Part shown: one piece after another, positions 1-47,450 of the stretch
How the letters are laid out: every line of letters starts with the position of its first letter
How positions within the stretch are numbered: position 1 is the stretch's first letter
Source of the DNA: a virus
Length of the DNA stretch: 47,450 nt
Virus record (IMG/VR): IMGVR_UViG_3300030329_002898
Span: 1 to 47,450 of that record
Direction: 5' to 3' (one strand)
Program-made: the position numbers and the translations under genes
Notes under the pieces: model-generated
The model's database searches: none
What the model saw: the letters and a program-made list of their open reading frames with translations, nothing else
Told to the model about the DNA's origin: nothing

Positions 1-99
1 CGGAAAACTTGCAGAAGCTTTTGACGGCAAAAAAATTGATCTTTCTCACCCTCAAGCAAAAGCGTACCTTGAGAAACATAGTAAGCCAAAAGTAGATGC
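1..99. repeat. Left copy of 99-bp terminal overlap of a circular genome
   Basis: Bases 1-99 are identical to 47352-47450. Both copies lie inside the same reading frame of the small-terminase gene, and joining them gives one uninterrupted protein. This is what a circular or circularly permuted genome looks like when an assembler leaves an overlap of one k-mer. It is unlikely to be a real virion-end repeat because it cuts through a gene. Confidence 0.9.
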
Positions 100-631
100 T
101 GACGAAATATCGAGTACAGTGGTAGTTAATCCGTCTGGTGTAGAGTCAAGTGGCCGAAAAGGTAAGTTAAATAATTTAAAGGCAGCCGCGGGTTCTAACG
201 ATGAATCGGAATTTGATATTGAGGGCATGGAGTATGTTCCTGAACAAATTCGTAAATTATCAGATTGGCCCTTAAAGAAATTAGTTAAACGTTTTGGTAA
301 TGTTGCCTCTTTTATTGATTGGCTTAAAGCTACCAAGATAATAGAGGATATTGAGACGGCTCGATTAAAGAACGGAAAGGCCGCGGGTGATTTAGTTACA
401 CGTGATTTAATTGTACGCGGTGTTATTGATCCTATTGAGACGGCACACATAAAAATGATCACCGATGGAGCTAAGAACATTGCTAACCGTGTTCACTCTA
501 TGGCGATAGCTGGCAAAGAGGTAGAAGAGTGTGAAAGATATGCGCGCGAAACTTTACAGAGTTTTATAAGACCAATGAAGGCTAAGGTAGCCAGGACTAT
601 AAAACAAGAAATGGAAGACTTCGAAGATTGA
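1..631 (+). CDS. terS: Terminase small subunit, 3' part
   Basis: This is the in-frame continuation of the gene that starts at 47269; base 1 is the third base of codon 28. The C-terminal part, from about residue 70, is charged and helical and ends in Lys-Gln-Glu-Met-Glu-Asp-Phe-Glu-Asp. That fits the lambda Nu1 plan, where the C-terminal half contacts the large subunit. A GTG at 119 is in frame, but it is internal once the genome is closed and need not be a start. A membrane peptide gene and a small coiled-coil gene separate it from the large subunit, which is not typical of lambda. Confidence 0.8.
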   Translation, partial: GKLAEAFDGKKIDLSHPQAKAYLEKHSKPKVDADEISSTVVVNPSGVESSGRKGKLNNLKAAAGSNDESEFDIEGMEYVPEQIRKLSDWPLKKLVKRFGNVASFIDWLKATKIIEDIETARLKNGKAAGDLVTRDLIVRGVIDPIETAHIKMITDGAKNIANRVHSMAIAGKEVEECERYARETLQSFIRPMKAKVARTIKQEMEDFED

Positions 632-645
632 TTTATGATTATGAT

Positions 646-723
646 ATGTCTGCTTTTCTAATTATGATCGTTCTTTTATTTGCGATAGCGGTTTTAGTTT
701 TAGAGAAATTTTTTGATAAGTAA
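646..723 (+). CDS. 25-residue hydrophobic peptide
   Basis: A short frame of ATG plus 24 codons (start 646, stop 721-723) encodes a single hydrophobic segment followed by Glu-Lys-Phe-Phe-Asp-Lys. It fills most of the gap between the small terminase and the next gene, whose GGGGA ribosome site overlaps its end. One transmembrane helix is predicted by eye. I do not recognise it. It could be a small membrane peptide or merely spacer, and the absence of an obvious Shine-Dalgarno site keeps confidence low. Confidence 0.35.
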   Translation: MSAFLIMIVLLFAIAVLVLEKFFDK

Positions 724-738
724 AAGGGGAATAATAAA

Positions 739-981
739 ATGACATTTGTAGCTTTTTGGTGTGGCTTTATGATAGGCGCTTGTTTTTATGCTTGGAAACA
801 CAATCGAGATCTTGAAGACGTGCGTAATAAATTTGAGCAAAAGTTAATAACAGCTATTCGCGATACTAAAGCACATGCCGAATTATGCAAACATCAAGCT
901 GAATTAAATAAACGTGCTGAGGATGCACTTGACCAGCAAGATAAAATTGTAGAGCGTGTTTTAGGGAAAGTTAGAGCATGA
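739..981 (+). CDS. Small membrane-anchored coiled-coil protein
   Basis: The protein has 80 residues. Residues 1-19 are a hydrophobic N-terminal anchor with Phe, Trp and Cys, and residues 20-80 are a charged, heptad-like helix. The ATG is preceded by an AAGGGGA ribosome site 7 bases upstream, and the stop overlaps the ATG of the large terminase (ATGA, 978-981), so the two are translationally coupled. The shape, one N-terminal membrane helix plus a coiled coil, resembles small spanin or holin-associated proteins, but its place inside the packaging operon gives no direct support for that. Function unknown. Confidence 0.7.
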   Translation: MTFVAFWCGFMIGACFYAWKHNRDLEDVRNKFEQKLITAIRDTKAHAELCKHQAELNKRAEDALDQQDKIVERVLGKVRA

Positions 982-2966
982 TTATAGGCGGCGACTGGTT
1001 AATTGATCAAGTTAATAATTTAACTGATGAAATAACACATATAAAACCATCGACATTTAACGAGCAAAATCGTTATCTACCAGAATCCGTAACCTCTATG
1101 CCTGGATATATTCGTTATGATGTTAACCCATTTATGAGAGAAATAATAGATTGCTTTGATATTAACTCTCCAGTGCGTGAAGTAAATTTAATGAAGGGCG
1201 TACAGATTACTTACTCTACTCTCTTAGAATCTGGCGCTCTTTATTTTATGAAGGAAGTTAAAACTGTTCCTTTAATGTATATGACGGCAGATAAGGAGCT
1301 TGCCGCTGCACGTATAGAGAATAATTTTATTCCTATGATTAATCATTCTGGATTTGCTGATATAATCCGTTCAAGTGATGAGGGTAATGCGAGAAAGTCC
1401 GGTAAAACTCGCGACCATATACAATGGGAAGGCGGCGGTTACATGGTGCCATTTGGGGCCAATAATGCCAATAAAATGCGATCATTTTCAATTATGGTAA
1501 TGCTTAAAGATGAAATTGACGCATGGCCTGAAACAGTAGGTCAAGATGGTGATCCGGATAGCTTAAGTGATGACAGAACATCGGCATATCATGAAAGGAG
1601 AAAAATATTTAGGGGTTCAACCCCTTTGATTTGGGAAAATTCTAAAATAAGAAAGCGTTATGAGGAAGGCGACCAAAGAAAATATTATGTGCTCTGCAAA
1701 CATTGTAATTACCCTCAATATCTAAGATGGAGTGGCAGAAATCAGAGAACCGGTCAAGATTTTGGTTTTGTATGGGAGACTGAAAAAGGCAGATTAGTTA
1801 ATGAATCAGTTCGTTATAAATGCGAGCAATGCGGGACAGAGCATTTTGAACATGATAAGGTAAATCTGTTTTCAGAGGAGCACGGGGCGCACTGGAAGCC
1901 TACTGCAATAGCTAAAAAAGAGCACGTAAGGAGTTATCATATACCGGCCCTATACTCTCCTATAGGTATGCAACCTTGGTATAAATCGGTTCAAGCATAT
2001 TTAGACTCATATGACCCAATATCAAAGCGTGTTAAGGATATAGGTAAATATCAAGTATTTTACAATAACGTTCTTGGTGAGCCTTTTAAAATGCTTGGTA
2101 CTAAGCTTACGACTACAATGGTTAATGCTCATAAGCGTGCAGAGTATAGCCGTGGTAACATACCTCAAGAGTACTCTAAGAAAGTTACTGGCGGCCCAAT
2201 ACTGAATATTACTATGGCGGTGGACGTTCACCAAAAGAGCTTAGATCTTAGTATTATCGGCTGGACTCGCGGCTGTAGATCATTTTTACTGGATTATGAA
2301 TTGATAGAAGCTCCAGAGGGAGAGCCGGACTATGATTGTACAGATGTTAAGTCCCGCGCATGGCCTAGATTAAGGGATATTATAGAAAATAGAAAATATG
2401 ATAATATGGGTATTTCTATTACTCTAATAGACTCAGGATTTGGAAACGATACTGTTTGTTCATTTTGTTCACAATATACAACCGGTGTATATCCTATTAT
2501 AGGTAGAGATAGACCGGCCAAGAGTCAGACTATAAGAGAGTTTGGCGAGTTCGAGACGCAAATAGGCACAAAAGGCTATAGAATAATTGTAGACCATTAT
2601 AAAGATAGATTAGCGCCTACACTTCGCAGAGAATGGGACGATATACAGGGTTTACAGCCTGATTACCATTTTAATGCGCCCGTTGACATGCTTGATAAGG
2701 AAATGAAGGAATTAACGACAGAAAGCAGAAGAAAGAAAACAGATCAATATGGTCGCGTATCTTACTACTGGCATAGGCCGGACGGCTCTAGAAATGAATT
2801 ATGGGATTTGCTCGTCTATAACTCTGCTGCCATAGAAATAATGGCTTATAATTTTTGTATAAATTACCTTGAGGCTGAAACAGTATCATGGGATCTTTGG
2901 TGGGATTATTTAGAGTTTGGTTCTGATTACATCAAAAAGCGACATAAAGAAAGGCCTTATATCTAA
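978..2966 (+). CDS. terL: Terminase large subunit, GpA family
   Basis: At 662 residues this is the usual length for lambda gpA-type large terminases, the ATPase and nuclease that cuts concatemers and drives DNA into the prohead. A deviant Walker A lies at residues 71-80 (Leu-Met-Lys-Gly-Val-Gln-Ile-Thr-Tyr-Ser, compare the lambda gpA form). Walker B with Asp178-Glu179 follows in a hydrophobic strand. Two CxxC pairs (C240/C243 and C282/C285) form the GpA zinc knuckle. The nuclease half starts around residue 415 with Ala-Val-Asp-Val-His and continues with Leu-Ile-Asp-Ser-Gly. GpA terminases normally cut at cos, which suggests cohesive ends. Confidence 0.95.
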   Translation: MIIGGDWLIDQVNNLTDEITHIKPSTFNEQNRYLPESVTSMPGYIRYDVNPFMREIIDCFDINSPVREVNLMKGVQITYSTLLESGALYFMKEVKTVPLMYMTADKELAAARIENNFIPMINHSGFADIIRSSDEGNARKSGKTRDHIQWEGGGYMVPFGANNANKMRSFSIMVMLKDEIDAWPETVGQDGDPDSLSDDRTSAYHERRKIFRGSTPLIWENSKIRKRYEEGDQRKYYVLCKHCNYPQYLRWSGRNQRTGQDFGFVWETEKGRLVNESVRYKCEQCGTEHFEHDKVNLFSEEHGAHWKPTAIAKKEHVRSYHIPALYSPIGMQPWYKSVQAYLDSYDPISKRVKDIGKYQVFYNNVLGEPFKMLGTKLTTTMVNAHKRAEYSRGNIPQEYSKKVTGGPILNITMAVDVHQKSLDLSIIGWTRGCRSFLLDYELIEAPEGEPDYDCTDVKSRAWPRLRDIIENRKYDNMGISITLIDSGFGNDTVCSFCSQYTTGVYPIIGRDRPAKSQTIREFGEFETQIGTKGYRIIVDHYKDRLAPTLRREWDDIQGLQPDYHFNAPVDMLDKEMKELTTESRRKKTDQYGRVSYYWHRPDGSRNELWDLLVYNSAAIEIMAYNFCINYLEAETVSWDLWWDYLEFGSDYIKKRHKERPYI

Positions 2967-2977
2967 AATATCAATGT

Positions 2978-3005
2978 TTGCAAGTTTGATTATTGATTGT
3001 ATAAT
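2978..3005 (+). promoter_or_regulatory. Candidate sigma70 promoter for gpW-like gene
   Basis: TTGCAA (2978-2983), a 16-base spacer and TATAAT (3000-3005) stand in a 65-bp gap. Transcription would start near 3012, and the next gene starts at 3032 behind an AAAGG ribosome site. The spacer contains TATTGATT just before the -10 box, as does the second head-gene promoter at 9794. Confidence 0.55.
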
Positions 3006-3031
3006 TATCTAAAACCTCAAAGGCTTTCGTT

Positions 3032-3292
3032 ATGCCCATAGATTCAAACTACTTACAGCAAAGAATTGATAAGCTTAAACAGCGTATCGAAGCTCTTGAA
3101 GACGCATATTTTCAAATTGCATCCGGTGCAATACTATCATATACACTAGATACAGGCCAATCAAGGCAGGTAGTAACAAAAGCAAGCTTGTCCGAAATGC
3201 AGCGCGTGATTGATGGAATGATGAATCAATTGGCCGTGATGTGTGCTAGATTAGACGGTTCTGGAGTTCAAATAGTGAGGCCACAGTTTTAA
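3032..3292 (+). CDS. gpW-like head-tail joining protein
   Basis: The protein has 86 residues and lies between large terminase and portal, exactly where lambda gpW sits. The N-terminal 30 residues are a strongly charged helix (Leu-Gln-Gln-Arg-Ile-Asp-Lys-Leu-Lys-Gln-Arg). A Ser-Tyr-Thr-Leu-Asp-Thr-Gly-Gln-Ser beta hairpin follows, then a second helix rich in Met and Gln. This helix-hairpin-helix plan fits gpW, which plugs the portal after packaging and provides the tail-joining surface. Lambda gpW is shorter (68 residues). The assignment rests on position and shape, not on a strong sequence motif. Confidence 0.65.
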   Translation: MPIDSNYLQQRIDKLKQRIEALEDAYFQIASGAILSYTLDTGQSRQVVTKASLSEMQRVIDGMMNQLAVMCARLDGSGVQIVRPQF

Positions 3293-3294
3293 TT

Positions 3295-4881
3295 ATGATC
3301 GGTTTTATTAAAAATTTATTTGGTGCTTCTAATGGAGAAGTAGCCGAAAATGACGGGCAAATAAAGATACAGGCCTATGACGAGTATAATCAACATGTAT
3401 TCAACGGCAATAAATACCCTGGGGGATTTGGATACCAATATGATACTGAACTAGATTACTGGTCATTGCGGCAAAAGTCAGCACAGCTATTTAAGGGTAA
3501 TCATTATGCAGCCGGTATTATTGACCGATTAGTCAACAATGAAATTAATACAGGTATGGCTCTTGAGGCAACGCCGGAGCCTACAATATTAGGTATTGAT
3601 GAGGAGTTTCTTGGTGACTGGTCAGAGAATTTAGAAAACATTTTTCAGATTTGGGCAAACGATCCCAAGCTATGTGACTATTCGCAGAGATTGACTTTTA
3701 ATGAGATTCAGAAAAAAGCCCGTGAAGAGGCTCTAATTGCTGGCGATGTTCTTGTTATTATTCGTTCTGGTAGAACAGGATTGCCAAATATTCAATTAGT
3801 ACGTGGTGATAGGGTTCAAAGCCCTTTGACTGAAAAGCCAATTCCTGAAGGTCATAGAATAGTTGACGGTATTGAGTTGGATCAAAGAAATCGTCATGTT
3901 AGGTATTGGATACAAAACGATAATTTAGATTTTGAAGGAATTACGTCTTTTGGAATAAGAAGTAAAAGAACTATGTCTTTTTTACTTTATGGCAAAGAAC
4001 CCAGAAAGGGCGAAGTTAGAGGAATGCCTTTACTGTCAAGAGTATTACAGTCATTAAAAGAAATAGACCGCTATAGAGATAGCGCCCAAAGAAAGGCTGT
4101 AATCAATTCATTCTTAGCGATGTATATAAAGAAAACTGAAGATAAAATGTCAAGTATGCCTGTAAGCGGGGGGGCCATACATAAAGACTCTATTCAATTA
4201 TCCTCACAACAAGCACCTAGAAAATTTAATTTAGCTTCACAAATGCCAGGAATAGTCTATGAGGAATTGGAAGTAGGCGAAGAGCCAGTTGGTTTTCACA
4301 GCCAAGGAACTGACGTAAACTTTCCTAATTTTGAGGGTGCGATGCTCCAGTCAATAGGTTGGTCGTTGGGTATTCCACCAGAAATTTTAACACTATCTTT
4401 TAATCAAAATTATTCAGCTTCACAAGCTGCTATAAATGAATTTAAAATGTATTTAGATTCAGTGCGCGAAGATTTCTCAATTGATTTTTGTAAGCCAATT
4501 TATAAGGAGTGGTTTATTTCAAGTAATCTTAATAAAACTGTGCAAGCTCCTGGATTTTTACAAGCTTGGAGAGATCCATCAAAATATTTGACTGTTGGCG
4601 CTTGGCTTTGGTCAAGTTGGACGGGTGCAGTAAAACCTTCAACAGATATGAAAAAAGCCGCACAAGGTGCAGAGATAATTATAGATCGTGGATGGTCTAC
4701 TAATGATAAAATGTCTCGCGAATTAACGGGCACAAAATTTTCAAAGAATGTAAAAAAACTGAAGAGGGAAAATGAGCAGTTAGCAGAAGCCTTGAGACCT
4801 ATGCTAGAGCTAAAACAAGAATTTGGCCCTGAACAAGTAGAAGAAGGCATGACAGCTATTTATGATGAAGAGGTTAATTAA
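3295..4881 (+). CDS. Portal protein, lambda gpB family
   Basis: The 528 residues match the size and features of lambda-family portals: the N-terminal Tyr-Ala-Ala-Gly-Ile-Ile-Asp-Arg-Leu-Val helix, a central Ala-Gly-Asp-Val-Leu-Val strand, an Arg-Gly-Met-Pro-Leu-Leu-Ser-Arg-Val-Leu segment, and Trp-Ser-Leu-Gly-Ile-Pro-Pro-Glu near residue 360. Twelve copies form the dodecameric ring at the head vertex through which DNA enters and leaves. The stop is directly abutted by the next ATG. In lambda the portal is followed at once by the protease, but here five other genes intervene. Confidence 0.93.
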   Translation: MIGFIKNLFGASNGEVAENDGQIKIQAYDEYNQHVFNGNKYPGGFGYQYDTELDYWSLRQKSAQLFKGNHYAAGIIDRLVNNEINTGMALEATPEPTILGIDEEFLGDWSENLENIFQIWANDPKLCDYSQRLTFNEIQKKAREEALIAGDVLVIIRSGRTGLPNIQLVRGDRVQSPLTEKPIPEGHRIVDGIELDQRNRHVRYWIQNDNLDFEGITSFGIRSKRTMSFLLYGKEPRKGEVRGMPLLSRVLQSLKEIDRYRDSAQRKAVINSFLAMYIKKTEDKMSSMPVSGGAIHKDSIQLSSQQAPRKFNLASQMPGIVYEELEVGEEPVGFHSQGTDVNFPNFEGAMLQSIGWSLGIPPEILTLSFNQNYSASQAAINEFKMYLDSVREDFSIDFCKPIYKEWFISSNLNKTVQAPGFLQAWRDPSKYLTVGAWLWSSWTGAVKPSTDMKKAAQGAEIIIDRGWSTNDKMSRELTGTKFSKNVKKLKRENEQLAEALRPMLELKQEFGPEQVEEGMTAIYDEEVN

Positions 4882-5256
4882 ATGTCTTGTGGAATATTAA
4901 ATTTTGATGCTGCAAACTGTATGCAGATATTTATAGGTTTAGATTTTAATCCAGTTTCAATAACGATAGACGGGGCAGGGCCAGACCTAACCAATCAAGA
5001 TATAAAAATGAATATTTATGATGGTTGTGGCAATAAGGTCTTAGAGTTAGTTGAGGTAGGCAGCTCTGTATTAACTGGAATTTATATACCAGATCCAACT
5101 ACAAAAACATTTTACCCACAATTTAGAAAGGCAGAAACTGCACTACTAGAAGAAAAGACATATACACATGAAATAATAATCACCGATGAAAACTTAAATG
5201 AAGAAATGTTTTTAAGGGGTACTTTCGTCGCTGTAAATGGCTGCTCTAATGTCTAA
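4882..5256 (+). CDS. Putative virion structural protein, beta-rich (124 aa)
   Basis: The start codon follows the portal stop without a gap. The protein is beta-rich and contains Asp-Ile-Lys-Met-Asn-Ile-Tyr-Asp-Gly-Cys-Gly-Asn-Lys and Tyr-Thr-His-Glu-Ile-Ile-Ile-Thr-Asp. This layout resembles small Ig-like or BppU-type N-terminal domains that phages use in structural proteins, although I do not recognise a defined family. It is the first gene of a five-gene insertion between portal and protease. It overlaps the next gene by 8-20 bp, which suggests co-translation. Confidence 0.7.
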   Translation: MSCGILNFDAANCMQIFIGLDFNPVSITIDGAGPDLTNQDIKMNIYDGCGNKVLELVEVGSSVLTGIYIPDPTTKTFYPQFRKAETALLEEKTYTHEIIITDENLNEEMFLRGTFVAVNGCSNV

Positions 5257-5698
5257 AATTTCTATTACAAACAACGTTACAAGAGTAACAGTCAATAAGG
5301 AGTCACCACAGGTATCAATAGCTACAAACCAGACGAATGTAACAGTTAATAAGCAAATACGGAAGGTTGTAGTAACTCCAAACCAAAAACATGTAACAGT
5401 TAATAAGGTAATACGCCGAGTTTTAGTAACTCCAAACCAGACGAATGTAACAGTTTCAAAAACAGGAAGTCAAGGCTTGCCTGGTAATTCTTGGATAGAT
5501 GTTGCGGGTGATGTAGAATACACTGGGGTAGATACAAATATTGCAAGCGGTGAAGTTTTGACATGCGCTTATAAAAGCGACACAATATATAGGTTTATAA
5601 ACTCTACAGAAAATGTAAATGGGTATCCTATAGAAGACTCATTTTATAGCAATTTTGATGGAACAAATTTAACAAATTTAATAGTTAGCAGAGGTTAA
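5249..5698 (+). CDS. Repeat-bearing structural protein with VTVNK repeats
   Basis: The first third of the protein consists of 18-residue repeats built on Val-Thr-Val-Asn-Lys and Thr-Pro-Asn-Gln, ending in a short collagen-like Gly-Ser-Gln-Gly-Leu-Pro-Gly. The remaining ~75 residues form a small beta-rich domain (Trp-Ile-Asp-Val-Ala-Gly-Asp...) of the type seen at the tips of minor virion proteins. ATG at 5249 overlaps the upstream stop; an in-frame ATG at 5237 would add four residues, and neither has a clear ribosome site. A beta-solenoid or fibrous stalk carrying a C-terminal head is the likely shape. A head fibre is possible given its place between portal and protease. Confidence 0.75.
   Translation: MSKISITNNVTRVTVNKESPQVSIATNQTNVTVNKQIRKVVVTPNQKHVTVNKVIRRVLVTPNQTNVTVSKTGSQGLPGNSWIDVAGDVEYTGVDTNIASGEVLTCAYKSDTIYRFINSTENVNGYPIEDSFYSNFDGTNLTNLIVSRG
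5285..5461 (+). repeat. 54-bp tandem repeat (3.3 units) inside a structural gene
   Basis: The string GTAACAGT recurs at 5285, 5339, 5393 and 5447, an exact 54-bp period. Two longer blocks (ACTCCAAACCA and CAGACGAATGTAACAGTT) recur almost unchanged. The period equals 18 codons, so unit gain or loss would keep the frame. Confidence 0.85.
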
Positions 5699-5700
5699 AA

Positions 5701-7014
5701 ATGGCTATTATCACAGATCCCGATGATCTTAACCAAAATACTGAAATCACTATTGATACTTCAGCCAAAACAATTGAGCTTACAGTTACGGGTAATCTAA
5801 ATGATGGCGTTACCGGTCAAGCTTTTTACTCCTTTCTTAAAGAAGAATGGCGTAATACATCATTAATTCAGTATGATCCACCTTTTAACCAGATGATAAC
5901 AAGCGAGCAATTTGAATTTATCAATGGTTGGACTCCTGCCAATGACACAACACGTAATTTGTTAAAGACTGTTGGCTGGCGTGAAATTAATGCTTCAGGC
6001 GTACTCGAAAGGGAGTATATGAACGTCATTAACTTAGGTGATATTGAATCAACGAACACTGCATATTATGCTTTTAGCTCCGATACAGCCAAAACTGATT
6101 TCAGTTTTACAGGGGAAATTAACCAAGCTATTCAGACTTATGGTGATTCTAGTAATGGTAATTTTGATAAACGCTCAGACAGCCTCACAATCTATATAAG
6201 ATCACAAGGTAATACTTATGATTCTGCCACATCAGGTAGTATTGGTCTAAGCTCATTAAATTATAAAACGAACCGATTTCCTTTAAGTGAAGGCTTGGAC
6301 AGTAAGATTAGTGCTTCTGACTCTGACATTCAGAACAATACTCCATACACAGGAATGAGCATTACTTATGGAGCTGTAACCAGAACTATAGGATCGTCCA
6401 CTTATAACTTCGACATTGTTATAGATGGCAACAATGGAACGACTCAACAGATTTATGAGTTTGTTCAATATAACTTACGTCAATCTACCGATATAGACGA
6501 TGGCGCGGGAACTCAGGTAGGTCAACTGGCAAATGACTTATTAAAATTCGAAGGTGATACATTAAAAACTACCACTGGTGTAGTTATTGATAATTTTCAG
6601 GCTAGTGATCGTAACAATTTGGTTTTTACTGATACAACGAACACCGAAAGGACTTACCCATTTTTAGCAACTGGGACTTTGCTGTTTAATGCTAACTTGG
6701 TAAATGATTCAGACGCTATTTATAAAATGTTTTTTACGTCTGGTTACGGGACAAGCAGCGCGATTATAGTCGATGATAATTCTGGAACTGATATTTCTGG
6801 TAATGTTGGCGGTGCTTCTTCAATTGATTTTACTTTTGATTACGATGGAAATACTCAAGGCGGCAGAACTTCTGGAACCGATGCGGCTGTAAAGGTGGTT
6901 GCAATTGGCCTTGATAAAGCTCAATACGTTATAGCCGATGCCACTTTGACAAGATCAACAGGGCAGAACATTTCATTAGTTTCACCATTTGAACGGAATT
7001 ACAGCAATACATAA
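5701..7014 (+). CDS. Large virion structural protein, module-containing (437 aa)
   Basis: A beta-rich protein of 437 residues with no known enzyme motif. Near residue 45 it carries a module reading Tyr-Ser-Phe-Leu-Lys-Glu-Glu-Trp-Arg. Around residue 245 there is a second, related stretch starting Thr-Thr-Gln-Gln-Ile-Tyr-Glu-Phe-Val-Gln-Tyr. Similar stretches occur in the next large protein and in the protein at 9285, so the insertion is built from shared parts. Gly/Ser/Thr/Asn-rich beta segments fit an extended surface protein such as a head fibre or decoration. It lies inside the head operon and its start overlaps no neighbour. Role inferred from context only. Confidence 0.72.
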   Translation: MAIITDPDDLNQNTEITIDTSAKTIELTVTGNLNDGVTGQAFYSFLKEEWRNTSLIQYDPPFNQMITSEQFEFINGWTPANDTTRNLLKTVGWREINASGVLEREYMNVINLGDIESTNTAYYAFSSDTAKTDFSFTGEINQAIQTYGDSSNGNFDKRSDSLTIYIRSQGNTYDSATSGSIGLSSLNYKTNRFPLSEGLDSKISASDSDIQNNTPYTGMSITYGAVTRTIGSSTYNFDIVIDGNNGTTQQIYEFVQYNLRQSTDIDDGAGTQVGQLANDLLKFEGDTLKTTTGVVIDNFQASDRNNLVFTDTTNTERTYPFLATGTLLFNANLVNDSDAIYKMFFTSGYGTSSAIIVDDNSGTDISGNVGGASSIDFTFDYDGNTQGGRTSGTDAAVKVVAIGLDKAQYVIADATLTRSTGQNISLVSPFERNYSNT

Positions 7015-7028
7015 TTAAGGGTCTTTAA

Positions 7029-8921
7029 ATGGCTACGATCACAAGCACGTCAACCCGAATTACGATTAGTGGAACTTATAAAGATTTTACATGTGACACT
7101 GGTTCTACTTCAACTGTCATTCAGTACAGTAGTGGAGATGCACCTGCAAGCGGCGATGCTGGTCGTTTTTTGATGTGGAAGAACGGATCTGTAACAGGTA
7201 ATTGGGAAATAAGATTTATAGAAAGTGCCACTGCAACAAGCGTAACGATTACAGATGGAGGATTTAGCTCTGCGCCTTCAAGTGGCGATAGTTTCGCAAT
7301 ATCAACAAATTTAGATGATTTAAATTCAGCGACTTCGAATTCTGTAATGCGTAAGCAAGGAAGAAGCTTTCATATGCGTGGGCGTGACTTTGAGCTTACC
7401 TCAAATGCTTTTTTGGCTGATGTAAATTGTTCTTTAGTAACATCAGCAACTCAAACCGGTTCAGGATTTATAAGGACGTATCCATTAGCTAATAATTGTG
7501 CTTTACAGTTTGGCAGGTTAATAGGTGGTGAGGCGAACGACTCAACAGAGACAATAGGGGGCTGTCAAATTATTTTTGAGGCAGCAAATAATACTTTAAT
7601 ATTTACTAATAAAAGTTCAGCCAACACTGCTGGCCCGATAATAAATTTTTATGGTTGCTTGATAGAGTCTTTTAATAATGGTTTCGATATGTTTATAAGA
7701 TCGTCAGGTGCAATGCGGTTAATTGGCTCTGTATGTGACGGGCCAATGGGAGGTCGCTTGTATAATAGTGCTTCTGAGCTTATTTCAGATAGGTTTAGTG
7801 GCAATACAAATGGTGGTATTGCTTGGTCGCTTGGAGGAGTTTTTACTAGACCAATAGATGATGCTTTCTTTTTTCAAGGAAATACAGCAGTTAAGGCTTT
7901 TCAGAATTTTACTGGTATATTTACGAATGTAACTTTTGCAGATTCAATTACTAATATAATTGATTCGTCAGGGGCAAATTCTGGATTACTATTTACGTTT
8001 ATAGACTGTACCACTTTTACAGATAGTAAAATTACAAACACTAAGGGAAATTATAAGCAAGCTAAGTCTATAAATTACACGCTAACAGATACAAGCGGAA
8101 GTGCATTAGCAGGCTCTAAAGTTGCAATTTACGATAATACTGGAATTATCCAGGATAGTATAAAAACAAGTTCATCAAGTGGATTAGTAGATACTATAAA
8201 TGCGGTTTTTTTTGATAGAACACATGGAAATACAAGTATAAATAAAACGCCTTTTGACATTCGTATAAGGAAATACGGCTATCAATACCAGGGTTTTCAA
8301 AGTTCAGTAAGTGAGCCTATCAAACAAGAGTTTAGGATACCAGTAAATAATGAGCTAGTTTCAACAGAGGCACAAGCCGCAGCAATTTCTGGCATTAGCA
8401 TTAACTTCTCAACTTCAACGCTCACAATAACAAGCAATACGACAACTCAGGAGCTATACGATTATTACCAATATCAATTAGCACAGACGGCACAAATGCC
8501 TTATGGAGAGGATCTAATACGCACTGGGGATTTTTTTAATATTGATGATTGGGATTTAGTTTTAGATGGTTGCACATACACAGGAAGCATAACAACTACT
8601 GGAAGCGCAACTTTTTTGAATAATGCTATTTTAGTAGGAACTATTACCGATAGCTCAGGAACTACAACTAGGACGGAATTAAATTTAACTGGCTTGCAAG
8701 CTAATACTGAAATACGTGTATATGATGCAGGAACAACAACAGAGCTTGCAGGAGTAGAAAACAGCGGAACAAGCTTTACCACAACCTTAGTGCAGCCTAG
8801 TGTTGATATTGTGGTATTGAGCTTAGGTTATGAGTATCAAAAGCTCAAAAATGTAAATACTTCACAAAATTTAACTCTACCTATACAACAAAGAGTAGAT
8901 AGGAGTTTTAGCAATCCATGA
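7029..8921 (+). CDS. Large repetitive virion structural protein (630 aa)
   Basis: A 630-residue, Thr/Ser/Asn-rich protein. The N-terminal ~105 residues (Ala-Thr-Ile-Thr-Ser-Thr-Ser-Thr-Arg-Ile-Thr-Ile) look like a capping or attachment domain. Residues ~120-350 read like short parallel beta turns. Around 355-425 there is a carboxypeptidase-regulatory/Ig-like pattern (Asp-Thr-Ser-Gly-Ser-Ala-Leu-Ala-Gly-Ser-Lys-Val), and around 455-540 a copy of the module shared with its neighbours (Thr-Thr-Gln-Glu-Leu-Tyr-Asp-Tyr-Tyr-Gln-Tyr-Gln-Leu). A second Gly-Thr-Ile-Thr-Asp-Ser-Ser-Gly domain closes it. This resembles a fibre or adhesin. Its place upstream of the head protease suggests a head-attached fibre. 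Confidence 0.72.
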   Translation: MATITSTSTRITISGTYKDFTCDTGSTSTVIQYSSGDAPASGDAGRFLMWKNGSVTGNWEIRFIESATATSVTITDGGFSSAPSSGDSFAISTNLDDLNSATSNSVMRKQGRSFHMRGRDFELTSNAFLADVNCSLVTSATQTGSGFIRTYPLANNCALQFGRLIGGEANDSTETIGGCQIIFEAANNTLIFTNKSSANTAGPIINFYGCLIESFNNGFDMFIRSSGAMRLIGSVCDGPMGGRLYNSASELISDRFSGNTNGGIAWSLGGVFTRPIDDAFFFQGNTAVKAFQNFTGIFTNVTFADSITNIIDSSGANSGLLFTFIDCTTFTDSKITNTKGNYKQAKSINYTLTDTSGSALAGSKVAIYDNTGIIQDSIKTSSSSGLVDTINAVFFDRTHGNTSINKTPFDIRIRKYGYQYQGFQSSVSEPIKQEFRIPVNNELVSTEAQAAAISGISINFSTSTLTITSNTTTQELYDYYQYQLAQTAQMPYGEDLIRTGDFFNIDDWDLVLDGCTYTGSITTTGSATFLNNAILVGTITDSSGTTTRTELNLTGLQANTEIRVYDAGTTTELAGVENSGTSFTTTLVQPSVDIVVLSLGYEYQKLKNVNTSQNLTLPIQQRVDRSFSNP

Positions 8922-9295
8922 CTAGACCTAGCGACATACCTCCTGAGATTTGGAATATTTTAAATGAGGAAATTAAAAAAACTTTTTCAAGAAATTCAAA
9001 TAGATCTTTTACAGATCCTGTGATTGAAGAGATTAATAATAAGCTTAAAAAATGCACAGTTTTAAATCATAAGATTAATACTTATGCGAGTAAATTAAGA
9101 TCTTTGACAATAAAGTATATTGTTGATGTTGACCAAGATGCACATACTAGCATGAGCTTAGTTTTAGATTCTTTGGTAAATGCCGCTGAATCATCTATGA
9201 TAAATATAGATCAATTTAATTTAGAGCTTAATAATATTTTAGAATTAGTGAAATCTAGGGTAAATTTTTATGAGGAAGCTTTAAATGGCAGTTAG
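8918..9295 (+). CDS. Helical hypothetical protein (125 aa)
   Basis: The ATG overlaps the upstream stop (CCATGACT) and an AGGAG site stands 12 bases upstream. The protein is almost entirely alpha-helical and charged, with Asn/Leu-rich heptads (Leu-Asn-Glu-Glu-Ile-Lys-Lys, Ile-Asn-Asn-Lys-Leu-Lys-Lys). It differs sharply from its beta-rich neighbours, and an adaptor or chaperone for the structural proteins around it would fit. I do not recognise a family. Confidence 0.65.
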   Translation: MTRPSDIPPEIWNILNEEIKKTFSRNSNRSFTDPVIEEINNKLKKCTVLNHKINTYASKLRSLTIKYIVDVDQDAHTSMSLVLDSLVNAAESSMINIDQFNLELNNILELVKSRVNFYEEALNGS

Positions 9296-9752
9296 TTTTG
9301 ATGGCGTAAATAAAATAATTAATCTACCTTCAACAGGAAGTTTTGACACAGAAATAGATTTGTATTCTGACTGGAAAGAGTGGGTAATATTAAGCGATAA
9401 TGCAAAATATTTGCCTGCTTTTGATACTACTGGCGGTGACGATATAGGTTCCGGTCAAGAAATCGCCCCATACTTTTTCTTAAGGACTGATTTAGGGTGG
9501 AAGATTAAAGCCCCTGAAGAAGACGGCGATATTGTTGTGCAGGGCAATTTATTCCCCAGGGTATCTGGTCAGAGTTTATTTTTACCACCTACAGGGGATT
9601 TTACCGTATTAATTACTCAGTCATTGTCTGCAAAAGCGGTGGTAGTGAATTTAGAAGAATTGGCAACAAAAGACAATCAAAGTAAAATGTATGAAGGAAT
9701 AAAAAGAGCTGCTGGTTTAAAGCCAGTAAAAGGTGATTTACCGGACGTTTAA
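9285..9752 (+). CDS. Small virion protein carrying the shared YSDWKEW module
   Basis: The ATG follows a good GAGGAAG ribosome site inside the upstream gene. The 155-residue protein begins Val-Ser-Phe-Asp-Gly-Val-Asn-Lys-Ile-Ile, and residues 26-32 read Tyr-Ser-Asp-Trp-Lys-Glu-Trp, followed by an acidic Gly-Gly-Asp-Asp segment. I recall this architecture as a small conserved phage protein of unknown function, often annotated as structural. It is the shortest, probably minimal, form of the module repeated in the two large proteins upstream. It is the last gene before a promoter and the head protease. Confidence 0.75.
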   Translation: MAVSFDGVNKIINLPSTGSFDTEIDLYSDWKEWVILSDNAKYLPAFDTTGGDDIGSGQEIAPYFFLRTDLGWKIKAPEEDGDIVVQGNLFPRVSGQSLFLPPTGDFTVLITQSLSAKAVVVNLEELATKDNQSKMYEGIKRAAGLKPVKGDLPDV

Positions 9753-9793
9753 AAAGGTTATCTCATTTTAATTATTGATAAAATCAATATAGA

Positions 9794-9821
9794 TTGAAAT
9801 ATTATTGATTATGGTTATAAT
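9794..9821 (+). promoter_or_regulatory. Candidate sigma70 promoter for capsid genes
   Basis: TTGAAA (9794-9799), a 16-base spacer and TATAAT (9816-9821) lie in a 93-bp gap. Transcription would begin near 9828, 18 bases before the protease ATG at 9846. The spacer contains TATTGATT as in the promoter at 2978, and an ATTGAT/ATCAAT inverted repeat lies just upstream. Confidence 0.6.
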
Positions 9822-9845
9822 ATTAACAAACAAGGATTTAGTAAA

Positions 9846-10988
9846 ATGTGGCTTTTAGAAAAAAGTGCTTTTGACGCTATGCAATCTGCATGTGATGCAG
9901 GTCAATTACCTACTATCGCAGAGCAACAGGATTTTGAAGCTAGATTAAGCGATAGTCCTGAAAGTTCTTTAAATTTACAAACTTCTGGAAATAAAGCAAT
10001 AATCCCTGTAAATGGGGTTCTTAGTAACCAGCCTAATTTAATGGCTAGGTTTTTTGGCGGTGGAAATACTACTTACTCAGAAATAAGAACATCCATAGAA
10101 GCTGCTAACAATGACCAAAATGTAAAATCTATTGATATGGTATTAAACTCCCCTGGCGGTCAAGCTGGGGCTGAGTGGATGGCAACAATGGAAGCAGTAA
10201 GAGATTCAAAAAAGCCAGTATATGCAATTGTTGGAGAAATGGCAGCAAGCGCAGCATATGGATTAGCATCGCAAGCAAAAGAGATAAAGGCTGTTAATAG
10301 CCTTTCCCGCGTTGGGTCTATCGGTGTTATGGCTACTATTGGCAAAAGTAATAATATTGTTAAAGTAACAAGTTCAAATGCACCTAATAAAGCGCCAGAT
10401 CCTGAAACGGCTGAAGGTGTCCAAGCAATACGAGAAAGCATTGATCCAATAGAAAAAGTTTTTATAGATACTATCGCAAGTGGTCGCGGTATATCTGCTA
10501 AAAAAGTTTCCAAAGACTTTGGGCAGGGGGGTACACTCATTGCACAAGAGGCTTTAGAAAATGGAATGATTGACGGTTTTGTCAATAATCAAACTGCCGA
10601 AAGCGGCAACAATACAAAGGAGTCCAAAATAATGGATATAGACGAACTAAAAGCACAACATCCTGAGTTGTTTGCCGCTGCAAAGGACGAAGGTATTCAG
10701 GAAGAGCGTTCACGCGTTCTTGCCCACGTGCATATGGCTAAAGAATGCAATGCGGCTGATTTGGCATTTGATGCTATTGAAACAGGTGCAACTATGCAAG
10801 ATCAGACTCTTGTGGCAAAATATATGACTGCTGGCATGGCTAAGCAGGATATAGAAGCTCATAAAGAAGATTCTGACGATATTAAACTTGGCTCAACTGA
10901 TGAAGAGCCTACATCAACAATCGGAGAGCAATTAGCTGCGTCCCTTGTTGGTTCAAACGATGATCTTTACATTCACGGAGTTAAATAA
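9846..10988 (+). CDS. Head maturation protease, S49 (ClpP/SppA-like), gpC type, with fused scaffold domain
   Basis: The protein has 380 residues. The protease domain covers about residues 45-255. The nucleophile is Ser135 in Glu-Met-Ala-Ala-Ser-Ala-Ala-Tyr-Gly. The probable catalytic lysine is Lys182 in Asn-Ala-Pro-Asn-Lys-Ala-Pro-Asp, giving the Ser-Lys dyad known for lambda gpC and SppA. Residues 263-380 are a charged, helical scaffold segment with its own start codon (see the nested CDS). The enzyme would cut the portal-associated scaffold and prepare the prohead for DNA entry. The stop overlaps the ATG of the decoration gene. It is shorter than lambda gpC (439 residues) but has the same two-part plan. 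Confidence 0.92.
   Translation: MWLLEKSAFDAMQSACDAGQLPTIAEQQDFEARLSDSPESSLNLQTSGNKAIIPVNGVLSNQPNLMARFFGGGNTTYSEIRTSIEAANNDQNVKSIDMVLNSPGGQAGAEWMATMEAVRDSKKPVYAIVGEMAASAAYGLASQAKEIKAVNSLSRVGSIGVMATIGKSNNIVKVTSSNAPNKAPDPETAEGVQAIRESIDPIEKVFIDTIASGRGISAKKVSKDFGQGGTLIAQEALENGMIDGFVNNQTAESGNNTKESKIMDIDELKAQHPELFAAAKDEGIQEERSRVLAHVHMAKECNAADLAFDAIETGATMQDQTLVAKYMTAGMAKQDIEAHKEDSDDIKLGSTDEEPTSTIGEQLAASLVGSNDDLYIHGVK
10632..10988 (+). CDS. Nested scaffolding protein (lambda Nu3-like), in-frame internal start
   Basis: Inside the protease gene, ATG at 10632 is in frame (codon 263) and stands nine bases after a perfect AAAGGAG (10616-10622). The product would be 118 residues: Met-Asp-Ile-Asp-Glu-Leu-Lys, then helical and acidic. 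In lambda the scaffold Nu3 is made in this way from the 3' end of gene C. The strong ribosome site, at the predicted domain border and with a separate helical composition, supports the same arrangement here. Confidence 0.75.
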   Translation: MDIDELKAQHPELFAAAKDEGIQEERSRVLAHVHMAKECNAADLAFDAIETGATMQDQTLVAKYMTAGMAKQDIEAHKEDSDDIKLGSTDEEPTSTIGEQLAASLVGSNDDLYIHGVK

Positions 10989-11389
10989 TGCCTGATCCAG
11001 TAATTACTAATATTGAACTTGGTAACGTTATTTATAAAGACGCTTGCCAAGAAGACGGACTTCTAACTTTTGGCGGTGCTGGTACTGTTGTTAGAGGTAC
11101 TATTCTTGCGGTAGATAGCTCATCTCTTAAGTATATACCTTATGTAAAAGGTGGATCTACTAATGAAAACGGCATTCCTAAGGCTGTAGTATCTTATGAT
11201 GTTACTGCTGCTGGCGCTGGCGATGTTGCTATACGCGCAATCGTAAAAGGCGAAGTAAGACTTGAGCGCCTTGTAATCGATGCTGATGGCGATGATTCAA
11301 ACATTGATAAAGATGTTATTGACGAACTGCGCGACTACAGTATTATTCCACGTTCTGTAAAAGAACTTAACATCCTAGATAACCAGTAA
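10988..11389 (+). CDS. Head decoration protein, gpD family
   Basis: The 133 residues include Thr-Phe-Gly-Gly-Ala-Gly-Thr-Val-Val-Arg-Gly-Thr-Ile-Leu-Ala, which is typical of the lambda gpD-type decoration family, and an acidic Asp-Ala-Asp-Gly-Asp-Asp loop. The family adds trimers to the expanded capsid to stabilise it after packaging. It lies between protease/scaffold and major capsid protein, the lambda order, and overlaps the protease stop by one base. Confidence 0.9.
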   Translation: MPDPVITNIELGNVIYKDACQEDGLLTFGGAGTVVRGTILAVDSSSLKYIPYVKGGSTNENGIPKAVVSYDVTAAGAGDVAIRAIVKGEVRLERLVIDADGDDSNIDKDVIDELRDYSIIPRSVKELNILDNQ

Positions 11390-11401
11390 GGGGTCAATTA
11401 A

Positions 11402-12502
11402 ATGAGTGATTCAACTACAAAAAGAATGCTTGAGGCTTATTTCCAAGATGCCCCTGCAACTATGTTCTTGTCAAGCCTTTTTCAAGTTCGCGCTGAAAAT
11501 ATTCACCGATCTGAAACAGTAGAAATTGATATTGAAAGATGCGATGAAGATGTTTCAATTGCTATTCAAGACCTATCTGCTGGTGCAAGAAACAACTCTA
11601 AAGATATTTACACAAACAAAAGCTTTGTTCCGCCAATTCACAAAGAAAAGTTTGCTCTTAATGCTTTCGATCTAATTAAGCGTCAGCCAGGAATGAATCC
11701 TTTTGAGGATGTTTCATTTTTAAGAAGCCTTACACGTCAATTTTTTAGTAATATGCGGGAGATTGCTCGCAAAATTAACAGATCTATTGAGTTACAAGCT
11801 TCACAAGTCTTGCAAACTGGTACTGTTGTACTTAATGATGAAAACGGTAACGCAGTTTATTCTATTGATTACAGTCCTAAAGCCTCACACTTCCCTACTG
11901 CTGGCAATGCATGGGGCGGCGGTTCTGAGACTCCAATACAGGACTTGAATAGCCTAGCTAATGAAATACGTAACGATGGTTTAGGCGATGTCGATCAAGG
12001 TATTTTTGGAGAAGATGCTTTTGAGGCAATGATACAAAATACAGATATACAAGACCGTTTAGACACTAGACGCGCAGATCTTGGACAAATTGCCTCTATG
12101 CCTGTAGGCGGTACTCGCGGCGGTAATTACCGTGGTACTCTTGACATGGGTAACTTTAAAATTGATTGCTGGACTTATGGCGGTCGTTATAAAGATCCAC
12201 AGAGTGGCAATAAAGTTCAGTTTGTTGATCCTTCAAAAGTAATTTTGCGTGACTCTCAAGGTCGTCTTGATGCTACTTTTGGCGCAATTCCTAATATTGC
12301 ACGCGAGCTAGGCATGAACTCAACTAGCCTTATCCCAGGTCTACCGAGCCGCTTCCCGAGTGTTGCAGCCCAGTCCGACCTAACTACTAACGCTTGGATT
12401 TCTCCAGATGGTGAGCAAGCTTTTGGTATGGTTGGTTCAAGACCGCTACTTATTCCTACAGCTATTGATACATACGGCTGCTTGGAAACTAACGCATCAT
12501 AA
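11402..12502 (+). CDS. Major capsid protein, gpE family
   Basis: The 366 residues match the E-type major capsid family, which has the HK97 fold. They include Gln-Asp-Ala-Pro-Ala-Thr-Met-Phe-Leu near the N-terminus, the Glu-Ile-Asp-Ile-Glu-Arg strand, Gly-Ala-Arg-Asn-Asn and Phe-Val-Pro-Pro-Ile-His-Lys-Glu around residue 75, and a conserved Gly-Gly-Arg-Tyr-Lys-Asp near residue 258. An AGGGGTCAATTAA ribosome region precedes the ATG. Codons look favoured and regular, as expected of the most abundant virion protein. Confidence 0.95.
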   Translation: MSDSTTKRMLEAYFQDAPATMFLSSLFQVRAENIHRSETVEIDIERCDEDVSIAIQDLSAGARNNSKDIYTNKSFVPPIHKEKFALNAFDLIKRQPGMNPFEDVSFLRSLTRQFFSNMREIARKINRSIELQASQVLQTGTVVLNDENGNAVYSIDYSPKASHFPTAGNAWGGGSETPIQDLNSLANEIRNDGLGDVDQGIFGEDAFEAMIQNTDIQDRLDTRRADLGQIASMPVGGTRGGNYRGTLDMGNFKIDCWTYGGRYKDPQSGNKVQFVDPSKVILRDSQGRLDATFGAIPNIARELGMNSTSLIPGLPSRFPSVAAQSDLTTNAWISPDGEQAFGMVGSRPLLIPTAIDTYGCLETNAS

Positions 12503-12521
12503 TTAATTTAAGGGTTATATT

Positions 12522-12836
12522 ATGAATAAGACAGAATTAAAAGAAGCTATCAGTGGCCTAGTTGAGGAGTTGGGCCTTGATGTTGGTTCTATTGACGGAA
12601 TGAATGTTTCGGAACTTAAAGAACTTTACAAAGATCTGAAAGCTAAAAAATCAGATGCCGACACTGTTACCGCTGCCGATCAAGCAGTCGGTAACTATGT
12701 CGTATCTAAAGGTAAATCTATTACATCTCTAAAAGGTATTTTGTCTGAAGGCTGTGAAGTTAAGGCAGAATATTTTAAAGGCGGCGCTGAGGCATTAAAA
12801 AGCCTTGTAGAATATGGCGTTATAGAGAAGTTGTAA
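12522..12836 (+). CDS. Small head-completion-type protein (104 aa)
   Basis: Residues 1-45 are helical with the pattern of a small HeH/LEM-like domain (Met-Asn-Val-Ser-Glu-Leu-Lys-Glu-Leu-Tyr-Lys). Residues 58-104 form a second piece (Gly-Lys-Ser-Ile-Thr-Ser-Leu-Lys-Gly-Ile-Leu...Gly-Gly-Ala-Glu-Ala-Leu-Lys-Ser-Leu). This C-terminal pattern recurs in small phage proteins next to capsid genes. The position equals lambda FI, an accessory of packaging, but sequence similarity to FI is not evident. It follows the capsid stop by 19 bp with its own AAGGG site. Confidence 0.65.
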   Translation: MNKTELKEAISGLVEELGLDVGSIDGMNVSELKELYKDLKAKKSDADTVTAADQAVGNYVVSKGKSITSLKGILSEGCEVKAEYFKGGAEALKSLVEYGVIEKL

Positions 12837-12839
12837 ACG

Positions 12840-13226
12840 ATGAGCCTACGTAGCGCAGCAGAAGCAGACTTGGCATTCATCTTAGAGGATGGTGTCATGG
12901 GTTTTGGGTGGCCTATAAAAGTTATTAACCCGGATGGTGTAGCCGCAAGCTTCACTGGATATAGTAACGATATAAGCGCCATTATTGACCCCGATACAGG
13001 ACAGGCCGTTAGCGGTCGCCTTGCTTCTGTTGCGATACGTATCTCAACGCTTAGAGCATCAGTTTTGGGTGATATTCCAAGGGGTATTTCTGATAATCTT
13101 ATGAAACCTTGGATAGTTGATTTTGATGACATCAATGGATTGCCATATAAATTTAAAGTTCAACAATCAAATCCAGATAGAGCACTTGGTATAGTAACCT
13201 GCTTATTAGAGGTTTATAACCCATGA
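12840..13226 (+). CDS. Head-tail connector or head-closure protein (gpFII-like position)
   Basis: 128 residues, beta-rich, with Met-Gly-Phe-Gly-Trp-Pro-Ile near residue 20, Asp-Pro-Asp-Thr-Gly-Gln-Ala-Val-Ser-Gly-Arg in the middle and a closing Tyr-Lys-Phe-Lys-Val-Gln-Gln-Ser. Small beta proteins of this layout between capsid and tail genes are neck or tail-attachment proteins such as lambda FII, and this protein sits just before the tail terminator. Its stop overlaps the next ATG (ATGACA). Assignment by position and fold impression. Confidence 0.65.
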   Translation: MSLRSAAEADLAFILEDGVMGFGWPIKVINPDGVAASFTGYSNDISAIIDPDTGQAVSGRLASVAIRISTLRASVLGDIPRGISDNLMKPWIVDFDDINGLPYKFKVQQSNPDRALGIVTCLLEVYNP

Positions 13227-13897
13227 CAATTTTACTTCAAGAACTAATTGATAAACAAGATAATTTTGAAGTCGTCAGGGATCAGATTGCCCAAATTTTA
13301 GCCAATGAAGTATCAAATCAAATGAGCTTGGCTACTGCTGCCGGTAAAGATCCTGAACTATGGAATCTTAAAATATATACAGAACGTGCTCAGCCTTGGG
13401 AAAAATGGCTTAATGATCAATCTGATTCTACTCCGATTGTAAATGTTTGGTATGACTCGAGTAATTTTGATAAGTCTTTAGGTGACACTGTAGAGCGTCA
13501 AAGGTCTGGAACTACTTACAATATTGATATTTATGCTTTAGGTGTTGCAAGTAATAATTCAGAAGGTGGACATAATACAGGGGATCGTGAATCTGCTTTA
13601 AACGCTCAAAGAGGATTAAGGCTTGTTCGCAATATTTTAATGGCTGACACAAATTCCTATTTACAGTTGCGTGGTTTAGTTGGTACGAGGTGGCCGGATT
13701 CAATACAGGCTTTTCAACCTGAGTTGCCAGAAAATAATTTAATTCAAATTTGGGCTGTTAGACTTGCGCTTAATGTAGAGTTTAATGAATTTAGCCCTCA
13801 GTACGTTCCAGAAAATTTAGAAATTATAGACGTTACTTTACAACGTGATGAAGATGGCAAAGTACTTGCCGAACTAGAAATAGATTTTACTTTATAA
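13223..13897 (+). CDS. Tail terminator/completion protein (Mu gp37-like position)
   Basis: 224 residues. The first 40 residues are helical, followed by a beta-rich core with Pro-Ile-Val-Asn-Val-Trp-Tyr-Asp-Ser-Ser and Tyr-Asn-Ile-Asp-Ile-Tyr-Ala-Leu-Gly. The Arg-Leu-Val-Arg-Asn-Ile-Leu-Met-Ala helix is typical of tail-terminator proteins that cap the tube and sheath. In Mu the equivalent gene lies one or two places before the sheath, as here. The overlap with the preceding gene suggests coupling. Confidence 0.65.
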   Translation: MTILLQELIDKQDNFEVVRDQIAQILANEVSNQMSLATAAGKDPELWNLKIYTERAQPWEKWLNDQSDSTPIVNVWYDSSNFDKSLGDTVERQRSGTTYNIDIYALGVASNNSEGGHNTGDRESALNAQRGLRLVRNILMADTNSYLQLRGLVGTRWPDSIQAFQPELPENNLIQIWAVRLALNVEFNEFSPQYVPENLEIIDVTLQRDEDGKVLAELEIDFTL

Positions 13898-13934
13898 CAA
13901 CCGCTATGCGGAGTAAAAAAACAAGGAGAAAAAA

Positions 13935-15431
13935 ATGGCAATATCAAGCGCAGTTGATCCATCCGCGGTAGCCCGCGTGGTAGGAATCAAGACTACGTTT
14001 AGAGACTTGCGTGAGGGGCGAGTGTCCTTACTTCCGCAGCGAATAGCGGTTGTGGGTCAAGGCTCTACAAGCGCAGTCTTTTCAACGAATAAAGCACAAG
14101 TAACAAGTGCTAAGGAAGTCGGTGAAAACTATGGTTTCGGATCACCGCTACATTTAGTAGCTAAAGAATTATTTCCTGTTAATGGAAATGGTGTAGGGAC
14201 TATCCCTGTAACTGTTTACCCTCTTGAAGATGATGGTGGTTCAGTAGCTGCAACTGGTGACATTACACCTTCTGGAGCAGTTACAAAAGCTGGATCTTTC
14301 AGAGTTAACATTAATGAAGTTCTTTCAGAATCTTTTGCTGTTAATGTTGGTGATACAGTTGCAGATATTGTAACTGCAATGACTACAGCAATTAATGCTA
14401 ACCTAGATGTTCCGGTTGTTGCTTCCGATGACACTACTAAGGTAGGCATTACTGTAAAATGGCAAGGTGCAAGCGCCAATGATGTTAATATGTCAATAGT
14501 TGGCCCAGATGATACAGGCGTAACATTTGCATTTACTCAGGTTTCAGGCGGTTCAGGTAACCCAGATGTTGACGCTGCATTAAATCAGTTTGGTGATGTT
14601 TGGGAAACTCTTGTAATTAACTGTATGGAGTTAACCGACTCGGCTAGCTTAAATAAATACTCAACTTTTGGAGAGACTCGTTGGGGTGCTTTGACTCGTA
14701 AGCCTTTGGTCGCTTTTACCGGTACAAGTGAGGCTACTTTATCAACGCTTACTACAATTGGTGACGCAAGAAAGACAGATAGAACTAATGCAGTAATTCC
14801 TGCACCTGGATCTAATAACTTGCCTTTTGTTATTGCAGCGGCAGCAGTCAATAAAATTTCACGTTTGGCTAATTCTAATCCAGCTCATGACTATGGATCT
14901 CAGCAGGTTGCGAGTATCACTGCTGGTACTGATGCTGAACAGTGGAATTATACTCAAAGAGATGTGGCTATAAAAGCTGGTATTTCTTCAATTATTGTAA
15001 AAGATAATGTCATTAATCTAGCTGATACAGTAACATTCTATCACCCGACAGGCGAGGTTGTTCCGGCTTATCGTTATGTTGTTGATATTGTTAAACTTCA
15101 GAATATCATTTATAATGTTGATCTGATTTTTAACACTCCTGAATGGGATGGCGCGCCGCTAATTCCAAATGATCAGCCTACAACTAACAGAGATGCTAAA
15201 AAGCCTTCAATGGCAATAGCAGCGGTATCTGCTTTAATTGATAATCTTGGCATGGAAGCTCTAATTGCTGATCCTGCAACTGCTAAGACTCAGACACAAG
15301 CTGAAATTGATAGTATGAATCCAAAGAGATTAAATATTTTAATCGTTGTTCAACTATCTGGTAACACTAATATTATTTCAATCGATCTTGACTTTGGTTT
15401 CTTCTTTGGAACTTCAGCGGTTGTAGCATAA
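13935..15431 (+). CDS. Contractile tail sheath protein (Mu gpL-like)
   Basis: At 498 residues it matches the Mu L family in length. The N-terminus contains Gln-Arg-Ile-Ala-Val-Val-Gly-Gln-Gly-Ser, and the C-terminal part has the conserved run Arg-Leu-Asn-Ile-Leu-Ile-Val-Val-Gln-Leu-Ser-Gly-Asn before a final beta strand (Ile-Asp-Leu-Asp-Phe-Gly-Phe-Phe-Phe-Gly). Sheath subunits wrap the tube and contract on infection. An ideal AAGGAG site stands directly upstream, and a small CCGC/GCGG hairpin just before it (about 13903-13913) may shield the ribosome site from upstream traffic. High expression is expected. The gene proves that the virion has a contractile tail. Confidence 0.92.
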   Translation: MAISSAVDPSAVARVVGIKTTFRDLREGRVSLLPQRIAVVGQGSTSAVFSTNKAQVTSAKEVGENYGFGSPLHLVAKELFPVNGNGVGTIPVTVYPLEDDGGSVAATGDITPSGAVTKAGSFRVNINEVLSESFAVNVGDTVADIVTAMTTAINANLDVPVVASDDTTKVGITVKWQGASANDVNMSIVGPDDTGVTFAFTQVSGGSGNPDVDAALNQFGDVWETLVINCMELTDSASLNKYSTFGETRWGALTRKPLVAFTGTSEATLSTLTTIGDARKTDRTNAVIPAPGSNNLPFVIAAAAVNKISRLANSNPAHDYGSQQVASITAGTDAEQWNYTQRDVAIKAGISSIIVKDNVINLADTVTFYHPTGEVVPAYRYVVDIVKLQNIIYNVDLIFNTPEWDGAPLIPNDQPTTNRDAKKPSMAIAAVSALIDNLGMEALIADPATAKTQTQAEIDSMNPKRLNILIVVQLSGNTNIISIDLDFGFFFGTSAVVA

Positions 15432-15437
15432 GGATAA

Positions 15438-15824
15438 ATGAAAATGAGTATAGGTGGCTCTATTGAAAGCGCATCACTGAACGGACGTTTATTCCCCGTT
15501 GCAGCAGACGCAGACGTACAAAGAAAACTTGGTGGTTTTGAGAATGAACATCAATCTAACGGTGATGGATCAGGTCGCTTAATTAAAACTAGAACGGGTT
15601 GGTCATTAAGTGGCTTAACTATTTCTATTGATGATTCTCGCAATGATCAAGAGTTTTTACAAGATCTACAAAATATGAAAGATTACTTTGTTATTGCTGT
15701 TACGCTTGTAAGCGGTGCAGTATGGCAGGGTTTAGGTCAAATTGTTGAAGAGGCACCAATGAGCACTCAGGCTACTACAGCTGATATTACTCTAATGGGC
15801 CCAGGTAATCTGACTCAACAATAA
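15438..15824 (+). CDS. Tail tube protein (Mu gpM-like)
   Basis: 128 residues, starting Met-Lys-Met-Ser-Ile-Gly-Gly-Ser-Ile-Glu-Ser-Ala-Ser-Leu-Asn-Gly-Arg, with Gly-Trp-Ser-Leu-Ser-Gly-Leu-Thr-Ile-Ser and a Trp-Gln-Gly strand near the C-terminus. This matches the short Mu tube family in length, layout and place after the sheath. Hexamers stack to form the tail tube. A hairpin followed by a T-run lies directly downstream and could lower expression of the chaperone and tape measure relative to tube and sheath. Confidence 0.88.
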   Translation: MKMSIGGSIESASLNGRLFPVAADADVQRKLGGFENEHQSNGDGSGRLIKTRTGWSLSGLTISIDDSRNDQEFLQDLQNMKDYFVIAVTLVSGAVWQGLGQIVEEAPMSTQATTADITLMGPGNLTQQ

Positions 15825-15836
15825 AAAGGTATCCTC

Positions 15837-15890
15837 GGAGCTCTGCGGTTCACCCTTGCCCTCGGCCTTTTATGGTGCGGAGTTCCTTTT
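15837..15890 (+). terminator. Terminator-like hairpin between tail tube and chaperone
   Basis: GGAGCTCTGC (15837-15846) pairs with GCGGAGTTCC (15877-15886) over ten positions including two G-U pairs, and TTTT follows. The 30-base interior can fold further (GCC/GGC). It is GC-rich in AT-rich surroundings and lies in a 90-bp gap. The short T-run suggests partial termination or mRNA-end protection rather than a full stop. Confidence 0.6.
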
Positions 15891-15914
15891 AAAATTGGGT
15901 AATGAGGATTAAAG

Positions 15915-16310
15915 ATGAAAGAAGTAAAAGTTGCAAAAGAACAGGCAGAATTAGAGTTCGATAATTTCTGTGTAAATTTTGATATTGACACAGATTGCAG
16001 AGATCAAGAAGAGCAAGAAAGTTTTAATGATATAAAAGATGTAGTAGTTAAGGCTATTATGTATGGTCATTTAACTTTTAATGAAAATTCGGAACCTATT
16101 TACGTGCCTCATAGATCAGATTGCAAACCATTGACATTTAGAGAAATGGACGGCGCTAGTTTTATGGCTGGCGATAAATCTCAAGGTAATCATCAAGCCA
16201 TGCACGCTATTTTAGCAGATCTAACAAAGACCACTTCAGGAACTTTTGCAAAAATGAAAAATGCAGATCTTAAAGTTTGTCGGGCTATTTTAAGGCTTTT
16301 TATGGCCTAG
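15915..16310 (+). CDS. Tail assembly chaperone, upstream frame (gpG-like)
   Basis: 131 residues, acidic, with Leu-Glu-Phe-Asp-Asn-Phe-Cys, Phe-Asn-Asp-Ile-Lys-Asp-Val-Val-Val-Lys-Ala-Ile and Leu-Thr-Phe-Asn-Glu. Its place between tube and tape measure, together with a -1 overlapping frame at the 3' end, marks it as the first of the two tail assembly chaperones that coat the tape measure during tube growth. The stop is at 16308-16310. The overlapping frame opens only at 16274, after a TAA at 16271-16273, so any -1 shift has to occur in the last 12 codons. Confidence 0.8.
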   Translation: MKEVKVAKEQAELEFDNFCVNFDIDTDCRDQEEQESFNDIKDVVVKAIMYGHLTFNENSEPIYVPHRSDCKPLTFREMDGASFMAGDKSQGNHQAMHAILADLTKTTSGTFAKMKNADLKVCRAILRLFMA

Positions 16311-16504
16311 TCCGTACTAAGTTAGTAAACGGTATTCCACGCGGCGGAAATAGGGCCGTTGTGGTATATCGTAGCATGTTAAGGCAGATCACTAGAGAAT
16401 ATAGCGGTTTGCCAGACTGCCGGACTTTAAAGGCTTCTGAGATTCGTTTTTTTTATGAAGGTTTAAGACCAGAGCTAGAGAGATATTTAAACAATGGCAA
16501 ATAA
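16277..16504 (+). CDS. Tail assembly chaperone, -1 frame extension (gpGT-like)
   Basis: This frame lacks a credible start of its own (TTG at 16277, no ribosome site). It continues the upstream chaperone in the -1 frame, giving a fusion of about 196 residues if the shift occurs at the T-run 16297-16301. Its C-terminal Thr-Leu-Lys-Ala-Ser-Glu-Ile-Arg-Phe-Phe-Tyr-Glu-Gly-Leu-Arg fits the pattern of T-type chaperone extensions. The stop overlaps the tape-measure ATG by 11 bases. Such programmed shifts are conserved in tailed phages, but the exact slip site here is inferred. Confidence 0.7.
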   Translation: MSGYFKAFYGLVRTKLVNGIPRGGNRAVVVYRSMLRQITREYSGLPDCRTLKASEIRFFYEGLRPELERYLNNGK

Positions 16505-18074
16505 ATTTGCAGTAGAAGCAGAGTTTAAAGGTGTAGATAAATTTTCTAAGCCTTTAAGAAAAATGCAAAACAATGTTAACCGTTTTGCACAATCAGCAGA
16601 TAGAGATTTTAAGCGCGCCAAAATGAGTTTTAGTAAATTTAGTGGAGCGATTAAGGTTGGTGTCGGTGCTATTGCTGCTGGTACTACTGCAATGGGATTA
16701 GCTCTTGTTGATGCTACTAAAACTGGTATGCAATTTGAGCGCGCTATCTCAGAAGCTGCTGCAAGATTTGGCGGTATTCGTAGAGGATCAAAAGACTTTG
16801 AGGCTATTAAAAAAGCTGCAATGGATGCGGGTGCAACTACAGAAAAAACAGCCACAGAAGCTGCTCAAGCTCTTAACTTCTTGGCAATGGCTGGATTTAG
16901 TGCCAATGATGCTATTGCTGCACTTCCCTTAACTATTGATATGGCTACTGCTTCAGGTAATGAGCTTGCAAGAACTTCCGATATTTTAACCGATTCACTT
17001 GGATCATTTGGGCTTGAGTCAGATGATTCTGTACAGAAGTTAGCAAATCTCAATCGTGTTGCTGATGTGATGACTAAAACAACAGTCATTGCCAATACTA
17101 CTCTTGAAGACCTTTTTGAAACTATAAAAGACTCTGCTCCTATTGCTTCCGCTGCTGGAATTGAAATGGAAACGGTAAACGCTATGGCCGCTGCACTAGC
17201 GGGTTCTGGCATTAAAGCTACAAGAGCTGCTACAGCATTAAAAAATATTTTCGTTAAACTAGCAGCACCTACCGGAGAAAGCGCCAAAGTATTACGAGAT
17301 CTCAATATTCAGATGTTGGATATGGAGGGTAACTTAAGAGACCCACTGGATATACTTGATGAATTAAAAGAAAGTTTAAAAGGTTTTGGAACGGGGCAAC
17401 AATTAGGGATAACAGAGGCGATTTTTGGCAAAATACCTCTTGCCTCAGTTTCTAAATTCTTAGATACCGGAGTCGATCAAGCCCGCAAATTTAGAATTGA
17501 GTTACAAAACGCAAATGGAACGGTCAAAGATATGGCCGCATTTATTCGTGATGATGCTACAGGCGCCTTCGATGAGTTAATGAGTACTATTGAGGGCGTA
17601 AAGATTGATTTCTTTGAAGGCGAAAGTGGTCAAATAAAGAAGTTATTCAAGGATCTAACGCAACAGATAAGAGACAGTAAGCCGGAAATTATCGGTTTTA
17701 TGACTAGCTTTGCTAAGCTTTTTAAAGATGTCGTATCGACTGGAATTAAAGCCGTTGAGATTTTTCAGGAACTGGATGACCTTAGATTTTTTGCCCCTGG
17801 TGGCAAGGGCTTACTTGGTATTAAAGGTGGTGGTGATATTGGTCGAACTCTAAGCGGTCAACCCGATCTTAGACCAGTTGTGGAAGATGTGGAAATAGAC
17901 ACAACGCCAGCCCCAATAGTAGAGCCTGTTATAATTTCACCGGTTGAGCGTTCAGAAAATTTAAGAAATGATTCTACTAATAAGGTAATTATTAGTCCAG
18001 AAAAAGGACTGCAAGCCAAGCCGGATGGTGATTTAAATCCTAATGTAACCATAGAAAAAACAGGAGGATTTTAA
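16494..18074 (+). CDS. Tail tape measure protein (TP901 type, short)
   Basis: 526 residues. An N-terminal helical region of about 45 residues and a hydrophobic Gly/Ala segment (about 52-70) come first. Then follows the conserved tape-measure core (Phe-Glu-Arg-Ala-Ile-Ser-Glu-Ala-Ala-Ala-Arg-Phe-Gly-Gly; Ala-Leu-Asn-Phe-Leu-Ala-Met-Ala-Gly-Phe-Ser; Met-Ala-Ala-Ala-Leu-Ala-Gly-Ser-Gly). Around 526 residues is short for a tape measure, so a rather short tail of roughly Mu length or less is expected. The C-terminal ~80 residues are Pro-rich and low-complexity. Tape measures set tail length and are injected ahead of the DNA. Confidence 0.92.
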   Translation: MANKFAVEAEFKGVDKFSKPLRKMQNNVNRFAQSADRDFKRAKMSFSKFSGAIKVGVGAIAAGTTAMGLALVDATKTGMQFERAISEAAARFGGIRRGSKDFEAIKKAAMDAGATTEKTATEAAQALNFLAMAGFSANDAIAALPLTIDMATASGNELARTSDILTDSLGSFGLESDDSVQKLANLNRVADVMTKTTVIANTTLEDLFETIKDSAPIASAAGIEMETVNAMAAALAGSGIKATRAATALKNIFVKLAAPTGESAKVLRDLNIQMLDMEGNLRDPLDILDELKESLKGFGTGQQLGITEAIFGKIPLASVSKFLDTGVDQARKFRIELQNANGTVKDMAAFIRDDATGAFDELMSTIEGVKIDFFEGESGQIKKLFKDLTQQIRDSKPEIIGFMTSFAKLFKDVVSTGIKAVEIFQELDDLRFFAPGGKGLLGIKGGGDIGRTLSGQPDLRPVVEDVEIDTTPAPIVEPVIISPVERSENLRNDSTNKVIISPEKGLQAKPDGDLNPNVTIEKTGGF

Positions 18075-18077
18075 AAA

Positions 18078-19322
18078 ATGACTTGGGAAGGAAGACTAAA
18101 GCAAGCTGCTTATATCACTCCATCGGGTAATCGTATTACTTTTGATTATGAAGATGTAAGTATGAATGTTGATAAAAGAACCTCAGCTTTTGAGTTTCCT
18201 GAAGTAAACGGAACTTACATACAGGACAATGGACATTCGGGGCGGCGCTTCCCTCTTAATATTTTCTTTTGGGGTTCTGATTACGATTTAGAATCTAATG
18301 CTTTTTTGGATGCTCTTTTAGAGTCTGGTGTAGGTCAACTTGATCATCCTATCTATGGTTTGCGTGATGTGGTGCCATTCGGTACTATAGAAAGAATAGA
18401 CAATTTAAAAACGGCTGCAAATCAAGCAATATTTCAGGTTCTATTCTGGGAAACTACAGGCATAATTTACCCTACTAATCAAGGCGACCCTACAACAGGG
18501 GCACTAGGGGCAATTAAAGATTTTAGCGAGGGTGCAAGTGGACAATTTGGCGACTTACTTGATGTAGATTCTGCAATTGAGGAAGTAACTTTTATAGACG
18601 CTTTTCAGCAGGTTTTAAAGACTACTAAAAATGCACTACAAGTAGTTGCTGACACTCAGGACAATGTACGACGACAATTTAATGCCATTAATAATGCGAT
18701 AAATGAAAGTATTGAAATTCTCGTAGACACTCCAATAACTTTGGCTTTTCAGACTTTAGAACTTATACAAGCTCCGGGGCGTGCATTAACATCTATTACA
18801 GATCGTTTAGAGGGCTACGGAAATTTAGTAGAGTCACTAATTTCTGGTAATGGAGTTGCTGTTCAGTCTGGCAATGATTCAAGAGTCAATAATAAATTTC
18901 ACACCGCTGATTTATACGCTCAAGGTTATGTAAGCGGCGCTCTTATCTCTTCGGTGAACAATCAGTTTAAGACGCGTACAGAGGCAATTAATTCTGCTGA
19001 TTTATTATTTAATATGTTTGATCAGGTCACAGAATGGAGAGAAGAAAATTTTACAAGTTTAGAAATAATAGACACTGGTGAGGCTTATCAAGGCTTACAA
19101 GAGGCAGTAGCTATAACTGCTGGTTTCCTTGTTCAGATTTCTTTTACACTTTTGCAGGAAAGAAGATTTACGACAGATAGATCACATACAATGGTAGATT
19201 TAGTGGGGCAACTTTATGGAGAGATTGACGAGCAATTAGATTTTTTTATCGACTCCAATAATCTTACCGGATCAGAAATTTTAGAAATCCCCAAAGGTCG
19301 CGAAATAGTTTATTATGTCTGA
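18078..19322 (+). CDS. DNA circularisation/baseplate protein (Mu gpN-like)
   Basis: 414 residues. The N-terminal ~130 residues carry the DNA-circulation-domain pattern: Trp-Glu-Gly-Arg-Leu...Gly-Asn-Arg-Ile-Thr-Phe-Asp-Tyr-Glu-Asp-Val-Ser and Arg-Phe-Pro-Leu-Asn-Ile-Phe-Phe-Trp-Gly. The rest is helical. In Mu, gpN lies at the same place after the tape measure and belongs to the tail-hub assembly. The family name comes from a proposed role in circularising DNA, but a structural role is better supported. It overlaps gpP by 8 bp. Confidence 0.88.
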   Translation: MTWEGRLKQAAYITPSGNRITFDYEDVSMNVDKRTSAFEFPEVNGTYIQDNGHSGRRFPLNIFFWGSDYDLESNAFLDALLESGVGQLDHPIYGLRDVVPFGTIERIDNLKTAANQAIFQVLFWETTGIIYPTNQGDPTTGALGAIKDFSEGASGQFGDLLDVDSAIEEVTFIDAFQQVLKTTKNALQVVADTQDNVRRQFNAINNAINESIEILVDTPITLAFQTLELIQAPGRALTSITDRLEGYGNLVESLISGNGVAVQSGNDSRVNNKFHTADLYAQGYVSGALISSVNNQFKTRTEAINSADLLFNMFDQVTEWREENFTSLEIIDTGEAYQGLQEAVAITAGFLVQISFTLLQERRFTTDRSHTMVDLVGQLYGEIDEQLDFFIDSNNLTGSEILEIPKGREIVYYV

Positions 19323-20601
19323 GTATATAACAACATCCGGCGATACATTTGAAAATATTTCTCGTAAGAAATATGGTGTTAGCAATCAGGCAAGTTTAAT
19401 TAAGAATGCCAATCCTGGAGTTACTGAGCCTTTAATAGCTGGTGTTTCTTTAACAATTCCTGCTAATCCAATAAAGCCTAATGATTTAAGTCAGAATTTA
19501 TCTGTTATTCAAAATGATGAAACAAGTATAGAGATAGATGGTCAAATTTTTAAGTTTTGGGAATCTCTAAGTATTCAGGATAGATTTGACGGTATATCGA
19601 GCTTTAAGTTTAATGCACCTTTTGACTCTGTTTTTCCTGCCTTTAAAGATATTTTTAAACCTTTTACATATAAGCCTATACAAATTTATGTAGGTGGTGA
19701 AACAAGGTTTACAGGTACAGTCGTGGCTATTCGTCCAACTATTGAAGCTGACAGAAAAGCCGTCAGTGTGTCGGGATATGCTACACCTGGAGTATTGCAA
19801 GATTGTACGCCATTTGCGCCCAATGATGATTATCAATTAGAGTTTGTTAATGTTGGAGTTGTCGATATAGCTTATTCCCTTGGAATACCCTTTGGCGTTC
19901 AGGCCATCGGGGGAGTAGGTGCTGCCGATGCCGCTGTATTTAAGCAAGCAGTGGCAATAGAGCCTAACGAAAGAGTCATGCCATTTTTAGCAGGATTGGC
20001 ACGTCAAAGAAACCTAATTATATCAAATGATCCAAGCGGTGAACTTGTTTTTTATCAAGAATCACCGCTGCCGGGTAGTCCTGATAATGTTTTTGGCCCT
20101 TCTGGATTAGGTCAATTAGCAGCAACATTAGAGCAAGGATTTCAGCCATTACTGGATGTTTCGCCATCTTTTAGAGAGCAGGAATACTATAGTCATATTA
20201 CAGCACTTCAACCTTATTTATTAGGGTATAGAGTTAGACAGTTTTCGGTTAAAAATGATAGATTACCTACTGTAACCAGACCTTATACTTTTTATGCAAA
20301 TGATGCCGAAAATATTGCACAGGTACAAACAACTGCAAAGGCTAAAGCCGGATATATGTTTGCAAATGCAGTAGAATACTCAGTTGAGGTTAATACATGG
20401 CGTACATCTACCGGTCAACTATGGAAAGTAGGGGACTTTATATCTTTAAAAGCTCCAGATGCAATGATTTTTAATGCCTACACATTTTTAATTCGTGGTG
20501 TAAATTTTATAAGAACATCAACAGCTACTAAGGCTGTAATAAATTTAGTTATACCGGGAAGTTTTTCCGGTAAAGTGCCGGAGTCAATGCCGTGGGATTA
20601 G
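19315..20601 (+). CDS. Baseplate hub protein (Mu gpP-like) with N-terminal LysM-like domain
   Basis: 428 residues. Residues 1-52 read like a LysM domain (Thr-Ser-Gly-Asp-Thr-Phe-Glu-Asn-Ile-Ser-Arg-Lys-Lys-Tyr-Gly...Ala-Gly-Val-Ser-Leu-Thr-Ile-Pro), which may touch peptidoglycan or hold the baseplate. From about 65 on it has the gp27-like hub pattern of Mu gp44, including Phe-Lys-Pro-Phe-Thr-Tyr-Lys-Pro-Ile-Gln-Ile-Tyr-Val-Gly-Gly and the Trp-Lys-Val-Gly-Asp-Phe closing strand. The hub links tube and spike. The end overlaps the spike gene by 10 bp. Confidence 0.85.
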   Translation: MSEYITTSGDTFENISRKKYGVSNQASLIKNANPGVTEPLIAGVSLTIPANPIKPNDLSQNLSVIQNDETSIEIDGQIFKFWESLSIQDRFDGISSFKFNAPFDSVFPAFKDIFKPFTYKPIQIYVGGETRFTGTVVAIRPTIEADRKAVSVSGYATPGVLQDCTPFAPNDDYQLEFVNVGVVDIAYSLGIPFGVQAIGGVGAADAAVFKQAVAIEPNERVMPFLAGLARQRNLIISNDPSGELVFYQESPLPGSPDNVFGPSGLGQLAATLEQGFQPLLDVSPSFREQEYYSHITALQPYLLGYRVRQFSVKNDRLPTVTRPYTFYANDAENIAQVQTTAKAKAGYMFANAVEYSVEVNTWRTSTGQLWKVGDFISLKAPDAMIFNAYTFLIRGVNFIRTSTATKAVINLVIPGSFSGKVPESMPWD

Positions 20602-21302
20602 TAAGTAAACTTTTATCATTTATTAGAACCGAGCGTTTTAATACTCCGATAAGTGACGTGAAAGTCGATATAGGTGGCAGACCTCTTAAAACACTCGAGC
20701 ACTTTTCGGCGCCAGGTGATGATTCTTTTCCTTTAGTTGGTGACTATGTAGCGGCTTTGAGCCAAATACAAACCGGTCGCATGTCTGCTGTTGGTTATCA
20801 TGACCCAATAAACACGCCAGTAACTTTAGCCGGTGGAAAGAGGATTTACGCTAGAAATGAAAGCGGCGAATCAATTTCTCAAGTTTGGCTAAAGAATGAT
20901 AAAAACATTCAAATAGATAATGAATTTGGATTTGCGACTATCACCCCTGAAGGAATAATTAAAGTTAATAATTCTATCGCTGAGGGGACATTTTTTGAAA
21001 CTGGCAAAATTCTATTAAATAACGCTGTAGCCTCTGCAACACTTTTTGAAAATGGTAAAATAGCCTTAACTAATGGTTTGGGAACTATAAGCATAGCAAG
21101 TAATGGTGATGTTGATTTTGATAATGGATCAGGTTTTATTAAAATAGATTCAAGTGGTAATGTTAATATCAATGGTGTAATTATAGATAGTAGCGGCGAT
21201 ATAACAGCGCCTAATTCATTGGTACTTAATAGTAAAGAGCTTAACAGCCATACACATGGTGGAGTACAGTCTGGTGGTAGTAATACGGGGCCAAATAATT
21301 AA
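20592..21302 (+). CDS. Baseplate central spike (Mu gp45 / P2 gpV-like)
   Basis: The start is GTG at 20592, with GGAG eight bases upstream inside the hub gene. The 236 residues comprise an OB-like N-terminal half, a repetitive beta-helical stalk of Gly-Lys-Ile/Asn-Gly repeats (about 115-205), and a C-terminal His-Thr-His-Gly-Gly (H220, H222) with a Gly-Gly...Thr-Gly-Pro tail. In P2 gpV and related spikes this HxH motif binds an iron ion at the sharp tip that pierces the outer membrane, which implies a Gram-negative host. Confidence 0.9.
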   Translation: MGLVSKLLSFIRTERFNTPISDVKVDIGGRPLKTLEHFSAPGDDSFPLVGDYVAALSQIQTGRMSAVGYHDPINTPVTLAGGKRIYARNESGESISQVWLKNDKNIQIDNEFGFATITPEGIIKVNNSIAEGTFFETGKILLNNAVASATLFENGKIALTNGLGTISIASNGDVDFDNGSGFIKIDSSGNVNINGVIIDSSGDITAPNSLVLNSKELNSHTHGGVQSGGSNTGPNN

Positions 21303-24032
21303 ATGAGTGATGTATATTTATTTCAAACAAATGATGACGGTGAAATTTGCATAGAGAATGGATTTGTCAGCCTAACTGGTGGTTTAGATACTGCTGCTTA
21401 TTTGTCACTGTTTGGCGGCAATGAACAAGATGACGGGTCACAGAATACCAGTCTCAATTACTGGGGTAATATTCTTGAGAATGACAAAGCATTTCAATAT
21501 AGAAGCCAAACACAATATTTATTGAGGTCTATACCGTCAGTCAGCTCTAACTTATTGAGAATCGAAGAGGCCGTCTTACGAGATCTACAATGGATGCTAG
21601 ATAATAATGTCGCTTCTTCTATAGAAGTAGCTGCAACTATACCTAATGTTAATCGCGTAAATATCGCTATTACAATTTTAGCTCAAGGCGACGAATCAGA
21701 ATTTAATTTTACAGAAAATTGGATTCAAGGCGGTGGTACTTGTGGTTATCAAACAAATAATGATGAAGGCCCAACAGTTTTATCATATCCTGTTATTTCT
21801 GGTGGTACTGGTATCGGTCAATTATTAACTTGCACTACTGGCACTTACACCGGATCACCTACACCATTTATCACAAGACAATGGTTAAGAAACGGATTAC
21901 CCATATCAGGCGCAACAGGATTTAATTATACTACTGTCGATGATGATGATGGAACAGCTATAACGTGTGAAGAGACGGCAACTAATTACCTTGGTGATAT
22001 TCAGGCAATATCAAATTCTATAAATATAAGTGGTGCAGTCCAAGCTACATCTATCTACGACCAAGACCACAGTCTAATTAATCTAACTACAAACCCTATT
22101 GATTTGACCGGATTGGATATAGATAATTATGACTATATGTACGCTATATACGCTAGACCTCTTGTCACTACGAGTCAAGTAAGAATGACGTTCAACAACG
22201 ACGTTGGAAATAACTATGACAAGTTTAGAATGACAGGCGCATCTACTCATGCTGCGTCTCGTTCGGATGATCAGCCGTTTATGGTTTTAGCTGAAACTCC
22301 TTCAGGTGGCCCTACTCTATCTGTAGGTACTATTACTGGATCTAGTGACACAGACAAATTAGTCAGAGGGTTACTGTCTGAGGATTCGGGTACAGTCGAA
22401 ATACATGATCAGTCGCAATACTGGACGAATACGGTTGATAATATGACCTCTTTACAGCTTATTGGAACGACTGGTGCTATTAACTCTGTCAGCGTCCATA
22501 TAATGCTATGGCAGGTAGAAAAAGGAGAAGGCAAAGAAGGATGGGAAAAAGTCAGTACGTTAGAGTGGGATGTAGAAGAAGGTGGAAAATCGTTTACCGG
22601 ACTTGATGGAAACACGGATAAAAAATACTGGATAGAATACAAGTCAGACATATCTGCGGCATTAACTATTAATGGAGACGAAAGTACTTATTACGTATCG
22701 CAGAAAATGAAGAATAGAGATGGTGTATTGACCGCTGCCAATGAGACAATGGATTATGCATTATTGTCTGGTACAGAAGCTGACGTTATAGTACACACTG
22801 AAAGTGGTCAGAACAGGTTAATATCAGTTGACGCTTCGAATACTTATGCTTTTATGAACAGGTACTATTTGTGGGTATCTACAGGAGGTCTTGCCACAAA
22901 TCCATGGTCTTCATGGGCGGACTCAAACGATCCATCAAATCAAACAACAATTGTAGATACTAGTACTAACGTGACTCGCACAGCGACTACTACAGTAGAC
23001 TTCAACGAAGAATTAGGTCTATATATGTTTGCTAGGCATGGAAGTAACAGTAATGACGAGTCCTACTTTAAAGCAGAATTTAAAGATTCTTTAGGGGCTG
23101 CTGTTGGTACTTTTGAGGCAGAAAAGTGGGCTCCTTACAAAGGCAGAGTAAAGTTTACTGACGATACAGGTTTGGTAAGCTACCACAGCACAGGTACTAG
23201 TAGCTTCTCATTCGTGCGAGGATATATAACATTTTCTAACGGCAGAATATATTATGATCCAGATAATCCATCAGGGTCAGGTAGAGTGACTGCTTGTAAC
23301 TTTTCCTTTGATTATTCAACAGTTGAAACAGTTGATATAACTTGTTCGTCTTTAGGGTCTCTTTCTAGCAGTAGTGCAGATTCTAGATTTGGTACTATTT
23401 CAAGATCACTGTGGAAAAGAGAGCTACAAGACATAAGAGGAGTATATTATCAAGACGATGTTAGTAATATAACATCTATAGATATAACGCCAGCAGCAAT
23501 TAGTTCAGGGTCAGCTACATTGTATAAAGAAGTCGGTAATACTGACCTGATTCCTTTTACTTTGGTGGATACTATAGATGTCGATGGTGATTTTACCGCA
23601 GGAGAAACAATAACAGTAAATGGTGATGCAGATGTTATGTACAAAATAACGTGCGAAGCATCTTCCTCGTTAACTTCAGGGTCATCAATCCTTGCTCAGT
23701 TCAACGGAGATACTACAGCTTCAAACTATCCTTGGAGACGGTTGGCAGCAGAAGATAGTGCAGAGTCATCTTCGTTTAGTGCTGGATCTGGTAGCTTGAT
23801 TCTAGCTCCTATTAGTAACGATCAAGGATATAGTGAGACTTATGTATACGCTAAATCAGGTGACGCTAGAGCAGCAATAACGAAAACTGGGTTTATTCGA
23901 TCCTCATCTAGCGACGGACTGCGCATATATAGTCAACTATGGGACAACAGTATCGACAATATTACAAGTATTAAGATATATGGGCCTTCATCATTAAAAG
24001 CTAAAATTAAAATCTGGAAATTAAGAACATGA
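21303..24032 (+). CDS. Baseplate protein gp46-like fused to Ig-like and repeated beta domains
   Basis: 909 residues. Only residues 1-145 match the Mu gp46/gpW-type baseplate family (Trp-Gly-Asn-Ile-Leu-Glu, Tyr-Leu-Leu-Arg-Ser-Ile-Pro, Asp-Leu-Gln-Trp-Met-Leu), which is normally about that long. Residues 155-243 form an Ig-like domain (Arg-Gln-Trp-Leu-Arg-Asn-Gly...Ile-Thr-Cys-Glu-Glu-Thr-Ala-Thr-Asn). Two copies of a beta domain follow at about 255-405 and 765-909, with a probable third partial copy from 412. No stop or frameshift separates the parts. Codon choice seems to change in the extension, suggesting acquisition. A receptor-binding or adhesive function carried directly on the baseplate wedge is likely. 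Confidence 0.85.
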   Translation: MSDVYLFQTNDDGEICIENGFVSLTGGLDTAAYLSLFGGNEQDDGSQNTSLNYWGNILENDKAFQYRSQTQYLLRSIPSVSSNLLRIEEAVLRDLQWMLDNNVASSIEVAATIPNVNRVNIAITILAQGDESEFNFTENWIQGGGTCGYQTNNDEGPTVLSYPVISGGTGIGQLLTCTTGTYTGSPTPFITRQWLRNGLPISGATGFNYTTVDDDDGTAITCEETATNYLGDIQAISNSINISGAVQATSIYDQDHSLINLTTNPIDLTGLDIDNYDYMYAIYARPLVTTSQVRMTFNNDVGNNYDKFRMTGASTHAASRSDDQPFMVLAETPSGGPTLSVGTITGSSDTDKLVRGLLSEDSGTVEIHDQSQYWTNTVDNMTSLQLIGTTGAINSVSVHIMLWQVEKGEGKEGWEKVSTLEWDVEEGGKSFTGLDGNTDKKYWIEYKSDISAALTINGDESTYYVSQKMKNRDGVLTAANETMDYALLSGTEADVIVHTESGQNRLISVDASNTYAFMNRYYLWVSTGGLATNPWSSWADSNDPSNQTTIVDTSTNVTRTATTTVDFNEELGLYMFARHGSNSNDESYFKAEFKDSLGAAVGTFEAEKWAPYKGRVKFTDDTGLVSYHSTGTSSFSFVRGYITFSNGRIYYDPDNPSGSGRVTACNFSFDYSTVETVDITCSSLGSLSSSSADSRFGTISRSLWKRELQDIRGVYYQDDVSNITSIDITPAAISSGSATLYKEVGNTDLIPFTLVDTIDVDGDFTAGETITVNGDADVMYKITCEASSSLTSGSSILAQFNGDTTASNYPWRRLAAEDSAESSSFSAGSGSLILAPISNDQGYSETYVYAKSGDARAAITKTGFIRSSSSDGLRIYSQLWDNSIDNITSIKIYGPSSLKAKIKIWKLRT

Positions 24033-24499
24033 CAATATACACAAAAATAGTCAATAACAGAGTCGAGCTATCGCTATTCGACGATGGATCTGGATGGACG
24101 ATGCATGACACAGATAACCCATCGGCAAAAAGTTCTAAGTGGTGGGTTATTGAAGGTGGTCAAGTCAGAGAACCTAATAGTGATGAACTACAGGCAAGAG
24201 AAGACGCCAAAGAACTTAATCGTATATCTAACTTAGAGTCTCAGACTAGATCTTTCCAAGAGTCTAGACATCTATTTGCTTGTCCTGCCAATTTTTATGC
24301 TATAATTGTAGCTGCTAAAATAGCTGGAAAAGTTGGCCCTAAAGTAACTAAATGCTTAGAAGATTTGCAAAGACTATGGAATTTATACGAATCTGCTAAG
24401 GCTGATACAACAATAAATGTAATAGATTTTTCAAGTATAGATACACCTATTTCTCATTCATTTGATGAGGTAGAAGCTGAAATATCATCATTATTATAG
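24029..24499 (+). CDS. Hypothetical protein between gp46- and gp47-like genes (156 aa)
   Basis: The ATG overlaps the upstream stop (ATGA). The N-terminal 60 residues are beta-rich (Phe-Asp-Asp-Gly-Ser-Gly-Trp-Thr-Met-His) with Lys-Trp-Trp-Val-Ile, and the C-terminal 95 residues are helical. This resembles small tail-fibre assembly chaperones, and coupling to the giant gp46-like protein supports a helper role. It has no counterpart at this position in Mu. Family not recognised. Confidence 0.65.
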   Translation: MTIYTKIVNNRVELSLFDDGSGWTMHDTDNPSAKSSKWWVIEGGQVREPNSDELQAREDAKELNRISNLESQTRSFQESRHLFACPANFYAIIVAAKIAGKVGPKVTKCLEDLQRLWNLYESAKADTTINVIDFSSIDTPISHSFDEVEAEISSLL

Positions 24500-24509
24500 G
24501 TTTTATAAA

Positions 24510-25712
24510 ATGGCACTTTCGACACCGACGACAAAAGAAATAAATGATAATATCATTGCACAATTGGAAAGTTCTATAGGTCAATCTATACCGCTTTTAC
24601 CTAAAAGTTTTTTGAGAGTATTAGCCAAAACATTAGCGGCTGTATTTACATTACTTTATAAATATTGTGGTTTCATATTTTTACAGATTTTTGTTAAAAC
24701 TGCCAGTATTAAAGAGACAGAAATAAATGGTCAAATTGTTTCTCCTCTTATAGAATGGGGTCGTTTAGTTGGCGAAGGTGATCCAGTGGCGGCAACTAAT
24801 GCACAATTAAACATTCAAATTACTGTAGAGAATCAAGCCGGAACTTTAAGTAGTGGCGCTCAGTTAGTCGGGGCGACTAATGGCGTAACTTACCTAACTT
24901 TAACAGCTGTTAATCTTGATGCCCCTACAAAGAATGTTGAAGTTTTAGCCGTGGCTGACCAGTCTGGTGGTGGTGGTGCTGGTGTTATTGGTAATTTAAA
25001 TCCAAGTGAAATTTTAAATTTTGCTAATCCATTGCCAAATGTAGCAAGTGAAACTGTTGTTATATCTCAAACAGTTACCGCTGCCGATAAAGAGGGTACA
25101 GAATTTTATAGGCAAAGAATAATTGATAAGTTCCAGAAACGTCCACAAGGCGGCGCATATGCTGACTATGAGGATTGGGGCGAAGAGGTAGCAGGTATAA
25201 TAAACGTTTATCCCTATACTTCTGATTGTCCTGGCCAAGTAGATGTATATTCAGAAGCGACAGAAGCCTCTAGTGGCTCACCGGATGGCATACCAACCAC
25301 AGCACAATTACAAGCTGTTAAAGACTCTATAGAGCTTAATGGAAATGGTTTAGCAAGCAGAAGACCGGCGGGCGCACTTGTTAATTCTTTGCCTATAACA
25401 AGACGTGTATTTGACGTTACTGTTACTGGATTAGATGTAGAAGATACAGCAACAGTACAGCAGCAAATTAATGAAGCTGTATCTGAATACTTTACCAACA
25501 GTGAGCCTTTTATTGCAGGATTGAGCATATTGCCCAGATTAGATAGAATTACTAATACTGGTGTAGGTGGAATTGTTGACGATATAGTTTCTGCAAATGG
25601 TGGAGTTTTTGCCGGTGTACTAGTGCAAACAAATGGATCTGGCGTAAATATTTACCAATTACAAGAAGGCGAAAAAGCAAAGTTAAATGATTCTGGGGTT
25701 GTCTTTGCATAA
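24510..25712 (+). CDS. Baseplate J-like protein (Mu gp47)
   Basis: 400 residues, matching the baseplate-J family. It has an N-terminal helical part (Pro-Lys-Ser-Phe-Leu-Arg-Val-Leu-Ala-Lys), a central Leu-Val-Gly-Ala-Thr-Asn-Gly-Val-Thr-Tyr strand, and the diagnostic Gly-Thr-Glu-Phe-Tyr-Arg-Gln-Arg-Ile followed by Pro-Gln-Gly-Gly-Ala-Tyr-Ala-Asp-Tyr-Glu. It forms the peripheral baseplate wedge with gp46 and gp48. Its stop overlaps the next ATG by one base. Confidence 0.92.
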   Translation: MALSTPTTKEINDNIIAQLESSIGQSIPLLPKSFLRVLAKTLAAVFTLLYKYCGFIFLQIFVKTASIKETEINGQIVSPLIEWGRLVGEGDPVAATNAQLNIQITVENQAGTLSSGAQLVGATNGVTYLTLTAVNLDAPTKNVEVLAVADQSGGGGAGVIGNLNPSEILNFANPLPNVASETVVISQTVTAADKEGTEFYRQRIIDKFQKRPQGGAYADYEDWGEEVAGIINVYPYTSDCPGQVDVYSEATEASSGSPDGIPTTAQLQAVKDSIELNGNGLASRRPAGALVNSLPITRRVFDVTVTGLDVEDTATVQQQINEAVSEYFTNSEPFIAGLSILPRLDRITNTGVGGIVDDIVSANGGVFAGVLVQTNGSGVNIYQLQEGEKAKLNDSGVVFA

Positions 25713-26605
25713 TGAATTTTTTAAACATATACAAGCATCTTTTGCCTAATGCTAAATCTTGGAGGCTTTCGGCCAATAAAAAGCTAACTGCTTTATTCGA
25801 TGGCTTAACAGGCATAATAAGCGATACTAAATTATTTGCCGATTTAGTTTGGTTGGATATTTTCCCGCAAACAACAAGAGAGATTGACTTGTGGGAAGAT
25901 CAATGGGCTTTACCCGCTGGAGATTTAACTGAACAAGAAAGAAGAGATAGACTTGATGCAACTTGGAAAGCTTTAGGCGGTCAAGATCCGAGATATATTC
26001 AAGATACTTTACAAGCTGCGGGTTTTGACGTTTATATCCATGAATGGTGGACGCCAGGAACAGAGCCAGTTACAGGCGTTAAATCTTGCGCTATCCCTAG
26101 AAATCCAAATAATTATTTAGTCGAAGGCGGTCAAGCTTATATTGTTGCATGTGGTGAAGATGTAGCACAATGCGGCGAGCCATTAGCACAATGCGGGGAA
26201 AGATTAGATTATTCTACAGGCTATCCTCTCGTAAATAAAGTCTCATTTACTGAATTGCAACTTATTCCATTATGTGGAGAGATAGAAGCAGCAGCGGGCG
26301 AGCCTAGGGCACAGTGTGGCGATTTTGACGAAGTTTTCTTTAAGCAAAAAGAATACATTATACCAGGGCCAGAAGACTCAGATAAATGGCCTTACTTTGT
26401 TTATTTTGGTGCTGAAACATTTCCAGATAAGGCAACTATTCCAGTTACTAGAAAAGAAGAGTTTGAGGATTTATTATTAAAGATATGTCCATTACAATTA
26501 TGGATAGGCGTTTTAGTGGATTTTGTTGGCTCTGAATTTGAGTTTATAAACAATGATCCTTTTGAGTTTTTAGATAATGAAATATTTAATTTTGTTGAGG
26601 AGTAA
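25712..26605 (+). CDS. Baseplate wedge protein (Mu gp48-like, DUF2313) with CGE heptads
   Basis: 297 residues. The first ~115 match the DUF2313 family (Leu-Leu-Pro-Asn-Ala-Lys-Ser-Trp, Thr-Arg-Glu-Ile-Asp-Leu-Trp-Glu, Glu-Gln-Glu-Arg-Arg-Asp-Arg-Leu). The middle carries Cys-Gly-Glu units spaced exactly seven residues apart (C147, C154, C161), and a second set at 188-202 whose middle position is Ala. The family links gp47 to the fibres. The Cys spacing suggests metal binding or a stacked turn structure. Confidence 0.88.
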   Translation: MNFLNIYKHLLPNAKSWRLSANKKLTALFDGLTGIISDTKLFADLVWLDIFPQTTREIDLWEDQWALPAGDLTEQERRDRLDATWKALGGQDPRYIQDTLQAAGFDVYIHEWWTPGTEPVTGVKSCAIPRNPNNYLVEGGQAYIVACGEDVAQCGEPLAQCGERLDYSTGYPLVNKVSFTELQLIPLCGEIEAAAGEPRAQCGDFDEVFFKQKEYIIPGPEDSDKWPYFVYFGAETFPDKATIPVTRKEEFEDLLLKICPLQLWIGVLVDFVGSEFEFINNDPFEFLDNEIFNFVEE

Positions 26606-26608
26606 TAA

Positions 26609-27004
26609 ATGGCAACGTTAAATAGTAGGCCGGTAAAAACTCCGGCAATTGATGATTATTTATATGGTATAAACAATGCAGGTGATGCGGAAAGTAGAGT
26701 ATTAGTAAATGACCTTTTGGCTTTAGGCGTGCAACCCAATTTCATAAGAAATTTAGCAGGTGGTAATTTAGATTCAGGTAGAAAATATATTTGTTCTGGA
26801 ACTGCTGCAAGAACGTTGCCAGCAATTACTACTGACGGTGAAGTCATCACCATTGTAAGAAATGATGAAGTAAATGATTTTTTAGTAAATCCAGATGGTT
26901 TAGATACAATAGAAGGTGATCCATCTTTTAATGTCGATGTAAATAAAACAGAATTTAATTTAATAGCAAACCTAAGCGGTACAAACTGGGAGGTTTACGT
27001 ATAA
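26609..27004 (+). CDS. Small tail/fibre-associated protein (131 aa)
   Basis: 131 residues starting Ala-Thr-Leu-Asn-Ser-Arg-Pro-Val-Lys-Thr-Pro, the style of short fibre attachment segments, then a beta-rich half with Leu-Asp-Ser-Gly-Arg-Lys-Tyr-Ile and a final Asn-Trp-Glu-Val-Tyr-Val. Its neighbours are gp48 upstream and a jelly-roll-like protein downstream. It may be a short fibre or adaptor; no family recognised. Confidence 0.65.
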   Translation: MATLNSRPVKTPAIDDYLYGINNAGDAESRVLVNDLLALGVQPNFIRNLAGGNLDSGRKYICSGTAARTLPAITTDGEVITIVRNDEVNDFLVNPDGLDTIEGDPSFNVDVNKTEFNLIANLSGTNWEVYV

Positions 27005-27486
27005 TGGCTAATCTAAGTGATTTTATACTGTCTGGTGGTAGTAATCCACCAGCTGTATTTCAAGATATCAGATCGACTGGTGTAGTAGGTCAATCTTTTA
27101 ACGCCACTGAAAGTATAATAGAATTTAGTGATGAAATTACTCAAAAAAACTTTTGTTCTAAATCTGGAAATCAGTTTACATTAGATGAAGGTACTTATGA
27201 TATAATACTTAATATGCAGTGTCTATTTACCGGTGGTTCTGGTAATTTTCAAGTATGGGCGCGAGATACAAGTAATGTTGTATACGGAGGAAAAAAAGCT
27301 TACTCATCAGCAGACTTAGACGGCATCGTAGAACCCATATTGTTTAGGATAGTTGTCCCGTCTGGGGGTAAAACGATAGAATTTATAGGTGAAGCTTTAT
27401 CCGGTAGATCTATGGCCCAAGCTGCAACTACAACAGATAGCTCTAGTGATGAGTTTTATCAAGAATTAAGAATAATTCCAGTTTAA
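27004..27486 (+). CDS. C1q/jelly-roll-like small tail protein (160 aa)
   Basis: The ATG overlaps the preceding stop (TAATGG). The N-terminus is a 20-residue linker. From about 30 onward the strand pattern (Ser-Ile-Ile-Glu-Phe-Ser-Asp-Glu, Gln-Phe-Thr-Leu-Asp-Glu-Gly-Thr-Tyr-Asp-Ile, Lys-Thr-Ile-Glu-Phe-Ile-Gly-Glu-Ala) is that of a C1q/TNF-like jelly roll, which often forms trimeric fibre tips. Judged by strand pattern only. Confidence 0.62.
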   Translation: MANLSDFILSGGSNPPAVFQDIRSTGVVGQSFNATESIIEFSDEITQKNFCSKSGNQFTLDEGTYDIILNMQCLFTGGSGNFQVWARDTSNVVYGGKKAYSSADLDGIVEPILFRIVVPSGGKTIEFIGEALSGRSMAQAATTTDSSSDEFYQELRIIPV

Positions 27487-27496
27487 GGATAATATT

Positions 27497-28609
27497 ATGA
27501 AAAGGATATTTTTATTTCTAGTATTAACTCTAACTGTAAGCTCACAAGACTTTTATGTTTTTGCCGGTCAATCTAATATGTCAGGCCAAGGTAAATCAGA
27601 AGATCTATGTTTATCTGATTTAGATACGGATAGAATTTGGGGTTGGGATTGGGTACAAAATAAATTTGTGACTAATTTAAACCCTTTGGAAAATGATAAT
27701 GTATTTAGGGCAGAGTCATTACACGGTTACCCTTTTGACCGTACTGGTTTTTGGGGGCCAGAATTGGCAGCTTTAAGAGTTATTAGAGATAAAACACAAA
27801 GGCCGGTTTATTTCATAAAATATGGTTGGGGCGGATCTTCCTTGTTGCCTGATCATATGGGCTTAAATAACTGGCAAAATAATTTATACAATACTTTAAA
27901 GTCCGAAATTAACCTAACAGGTAGAACGCCAACAGCTTTTTTATGGATGCAGGGAGAAACTGAATCAATTACCACAGATAGAGCCAATCAGTATTATGAT
28001 CTACTTTCAGATTTTATAGATCGCGTAAAAAATGAAATTTGTTCAGGTTTATTTATAGCCGGTCAAGTATCTTTTAGATTTTCGGATGCTATTGGAACTC
28101 AAGAAGCCATAGAAGGTAATGAAATTGTTCAAGCAGCACAACTCCAATTGAATCAAGAGAATAAGCTTAAGCTTGTTGGAACTGACGATTTAATAAAATA
28201 TCGCGATGATTTAGGCCATTTTGACGCACGATCACTGCGTTTGTTTGGTGTAAAGATGGCTCTACAAGCTTTATATGGTCACACAACAAATAATTCTCAT
28301 GCTTACCCTGAAGTTATAGGTGACTATGATAATGACGGTTATACCGATGCTTTATGGTCTATGAGGTCTGGCACTGATAAGGTTTTTAAAATTTGGAAGA
28401 TGGATAAAAATTATCAAGTACAAGGACAATTCAATATTTATTGGAATGGATCTGTATTGAATAGAATAAATGAAAGTTACAAATTTATAAATTCATTAGA
28501 TGTTGATAATGATAGGGATTCAGATATATATCACACTGATGGAATAAATCACAATATATGGCGTTTGGATTGGCCGAACGTAACACACTCAAAATGGTTA
28601 AAGGAGTAA
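27497..28609 (+). CDS. SGNH / sialate-O-acetylesterase-like protein with signal peptide and calcium-binding repeats
   Basis: 370 residues. Residues 1-16 form a signal peptide (Met-Lys-Arg, a hydrophobic stretch, Ser-Ser-Gln). The esterase domain (about 18-262) shows Gly-Gln-Ser26-Asn-Met-Ser-Gly, a Gly-Trp-Gly-Gly-Ser block, Trp-Met-Gln-Gly-Glu at 150-154 and Asp238-Leu-Gly-His241, the catalytic Ser, Asp and His of the SASA/SGNH family. Residues 270-370 hold two FG-GAP/VCBS-like Asp-x-Asp-x-Asp loops (Gly-Asp-Tyr-Asp-Asn-Asp-Gly and Asp-Val-Asp-Asn-Asp-Arg-Asp). It would remove acetyl groups from surface glycan. A signal peptide is unusual for a tail protein, so secretion from the infected cell is possible. 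Confidence 0.85.
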   Translation: MKRIFLFLVLTLTVSSQDFYVFAGQSNMSGQGKSEDLCLSDLDTDRIWGWDWVQNKFVTNLNPLENDNVFRAESLHGYPFDRTGFWGPELAALRVIRDKTQRPVYFIKYGWGGSSLLPDHMGLNNWQNNLYNTLKSEINLTGRTPTAFLWMQGETESITTDRANQYYDLLSDFIDRVKNEICSGLFIAGQVSFRFSDAIGTQEAIEGNEIVQAAQLQLNQENKLKLVGTDDLIKYRDDLGHFDARSLRLFGVKMALQALYGHTTNNSHAYPEVIGDYDNDGYTDALWSMRSGTDKVFKIWKMDKNYQVQGQFNIYWNGSVLNRINESYKFINSLDVDNDRDSDIYHTDGINHNIWRLDWPNVTHSKWLKE

Positions 28610-28616
28610 ATTAAAA

Positions 28617-29588
28617 ATGGCTTTAAATCCCAATGCAAGCTATCCTACACAAACAACTACACCGGATGCAAATTATCCCTATGGCGGTGCTCAGAATGTA
28701 ACTACACCAGGCGATAACACAGGTACTCCGTGGAATGCAAATATTGTAAATGATATATTCGGATTTCAGCAAGCTTTATTGCAATCTGCTAACATAACAC
28801 CAACTAATACACCGGATACTGCCCAATCATCACAATATTTAGAAGCTTTGACTAAATATATAGGTCGTGCAGAATTTGAAAGCAGGACAATAACAGTTCC
28901 AGCCGGTGCAACATTTTCAGACATTCAAACTCTATGGGATGACCGTGGCACTCATATACCAAGGGGCGTAATTTTAACTTATGATTATGAAGCGGATACA
29001 TATGTTGGCGCTGCTAATGAAATTTTGACATGGAAAGGTTACGCTGGGGGTGGACTTGTTATTCATAAGGGGCCAGCACAGCCAGCACCTAAAGCGGTTA
29101 AATTTACGGGGCCAGGGGCTAAACCTTATGAAGAGTTTCCGCCTTATAGTAATGCAGATGCTGAAAGGTATTTAGTGCAAGTTACCGATAGTCAATTTGT
29201 TCTTTTTGGTGATATTGAATTTGAAATGACTGTATCTGGAGCAACGAATAAAAGTGCTGCTGTACTTGTTACTGAGTCAACAGTATCATTTAATGATTGC
29301 GTTGTATCAAATGCGACAACAACAGGTACACAAGTTTATGGTGTACAATCCCAGAATCGGGGAAACATGGTTCTATCTGATGTAGATATTACTTGCCCAA
29401 CTGGTTTAGCCGCCGATGTTTCAGTTTGTGTGGGGGCAACCCTTAAAGGCACATACACCGCAATTAATACAAGCGGCACGGCTGACTATGGTTATAGAGT
29501 AGTGGATTCAGTAGCATCATACACAGGCAATACTATCTCTGCTAATACAAGCCTAACCACTGTAGACCGTGGACAAATTTACACTTAG
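28617..29588 (+). CDS. Tail fibre/spike protein (323 aa)
   Basis: Residues 1-90 show the conserved phage-fibre attachment pattern (Tyr-Pro-Tyr-Gly-Gly-Ala-Gln-Asn-Val-Thr-Thr-Pro-Gly, Gly-Thr-Pro-Trp-Asn-Ala, Val-Asn-Asp-Ile-Phe-Gly-Phe-Gln-Gln-Ala-Leu). After a Pro/Gly-rich linker, residues ~185-323 read as short parallel-beta-helix rungs rich in Thr, Val and Asn. An AAGGAG site lies 11 bases upstream. It probably forms the receptor-binding fibre together with the two small proteins and the esterase upstream. Confidence 0.82.
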   Translation: MALNPNASYPTQTTTPDANYPYGGAQNVTTPGDNTGTPWNANIVNDIFGFQQALLQSANITPTNTPDTAQSSQYLEALTKYIGRAEFESRTITVPAGATFSDIQTLWDDRGTHIPRGVILTYDYEADTYVGAANEILTWKGYAGGGLVIHKGPAQPAPKAVKFTGPGAKPYEEFPPYSNADAERYLVQVTDSQFVLFGDIEFEMTVSGATNKSAAVLVTESTVSFNDCVVSNATTTGTQVYGVQSQNRGNMVLSDVDITCPTGLAADVSVCVGATLKGTYTAINTSGTADYGYRVVDSVASYTGNTISANTSLTTVDRGQIYT

Positions 29589-29594
29589 TTAGCT

Positions 29595-30053
29595 ATGGGT
29601 ATTTTGAGGTATCTAAGGCGTAGAATATCTAAAAGATACGCCCATCGATTTATACAAGATATTGATTATATCGAGATAGATCATCTTGTTTATAAATACA
29701 AAATGATACAAGATAGATCAATTCAAACAAAAGTAATAGGTTATAAAATTGTAACTGATTACTTTGTTTTATATAAAGATGGGCGTTTAGTTATCTTTGC
29801 TGGCTATGCTTGGGATGGCCCAAACGGCCCTACTTTAGATACCCCATCATTTATGCGATCTAGCTGCGCTCATGATGTTTTTTTTCAGATATTGAGAGAA
29901 TGTTTAATACCTGATTTTGATAGAGTACTTGTGTTTTATACTGCAAATAAAGAGCTTAAAAGAATATCCAAGATTGATGGAATGTTGTGGCCTTTGTATC
30001 ATATTGCTAAAATAGCTGTAGATTTATGTGGTAAGAAATACACAAGGAAATAA
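29595..30053 (+). CDS. DUF1353 family protein
   Basis: 152 residues with Gly-Tyr-Ala-Trp-Asp-Gly-Pro-Asn-Gly-Pro-Thr-Leu-Asp-Thr and Cys-Ala-His-Asp-Val-Phe-Phe-Gln, the hallmark segments of DUF1353. The family is common near phage fibre and lysis genes, and its biochemical role is not established. The conserved Trp-Asp and His-Asp residues would suit a metal or catalytic site, which is inference. The next gene is a holin-like protein. No clear endolysin is found nearby, so this gene is worth keeping in mind for cell-wall activity. Confidence 0.82.
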   Translation: MGILRYLRRRISKRYAHRFIQDIDYIEIDHLVYKYKMIQDRSIQTKVIGYKIVTDYFVLYKDGRLVIFAGYAWDGPNGPTLDTPSFMRSSCAHDVFFQILRECLIPDFDRVLVFYTANKELKRISKIDGMLWPLYHIAKIAVDLCGKKYTRK

Positions 30054-30058
30054 GAAAG

Positions 30059-30400
30059 ATGTTAGAGAAGATAGAGATAACCTATCTGATTATAGGGGGT
30101 CTTGTTAGTGTAATAATGTTTATATGGAAACAAGGGAAGTCTTGGGGTAAAAGCACAGCTAAGGATAGCGTAGACACACAGAAAATAGCAGAGATAGAAT
30201 CCGATACAGAAAAGCTTAGAGAGAAATTTGAAGAGCTTAAAGACACCGTAAAAGATTTATTGCATAAAGGCGAATTAACTGAGCAAACGCTAAAAGTATT
30301 ACAGGGGCAAATTGAAGTATTATTTAAACTTAACGAAAAGCATGGTGAAAAGATGGAGAAATTTTTTGATCAAATGTTAGAGTTAAGCAAGGAGAAATAA
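30059..30400 (+). CDS. Holin-like membrane-anchored coiled-coil protein
   Basis: 113 residues. One hydrophobic helix (about 8-24) near the N-terminus is followed by a long charged coiled coil (about 40-110). This is the plan of small phage holins or holin-associated proteins placed after tail fibre and DUF1353 genes. No second membrane helix is seen. Start ATG at 30059, with AAGAAAG just upstream. Function inferred by layout and place only. Confidence 0.7.
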   Translation: MLEKIEITYLIIGGLVSVIMFIWKQGKSWGKSTAKDSVDTQKIAEIESDTEKLREKFEELKDTVKDLLHKGELTEQTLKVLQGQIEVLFKLNEKHGEKMEKFFDQMLELSKEK

Positions 30401-30406
30401 AAATTT

Positions 30407-30826
30407 ATGTTGGTTATGCCTCAAACCTCGGACATCATGATTTATGATGATGAAAGAACTTGTCTAAAAACAATATCAGAGATGATAAAAAACCATTATT
30501 CATTTCATAGTATTAAAACTGAAGATAACATTTTTTCAATGAAGTTTGATCTGGCAATAAATAGACCTAAGCTTTTAATACTTGATTACAAGTATGAGGG
30601 TAATTTGAATCTTAATTATGTAATGCCTACACTCAAAAAATTTAAAGGGGTATGCATTATTTATAGCTGTTTATCTAAAGAGCATATACTTTCTGAAATT
30701 GGAGATCTACCTCATAATTTTTACTTTGTGCAAAAGGGCAATGTCGGAGGACTAAGGAATTTACTAGATAGATTTATTCCTGCTTGTCGCTCCAACACTA
30801 AAAAAGTTGATTGTTTAGTCAACTAA
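30407..30826 (+). CDS. Stand-alone response-regulator receiver-like domain
   Basis: 139 residues with the full receiver pattern: acidic pair Asp14-Asp15 after strand 1 (Ile-Met-Ile-Tyr-Asp-Asp-Glu), phospho-acceptor Asp60 at the end of strand 3 (Leu-Leu-Ile-Leu-Asp-Tyr), Ser87 after strand 4 (Ile-Ile-Tyr-Ser), and Lys110 after strand 5 (Phe-Val-Gln-Lys-Gly). Five beta-alpha repeats fit the length, and there is no output domain. In bacteria such single-domain regulators act by protein contact. It is the last gene of the late operon and its stop overlaps the convergent leftward gene by 12 bp. AAGGAG lies 12 bases before the ATG; a later ATG at 30437 would remove the first strand. Confidence 0.75.
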   Translation: MLVMPQTSDIMIYDDERTCLKTISEMIKNHYSFHSIKTEDNIFSMKFDLAINRPKLLILDYKYEGNLNLNYVMPTLKKFKGVCIIYSCLSKEHILSEIGDLPHNFYFVQKGNVGGLRNLLDRFIPACRSNTKKVDCLVN

Positions 30827-31627
30827 ATCAGATTTTACTTCTTCATTTTTAGGTTTAGGCTTTTCTATATCGAACCAATCCCAAGGTTTAGACATACCAT
30901 CCTTAAGGGATGTGTAAATATTTCTAAGGTTGACAACTTGAGCAGCATTAATAGCTTCTATATGGCAACCTATATTTTTTTCTATATGCTCTTTAGTTAC
31001 CTTAAATGATTCAAAGGCTGTAACTAGCTTTTTAATTCCTTCAGCGGATAAATCAGCGGTTGCATTTAAGGTTATTTGGCATTGTTTTTCAGCAGTTTCA
31101 ATTACATCACCAGGTATAACTCCCAAAATGCAAGATCGAAGTCTTCTAGCGCCTTGATTGGCAACTAACTCATAAATATCACGTGGATCTGTGAGTTTAT
31201 TTATTGTGCCTCGTGCCTTTCTCTCGTGCTTAACTTTAAATGTTTTGGTTTCCCTTACATTTTTCTCAAGATCCCAACAGTAAGCAATAACTGAACTTTC
31301 GCCGTTTTTTTGCTCAAGTTCTTTAATTCCGAAATCAAGATTGCCCCAATGTCTTGCAATTGACTCTGCAAGCCTTATAGATGGCCCCGTGACTTTTGTT
31401 CCTCCTTTTGGATAAGCATAAACGGCACTTTCAGCTAAAGAAATTCTGGTACATTCATTTATAATGTTATCAATTGCCTGAATTTCATTTCTAGGAAACT
31501 GTTTAGCCATTACTACCTGTGCTTGCACTTCTGCTATTTCATGAGCTGCGTTGCTTTCTGCTAAGGCTCCGTTATTTTGCCTTATTTCGCCTATTGGGTT
31601 TGTTACTTTTTGAACTTCATTACTCAT
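30815..31627 (-). CDS. Conserved phage protein, possible ssDNA annealing/recombination factor
   Basis: 270 residues. Conserved-looking cores are Tyr-Pro-Lys-Gly-Gly-Thr-Lys-Val-Thr-Gly-Pro-Ser-Ile-Arg-Leu-Ala-Glu, Cys-Trp-Asp-Leu-Glu and Val-Ala-Asn-Gln-Gly-Ala-Arg-Arg-Leu-Arg-Ser-Cys-Ile-Leu-Gly-Val-Ile-Pro. I recall this as a widespread phage family of uncertain function. The arrangement resembles single-strand annealing proteins, and the genome also has a RecE-like nuclease and an SSB-like protein, so a recombinase role is plausible. It is the last gene of a leftward operon and converges with the receiver-domain gene with overlapping ends. No clear terminator is seen between them. Confidence 0.75.
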   Translation of the reverse strand: MSNEVQKVTNPIGEIRQNNGALAESNAAHEIAEVQAQVVMAKQFPRNEIQAIDNIINECTRISLAESAVYAYPKGGTKVTGPSIRLAESIARHWGNLDFGIKELEQKNGESSVIAYCWDLEKNVRETKTFKVKHERKARGTINKLTDPRDIYELVANQGARRLRSCILGVIPGDVIETAEKQCQITLNATADLSAEGIKKLVTAFESFKVTKEHIEKNIGCHIEAINAAQVVNLRNIYTSLKDGMSKPWDWFDIEKPKPKNEEVKSDLVD

Positions 31628-31822
31628 TTACTTTCTTCCTTTTTTCCTACGTTTTTTTTTATCTTTCTGCGATTCTTTCTTTTTTACTACTGTTTTATTT
31701 GGTATTATTCCTAATGCCTTAATTTTTCCCCTTTTTTTGGAATCTTTAAATTTACATTCGTTATCAGTCCTGCCGCAATCACAGTGCGGGCAATCTATTC
31801 CGCATTTTGTGAAAATACTCAT
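31628..31822 (-). CDS. Small Cys-rich, Lys-rich protein (64 aa)
   Basis: 64 residues. Six Cys in Cys-Gly-Ile-Asp-Cys-Pro-His-Cys-Asp-Cys and a further Cys at about 23 suggest zinc binding. The last third is almost pure Lys/Arg (Lys-Lys-Lys-Arg-Arg-Lys-Lys-Gly-Arg-Lys), typical of nucleic-acid binding. The start overlaps the upstream stop (ATGA), and its stop directly abuts the next start. Function unknown. Confidence 0.65.
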   Translation of the reverse strand: MSIFTKCGIDCPHCDCGRTDNECKFKDSKKRGKIKALGIIPNKTVVKKKESQKDKKKRRKKGRK

Positions 31823-31995
31823 GATAATTTTACCAGGCTATTCATTAGCTTTGGATAGATTTTTTGTAATCTTTTTTTTGAAATAATCATATAAGGATTT
31901 TCGTCAGTATAAACTGTGCATATCCCTTTTTTTTCTTCTTTGACGCTTATGTTAAATTGCATAAGCTCTTGGTTTATGTTTTTAATTGATTTCAT
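31819..31995 (-). CDS. Small leftward hypothetical protein (58 aa)
   Basis: Read on the minus strand from ATG at 31995 to TGA at 31819-31821: 58 residues beginning Met-Lys-Ser-Ile-Lys-Asn-Ile-Asn-Gln-Glu-Leu and ending Met-Asn-Ser-Leu-Val-Lys-Leu-Ser. The stop overlaps the next start as ATGA, and the start follows the Cro-like gene by six bases, so it is a coupled member of the leftward operon. Not recognised. Confidence 0.6.
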   Translation of the reverse strand: MKSIKNINQELMQFNISVKEEKKGICTVYTDENPYMIISKKRLQKIYPKLMNSLVKLS

Positions 31996-32001
31996 TTCAA
32001 T

Positions 32002-32169
32002 TTACCTTTTTTTATTTATTGCCTCATATGTTTTTCTGTGTGCTGGAAAATTATCTGAGAGTAGATTATCTACTAATTGCTGTTGTGTGACTCCTATCTC
32101 TGCGGCAGCATTTTTAACTATAAATTTCCCCATATCAGAGACACGAACCATATTTTGCTTTCTTGCCAA
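32002..32169 (-). CDS. Cro-like small helix-turn-helix regulator (55 aa)
   Basis: On the minus strand a TTG start at 32169 has GGAG nine bases upstream; an ATG at 32151 is the alternative and lacks a good site. The product is 55 residues. The stretch Ala-Ala-Ala-Glu-Ile-Gly-Val-Thr-Gln-Gln-Gln-Leu-Val-Asp-Asn-Leu is a helix-turn-helix that lines up with lambda Cro (Ala-Lys-Asp-Leu-Gly-Val-Tyr-Gln-Ser). The Arg-Lys-Thr-Tyr-Glu-Ala-Ile-Asn that follows mirrors the Cro Arg-Lys-Ile-Phe-Leu-Thr-Ile-Asn. It is the first gene left of an array of GTATAC operators, one of which lies just before its own start, so autoregulation is likely. Confidence 0.72.
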   Translation of the reverse strand: MARKQNMVRVSDMGKFIVKNAAAEIGVTQQQLVDNLLSDNFPAHRKTYEAINKKR

Positions 32170-32204
32170 TTTGGTATACTCCTATTGTTTATTAAAGATA
32201 AAAT

Positions 32205-32234
32205 AATATAGCACTTCCAGTATACCATCGTCAA
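32205..32234 (-). promoter_or_regulatory. Leftward promoter with operator in its spacer
   Basis: On the minus strand TTGACG (plus-strand 32229-32234), an 18-base spacer and TATATT (32205-32210) form a sigma70-type promoter for the leftward operon. The second GTATAC operator (32220-32225) lies inside the spacer, so a bound regulator would block polymerase. Transcription would start near 32198. Confidence 0.7.
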
Positions 32235-32304
32235 TAAATTTATGCTTAAAAATGCAAAAATAATAGTATACCAAATAAACTTTAAACTTTTTTAATCTTT
32301 GCTA

Positions 32305-32334
32305 TTGCGTGGTATACCAATTGATGTATATAGT
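32305..32334 (+). promoter_or_regulatory. Rightward early promoter with operators
   Basis: TTGCGT (32305-32310), an 18-base spacer and TATAGT (32329-32334) face the first rightward gene at 32367. The fourth operator (32312-32317) is in the spacer and the fifth, weaker one (32333-32338) overlaps the -10 box. This mirrors the leftward promoter, so one regulator could control both directions. Confidence 0.65.
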
Positions 32335-32366
32335 ATATCAACAAAACGAAAAACGGAGTTAGAACG

Positions 32367-32573
32367 ATGACACAAGAAAATATTTTAATTAACCAAAGAA
32401 TAAAGACACAAAAAGCTTTAATCGCTGACCGCATAGAAATTATAAAAGATTTAGAGAATAAAATTGCTAACCCAAAATGTAAACGTCCAAAACAGTGGGC
32501 TGCCGCAATCGCTCAACATAAAATGTGCATTGCAACATCAAAGCAAATAATAAAAGACTTGCAAGCACTTTAA
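32367..32573 (+). CDS. First rightward early protein, helical (68 aa)
   Basis: 68 residues, highly basic and helical, with Lys-Thr-Gln-Lys-Ala-Leu-Ile-Ala-Asp-Arg-Ile-Glu-Ile-Ile-Lys and a second helix around Ala-Ala-Ala-Ile-Ala-Gln-His-Lys. GGAG stands eight bases before the ATG. It is the first gene under the rightward promoter and is followed by a strong hairpin terminator, so it alone would be made at full rate. It may be an early takeover or antitermination factor, but no family is recognised. Confidence 0.72.
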   Translation: MTQENILINQRIKTQKALIADRIEIIKDLENKIANPKCKRPKQWAAAIAQHKMCIATSKQIIKDLQAL

Positions 32574-32582
32574 CCCACTCTG

Positions 32583-32640
32583 GCCGCTCAGAATTAACTA
32601 ACACTAACCAAAGTTAATTATCAGGACTGGGCGGCTTTTT
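32583..32640 (+). terminator. Long double-stem hairpin terminator
   Basis: An outer stem GCCGCTCAG (32583-32591) with CTGGGCGGC (32627-32635), one G-U pair, is continued by a perfect inner stem AATTAACT (32592-32599) with AGTTAATT (32612-32619). TTTTT follows at 32636-32640. The outer GC stem directly before the T-run makes a good intrinsic terminator, and the inner stem makes it unusually long. Read-through, or a promoter further down, is needed for the genes after it. Confidence 0.75.
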
Positions 32641-32664
32641 AAATCATAGCAAAGGTATAGCGAG

Positions 32665-32829
32665 ATGTCACCAGAAGAAAAACTAAAAGAAGAAATAGAA
32701 AAGGCGATGAAAATTTTAAGCCAGATTACTTTGTCGTCTGATTATGGCTGCCAAGATCAAAGCAGCGGTTTTTATTTTCGAGACATAGCGTTTGAGGCCG
32801 AAAAAGTCCTTAAGGAGGCGCTAAAATGA
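32665..32829 (+). CDS. Small helical early protein (54 aa)
   Basis: ATG at 32665, stop TGA at 32827-32829, overlapping the next start. 54 residues, mostly charged helix (Glu-Glu-Lys-Leu-Lys-Glu-Glu-Ile-Glu-Lys-Ala-Met-Lys) with a central Tyr-Gly-Cys-Gln-Asp segment. First of a tight ATGA-coupled series of tiny genes. Not recognised. Confidence 0.6.
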   Translation: MSPEEKLKEEIEKAMKILSQITLSSDYGCQDQSSGFYFRDIAFEAEKVLKEALK

Positions 32830-32918
32830 AAAAAGATGAAATCTGGTTTTTTGGGCTGACAGTGGCCCTATTAAGCATGATCGCGTACATGATCATTATG
32901 CAGGGGACACAGCTATGA
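32826..32918 (+). CDS. 30-residue membrane peptide
   Basis: ATG at 32826 overlaps the previous stop as ATGA, and an AAGGAGG site stands at 32812-32818. The peptide has a charged N-terminus (Met-Lys-Lys-Asp-Glu) and one hydrophobic helix (Phe-Phe-Gly-Leu...Ile-Ile-Met). Strong translation signals argue that it is real. Perhaps a small membrane regulator; no family known to me. Confidence 0.55.
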   Translation: MKKDEIWFFGLTVALLSMIAYMIIMQGTQL

Positions 32919-33070
32919 CCCAAATAAGCAAAACTGGCCTAAAAAAATCACAGCTAGAAAAAGGCTTAAAAGAAGCTGAGACAAAAGCGGCTTATTGGAA
33001 AAAGAAAGCTTTAGCTTATAAGCAGGATTTAGAGATCGTACAGAATGCAAACCCATATGAGATGAGGTAA
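32915..33070 (+). CDS. Small basic helical protein (51 aa)
   Basis: Overlaps the previous stop as ATGA. 51 residues, mainly one long Lys/Ala/Glu-rich helix (Lys-Glu-Ala-Glu-Thr-Lys-Ala-Ala-Tyr-Trp-Lys-Lys-Lys). Ends in Asn-Pro-Tyr-Glu-Met-Arg. It may bind nucleic acid or pair with a neighbour as a coiled coil. Not recognised. Confidence 0.55.
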   Translation: MTQISKTGLKKSQLEKGLKEAETKAAYWKKKALAYKQDLEIVQNANPYEMR

Positions 33071-33072
33071 AA

Positions 33073-33357
33073 ATGAGCAAGACACACGGCGGCAAAGGCC
33101 AATACATGAATTTTAATATTAATAATTTTGTTAAAGTAAAGCTAACTGAACTTGGGATACATGAACTACAAAGACAGCACAATGAGTTATATAAACATTT
33201 TTCAAATATTGACATAGCACCATTCAAAATAAATAAAGATGAGGATGGTTATACTAAATTTCAGTTGCATGATTTAATTAGGTCATTGGGACATGTCCTG
33301 TACTTAACTGGGCCACTGCCTTTTGATATAAATATTAAAATTGAGGTCAAAGAATGA
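33073..33357 (+). CDS. Early hypothetical protein (94 aa)
   Basis: 94 residues, starting Ser-Lys-Thr-His-Gly-Gly-Lys-Gly, with Leu-Gly-Ile-His-Glu-Leu-Gln-Arg-Gln-His-Asn-Glu-Leu-Tyr-Lys and a middle Asp-Glu-Asp-Gly-Tyr-Thr-Lys-Phe-Gln. A GAGATGAGGTAAAA context gives a ribosome site. Its stop overlaps the next ATG. Phages often carry similar small early proteins of unknown role; no motif allows a call. Confidence 0.65.
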   Translation: MSKTHGGKGQYMNFNINNFVKVKLTELGIHELQRQHNELYKHFSNIDIAPFKINKDEDGYTKFQLHDLIRSLGHVLYLTGPLPFDINIKIEVKE

Positions 33358-33509
33358 GTGCAGGTAAAGGCTCAGGAGTAGCACAAGGCTACAGAACAAA
33401 GCAGTGGGAAAATACTAAGCTTTGGGAAAACCTGAAAAAGGGCAAGTCAGAGAAGGAGCTGAAAGCGGAACTGGCTAAAAGTGGAATTGAAATTTTAACA
33501 GGACAGTAA
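33354..33509 (+). CDS. Small basic protein (51 aa)
   Basis: ATGA overlap with the gene before. 51 residues, beginning Ser-Ala-Gly-Lys-Gly-Ser-Gly-Val-Ala and containing Lys-Gln-Trp-Glu-Asn-Thr-Lys-Leu-Trp-Glu-Asn-Leu. It ends with a Lys/Glu-rich helix. No family recognised. The Gly-rich, basic N-terminus resembles the start of the preceding gene product (Gly-Gly-Lys-Gly). Confidence 0.5.
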   Translation: MSAGKGSGVAQGYRTKQWENTKLWENLKKGKSEKELKAELAKSGIEILTGQ

Positions 33510-33513
33510 ATTT

Positions 33514-33672
33514 ATGTTTGTAGATGATAAAGACCGTGAGCGATTTTATAAAATCTTGGCATTTATTTTAGCTTTATTAATTATTCAAGGGGTTAATGAC
33601 CTTATAAGAGGATGCATTGTTATGGATAAGCTGGATAAGATCGAAGAACAACTAAAGGAGCAAGGCGAATGA
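33514..33672 (+). CDS. Small single-helix membrane protein (52 aa)
   Basis: ATG at 33514, TGA at 33670-33672. 52 residues: a charged start (Asp-Asp-Lys-Asp-Arg-Glu-Arg), a hydrophobic helix (about 13-26) and an amphipathic tail (Lys-Leu-Asp-Lys-Ile-Glu-Glu-Gln-Leu-Lys). The gene ends just before the consensus promoter at 33679. Probably a small inner-membrane protein of unknown function. Confidence 0.55.
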   Translation: MFVDDKDRERFYKILAFILALLIIQGVNDLIRGCIVMDKLDKIEEQLKEQGE

Positions 33673-33678
33673 GTGAGG

Positions 33679-33707
33679 TTGACAATAAGCGGAAAAGTTA
33701 GTATAGT
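33679..33707 (+). promoter_or_regulatory. Near-consensus sigma70 promoter for replication genes
   Basis: TTGACA (33679-33684, perfect consensus), a 17-base spacer and TATAGT (33702-33707) make the best-looking promoter in the window. Transcription would begin near 33714, right at the foot of a structured leader. It would drive the HTH_36 protein, sliding clamp, helicase-methyltransferase and primase-helicase genes. Confidence 0.8.
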
Positions 33708-33713
33708 GTAGCA

Positions 33714-33874
33714 TCTTTAAGCGGTGGCCCTGTTGGCCTAATTACCCAGCAGAGCGAGGTTTTCTTTCACTGTCCTCCGGCCACCAACGCTTAATCCTAA
33801 TCAGTGAAATAAAAGTGAAAGACAGAAGAAAATTCATAAAAAATATATCTGCCTTTCTCTATTTGGAGAAAAGA
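33714..33874 (+). promoter_or_regulatory. Structured leader RNA: three-way junction plus SD-masking hairpin
   Basis: P1 pairs 33717-33723 with 33888-94-type complement at 33788-33794 (TTAAGCG/CGCTTAA) and, across a CAA bulge, 33724-33729 with 33779-33784 (GTGGCC/GGCCAC). P2 is CTGTTGG (33730-33736) with CCAGCAG (33746-33752). P3 is GAGG (33756-33759) with CCTC (33774-33777), with a 14-base loop. The loop stretch TCTTTCACT (33763-33771) is complementary to AGTGAAAGA (33814-33822), and TTTCACTG (33765-33772) to CAGTGAAA (33802-33809). A further hairpin TTTCTC/GAGAAA (33854-33859 with 33866-33871) covers the GGAG ribosome site of the next gene. It matches no RNA family that I know and is probably a translational switch. 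All pairings were found by eye. Confidence 0.65.
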
Positions 33875-34483
33875 ATGTCATTCAAATTAATGGCTCAAGC
33901 GATGGACATAAAAACAGGTTCATCGACTACTAAATTAGTTCTGTTAAAGCTTTGTGATAATGCCAATGATCAAGGTATATGCTGGCCTTCACAAGATACT
34001 ATTGCAGAGCAATGTGAGATTTCTAAAAGAACGGTTGTATCTACAATTAAGAAGCTGGAAGAAATGGGTATTATTGCCATAGAAAAAAAGTGTAAAAACG
34101 GCAACAAATATCTGATAAATCTTAAAAGTGAAAAAATTGCACCTTTAGAAACAGAAGTGCAAAATCTGCACTCTAAAAGTGAAAATTCTGCACTTTTCAT
34201 AAGAACCTATAAAGAACCTACCAAGAAAAAATATATTAAAAAAGATTTGCCTGAAAGAGAAAAAGACTTTGAGCAATTAGTAAAAGAAACTTGGCAAGAT
34301 ATGGGAGGGGAATCATTCCTGCCAATACTAGAGGCACAAAAATTCTTTTTATACTGGTCTGAGTCAAACGGAAAAAAACTATTGTTTGAAAGGCAACAAA
34401 CTTTCGACATCCGAAAAAGATTCAAGAGATGGCAACTAAATAATTTTAACCAATCAAAGCCGCAAGGCAGAAACAACGCATAA
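33875..34483 (+). CDS. HTH_36-type replication-associated DNA-binding protein
   Basis: The ATG at 33875 has GGAG six bases upstream and gives 202 residues; a GTG at 33815 is in frame but lies inside the leader structure and lacks a site. The N-terminal 70 residues fit the HTH_36 pattern (Thr-Lys-Leu-Val-Leu-Leu-Lys-Leu-Cys-Asp-Asn-Ala-Asn-Asp, Cys-Trp-Pro-Ser-Gln-Asp-Thr-Ile-Ala, Ser-Lys-Arg-Thr-Val). The remainder is helical with Phe-Phe-Leu-Tyr-Trp-Ser-Glu-Ser-Asn-Gly-Lys. In phages such proteins lie before replication genes and act as replisome organisers or initiators. It is the first gene behind the consensus promoter. Confidence 0.8.
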   Translation: MSFKLMAQAMDIKTGSSTTKLVLLKLCDNANDQGICWPSQDTIAEQCEISKRTVVSTIKKLEEMGIIAIEKKCKNGNKYLINLKSEKIAPLETEVQNLHSKSENSALFIRTYKEPTKKKYIKKDLPEREKDFEQLVKETWQDMGGESFLPILEAQKFFLYWSESNGKKLLFERQQTFDIRKRFKRWQLNNFNQSKPQGRNNA

Positions 34484-34503
34484 AAAAGGAAAGGTAGCAC
34501 GAA

Positions 34504-35565
34504 ATGAAAGTAAACAGCAAACAACTATTAGCGGCACTCAAAAAGCTAAGTGGAGCTATCAATAATCCATCAGTCCCAGTACTGGCTAATGTCAGAATTA
34601 TAACAGGATTAGATCAAGTTAATTTAATTGGCACTAACCTAAATCAAACTATCAAGGTAATTTTGCCATGTGAAGTTAAGACTCAGATTGACACCACAAT
34701 CAATTTTAAGCGCCTCACGGCCATTTGTTCACAGTTGGCGGATGATTATATACAAATGTCAATTAAGGACGACACAGCGGCTTTAAAATGTGGCAAATCT
34801 AAATTTAAACTCGCTTGTATTAACTCCGATCAATGGCCGATTGATAATTTAGATGGCGACTATAAAGAGATAACTTTGGATTATAAGACATTCAGAGATC
34901 AAGTAAACCAAGTATTTTACTCAGCCTCAAAAGATGAATCAAGACCGGTTTTAAATGGTATTTTATTTGAGGTCAAAGAACGCGATTTTAATACAGTCGC
35001 TACTGATGGTAAAAGGCTGGCTATATCTTCAGTATATGGAATGCAGCAAGAAGATTTAAACCTATCCTTTATTTGCCCGGTGAATGTATTAATAGATATA
35101 ACTAGGCATGCATCAGACTACATAAACTTAAAGATTTATGATTCTAAATTATCGGTTAAGTCAGGCAATTATGAAGTGACAACAAAGTTAATTGAGGGTA
35201 ATTATCCAAATTATTCTCAGATTATTCCTGGAAAATTTACAGGTAAATTGCACATCAACAGAGTCGCGTTATTAGATGCCGTTCAACGTGTGGCATTAAT
35301 ATTAGACAATATAAACGAAGGTATAAAACTCGTATTTGCCGGTAATGAATTACACGTAACAGCTCAAACACATGATAGCGCGCAAGAGACTATTTTAATT
35401 GAGAGTGATACAAATGCGGAGTTTAGTTTCAATCCTGCATTTTTAGTAGATGTACTAAAGAACTTAGATTCAGATCATGTAATGCTAAATTACACTGACA
35501 GCATATCACCTACGCTAATCAGCGCATACAATCTAAAATATATTTTAATGCCAATGAGAGGGTAA
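34504..35565 (+). CDS. dnaN: DNA polymerase III beta sliding clamp (DnaN-like)
   Basis: 353 residues, full length for a bacterial beta clamp. Three repeated domains can be followed, with Ser-Val-Pro-Val-Leu-Ala-Asn-Val near residue 25, Ser-Arg-Pro-Val-Leu-Asn-Gly-Ile-Leu-Phe-Glu at about 152, Ala-Thr-Asp-Gly-Lys-Arg-Leu-Ala at about 168, Glu-Gly-Asn-Tyr-Pro-Asn-Tyr at about 233, and the closing Met-Pro-Met-Arg. The clamp is a dimeric ring that tethers polymerase and other proteins to DNA. No DNA polymerase is encoded here, so the clamp would serve a host enzyme or phage proteins. It lies three bases before a gene whose product ends in a clamp-binding motif. Confidence 0.93.
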   Translation: MKVNSKQLLAALKKLSGAINNPSVPVLANVRIITGLDQVNLIGTNLNQTIKVILPCEVKTQIDTTINFKRLTAICSQLADDYIQMSIKDDTAALKCGKSKFKLACINSDQWPIDNLDGDYKEITLDYKTFRDQVNQVFYSASKDESRPVLNGILFEVKERDFNTVATDGKRLAISSVYGMQQEDLNLSFICPVNVLIDITRHASDYINLKIYDSKLSVKSGNYEVTTKLIEGNYPNYSQIIPGKFTGKLHINRVALLDAVQRVALILDNINEGIKLVFAGNELHVTAQTHDSAQETILIESDTNAEFSFNPAFLVDVLKNLDSDHVMLNYTDSISPTLISAYNLKYILMPMRG

Positions 35566-35567
35566 TC

Positions 35568-37760
35568 ATGGATTATCAGGAATTTATAGAGTCGAAAGCA
35601 AATACATTTATTAACTCAGGTTTTGATATTGATGATCGTGATTTAAATGAAAATTTATTCGACTTTCAAAAATATACGGTAAAGATTGCGCTTAAAAAGG
35701 GTAGGTTTGCCATATTTGCTGATTGTGGTTTAGGTAAGACTATTCAACAGTTGGAATGGGCTAATCAAGTAAATAAATATACCAACAAGCCAGTTCTTGT
35801 ATTGGCCCCATTAGCTGTTGTTCAACAAACTATTAATGAAGGTCAGTCTTTTGGTATTGGTGTTCATCCACTAGGTTATGATAGCCCTATAGAAATATCT
35901 AACTATGATCAATTAGATAATATTGACTGTAGTAAATATTCTGGTGTTGTTTTAGATGAAAGTAGCATTCTAAAAGGAAAGGACTCTAAGACAAAAAATA
36001 AGTTATTTAAGTATTTTAAAGACACTCCATATAAATTATGCTGTACTGCTACACCATCTCCTAATGATCATACTGAATTAGGTAATCATGCGGAGTTTCT
36101 GGGAATTATGAAATACCTCGAAATGCTTGCTATGTACTTTGTTCATGATGGTGGAGAAACATCAAAATGGAGACTAAGGAAGCATGCTCAAGATGACTTC
36201 TGGAAGTTCGTATGTACATGGTCTATTTCTATAGATAACCCCAAAACATTAGGTTTCTGTGGTCAAAATTATCAGCTCCCAGAGATTAATTATATTGAGC
36301 ACATTATAGAAACAAATAAGGATGATGGATTATTATTTAGAGATGGCATAGTTTCAGCTACTGATCTTCATAAAGATCTGCGATTAACAATGGATTTAAG
36401 AGTATCTAAAGTTGCTGATATAGTAAATAACTCAGATGATCAGTGGATTATTTGGGGACTTCAAAATGCAGAGACTGATAAACTTAAAAAAGTAATTAAT
36501 AATTCCGTTAATGTGCAAGGATCAGATAAACCTGAAATAAAAGCTAAAAACTTAAATGGCTTCGCTGATAATGAATTTCAAAATCTGATTACCAAAACAA
36601 GCATCGCCAGTTTTGGTATGAATTACCAGAATTGTCATAATATGATATTTTGCTCTTATGATTTTAAATTTGAGGCATTTTACCAAGCTGTTAGGAGATG
36701 TTATAGATTTGGACAATCAAATAATGTTAATGTACATATTATAATCCCTGATACTCAATCTAATGTCAGGAAATCAATACTAGAAAAAGAGCAGAAGCAT
36801 AAAGAAATGATAAATCATATGTCTATGTATTCTGCTGATGCTGACTATTCAATAACTAAAAACCAAAAACCAATATCTAAAGAAATTAAAAAGGATGACT
36901 ACTGGATTATGAATGGCGACTGTGTACAAGAAATAAAAAATATTGAAGATGAAAGCGTTCATTTAACTGTGTTTTCTCCGCCATTTGCGGAATTATATGT
37001 TTATTCAGATAAATCAGAGGATATGGGTAACGTATCAAGTTATGATCAGTTTTGTGACCATTTTAAATATTTATTACCTGAATTAAATAGGATTATGAAA
37101 TCAGGTAGAATTGCAGCTATGCACTGTATGGATGTACCACTACAAAAAGGTAAAGATGGAGTTATTGGTCTTCGTGACTTCTCAGGCATGCTTGTTCAGA
37201 TGATGGCAGAAAATGGATTTATATATCATGCTAGAACAACAATATGGAAAAATCCAGTAACTGAAATGCAGAGGACTAAAGCACTTGGACTGCTGCATAA
37301 GCAGATTAAAAAAGACAGCTCCATGAGTCGTGTTGGAATTCCTGATTATATTTTATTCTTCAGAAAAGAAGGGGAAAATATAGAGCCAATTACTCATCAG
37401 GTTGATGATCCATCTAAGCCAGATTATTTGCCAGTAGATCTATGGCAGAAATATGCTAGTCCAGTTTGGTATGATATTGATTATTCAAGGACTCTTAATT
37501 ACAGATCAGGAAGGGATGATAATGACGAAAAGCATATATGCCCACTCCAATTAGATACAATTAATAGAATACTTCACCTATACTCAAATGAAGGTGATAC
37601 AGTTTTTACCCCATTTATGGGTATTGGATCTGAAGTATATGAAAGTATAAAGCAGAATAGGAAAGCTATCGGTATAGAGCTAAAACCTTCATATTTCAAT
37701 TTGGCATCAAATAATATTGAAACTGCTGTAAAAGAATCAAACCAACTAACATTATTCTAA
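35568..37760 (+). CDS. SNF2/DEAD-type helicase fused to beta-class DNA methyltransferase, with C-terminal clamp-binding motif
   Basis: 730 residues. The helicase part (about 25-425) has Walker A Gly54-Leu-Gly-Lys-Thr58, Asp130-Glu-Ser-Ser for motif II, Thr-Ala-Thr-Pro (160-163) for motif III, and Gln373-Ala-Val-Arg-Arg-Cys-Tyr-Arg-Phe-Gly-Gln383 for motif VI. The methyltransferase part (445-720) has motif IV Ser470-Pro-Pro-Phe and motif I Phe-Met-Gly-Ile-Gly (683-687). The IV-before-I order is beta class, which makes N6-methyladenine or N4-methylcytosine. The last five residues, Gln-Leu-Thr-Leu-Phe (726-730), match the beta-clamp-binding consensus. The gene follows the phage clamp by three bases. 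It could couple methylation to replication. No restriction subunit is seen. Confidence 0.9.
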   Translation: MDYQEFIESKANTFINSGFDIDDRDLNENLFDFQKYTVKIALKKGRFAIFADCGLGKTIQQLEWANQVNKYTNKPVLVLAPLAVVQQTINEGQSFGIGVHPLGYDSPIEISNYDQLDNIDCSKYSGVVLDESSILKGKDSKTKNKLFKYFKDTPYKLCCTATPSPNDHTELGNHAEFLGIMKYLEMLAMYFVHDGGETSKWRLRKHAQDDFWKFVCTWSISIDNPKTLGFCGQNYQLPEINYIEHIIETNKDDGLLFRDGIVSATDLHKDLRLTMDLRVSKVADIVNNSDDQWIIWGLQNAETDKLKKVINNSVNVQGSDKPEIKAKNLNGFADNEFQNLITKTSIASFGMNYQNCHNMIFCSYDFKFEAFYQAVRRCYRFGQSNNVNVHIIIPDTQSNVRKSILEKEQKHKEMINHMSMYSADADYSITKNQKPISKEIKKDDYWIMNGDCVQEIKNIEDESVHLTVFSPPFAELYVYSDKSEDMGNVSSYDQFCDHFKYLLPELNRIMKSGRIAAMHCMDVPLQKGKDGVIGLRDFSGMLVQMMAENGFIYHARTTIWKNPVTEMQRTKALGLLHKQIKKDSSMSRVGIPDYILFFRKEGENIEPITHQVDDPSKPDYLPVDLWQKYASPVWYDIDYSRTLNYRSGRDDNDEKHICPLQLDTINRILHLYSNEGDTVFTPFMGIGSEVYESIKQNRKAIGIELKPSYFNLASNNIETAVKESNQLTLF

Positions 37761-38024
37761 ATGCAATCCAAAAAACAGAGCTTTAAAGAGTCTGTTGTTA
37801 ATGTGGCCGTGGGTTATGCTGTCGCATTAATTAGCCAGTTGATTGTATTTCCTATTGTTGGAGTACAATCAACATTTACTCAAAATATAAAAATCAGCCT
37901 TTATTTTACAATTATTTCTTTAATTCGTAGCTACCTAATAAGGCGATATTTTAACAAAAGTGAAAGCCATGGATTATCAAAGTTTAGGGATAGATATAAG
38001 ATCAAGCGGTCAACACAAAACTAA
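37761..38024 (+). CDS. Small inner-membrane protein (conserved phage type, 87 aa)
   Basis: The ATG follows the previous stop directly. 87 residues with two hydrophobic helices (about 14-33 and 45-60) and a Ser-Tyr-Leu-Ile-Arg-Arg-Tyr-Phe-Asn motif followed by a basic tail. I recall this Arg-Ser-Tyr-x-Ile-Arg-Arg arrangement from small membrane proteins found in many phages near replication genes, of unknown function. The last 56 bases overlap the primase-helicase. Confidence 0.72.
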   Translation: MQSKKQSFKESVVNVAVGYAVALISQLIVFPIVGVQSTFTQNIKISLYFTIISLIRSYLIRRYFNKSESHGLSKFRDRYKIKRSTQN

Positions 38025-39720
38025 ATGCCCCAATTGCCCCAAATTAGGAAAAAGATCAACAGAAAGTTTAAGCGTTGATCCTTCAAGAAATATTTTTAAC
38101 TGTCATAAATGCGGATGGAATAACGGCCATGTTACTCAATTAAATAATAACTATATTCCACAGCCGCCTAAGCCAAAAAAACAAGGTGAGTATAGGCCGA
38201 GTGAATTAAGAGATCTTAAACCCGCTGAATTAGCTTTTTTTGAAAATAGGTCAATAAGCGAAGGAACTTTATTCAAGGCAGGGGTTAGAGGATGTACGCG
38301 CTGGATGCCACAAGTAAAAGGCGAATGTGATGTACTGGCTTTTCAGTTCATTAAATCAAATAAGAGAGTTAATACCAAGTACAGAAATGCCAATAAAGAT
38401 ATGTCCCAAGATGCCAACGCCGAAAAGTGTTTTTATAACTATGAGGCATTAGAAAGAAAACCAGTGCGTATTTACATCACTGAGGGAGAAATAGACGCAC
38501 TGACATTAATGGAAGTTAATTTTAAAGATGTTGTCAGCGTACCAGATGGAGCGCCAAACCCAACAGCTAACAATCTTGATAATAAGTTTTCATACTTTAC
38601 TGAAGAGGCTATGGCGCTATTTGATGAGATTCAAGAAATTGTACTTGTTACAGATAATGACGAGAATGGTCGATTTTTAGAATCAGAGCTTAGGCGGCGC
38701 TTAGGTATAGATAAATGTTTGTTTATTCAATATCCTGAAGGATGCAAAGATATAAACGATGTATTGGTTAAAGAAGGGCCGGAAGCTGTAGAAGATGTTT
38801 TGGAAAATGCAAAGCATTATCCTGTAGACGGTTTACATACATTCGCTGATTATAAGCCTCAGATAATTGATATGTTCAATGGTGTTCAAGAGAATTATTG
38901 GACTACTGGCTATCCTCATTTTGATAAGCATCTTAAAATCAAAACAGGTCAATTAAACATTGTAACTGGTACACCTGGCAGTGGTAAATCAGAGCTTATT
39001 GATGATGTAATGATAAATACTATCATGAAAGATGGTGCAAAATGGGCTGTATTCAGTCCTGAGAATTACCCGCCAAAGGTTTACTTTAGAAAGCTGGCAG
39101 AGAAATACGAGAATAAGAATTTTAATGAGTTCACAGAGGCAACGTTAAATAATTCAATAAATGAGCTTAGCAATAATATTCATCTAATTGTTGATAACGA
39201 TAAGGATGATGTGACTCTCGATTATTTATTTGAGAGAATAAGAACTCTTGTGTTTAGGCAGGGTATAAAAGGAGTAATAATAGACCCTTGGAATGAAATA
39301 AGCCACAATATAGGCTCACGTGAAGATCAGTATTTAGCTAAAGAGCTTCGAAAGATTAAGAGGTTTATCAGGAAATATGATTTATCAATGTGGGTTATAG
39401 CGCACCCACGTAACCCCTCACGTGATAAAGATGGCAATTACAATAAAATAACAGCTTATGACATTGCCGGTGGTTATACATGGAACGCCAAAGCAGACAA
39501 TATTTTTTCAGTTTGGAGAGATCGCCAGGATAAAAAAAAGCCTGTTGAGGTGGATATACTCAAGATAAAGTATAAGACCGATGGTGAACTAGGGACGTGT
39601 AAGTTTTGGTATCAATATTCAACCGGTAAGTTTCAGAGCTGCGGAAGTTCTTTAGATGATCCAACAGACGTAGAGGACAAGGGCGGAGCAACAGTTAATG
39701 GACAATGGAGCGAGATATGA
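37969..39720 (+). CDS. Primase-helicase (T7 gp4-like: zinc finger, TOPRIM, DnaB-type helicase)
   Basis: 583 residues from ATG 37969; a GTG at 37960 would add three residues. The zinc-binding primase head has C20/C23 and C45/C48. The TOPRIM domain carries Glu172-Gly-Glu174-Ile-Asp and Thr-Asp229-Asn-Asp-Glu-Asn-Gly. The helicase core has Walker A Gly334-Thr-Pro-Gly-Ser-Gly-Lys-Ser341 and a Walker B Gly-Val-Ile-Ile-Asp-Pro-Trp-Asn. It opens DNA and makes RNA primers at the phage fork. The start overlaps the membrane-protein gene by 56 bp, and the stop overlaps the next ATG. Confidence 0.93.
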   Translation: MDYQSLGIDIRSSGQHKTKCPNCPKLGKRSTESLSVDPSRNIFNCHKCGWNNGHVTQLNNNYIPQPPKPKKQGEYRPSELRDLKPAELAFFENRSISEGTLFKAGVRGCTRWMPQVKGECDVLAFQFIKSNKRVNTKYRNANKDMSQDANAEKCFYNYEALERKPVRIYITEGEIDALTLMEVNFKDVVSVPDGAPNPTANNLDNKFSYFTEEAMALFDEIQEIVLVTDNDENGRFLESELRRRLGIDKCLFIQYPEGCKDINDVLVKEGPEAVEDVLENAKHYPVDGLHTFADYKPQIIDMFNGVQENYWTTGYPHFDKHLKIKTGQLNIVTGTPGSGKSELIDDVMINTIMKDGAKWAVFSPENYPPKVYFRKLAEKYENKNFNEFTEATLNNSINELSNNIHLIVDNDKDDVTLDYLFERIRTLVFRQGIKGVIIDPWNEISHNIGSREDQYLAKELRKIKRFIRKYDLSMWVIAHPRNPSRDKDGNYNKITAYDIAGGYTWNAKADNIFSVWRDRQDKKKPVEVDILKIKYKTDGELGTCKFWYQYSTGKFQSCGSSLDDPTDVEDKGGATVNGQWSEI

Positions 39721-39890
39721 TTCTATATTGCGTATTAGTAACCACAAAGCAGAATAATCCTTTTGTCGAAGTAGTCACAGATAAAAAGCCAGTAGCGGAG
39801 CTGTACCAAAAAATTAACCTAGATAAAGGTTTATTTTCCGTAGTAGTAGAGAAAGAATTAAACAGATTGCCGGAGAACGTAAGAGGATGA
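39717..39890 (+). CDS. Small hypothetical protein (57 aa)
   Basis: ATGA overlap with the primase-helicase stop. 57 residues: Met-Ile-Leu-Tyr-Cys-Val-Leu-Val-Thr-Thr-Lys, then Asn-Pro-Phe-Val-Glu-Val-Val, a small beta-alpha-beta layout. Codons for an earlier in-frame ATG (39705) lie within the primase gene. Coupled to its neighbours at both ends (ATGAG at 39887). Function unknown. Confidence 0.6.
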   Translation: MILYCVLVTTKQNNPFVEVVTDKKPVAELYQKINLDKGLFSVVVEKELNRLPENVRG

Positions 39891-40276
39891 GTAAATTAAA
39901 GCACCCAATGCAGTTTCAAGATAGGACTTCTGAGGTTTGGCGTTTTGTTGAAAATGAGCTTGTATCATGGTTAATAGATCAATTGCCGAATAATATGAAT
40001 TCGTTGGCATTGGAATATTGTACAGGCAATTATGATGATGCCGATTATGACCAAATATTACAGTTGATAGGCTATAGCGTATCTGGCATACCGTACAAAA
40101 ATAAAGACTTGTACGATATTGCAAATAATTGTGATCAATTACATGCAGAACGCGATAGGTACAAAAATGCTTTGGAGGAGATAATGAAAGAGTTTTCTGA
40201 AGGTTATGATGTCGGTGAGACTGCAATTGAAATGTATTATATAGCAAAAGGGGCAGTGAAAAGTGAAACCAAGTGA
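39887..40276 (+). CDS. Hypothetical helical protein (129 aa)
   Basis: 129 residues, acidic and helical, with Glu-Val-Trp-Arg-Phe-Val-Glu-Asn-Glu-Leu-Val-Ser-Trp-Leu and a C-terminal heptad helix (Ala-Glu-Arg-Asp-Arg-Tyr-Lys-Asn-Ala-Leu-Glu-Glu-Ile). AGAGGATG marks its start. It sits between primase-helicase and a nuclease. Not recognised. Confidence 0.65.
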   Translation: MSKLKHPMQFQDRTSEVWRFVENELVSWLIDQLPNNMNSLALEYCTGNYDDADYDQILQLIGYSVSGIPYKNKDLYDIANNCDQLHAERDRYKNALEEIMKEFSEGYDVGETAIEMYYIAKGAVKSETK

Positions 40277-40347
40277 CGCGAAGATATTAAAATTTATGCA
40301 TCGCTGGCGGCCATTGGGAAAAGAGCAGAGAAAGAAGCTTTATTAGG
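40264..40347 (+). CDS. Possible 27-residue basic peptide
   Basis: GTG at 40264 with AAAGGGG nine bases upstream, stop TAG at 40345-40347. 27 residues, strongly basic (His-Arg-Trp-Arg-Pro-Leu-Gly-Lys-Glu-Gln-Arg-Lys-Lys). It overlaps the previous gene end by 13 bp and fills the gap before the nuclease. It is too short to be sure; it could be a leader for the next gene. Confidence 0.35.
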
Positions 40348-40366
40348 AAATAGGGAGAAAGAAGAA

Positions 40367-40660
40367 GTGAAAACAGCAGCAAGAGTAGACGCAAATCAAA
40401 AAGAGATAGTAGAATACGCTAGATCAAAAGGCTTTTCAGTTCTAATTATATCTCAGTTAAAGAATTGCTGTGACATAATGATAGCGAAAAATGGCTATAC
40501 TATCGCATGCGAGATTAAAGACCCGAATAAGCCACCAAGCCAAAGGAAGCTAACCGAAGGCGAGCAGAAGTTTAAGGATAGTTGGGAAGGCGCTTATCGT
40601 ATTGTATATACAACTGGTGATATTGATTGTATTGATATGGCAATACAGAATTTAATATAA
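40367..40660 (+). CDS. VRR-NUC / PD-(D/E)XK-type small nuclease
   Basis: GTG start at 40367 behind AGGGAGAAAGAAGAA; 97 residues. The layout is Val-Asp-Ala-Asn-Gln-Lys-Glu-Ile-Val-Glu, then Asp36 in Cys-Cys-Asp-Ile-Met-Ile-Ala and Glu49-Ile-Lys51 (the D...ExK active site), and Lys-Leu-Thr-Glu-Gly-Glu-Gln. Small nucleases of this family cut branched DNA such as Holliday junctions or repair intermediates. It closes the first replication block ahead of a terminator. Confidence 0.82.
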   Translation: MKTAARVDANQKEIVEYARSKGFSVLIISQLKNCCDIMIAKNGYTIACEIKDPNKPPSQRKLTEGEQKFKDSWEGAYRIVYTTGDIDCIDMAIQNLI

Positions 40661-40704
40661 GGTTCTAATTATATTTATTGTTTAGGTAAGTTATATAAAT
40701 TTTA

Positions 40705-40735
40705 AGGCTGAAGTGTAAAAACTTTGGCTTTTTTT
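40705..40735 (+). terminator. Intrinsic terminator after nuclease gene
   Basis: AGGCTGAAGT (40705-40714) pairs with ACTTTGGCTT (40721-40730) over ten positions with three G-U pairs and a six-base loop; the T-run extends to 40735. The 150-bp gap around it also holds a GTTTAA/TTAAAC inverted repeat and an AT-rich stretch that could contain a promoter for the next gene, but no good -35/-10 pair is clear. Confidence 0.7.
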
Positions 40736-40812
40736 GTGAATTATGGTTTAACTTTGATTAAACTATAGTTATTATAAAGCATAACAAGCAAGGATACTAA
40801 CGGGGTAAAATA

Positions 40813-41676
40813 GTGATAGTTCATTTTTCATGTGGGGCGGCTTCTACTGTTTCAGCTTTGCTTTGTATATTGGAAAAGCCAAAAAAAATAGAGCTAGTCT
40901 ATACAGATCCAGGGTTAGAGCATAAAGACAACAAGCGTTTCTTAAGAGACTTTGAAAAGCTTACAGGTCACAAGGTCACAATACTTAAATCAAAGAAGTA
41001 TAAAAGCCCGATGGATGTTTTTGAATCTAGAAATTATTTGTCCGGTGTAAATGGCGCACCTTGTACTAGTGAATTAAAGATAAAAGTCGCGAGCGAATAC
41101 TTAGGATCAAGAATAATATTTGAGGATAATATTTTTGGATTTGATCCGAAAGAGCAGAAAAGAGCGAATAAATATAAAAACAACAATCCTGAACTTAATG
41201 TTAGATTCCCATTAATTGAACAATCAATTAGCAAAGATGATTGTTATTATATAATTGACTCACTTGGTCTAGATTTGCCATATATGTATAAATTGGGGTA
41301 TAAGAATGCAAATTGTACGGGATGTGTAAAGGCTGAATCGTTGGGGTATTGGGCTGCAATTCGTGAGGACTTCCCAAAAGTGTTTAATTGGTATGCAAAT
41401 TTTGAGCGCAAGATAGGCGCTATTGATCCAAACACTGGCAAGCCTAAAGGTGCGGCTATAAATAAACGGTATGAGGGCGATAAAAGAATAAGAGTCTTCC
41501 TTGATGAAATACCGGCAGACTTTCCACCTAAAAGAAATATAAGCTTCACTTGTGGCTATTCATGCGGTGCTCAAGACATGGAAGTAGAAGCAGTTAAGGA
41601 ACTGACAAAAGAGCCTAGTTTAATTGCCTATATAAAGGCTCAAGATATAAAAAATTTTTTAAAGGAGAACAAATGA
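40813..41676 (+). CDS. PAPS-reductase-like PP-loop enzyme
   Basis: GTG start at 40813. 287 residues. The PP-loop is a variant Ser6-Cys-Gly-Ala-Ala-Ser-Thr12, followed by Tyr-Thr-Asp-Pro-Gly-Leu-Glu-His. Cys84 in Gly-Ala-Pro-Cys-Thr-Ser-Glu-Leu-Lys, Cys168-Thr-Gly-Cys171 and Cys247/Cys251 may bind an iron-sulphur cluster or zinc. PP-loop ATP-pyrophosphatases adenylate substrates. Phage members are linked to nucleic-acid or nucleotide modification or to sulphur metabolism, but the substrate cannot be read here. The variant loop Cys replaces the usual Gly. It opens a new block of small genes with a regulator and zinc ribbons. Confidence 0.85.
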   Translation: MIVHFSCGAASTVSALLCILEKPKKIELVYTDPGLEHKDNKRFLRDFEKLTGHKVTILKSKKYKSPMDVFESRNYLSGVNGAPCTSELKIKVASEYLGSRIIFEDNIFGFDPKEQKRANKYKNNNPELNVRFPLIEQSISKDDCYYIIDSLGLDLPYMYKLGYKNANCTGCVKAESLGYWAAIREDFPKVFNWYANFERKIGAIDPNTGKPKGAAINKRYEGDKRIRVFLDEIPADFPPKRNISFTCGYSCGAQDMEVEAVKELTKEPSLIAYIKAQDIKNFLKENK

Positions 41677-41816
41677 ATAAAAAACACATAGTTGTATCTG
41701 AAGAGACAAAGCAGCGTTTTGAAGATATGAAGGATGAAAAAGGTATGACTCAAGACGGGCTGATACGTTATTGGCTGCGGAAAGAAGAAAGTAGTAGTCA
41801 GGAGTTTCATAAATGA
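41673..41816 (+). CDS. Ribbon-helix-helix small regulator (47 aa)
   Basis: ATG at 41673 with a good AAAGGAG site. 47 residues with Ile-Val-Val-Ser-Glu-Glu-Thr-Lys-Gln-Arg-Phe-Glu-Asp-Met-Lys and Thr-Gln-Asp-Gly-Leu-Ile-Arg-Tyr-Trp-Leu, the beta-strand, helix, helix plan of Arc-like repressors. Its start overlaps the stop of the PAPS-like gene and its stop overlaps the zinc-ribbon gene. It may regulate middle genes or bind the operator pair at 42291-42322. Confidence 0.68.
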   Translation: MNKKHIVVSEETKQRFEDMKDEKGMTQDGLIRYWLRKEESSSQEFHK

Positions 41817-41932
41817 GCCAAGCAAAAACAAAGCCGTGCCAGCACTGCGGCTCTACTAGGTTTTTAGATCATAAAGATTTAAAGAAAGTAGAGCTTTGTG
41901 TGTCGTGCAATAAGCTGAGGGCTAAAAAATGA
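41813..41932 (+). CDS. Zinc-ribbon mini-protein (39 aa)
   Basis: ATGA-coupled to both neighbours. 39 residues with Cys-Gln-His-Cys near residue 9 and Cys-Val-Ser-Cys near residue 29, a four-Cys zinc ribbon, and a basic C-terminus. Such tiny zinc ribbons in phages often bind nucleic acid or host transcription machinery. Precise role unknown. Confidence 0.65.
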   Translation: MSQAKTKPCQHCGSTRFLDHKDLKKVELCVSCNKLRAKK

Positions 41933-42210
41933 ACATAGGAGAAGCCAAAAAGAGGCTTAATGCTTATTTATTAGATTCTGGTCTTGACCCAGACACGCCA
42001 ACATATAGAGCCTTTACGATCCTATGTTTAGGATATGACGCTCTTCAAGAACAAGTAAACAACTTGGAAGATATAGACGAAGTAGCAGGTAAATATCGCG
42101 ATTTAGCCGAGGAAGCTATTGACGAACTTTGCAGCACAGAAGATCAAGCTGCAATTAACTATGGTTATGCTGACAGGTTAAGAAATAAATTTGAGGAAAT
42201 AGCAAAATGA
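41929..42210 (+). CDS. Helical hypothetical protein (93 aa)
   Basis: 93 residues, acidic, nearly all helical (Glu-Gln-Val-Asn-Asn-Leu-Glu-Asp-Ile-Asp-Glu-Val-Ala; Asp-Arg-Leu-Arg-Asn-Lys-Phe-Glu). ATGA overlap with the zinc-ribbon gene. No family recognised. Confidence 0.62.
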   Translation: MNIGEAKKRLNAYLLDSGLDPDTPTYRAFTILCLGYDALQEQVNNLEDIDEVAGKYRDLAEEAIDELCSTEDQAAINYGYADRLRNKFEEIAK

Positions 42211-42770
42211 ACCAAGTAACGAATTTAATCCAGCATAAAAACTTGAAACAAGAGCAGAAGGACGATTTTGATTTTGAGAATTATGATTACGTATACCAAG
42301 GAAGAGATGACTGTTGGTATACGGGAGAAGCATCGGGAGAGCATGTACATCGCCTCGTGATTGTGGACGATAAGTGGTACACAAGAACCGATGACGACGG
42401 TCAACAGCTAACAGCATTAGGCGAGGATATCGACAAAGCAACAATTGAGTATGCGCTATCTTTACGTCCTGCCAAGCCTGACGAAATCCCACAGCCAGAA
42501 AAAACTCTTGAGCAGAAGATTCAAGAGAAGTGGCCGGATAAGGAAGTGGTGATGCTAACTCCTGAAAATGGAATGTTGCGCATAGTGAAAACTGTAGAGG
42601 AGTGCGAATATGATTCACCTCATGTAAACGCTCAATCAATGAAAGGTTTTCATAAATATGTTTATGAGCTTCTCAGTGGAAAGCTGGAATTAAACACACG
42701 GCCAATAATGCCAGGTGTCTTACCTACTCTTCAACCAGTAGCCGTTTTATTTGAGAGGTCAGTAAAATGA
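42207..42770 (+). CDS. Hypothetical protein (187 aa) with operator-like sites in its gene
   Basis: 187 residues. The N-terminus is acidic (Asp-Asp-Phe-Asp-Phe-Glu-Asn-Tyr-Asp-Tyr) followed by beta-rich segments with Trp and His. The C-terminal part contains Phe-His-Lys-Tyr-Val-Tyr-Glu-Leu-Leu-Ser-Gly-Lys. No known family. The 5' part of the gene contains GTATACCAA (42291-42299) facing TTGGTATAC (42314-42322), the same box as the early operator array. Confidence 0.62.
   Translation: MNQVTNLIQHKNLKQEQKDDFDFENYDYVYQGRDDCWYTGEASGEHVHRLVIVDDKWYTRTDDDGQQLTALGEDIDKATIEYALSLRPAKPDEIPQPEKTLEQKIQEKWPDKEVVMLTPENGMLRIVKTVEECEYDSPHVNAQSMKGFHKYVYELLSGKLELNTRPIMPGVLPTLQPVAVLFERSVK
42291..42322. promoter_or_regulatory. 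Inverted pair of GTATACCAA boxes inside a gene
   Basis: GTATACCAA at 42291-42299 and its exact inverted copy TTGGTATAC at 42314-42322, cores 26 bp apart. The same motif forms the operator array at 32174-32338. The pair lies within the coding region of the 187-residue protein and could be a secondary operator or a chance match. Confidence 0.45.
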
Positions 42771-42985
42771 ACCAACATATCTTAATCGCTATGGATCATG
42801 AGAACCATAGCAAAGAAGAATTGAAGAAAAATCTTGATGCTGCTGATGCTGCTGCTGCTGCTGATTCTGCTGTTAGGGCTGCTTGTTATCCTGCTGCTGT
42901 CAAATACTGGGTCAACGAGTATTTTGAGGTCACAGGCGAAGACAGAGAAGAATATGAAAAAGCTTTGGAGGATATGAGGGAATGA
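42767..42985 (+). CDS. Ala-rich small protein with GCT repeat (72 aa)
   Basis: ATGA overlap with the previous gene. 72 residues: Met-Asn-Gln-His-Ile-Leu, a helical start, then Asp-Ala-Ala-Asp-Ala-Ala-Ala-Ala-Ala-Asp encoded by GCT/GAT triplets, and an acidic C-terminus (Glu-Asp-Arg-Glu-Glu-Tyr-Glu-Lys-Ala-Leu). The alanine tract makes a flexible helix. Unknown function. Confidence 0.6.
   Translation: MNQHILIAMDHENHSKEELKKNLDAADAAAAADSAVRAACYPAAVKYWVNEYFEVTGEDREEYEKALEDMRE
42836..42872 (+). repeat. GCT trinucleotide tract
   Basis: A short run of GCTGCT with GAT interruptions in the alanine-rich segment of the 72-residue protein, followed by more GCT units to about 42903. The triplet period keeps the frame on slippage. 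Confidence 0.7.
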
Positions 42986-43842
42986 ATACAGAATATAAAG
43001 AAGCTTTAAATGTATGGAAAGAAGGACTAAAGCTTAATGAGGAAGATTATCACGCAAGTACAGGATTTTTAAGTAATTCTTTCATAGGTGATTTTCAAGA
43101 ATGTGAATACAGCGCGATTATAGAAGGCGCGCTAAAACAAGGGGGTGCATTTAGTCAAACATACGCAATAGGTCATTTAGTTGAGGCTTACATATTTGAA
43201 GGCGAAGAGGGGTTTTTAAATATGTGTGAAAGGTATAAAGATAAGGCTTATTCAAAAGCTAAAGGTAAAGAGGATAAACTATTAAAATGGGTTACAGATA
43301 GCAAAGTTTGGGCTAATCAAGTGTTGAGGCATGATTACCTTAAAAGACTATTGAGATCTGAATCAAGCATTTATCACCAGGTAATAACATTTGATTTACA
43401 TGGCATGAAATGGCGTGGTGAGATCGATTATCTAAATTTAAACAAAATGACTGAGATAGACTTAAAGACTACCAAGTCAAATTTTAAAGACAGAAAGTAT
43501 AATCCTGAAACTAGAAACTATGATATAACGTTTATAGATGAATGGGATTATCACCGACAAAGGGCTTTATATCAAGAAGGCATAAAACAGACTTATGATA
43601 AGTTAGTTACGCCTAGAATTTTAGGCATTTCTAAAACTACTGGATCTTGCAAGATGTTTAAATTTGATGATCAAGAAAGGCTTGATTATGAGCTTGAGCA
43701 GTTAAAGCCAGTAGTAGACCGTTTTAAGGCTGTTCTTGATGGATCAGAGCCGGAAAAGTGCCACGTATGCCCCAAATGCGTAGAGGTTGAGGATTTAACA
43801 ATGGAAGTAAAGACAAGTAGTTACTGTGCAAAGGTTTATTAA
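42982..43842 (+). CDS. RecE-like PD-(D/E)XK exonuclease
   Basis: 286 residues. Tyr-His-Ala-Ser...Ser-Asn-Ser-Phe near residue 25, Gly64-His-Leu-Val-Glu-Ala, Gly-Glu-Ile-Asp149-Tyr-Leu, Asp160-Leu-Lys162-Thr-Thr and Gln193-Arg-Ala-Leu-Tyr197 match the active-site order of RecB/RecE-like phage exonucleases. Cys-His-Val-Cys-Pro-Lys-Cys near the C-terminus may bind metal. The enzyme would resect double-strand ends to single strands for annealing. The usual partner recombinase is not adjacent; the candidate is in the leftward operon. ATGA overlap with the gene before. Confidence 0.85.
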   Translation: MNTEYKEALNVWKEGLKLNEEDYHASTGFLSNSFIGDFQECEYSAIIEGALKQGGAFSQTYAIGHLVEAYIFEGEEGFLNMCERYKDKAYSKAKGKEDKLLKWVTDSKVWANQVLRHDYLKRLLRSESSIYHQVITFDLHGMKWRGEIDYLNLNKMTEIDLKTTKSNFKDRKYNPETRNYDITFIDEWDYHRQRALYQEGIKQTYDKLVTPRILGISKTTGSCKMFKFDDQERLDYELEQLKPVVDRFKAVLDGSEPEKCHVCPKCVEVEDLTMEVKTSSYCAKVY

Positions 43843-43843
43843 G

Positions 43844-44110
43844 ATGAAAGAACTAATAATTGATAAAAATTGGGTTTTAAAATATACTCAAAATCAATAC
43901 ACGTTAATTGAAATAATGGAGTCAAATCACCCAAAGTCTAAATCAGAAATTACACTGCAAAATAGGGGATATTATGCACATATAGACGAGGCATTAAAAG
44001 CTTATTTAAGAAAGTCTATACAACCATGTGATTCTATTCACGAAATAGTAGCACTAATTGAAAGTGGATTAGTAAAAATTGAAGACGCAGTAAAGGAATT
44101 AAGAGGATAA
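43844..44110 (+). CDS. Small DUF5405-like early protein (88 aa)
   Basis: ATG at 43844, one base after the exonuclease stop; a GTG 18 bases earlier is inside it. 88 residues with Trp-Val-Leu-Lys-Tyr-Thr-Gln-Asn-Gln-Tyr-Thr-Leu-Ile-Glu and Gly-Tyr-Tyr-Ala-His-Ile-Asp-Glu-Ala-Leu-Lys-Ala-Tyr-Leu. I recall this pattern from small phage proteins of the DUF5405 type, of unknown function. Weak assignment. Confidence 0.6.
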   Translation: MKELIIDKNWVLKYTQNQYTLIEIMESNHPKSKSEITLQNRGYYAHIDEALKAYLRKSIQPCDSIHEIVALIESGLVKIEDAVKELRG

Positions 44111-44111
44111 A

Positions 44112-44369
44112 ATGAGCAAAGTTTCTAAAATTGAAAATGTTAAAGATTTTCTAAAAATTCCAGATGATAAGATTGATTCATGCCTTAAAGATTTTAAAGC
44201 TTATATAGGAATAGGTAAGGAATTAATAGATATGGCTAATTTGTTAGGAGATATGTTGGGAACTGATAATCCAGTAAATGAAGAAGAATCATTAAATGTT
44301 TTTGAATGGATAGACGATGGAAAGAATGACGTGACTATTGTTTTAAATCCTAATGATGAGGTTGAGTAA
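44112..44369 (+). CDS. Acidic hypothetical protein (85 aa)
   Basis: 85 residues with Lys-Ile-Pro-Asp-Asp-Lys-Ile-Asp-Ser-Cys-Leu-Lys-Asp-Phe-Lys-Ala-Tyr and a long acidic tail (Glu-Glu-Glu-Ser-Leu-Asn-Val-Phe-Glu-Trp-Ile-Asp-Asp-Gly). AGAGGATAAA is the ribosome site. It touches the SSB-like start (TAATG). Unknown. Confidence 0.62.
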   Translation: MSKVSKIENVKDFLKIPDDKIDSCLKDFKAYIGIGKELIDMANLLGDMLGTDNPVNEEESLNVFEWIDDGKNDVTIVLNPNDEVE

Positions 44370-44779
44370 TGAGCGAAAACAACAAGCATACAATAGAAGC
44401 AGATTTTGTAAGTATAACACAACCTGAAACATACGGAAATTTCACTAAGCAGGAGATGACTGTAAAAATAATAGACGGACAGTATACAAATTGGGCTGTA
44501 TTTGATGTGTCAGGTAAAACTATGGAGCTATTGCAACAAAATCCACCAAGTGAAGGTGATAAGCTTAATATTTCATTTGCTGTATCTGGTAGGTTTAATA
44601 ATAAATACAATAAAGTATTTAATGGCTTAAGAGCTTACTTTGTTAGGAACTTGTCTAAGTCATCTAGCCAGCCACAAAGTCAAGGTCAACAACAATCGCC
44701 AGCTAGTCAACAACCAGCACAAACACCGCCGCCAATGCCAAGTTTTGAAGATTCTATTGACGAAGCAGTACCTTTCTAG
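44369..44779 (+). CDS. Single-stranded DNA-binding protein (SSB/DUF3127-like)
   Basis: 136 residues. An OB-fold-like N-terminal 85 residues (Gln-Glu-Met-Thr-Val-Lys-Ile-Ile-Asp-Gly-Gln, Gly-Asp-Lys-Leu-Asn-Ile-Ser-Phe-Ala-Val-Ser-Gly-Arg) is followed by a Ser/Gln/Pro-rich linker and the tip Asp-Ser-Ile-Asp-Glu-Ala-Val-Pro-Phe. That tip mirrors the acidic Asp-Asp-Ile-Pro-Phe end through which SSBs recruit partners. It would protect single strands made by the helicase and exonuclease. Overlaps the previous stop by one base. Confidence 0.82.
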   Translation: MSENNKHTIEADFVSITQPETYGNFTKQEMTVKIIDGQYTNWAVFDVSGKTMELLQQNPPSEGDKLNISFAVSGRFNNKYNKVFNGLRAYFVRNLSKSSSQPQSQGQQQSPASQQPAQTPPPMPSFEDSIDEAVPF

Positions 44780-44958
44780 TGCCTAGTCAATATATTTTAA
44801 AGGGCAATCCAAAATGTAGAGAATGTAATCACTCTAAATTTAGCGTAAAAGAGACTCGCACAAATGAACATTCATGGATACGAATTAGAGAGTGTCAAAA
44901 ATGTAAAAAAAGGTATAAAACAATTGAATCTATAATAGAGGAAAAAGATAACCTGTAG
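44779..44958 (+). CDS. NrdR-like zinc-ribbon protein (59 aa)
   Basis: GTG start overlaps the SSB stop (TAGTG). 59 residues with Cys-Arg-Glu-Cys-Asn-His near residue 13 and Cys-Gln-Lys-Cys-Lys-Lys-Arg-Tyr-Lys-Thr-Ile-Glu near residue 39. Together with the Arg-Ile-Arg-Glu-Cys lead-in this resembles the N-terminal zinc ribbon of NrdR. The ATP-cone half of NrdR is absent, so it may act as a DNA-binding fragment on ribonucleotide-reductase or other promoters. Confidence 0.68.
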   Translation: MPSQYILKGNPKCRECNHSKFSVKETRTNEHSWIRIRECQKCKKRYKTIESIIEEKDNL

Positions 44959-44971
44959 TATAGTGATAAGG

Positions 44972-44994
44972 CTGTTTACGAAGATCTTAAACAG
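44972..44994. promoter_or_regulatory. Inverted repeat CTGTTTA/TAAACAG
   Basis: CTGTTTA (44972-44978) and TAAACAG (44988-44994) form a perfect 7-bp inverted repeat with a nine-base centre, just downstream of a TATAGT box at 44959-44964. No T-run follows, so it is more likely an operator or mRNA hairpin than a terminator. Confidence 0.4.
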
Positions 44995-45037
44995 TCAAAA
45001 AAACTAATAATTAATTGGTTTTCGCTGGAATATATTT

Positions 45038-45068
45038 AGGCCCCTATCGAGTTGGTAGGGGCTTTTTT
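45038..45068 (+). terminator. Strong intrinsic terminator ending the early region
   Basis: GCCCCTA (45040-45046) and TAGGGGC (45056-45062) form a perfect stem with a nine-base loop, followed by six T. It ends the rightward early operon that began near 32345. Confidence 0.9.
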
Positions 45069-45084
45069 ATTGTCTGGATCAAGT

Positions 45085-45090
45085 TATAAT
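45085..45090 (+). promoter_or_regulatory. Candidate -10 box for HTH/lipoprotein unit
   Basis: TATAAT at 45085-45090, just after the strong terminator and 34 bases before the next start. No good -35 box stands 16-18 bases upstream; a promoter is expected here because the preceding terminator isolates the unit. Confidence 0.4.
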
Positions 45091-45123
45091 TAATTTATGT
45101 CCAAATATAAAAAAGGTTAATCA

Positions 45124-45558
45124 ATGAGGATAAGAAAGAACACGTCAGACAACTTTACTGCTATCCCAAATTCAATTTTAAGAACTAAAAGATTATCTCT
45201 GAAGGCTAAAGGTCTGCATTGTTATTTATTTAGTCTACCGGATAACTGGGATTTATCAGTCGAGAAAATATCAAATGATTTAAAAGAGGGATATAAGGCT
45301 ATATCAACTGCTATTAAAGAGCTGGAATCAGTAGGTTTAGTGGAAAGAAAGTATTCTAGGATAAAGGGCGATAAAGGACAAATAAAAAGTGTGGTAGATT
45401 ACATAATTTTTGATAAAATGGCCGATATGCCAAAAGGGAGGGACAACAAAAGAAAGAACTCTTATAGGAGAGGGGTAAGCTCTAAGCATTGCTCATTGTT
45501 ATATTTTGATCACCTTAAAGCAACAGAAAACATAAAAGATAAGTTGAGTAAAAAATGA
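45124..45558 (+). CDS. HTH_36/DnaD-type DNA-binding protein (144 aa)
   Basis: 144 residues. The first 85 follow the phage replisome-organiser head: Asp-Asn-Phe-Thr-Ala-Ile-Pro-Asn-Ser-Ile-Leu, Leu-Ser-Leu-Lys-Ala-Lys-Gly-Leu, Ile-Lys-Glu-Leu-Glu-Ser-Val-Gly-Leu-Val. The C-terminus is basic and lacks the usual DnaD tail. AAAAAGG lies upstream. It sits in its own unit with the lipoprotein gene, so a regulatory rather than a replication role is possible. Confidence 0.75.
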   Translation: MRIRKNTSDNFTAIPNSILRTKRLSLKAKGLHCYLFSLPDNWDLSVEKISNDLKEGYKAISTAIKELESVGLVERKYSRIKGDKGQIKSVVDYIIFDKMADMPKGRDNKRKNSYRRGVSSKHCSLLYFDHLKATENIKDKLSKK

Positions 45559-46091
45559 AAAAGTTAATACTTTGCGCGATGGTGATTATGTCAGCAACGT
45601 CATGTAGTACGATTACAAGCTTAATAAACACCGTAACAGCCAATTCAGAGCAAGTACACAGTAAAGAACAGGCAGAACAGAATAAAACGCCAATAGAACA
45701 AGCAAACGTAAAATTACAGTGGCTTATGGTTACATGTTTAATTTTTGGAGTGATTACTTTTGCTTTAGGTTTTAAAATTCCATTCCTATCAAATATTTCA
45801 GGTATATTGTTTATAGGAGCCTGTTCAGCTTGGTGTGTTATTGAAGCCCTTAACCTTATAGAATCTATTAAATGGATTATAATTATAGCCGGTGTTTGTT
45901 TTGGTGGATTCCATATATATCACACTGCTAAGAATAACAAAGAGGAAAAAGGTTTATTAAATGGCATAATCGATGAGCTAGGCTTTGGGTTTGATGATCC
46001 TGAAGGCGTCGAAAAGCTTAGTAAAGAAGCACAAGTAAGATACACATTGGCAAGACCAAACAAACCAACTCCAGAAAAAGAAAGTGAATAA
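45555..46091 (+). CDS. Lipoprotein with membrane helices (178 aa)
   Basis: ATGA overlap with the HTH gene. The N-terminus is a lipoprotein signal with a lipobox ending Ser-Ala-Thr-Ser-Cys17. Three hydrophobic helices follow (about 57-74, 79-100 and 106-123), then a charged tail. A protein both lipidated and spanning the membrane suggests envelope work such as superinfection exclusion, or a lysis role, but there is no family match. It lies outside the late lysis area, under its own promoter, between two terminators. Confidence 0.72.
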   Translation: MKKLILCAMVIMSATSCSTITSLINTVTANSEQVHSKEQAEQNKTPIEQANVKLQWLMVTCLIFGVITFALGFKIPFLSNISGILFIGACSAWCVIEALNLIESIKWIIIIAGVCFGGFHIYHTAKNNKEEKGLLNGIIDELGFGFDDPEGVEKLSKEAQVRYTLARPNKPTPEKESE

Positions 46092-46186
46092 ATAGGCTTG
46101 AAAACAAAACATCTTTAGTTAATAATAAAACATGCATTCACTAGATTTAATTTCTTATCGTTCCTTTTAAAAGATTAAATCGACAA

Positions 46187-46230
46187 GGCAGCTAAAAGTT
46201 TCTTTCCCTTTCTTTTAGCTGTCTTTTTTT
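46187..46230 (+). terminator. Intrinsic terminator after lipoprotein gene
   Basis: CAGCTAAAAG (46189-46198) and CTTTTAGCTG (46212-46221) pair perfectly, with two more pairs below (G-U, G-C), a 13-base loop and T at 46224-46230. An additional GATTTAAT/ATTAAATC inverted repeat (46144-46151 with 46174-46181) stands before it. Confidence 0.88.
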
Positions 46231-46242
46231 ATGCCTGTCTTG

Positions 46243-46248
46243 TATAAT
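46243..46248 (+). promoter_or_regulatory. Candidate -10 box for morphogenesis gene
   Basis: TATAAT at 46243-46248 directly follows the terminator and lies 27 bases before the next start codon. The -35 region is weak. A promoter is expected because the gene is isolated by the terminator. Confidence 0.45.
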
Positions 46249-46275
46249 AACTAAAAACATACAGGTGAATTAATC

Positions 46276-46980
46276 ATGCCAACTATAGACACCAAGAACA
46301 TTAAACAGCTTGAGAAAGTTATTAAGAAGTACCGAAAGAAAGCATTGCCATTTGCACAGAAAAACACTCTCAACAATGCAGCTTTTGAGACAATGAAAAA
46401 CTCTAAAAAAGTGGTCGCTAAAAAGTTTATCAATCGTAATAAGTGGACAGTAAAGAGTATAAGAGTAAATAAAGTTGCTGGTATGAATCCAAGAACAATG
46501 AAGTCTGCTGTCGGTTCTTTACAGGAGTATATGGCGACTCAAGAGTTTGGGGGAACTAAAACTAAACCAGCGATACAGACCAGTTATTCCTCAGGTGAGG
46601 GTGAGTCTGCTAAGCCGAGAAAGAAATTACCACGAAGATCTAATAAGCTGGCTAATATTCAGCTTAGAAATAAAAGGCGCAAAGGTAAGAACTCGAGACA
46701 AAAGAATTTAATAGCCGTTAGAGAAGCCGCTAAGAGTGGTGATAAGTTCGTATATCTGGAAATACTAAAACGTAATAAGAAAGGCATATTCAAGGTTATA
46801 GGCGGCAAACGTAGACCACGTGTAAAAATGGTTGCAGATCTATCTCAACAATCAGTTAAGATTAAAAGAAGGCCGTGGTTGATGCCTAGTGTAAATCGTA
46901 CAGGTAAGAGAATGCCAGAGATATACAGGAAGCAGCTCAAAGCTCAGGTTATACGGCATGGACTAGTTAAACCTATATAA
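46276..46980 (+). CDS. Very basic virion morphogenesis protein (gp10/gpZ-like)
   Basis: 234 residues with an extreme Lys/Arg content. Conserved-looking pieces are Asn-Asn-Ala-Ala-Phe-Glu-Thr-Met, Arg-Asn-Lys-Trp-Thr-Val-Lys-Ser-Ile-Arg-Val, Glu-Tyr-Met-Ala-Thr-Gln-Glu-Phe-Gly-Gly-Thr-Lys and Arg-Arg-Pro-Trp-Leu-Met-Pro-Ser. Proteins of this pattern occur in phage head-tail regions and are annotated as HK97 gp10-like or minor tail/morphogenesis proteins. Here it is alone upstream of the packaging genes with its own promoter. An AGGTGA site precedes the start. DNA binding is also possible. Confidence 0.72.
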   Translation: MPTIDTKNIKQLEKVIKKYRKKALPFAQKNTLNNAAFETMKNSKKVVAKKFINRNKWTVKSIRVNKVAGMNPRTMKSAVGSLQEYMATQEFGGTKTKPAIQTSYSSGEGESAKPRKKLPRRSNKLANIQLRNKRRKGKNSRQKNLIAVREAAKSGDKFVYLEILKRNKKGIFKVIGGKRRPRVKMVADLSQQSVKIKRRPWLMPSVNRTGKRMPEIYRKQLKAQVIRHGLVKPI

Positions 46981-47235
46981 AATTACAATTCAGTAATGAC
47001 TATGTTCTAAATTTACAAAAAGGTAAACAGATAAAAAACGCAAAATAGCTATTTATTGACGTACAGGGGATATTATATAGATAAAAATTTGACATATTTT
47101 CTAAATTTAAAAACAAGTCGTAAGTGGCTAAATAGTAACGACTTACAAAAAAAGGTACTGTGCGAGGCCCCTGCCCTATAGCAGTTTAGATTTCCCCGCC
47201 CCACTCTCTCGGAAAAAGTTACATTTTGGTAATAT
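46981..47235. promoter_or_regulatory. Noncoding region with candidate cos and terminase-binding elements
   Basis: 288 bp without a credible gene separate the morphogenesis gene from TerS, the place where lambda-type phages have cos. Most of it is AT-rich, with TTGACG (about 47056) and TTGACA (about 47089) boxes. From 47155 to 47212 there is a GC-rich island (GCGAGGCCCCTGCC and CCCCGCCCC) with CTGC/GCAG (47171-47174 with 47181-47184). Upstream lies AAGTCGT/ACGACTT (47115-47121 with 47138-47144). These would suit a nicking site and small-subunit binding sites, but neither is proven. Confidence 0.5.
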
Positions 47236-47263
47236 TTGCCCTCTCCAGAAATAGGTGTATAAT
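47236..47263 (+). promoter_or_regulatory. Candidate promoter for terminase, near-leaderless
   Basis: TTGCCC (47236-47241), a 16-base spacer and TATAAT (47258-47263). The expected start of transcription is near 47270, practically at the ATG at 47269. The small-terminase message would then have no leader from this promoter; longer messages from upstream could use ATAGG as a ribosome site. Confidence 0.5.
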
Positions 47264-47268
47264 AAAGT

Positions 47269-47450
47269 ATGGATAAAAATTTAGTGACTAGAAATCGGTT
47301 CGCTGGTTTAGCAGGGGTGCAACAGTCATCAATTCAAAAAGCCATAAATAGCGGAAAACTTGCAGAAGCTTTTGACGGCAAAAAAATTGATCTTTCTCAC
47401 CCTCAAGCAAAAGCGTACCTTGAGAAACATAGTAAGCCAAAAGTAGATGC
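47269..47450 (+). CDS. terS: Terminase small subunit, 5' part (gene continues at base 1)
   Basis: ATG at 47269 opens a frame that reaches the window end and continues through the 99-bp overlap at base 1 to a stop at 629-631, giving about 237 residues. The N-terminal 55 residues look like a winged-helix/MerR-like DNA-binding head of the lambda Nu1 type (an Asn-Leu-Val-Thr...Ala-Gly-Leu...Ser-Ser-Ile-Gln-Lys-Ala-Ile helix-turn-helix). The family recognises cos and recruits the large subunit. The genes next downstream are terminase large subunit, gpW-like joiner and portal, the lambda order. A TATAAT box at 47258-47263 sits only five bases before the ATG, so the message may be nearly leaderless. 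Function is inferred from context and the HTH, since small subunits diverge fast. Confidence 0.8.
   Translation, partial: MDKNLVTRNRFAGLAGVQQSSIQKAINSGKLAEAFDGKKIDLSHPQAKAYLEKHSKPKVD
47352..47450. repeat. Right copy of 99-bp terminal overlap of a circular genome
   Basis: This is an exact copy of bases 1-99. Removing one copy gives a circle of about 47,351 bp with an intact small-terminase gene across the join. Confidence 0.9.

Follow-up and report, generated by a model that had tools for sequence, protein, structure and literature searches.

What does a structured RNA leader, transcribed from a promoter of its own, do in front of the replication genes of a tailed phage? The question is raised by IMGVR_UViG_3300030329_002898, a single virus record of 47,450 bases, the whole of which was analysed here and is referred to as the window. 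An earlier note on this DNA had read the leader as a translational switch or small RNA. An answer depends on where transcription starts, how the transcript is predicted to fold, which of its repeats are shared with the replication origin, and whether anything comparable is found in related phages.

The phage and its replication operon

The window contains tailed-phage packaging, sheath, and baseplate genes. The nearest relatives of its terminase are those of Shewanella phage SppYZU01 (64%) and Acinetobacter phage Scuro (58%), whose replication genes carry different annotations from those of the window. The leader sits directly 5' of a replication operon that encodes an O-like initiator, a sliding clamp, a helicase/methyltransferase protein, and a primase/helicase. 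The initiator is an HTH_36 protein of 202 aa (33875-34483, + strand) that matches the PHROG annotation replication initiation O-like and the PF13730 domain (E 7e-18). The next gene of the operon (34504-35565, + strand) encodes, by annotation match, the sliding clamp or DNA polymerase processivity factor. It is followed at 35568-37760 by a single reading frame matching both helicase and DNA methyltransferase families, relatives of which are found at 40-69% identity in 80 virus loci.

Two other features of the early region can be described here. At its far end, 45124-45558 encodes a second initiator or a DnaD-like helicase loader (PHROG 186, 4707) and, given this gene, the phage may have two loader/initiator genes. 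A divergent regulatory region at 32150-32340 carries inverted TATAC/GTATA repeats (32169-32189 with 32256-32276), which are probably repressor operators between the leftward and rightward early genes.

The promoter and the three-way junction

Where does transcription of the replication operon begin? A sigma-70 type promoter, TTGACA-17-TATAGT, is present on the + strand at 33679-33707, with TTGACA at 33679-33684 and TATAGT at 33702-33707. It is the sole 11-of-12 sigma-70 site in 28500-47450 and the best in the right-hand 19 kb; the perfect -35, near-perfect -10, and 17-bp spacing claimed for it earlier are all confirmed. The predicted transcription start lies at about 33714, which gives the initiator a leader of about 160 nt. 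A reading frame of ten codons (MSEVDNKRKS, 33669-33701) shares bases with the upstream stop codon and with the -35 box. In relatives another gene stands immediately before the initiator, and the frame may be what is left of it.

The first part of the transcript is predicted to fold into a three-way junction (33717-33795, + strand), in which the stem P1 encloses the hairpins P2 and P3. P1 has 13 bp (6+7) and a CAA bulge on its 3' strand, P2 has 7 bp and a 9-nt loop, and P3 has 4 bp and a 14-nt loop, exactly as the junction had been drawn. The minimum free energy of the core (33714-33798) is -29.9 kcal/mol (z -3.8), a stability equalled by one in 1000 dinucleotide shuffles. The leader as a whole (191 nt) is less striking, with a z of -1.55 and 17 of 200 shuffles folding equally well. 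In a coarse scan of the + strand of the whole window, the leader fold ranks sixth by z (-4.85). Two + strand folds inside open reading frames, at 12652-12741 and 40072-40161 (z about -5.6), beat the leader against shuffles and are unexplained. Searches of Rfam at gathering and at permissive thresholds gave nothing credible, in line with the earlier note, whose author knew of no RNA family laid out in this way. The leader can also be ruled out as a transcription terminator; it has no T-run, as had been pointed out, and the + strand scan of the leader gave no terminator-like site.

By analogy with the put RNAs of phage HK022, a structured 5' RNA might load onto RNA polymerase and let it transcribe past terminators of the replication operon. 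The leader and HK022 putRNA are both structured RNAs of about 70-80 nt that lie near a promoter and upstream of early genes (PMC9378689). The putL site of HK022, about 70 nt in length, comes immediately after its promoter (PMC9378689), and the structure of about 80 nt described here begins only a few bases from the predicted start of transcription. A terminator-like hairpin is found downstream at 40704-40731. However, HK022 put consists of two consecutive, separate stem-loops with no closing stem (PMC9378689), whereas the leader is a closed three-way junction. This difference, drawn from the description of put, makes a put-like element highly improbable.

Origin iterons and half-iterons in the leader

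The initiator gene contains a probable replication origin, marked by iterons in the manner of lambda-type origins. Three iterons of the type AAGTGNAAAAWYTGCACTT (AAGTGAAAATTCTGCACTT) are located at 34126-34195 on the + strand: AAGTGAAAAAATTGCAC at 34126, AAGTGCAAAATCTGCAC at 34155, and AAGTGAAAATTCTGCAC at 34177. Matches to the iteron pattern number five against 0.38 expected, and none of 100 shuffles equals this count. The same iterons are found in the initiator genes of relatives, where this arrangement is widespread. In 57 of the 67 distinct initiator genes compared (66 relatives and the window's own), 7-mers recur in clusters inside the gene, and the five genes that were viewed in detail have TAGTGAAAATnTGCACC-type iterons spaced 21-24 bp apart. 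Because iterons cluster both in the window's initiator gene and in the genes of its relatives, AGTGAAA is taken as the putative recognition half-site of this family of O-like initiators, and this assignment is established independently of the leader.

The same half-site is found three times in the leader. Of the 19 copies of the motif AGTGMAA in the window, three are in the origin and three in the leader, where 0.063 would be expected and where none of 4000 leader shuffles gave as many. A cluster of three anywhere was found in just one of 100 whole-window shuffles. The leader half-iterons are located from about +50 to +107 relative to the likely transcription start. One is inverted and lies in the P3 loop (TTTTCTTTCACTGT, 33760-33773, + strand), which has AGTGAAA on the - strand at 33765-33771. 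The other two, copy 1 (CAGTGAAA, 33802-33809) and copy 2 (AAGTGAAAG, 33813-33821), are direct and 11 bp apart on the + strand, about one helical turn. The link between leader and origin extends beyond the half-site at copy 2, where TAAAAGTGAAA is found exactly at 33810 (33810-33820); its other exact occurrences, at 34123 and 34174, are in two of the origin iterons, and the window has no further copy of it. Far from the origin, AGTGAAA half-sites form a third cluster (40255-40268 and 40366-40372), which includes the tandem AGTGAAAAGTGAAA.

The tandem AGTGAAA copies had been put forward as the pairing partners of an RNA switch; they are better described as half-sites of the origin iterons that belong to the initiator encoded downstream. 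Since the repeats match the putative origin sites of the initiator, a feedback control point is likelier than a new RNA switch. The parts of the switch or small-RNA proposal that stand are the strong promoter, the real junction, the masked ribosome site, and the HTH_36 replication gene downstream; the part that falls is the AGTGAAA copies, which are not specific to a switch.

Predicted pairing of the P3 loop and access to the ribosome site

Can the P3 loop pair with the downstream copies? Both pairings proposed earlier are possible, with 8 bp at copy 1 (33802-33809, -9.6 kcal/mol) and a 9-bp complement overlying copy 2 (33813-33821, -11.8 kcal/mol). They are only mildly unusual because shuffles of the purine-rich stretch downstream often pair alike: at least 8 bp were found in 24% of shuffles, at least 9 bp in 6%, and two runs of at least 8 bp in 1.8%. 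Moreover, an inverted half-iteron makes RNA complementarity to a direct one automatic. The 7-bp core of the pairing between loop and copy needs no RNA function, and the pairing is therefore weak evidence for a switch. Two further pairings were considered and rejected. The longest complement of the P2 loop, a candidate second antisense element, is just 4 bp, and direct pairing of the P3 loop to the ribosome site is non-specific, with the leader's own SD ranking 33rd of 115 SD-like sites.

A hairpin masking the ribosome binding site (GGAG) of the HTH_36 gene is predicted at 33854-33871 on the + strand, as had been noted, and is weak (-6.0 kcal/mol). Its competitor is an alternative helix, GAAAGACAG/CUGCCUUUC (33817-33857, + strand; pair probabilities 0.27-0.61), in which CUGCCUUUC, a possible partner of copy 2, shares bases with the 5' arm of the masking hairpin. 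This arrangement could act as a translational switch in cis. When the P3 loop is unpaired, copy 2 would hold CUGCCUUUC and the ribosome site would be open; when the loop takes copy 2, CUGCCUUUC would be freed and the hairpin would close. The two helices are mutually exclusive, and with copy 2 blocked the SD is predicted to become about 5-fold less accessible (0.04 against 0.23). By contrast, a drop this large is seen in 20% of shuffled leaders, and together with equally strong loop pairing in 0.7%, and the motif was spotted ahead of this shuffle test. In addition, the SD is predicted to be mostly closed already in the free state (0.23), no ligand or trigger is evident, and no homologue of the leader was found in which covariation might be sought. 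The modelled evidence for a switch between copy 2 and CUGCCUUUC is suggestive, not convincing, and control in cis by this route is improbable.

Comparison with C4 and P4 CI RNA

The closest known RNA layout, not named in the earlier note, is that of C4 (P1/P7) and the CI RNA of the satellite phage P4. C4 of P1 is 77 nt in length, with a P1 stem enclosing P2 and P3 and an antisense element in the P3 loop; its annotated targets are 3 and 32 nt downstream, and the antirepressor operon lies behind them. RNase P cleaves C4, whose b' loop covers ribosome sites in part (PMC5320573); P4 CI RNA pairs with seqA and seqC and stops the expression of replication genes (PMC4825925). The leader resembles both RNAs in its long P1 enclosing P2 and P3, its length of about 80 nt, its possible antisense element in the loop of the second hairpin, its candidate target only a few bases further along the transcript, and its location ahead of replication or antirepressor genes.

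Is the leader a member of this family? The Rfam C4 covariance model (RF01695) scores 68.8 bits on the P1 control and 74.9 bits on P4 CI RNA, and finds no match in the window up to E 10. Unlike in C4, J3/1 is a single base in the predicted fold, which leaves no a' element, and there is no a1/b1 target (RF03163) upstream. The copies end at 33821 and the SD is at 33865, so the targets do not cover the ribosome site. Membership of the C4 family thus fails; whether the leader works in a C4-like manner is a separate matter.

By analogy with C4 and CI, the 80-nt junction might be cut from the leader and act in trans, its P3 loop binding both downstream copies on new transcripts and either shutting the ribosome site or stopping transcription. 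The replication genes would be kept silent in this way, as a form of immunity, which presumes that the phage is temperate. The topology is as in C4 of P1 and CI of P4: the junction has 79 nt and the first target begins 6 nt past it. The strength of the loop pairing at the two copies, and the predicted loss of SD accessibility when copy 2 is blocked, would also fit. Against this stand the silent C4 model and the missing target family, the single-base J3/1 at the position of the a' site, and targets that lie off the ribosome site, while the complementarity itself is accounted for by the half-iterons. An antisense RNA of this type is unlikely here, while deserving some weight.

The leader in related phages

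Has the leader been conserved in related phages? The upstream gene ends no more than 78 nt before the initiator gene in 70 of the 71 distinct relatives, and most of these pairs abut or overlap. None has a promoter scoring above 9 of 12 upstream of the initiator, and half-sites are almost never found upstream of the initiator gene in relatives. Blastn searches of phages and plasmids with the leader gave short matches alone, none of them across the fold, and in 50 related virus records no homologue was found beyond matches of 14-18 bases. Searches with patterns combining stems and sequence returned no homologue; one pattern match was a chance hit in unrelated high-GC sequence, and a looser pattern returned noise. 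A covariance model built from the leader matched none of 80 initiator-gene loci. When the single-sequence model was run on 369 bacterial genomes, it gave two matches at E 0.003 per genome, as expected by chance. Judging from these sequence comparisons, the leader appears to be confined to this phage or its close relatives.

It might then be asked whether the segment has any regulatory role, or is a stable 5' hairpin or a locally acquired stretch of DNA. The absence of a homologue in any search, in a region apparently unique to this phage, and the short spacing ahead of the initiator gene in nearly all relatives speak for such a stretch. However, the fold beats shuffles (z -3.8), the best promoter in the right-hand part of the window lies immediately ahead of it, and the leader carries three half-iterons. 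The lack of any role is quite improbable.

A proposed model of initiator feedback

Feedback by the initiator, through half-iterons in a dedicated promoter and structured leader, is the best reading of this locus, and we would put its chances a little below even. The promoter and the leader of about 160 nt would serve the gene of the O-like initiator together with the replication operon that follows. Transcription from just past 33707 would yield the initiator, which would first fill the iterons in its own gene, at the origin, and then the half-iterons of the leader. We infer from the shared sites that the protein binds at both places; on the leader half-iterons, it would block or slow transcription and so autoregulate its own synthesis, coupling the level of the initiator to origin firing. 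The RNA fold may also have a role, in that the three-way junction and the weak ribosome-site hairpin would set message stability and basal translation. The complementarity between the P3 loop and the copies would be mainly a by-product of inverted DNA sites.

The model has parallels in known replicons. An O-like HTH initiator with clustered iterons inside its own gene is found in lambda-type origins; the window differs in having further half-iterons in a distinct leader that has a promoter to itself, and a comparable leader is absent from 70 of 71 relatives. Autoregulated Rep promoters are well known from iteron plasmids, including those of RepE of F, pi of R6K, and RepA of pSC101. Half-iterons, one of them inverted, lie near the initiator's promoter in these plasmids, and the leader is alike in this respect. 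In contrast to the plasmid promoters, the leader sites are downstream of the promoter and off the -35 and -10 boxes, with an inverted pair about 31 bp apart, and the initiator belongs to another family.

Several points count against feedback. The half-sites do not lie over the -35 and -10 boxes, as the promoter ends at 33707 and the first leader site is at 33763; with no overlap between them, there is no classical operator. The leader sites also lack the second half of the iteron (TGCACTT), and relatives have hardly any half-sites ahead of the gene. Feedback leaves the stable three-way junction unexplained, as well as the 1-2 bp of complementarity per copy by which the loop exceeds the 7-bp half-site. 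A further possibility, which we regard as distinctly doubtful, is that an RNA element with no sequence relation to C4 and CI has come upon their design of a three-way junction with an antisense loop, targets downstream, and a replication operon, its loop serving also as an inverted half-iteron. The same seven bases would then be both a DNA site and an RNA pairing element that times phage replication.

If feedback by the initiator is correct, the phage would have added a layer of initiator autoregulation, as known from iteron plasmids, to a replication module of the lambda type. If the leader acts as an RNA instead, it would represent an immunity RNA that resembles C4 but lies outside the known family. 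In both cases, inverted iterons in a transcribed leader create complementarity in the RNA, which can be misread as a switch.

Follow-up and report, generated by a model that had tools for sequence, protein, structure and literature searches.

The clamp and helicase-methyltransferase locus

The window, by which we mean the whole stretch of DNA analyzed here, comprises all 47,450 bases of IMG/VR record IMGVR_UViG_3300030329_002898, a linear sequence without end repeats. Its replication module, encoded on the plus strand, runs from an O-like initiator through a sliding clamp, a helicase-methyltransferase, and a small protein to a primase/DnaB-like helicase. The initiator (33815-34483, 222 aa), which is O-like with a DnaD-N-like HTH, was recognized from PHROG replication initiation (E 1e-26) and from Pfam HTH_36 and DnaD_N. 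The small protein (37761-38024) belongs to DUF7220 (PF23858, E 1.3e-29), and the primase/DnaB-like replicative helicase (37960-39720) combines Toprim and DnaB_C in Pfam and matches phrog_239 (E 6e-86). Near this module, an ORF at 40813-41676 matches a phage phosphoadenosine phosphosulfate reductase family (phrog_424) and could bear on DNA modification.

The initial annotation described a full DnaN-type clamp, and this description holds. The ORF at 34504-35565 (353 aa) matches all three DNA_pol3_beta Pfam domains (E 5.5e-28, 3.8e-23, and 1.5e-18) as well as phrog_947 (E 8e-67), and it aligned over its full length with E. coli-type clamps in the PDB sequence match (E 1e-34). In Foldseek, its AF2 model (pLDDT 91) superposed on complexes of E. 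coli beta with peptides at TM 0.9. The clamp ends in MPMRG, compared with MPMRL in E. coli. In an alignment with Enterobacteriaceae-type clamps that was read by eye, the pocket retains T172, G174, R176, L177, P242, N320, M362, P363, M364, and R365 (E. coli numbering); the changes, read in the same way, are the conservative V247I, V344I, V360I, and Y323F, along with H175K and R246Q. On this alignment, the window clamp appears to keep the peptide-binding pocket, including the C-terminal MPMR.

The next gene (35568-37760) encodes a 730-aa SNF2-type helicase fused to a beta-class N4/N6 DNA methyltransferase. It was said to lie directly downstream of the clamp at a distance of 3 bp; the adjacency is correct but the spacing is 2 bp, with the TAA stop of the clamp ending at 35565 and the ATG of the enzyme at 35568. 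The protein matches SNF2-related, Helicase_C, and N6_N4_Mtase in Pfam and phrog_16 in PHROGs. Foldseek matched the motor half of the AF2 model (pLDDT 86) to SNF2 remodellers and the other half to the Thermus methylase TTHA0409. Across 70 homologues, invariant or nearly invariant residues were found both in the motor (Walker A GLGKT with G54, G56, and K57; D130-E131-S132; motif VI Q373/R377/R380) and in the methylase (motif IV S470-x-P472-F473; motif I G685). By these features, the product has the makeup of an SNF2-methylase dyad (phrog_16) with intact catalytic motifs.

No DNA polymerase was found when the ten largest ORFs and other structural or early ORFs were compared with Pfam and PHROGs, nor in a direct DNA_pol_B search. 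The description of the phage as lacking a polymerase is thus upheld for the scanned ORFs of a linear contig that is possibly incomplete. Because no polymerase was found among these ORFs, the simplest reading is that the phage relies on host Pol III, again with the proviso that the contig may be incomplete. The nearest relatives in the terminase comparison are Shewanella phage SppYZU01 (64%) and Acinetobacter phage Scuro (58%), which makes a gammaproteobacterial host likely. SppYZU01 (KY622015.1, compared over window positions 978-2966) has an annotated DNA polymerase, and the window seems to have a different replication module from this relative, polymerase-less and with its own clamp.

A clamp-binding-like peptide at the enzyme C-terminus

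Gln-Leu-Thr-Leu-Phe had been reported as the last five residues of the 730-residue enzyme, and the sequence does end in KESNQLTLF, with QLTLF (residues 726-730) encoded at 37743-37757. In the AF2 model, the final helix spans residues 707-725 and the five terminal residues are coil. The peptide thus fits Q-[aliphatic]-x-[LM]-[FL] in a segment that is accessible in the model, past the last helix and with a variable linker. Published clamp-binding peptides follow the consensus QL(S/D)LF, in which Leu/Phe anchors the pocket, and Gln is a strong contributor yet dispensable, as in AMSLF of the delta subunit (PMC11139829). The window has 143 stop-closed frames of at least 60 aa, and just one plausible gene among them, that of the helicase-methyltransferase, has Q..[LIM][FLIM] at most 6 aa from its end; the remaining four such frames lie on the minus strand amid plus-strand genes.

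We evaluated the tail, defined as the region after the conserved ELKxSY block, in homologues collected from named phages, IMG/VR, and GTDB genomes and reduced to 111 representatives less than 80% identical to one another, with shuffled tails as the null. Q..LF occurred in 54 of the 111 tails (shuffle mean 0.8, maximum 5), and Q.[STD]L[FLIM] likewise in 54 (shuffle 0.6, maximum 3). A motif score of at least 7 was reached by 67% of tails and by 3% of shuffles. Information content was high only for Q, L, and F at pentapeptide positions 1, 4, and 5; L was favoured at position 2 and S/T at position 3. Since this measure is inflated when each tail is anchored on its best match, the shuffles were scored identically. 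The family profile that emerges, Q-[L]-[ST]-L-F, coincides with the established consensus for clamp binding, in agreement with the proposal that the window tail matches the beta-clamp-binding pentapeptide. As a control read by eye, Q..LF was found near the end of 2 of 28 unrelated Bacteroidota PF01555 methyltransferases.

These comparisons support a real and selected motif of putative clamp-binding type in the family; short linear motifs invite over-interpretation, but the family statistics leave chance as a very unlikely explanation. Members that lack Gln mostly retain LTLF or PSLF, and some have no recognisable motif. Actinobacteriophage members, including the clamp-bearing Arthrobacter phages, end in PSLF or PSLL and have no Gln. 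Retention of the tag solely through descent was also considered and rejected, because the linker differs in sequence among members and entire tails have been rewritten while Q and L persist.

Clamp genes and tail types across homologues

Only a minority of the family has a clamp gene close by: after dereplication, 93 rows could be scored, and 10 of them had one. A methylase-domain tree built with FastTree has 9 changes in the clamp-neighbour state, with gain and loss indistinguishable and some branches weak. The arrangement differs among lineages: the clamp is directly upstream of the enzyme in the window and in L048, L059, L063, and L185, between the split methylase and helicase genes in Alteromonas XX1924, one gene downstream in Arthrobacter phages and L267, and on the opposite strand at a distance of about 3 kb in L108-L144. 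In a Hymenobacter contig (L261:3012-5479), two consecutive clamp-like ORFs precede the helicase-methylase and may represent a duplicated clamp or a heterodimeric one. The clamp of the so-called Acinetobacter phage MD-2021a was dropped as a phage clamp, the segment being host dnaA-dnaN-recF-gyrB; the record (CAKLQH020000026.1, our L446) contains host rpmH-dnaA-dnaN-recF-gyrB and is therefore at least partly chromosome. Relatives of the window clamp were not found when viral sequences were scanned with it.

Tails in the clamp-positive lineages are QLTLF, QTELF, QHLLF/QILLF, QMSLF, QMTIW, QLTLF, and QGELV, and the only types without Gln are the two from Arthrobacter (PSLF and PSLL). Conservation of the motif beside a clamp, on which the initial annotation had staked its reading, was borne out by this survey, with most such homologues keeping Q..L. 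The tag is, however, equally present where no clamp gene is in reach, as in the Flavobacterium phages FCV-1 (65% identical) and snusmum and in many contigs with several kilobases of flank on each side. We therefore rejected the idea of a tag adapted specifically to the phage clamp. The earlier claim that the phage clamp carries the enzyme stands in part: the selected tag, the retained pocket, and the location in a replication module all agree with it, but a tag peculiar to the phage clamp does not. The distribution of the tag among homologues without a clamp gene makes the host clamp the likely ancestral default partner. The putative clamp tag is, from the tails compared here, a property of the whole family and not of the clamp-methylase pair in the window alone.

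One clade, for which S-CBS3-related cyanophages form the outgroup, has members that differ in both clamp and tail. Its clamp-bearing contigs end in SVESHKQGELV and its clamp-less contigs in NDCEATTQAALL, on bodies that are 97.5% identical, and Q and L are the residues retained between the two tails. Clamp state and tail type were concordant in 34 of 36 rows of this clade, but only 1-3 independent events underlie the apparent correlation between clamp loss and tail change, which for that reason is an illustration without statistical weight.

Archaeal homologues have tails that resemble the PCNA-interacting PIP box, a Qxx[I/L]xxFF-type motif (PMC9690074). The tail of L278, from a Euryarchaeota MAG in which we saw neither PCNA nor DnaN, is QTQLQTFL, a full match to Qxx[LIM]xx[FWY][FWYL]. 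The other archaeal-type tails agree with the PIP box at Q1, L4, and F7, and of the two last positions of the pattern L005, L334, and L370 have only the F at position 7: QQRLDDFT in L370 (74% identical to L278), QASLFTFG in Methanosarcinales virus vir525, and QASLLSFE in L334, whose genome has PCNA and no DnaN match. This pattern is only suggestive of PIP-box-like tails, because several bacterial members likewise have an aromatic residue at position 7. A clean switch of motif between archaea and bacteria was only partly upheld, since several Clostridia-assigned members also show PIP-like spacing (GQMSIEDFLG) and the archaeal sample is four. PIP-box-looking tails similar to GQMSIEDFLG were seen in L265, L326, L327, and L329, mostly from gut contigs; the MAGs among them carry bacterial labels (Lachnospiraceae, Bacteroides, or Alphaproteobacteria), and one member comes from a lemur-faeces virus. 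The archaeal homologue in genome G308 (L334 and L339) is interrupted between the motor and the rest of the protein by an insertion of about 600 bases, which may be an intein, an intron, or an insertion element.

Proposed clamp tethering, its alternatives, and known systems

Our preferred reading, to which we assign a probability of roughly two in three, is that the product is a phage SNF2-translocase/DNA-methyltransferase that is tethered through QLTLF to a sliding clamp, either phage or host DnaN, and methylates fresh phage DNA, likely as a measure against restriction. QLTLF would dock in the hydrophobic pocket of the clamp, and the clamp, whether host DnaN or a phage DnaN that the host's loader puts in place, would keep the enzyme on newly replicated phage DNA. 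ATP-driven translocation by the SNF2 part together with methyl transfer could then modify the DNA during synthesis, and the modification would most likely shield it from host restriction or another sequence-reading defence. In the window phage, the neighbouring clamp gene, which is probably co-transcribed, makes the phage clamp a plausible preferred partner. We infer clamp binding, clamp choice, phage DNA methylation, and protection; for protection, the grounds are the general role of phage methylases and the proposal made for the SNF2-methylase dyads (PMC5512222).

If this reading is correct, a methylase riding the clamp is how phage DNA becomes modified before restriction enzymes meet it, and it supplies one reason for a phage without a polymerase to carry its own clamp. 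The clients of the clamp would then include a very widespread phage family that is annotated merely as helicase or DNA methylase. In a broader version, clamp-tethered SNF2-methyltransferases would form a class that spans the viruses of bacteria and archaea, a counterpart to DNMT1 and PCNA, in which the tail is matched to the available clamp (host DnaN, phage DnaN, or archaeal PCNA) and modification takes place at the fork. We hold this version tentatively, at a little short of even odds. If true, it would offer a natural test of clamp-peptide co-evolution, with the DnaN tag set against the PIP box and the phage clamp against the host clamp.

The strongest competing explanation is that the tag binds mainly the host clamp and that the phage clamp has its own, separate part in replication, such as replacing the clamp used by host Pol III, its adjacency to the enzyme being incidental to the module. 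It gains from the motif in FCV-1 and the many well-flanked contigs with no clamp in reach, and from other phage clamps that have no helicase-methylase nearby. Incidental adjacency sits less easily with a clamp neighbour that accounts for about nine separate changes on the tree of this family, whereas only 142 of 50,697 phage records matched the window clamp, a figure from one query only. The coincidence of clamp loss and tail rewriting in the QGELV clade also counts against it. We regard this explanation as a real possibility, though one we would not bet on.

It is unlikely that the tether serves the SNF2 motor in the first place, so that a translocase is placed at forks where it strips host proteins or aids restart, with methylation secondary. 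The SNF2 part is conserved together with the methylase and its nearest folds are SNF2 remodellers, but the active-site residues of the methyltransferase are equally invariant, and where the two activities are split between genes (XX1924 and snusmum) the motif is on the methylase polypeptide and not on the helicase. Less probable still is a C-terminal LF that acts as a structural or other protein-protein element and resembles the clamp consensus by convergence. Many members with LF and no Gln (PSLFD, STLTLF) would suit such an element, but the profile Q-L-[ST]-L-F is reproduced across the family, the peptide is a coil outside the fold, the motif is rare in other methyltransferases, and the archaeal-type members move to PIP-box spacing. 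We consider it very improbable that the enzyme is a clamp poison that binds the host clamp and halts host replication, even though phage clamp inhibitors such as Twort gp168 are known (PMC11139829) and an own clamp would permit the phage to escape, since all catalytic motifs of the enzyme are conserved, gp168 is listed as acting at the DNA channel and not at the peptide pocket (PMC11139829), and a phage clamp that could offer escape is out of reach in most homologues.

The tethered dyad that we favour has several partial precedents. SWI2/SNF2 ATPase-DNA methylase dyads are known from phages and mobile elements, with DarB of phage P1 as the archetype (Iyer et al. 2017, PMC5512222). They share with the window enzyme the pairing of two domains in one polypeptide or in adjacent genes, occur in phages and plasmids, and were proposed to modify invading DNA against restriction; that report makes no mention of a clamp. 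DarB, however, is carried in the virion and acts on DNA after injection, whereas the window gene lies in a replication module and its product has a C-terminal clamp-type tag; this position argues against packaging of the DarB type. M.EcoGIX and M.BceJIII are replication-coupled methyltransferases of mobile elements for which protection of incoming DNA was likewise suggested (Fomenkov et al. 2020, PMC7736820), but they are described as acting on single strands and associating with DNA Pol I, with no SNF2 domain in the description, and a sliding clamp is raised for them only as a possible intermediary (PMC7736820). In eukaryotes, DNMT1 has a PCNA-binding motif, and this sliding clamp recruits it to DNA that has been replicated (PMC9690074); this is an analogy only, DNMT1 being a cytosine-5 maintenance enzyme of an unrelated fold class that uses PCNA and not DnaN. 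The peptide itself is of the QL[S/D]LF type found in Pol II, Pol IV, MutL, and Hda, often at the extreme C-terminus (PMC11139829), but no DNA methyltransferase is among the clamp-binding proteins in that paper, in which "methyl" has no occurrences.

The SNF2-methylase dyad and replication-associated methylases are thus already known, and we found no description of clamp tethering of the dyad family. In a search of open-access journal papers, we found no report of a clamp-binding motif in this family or in any other methyltransferase of bacteria or phages, and the Giles host-interaction paper reports no clamp contact. A few standalone beta-class methyltransferases outside the family also have clamp-like ends, namely QQSLFKP, SQLRMF, QQVLFEPS, and QLRLFEAQ (L253:3315-4001, L202:10003-10698, L349, and L360). 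Because of these peptides, tethering of methylases to the clamp may be wider than the SNF2 fusions.
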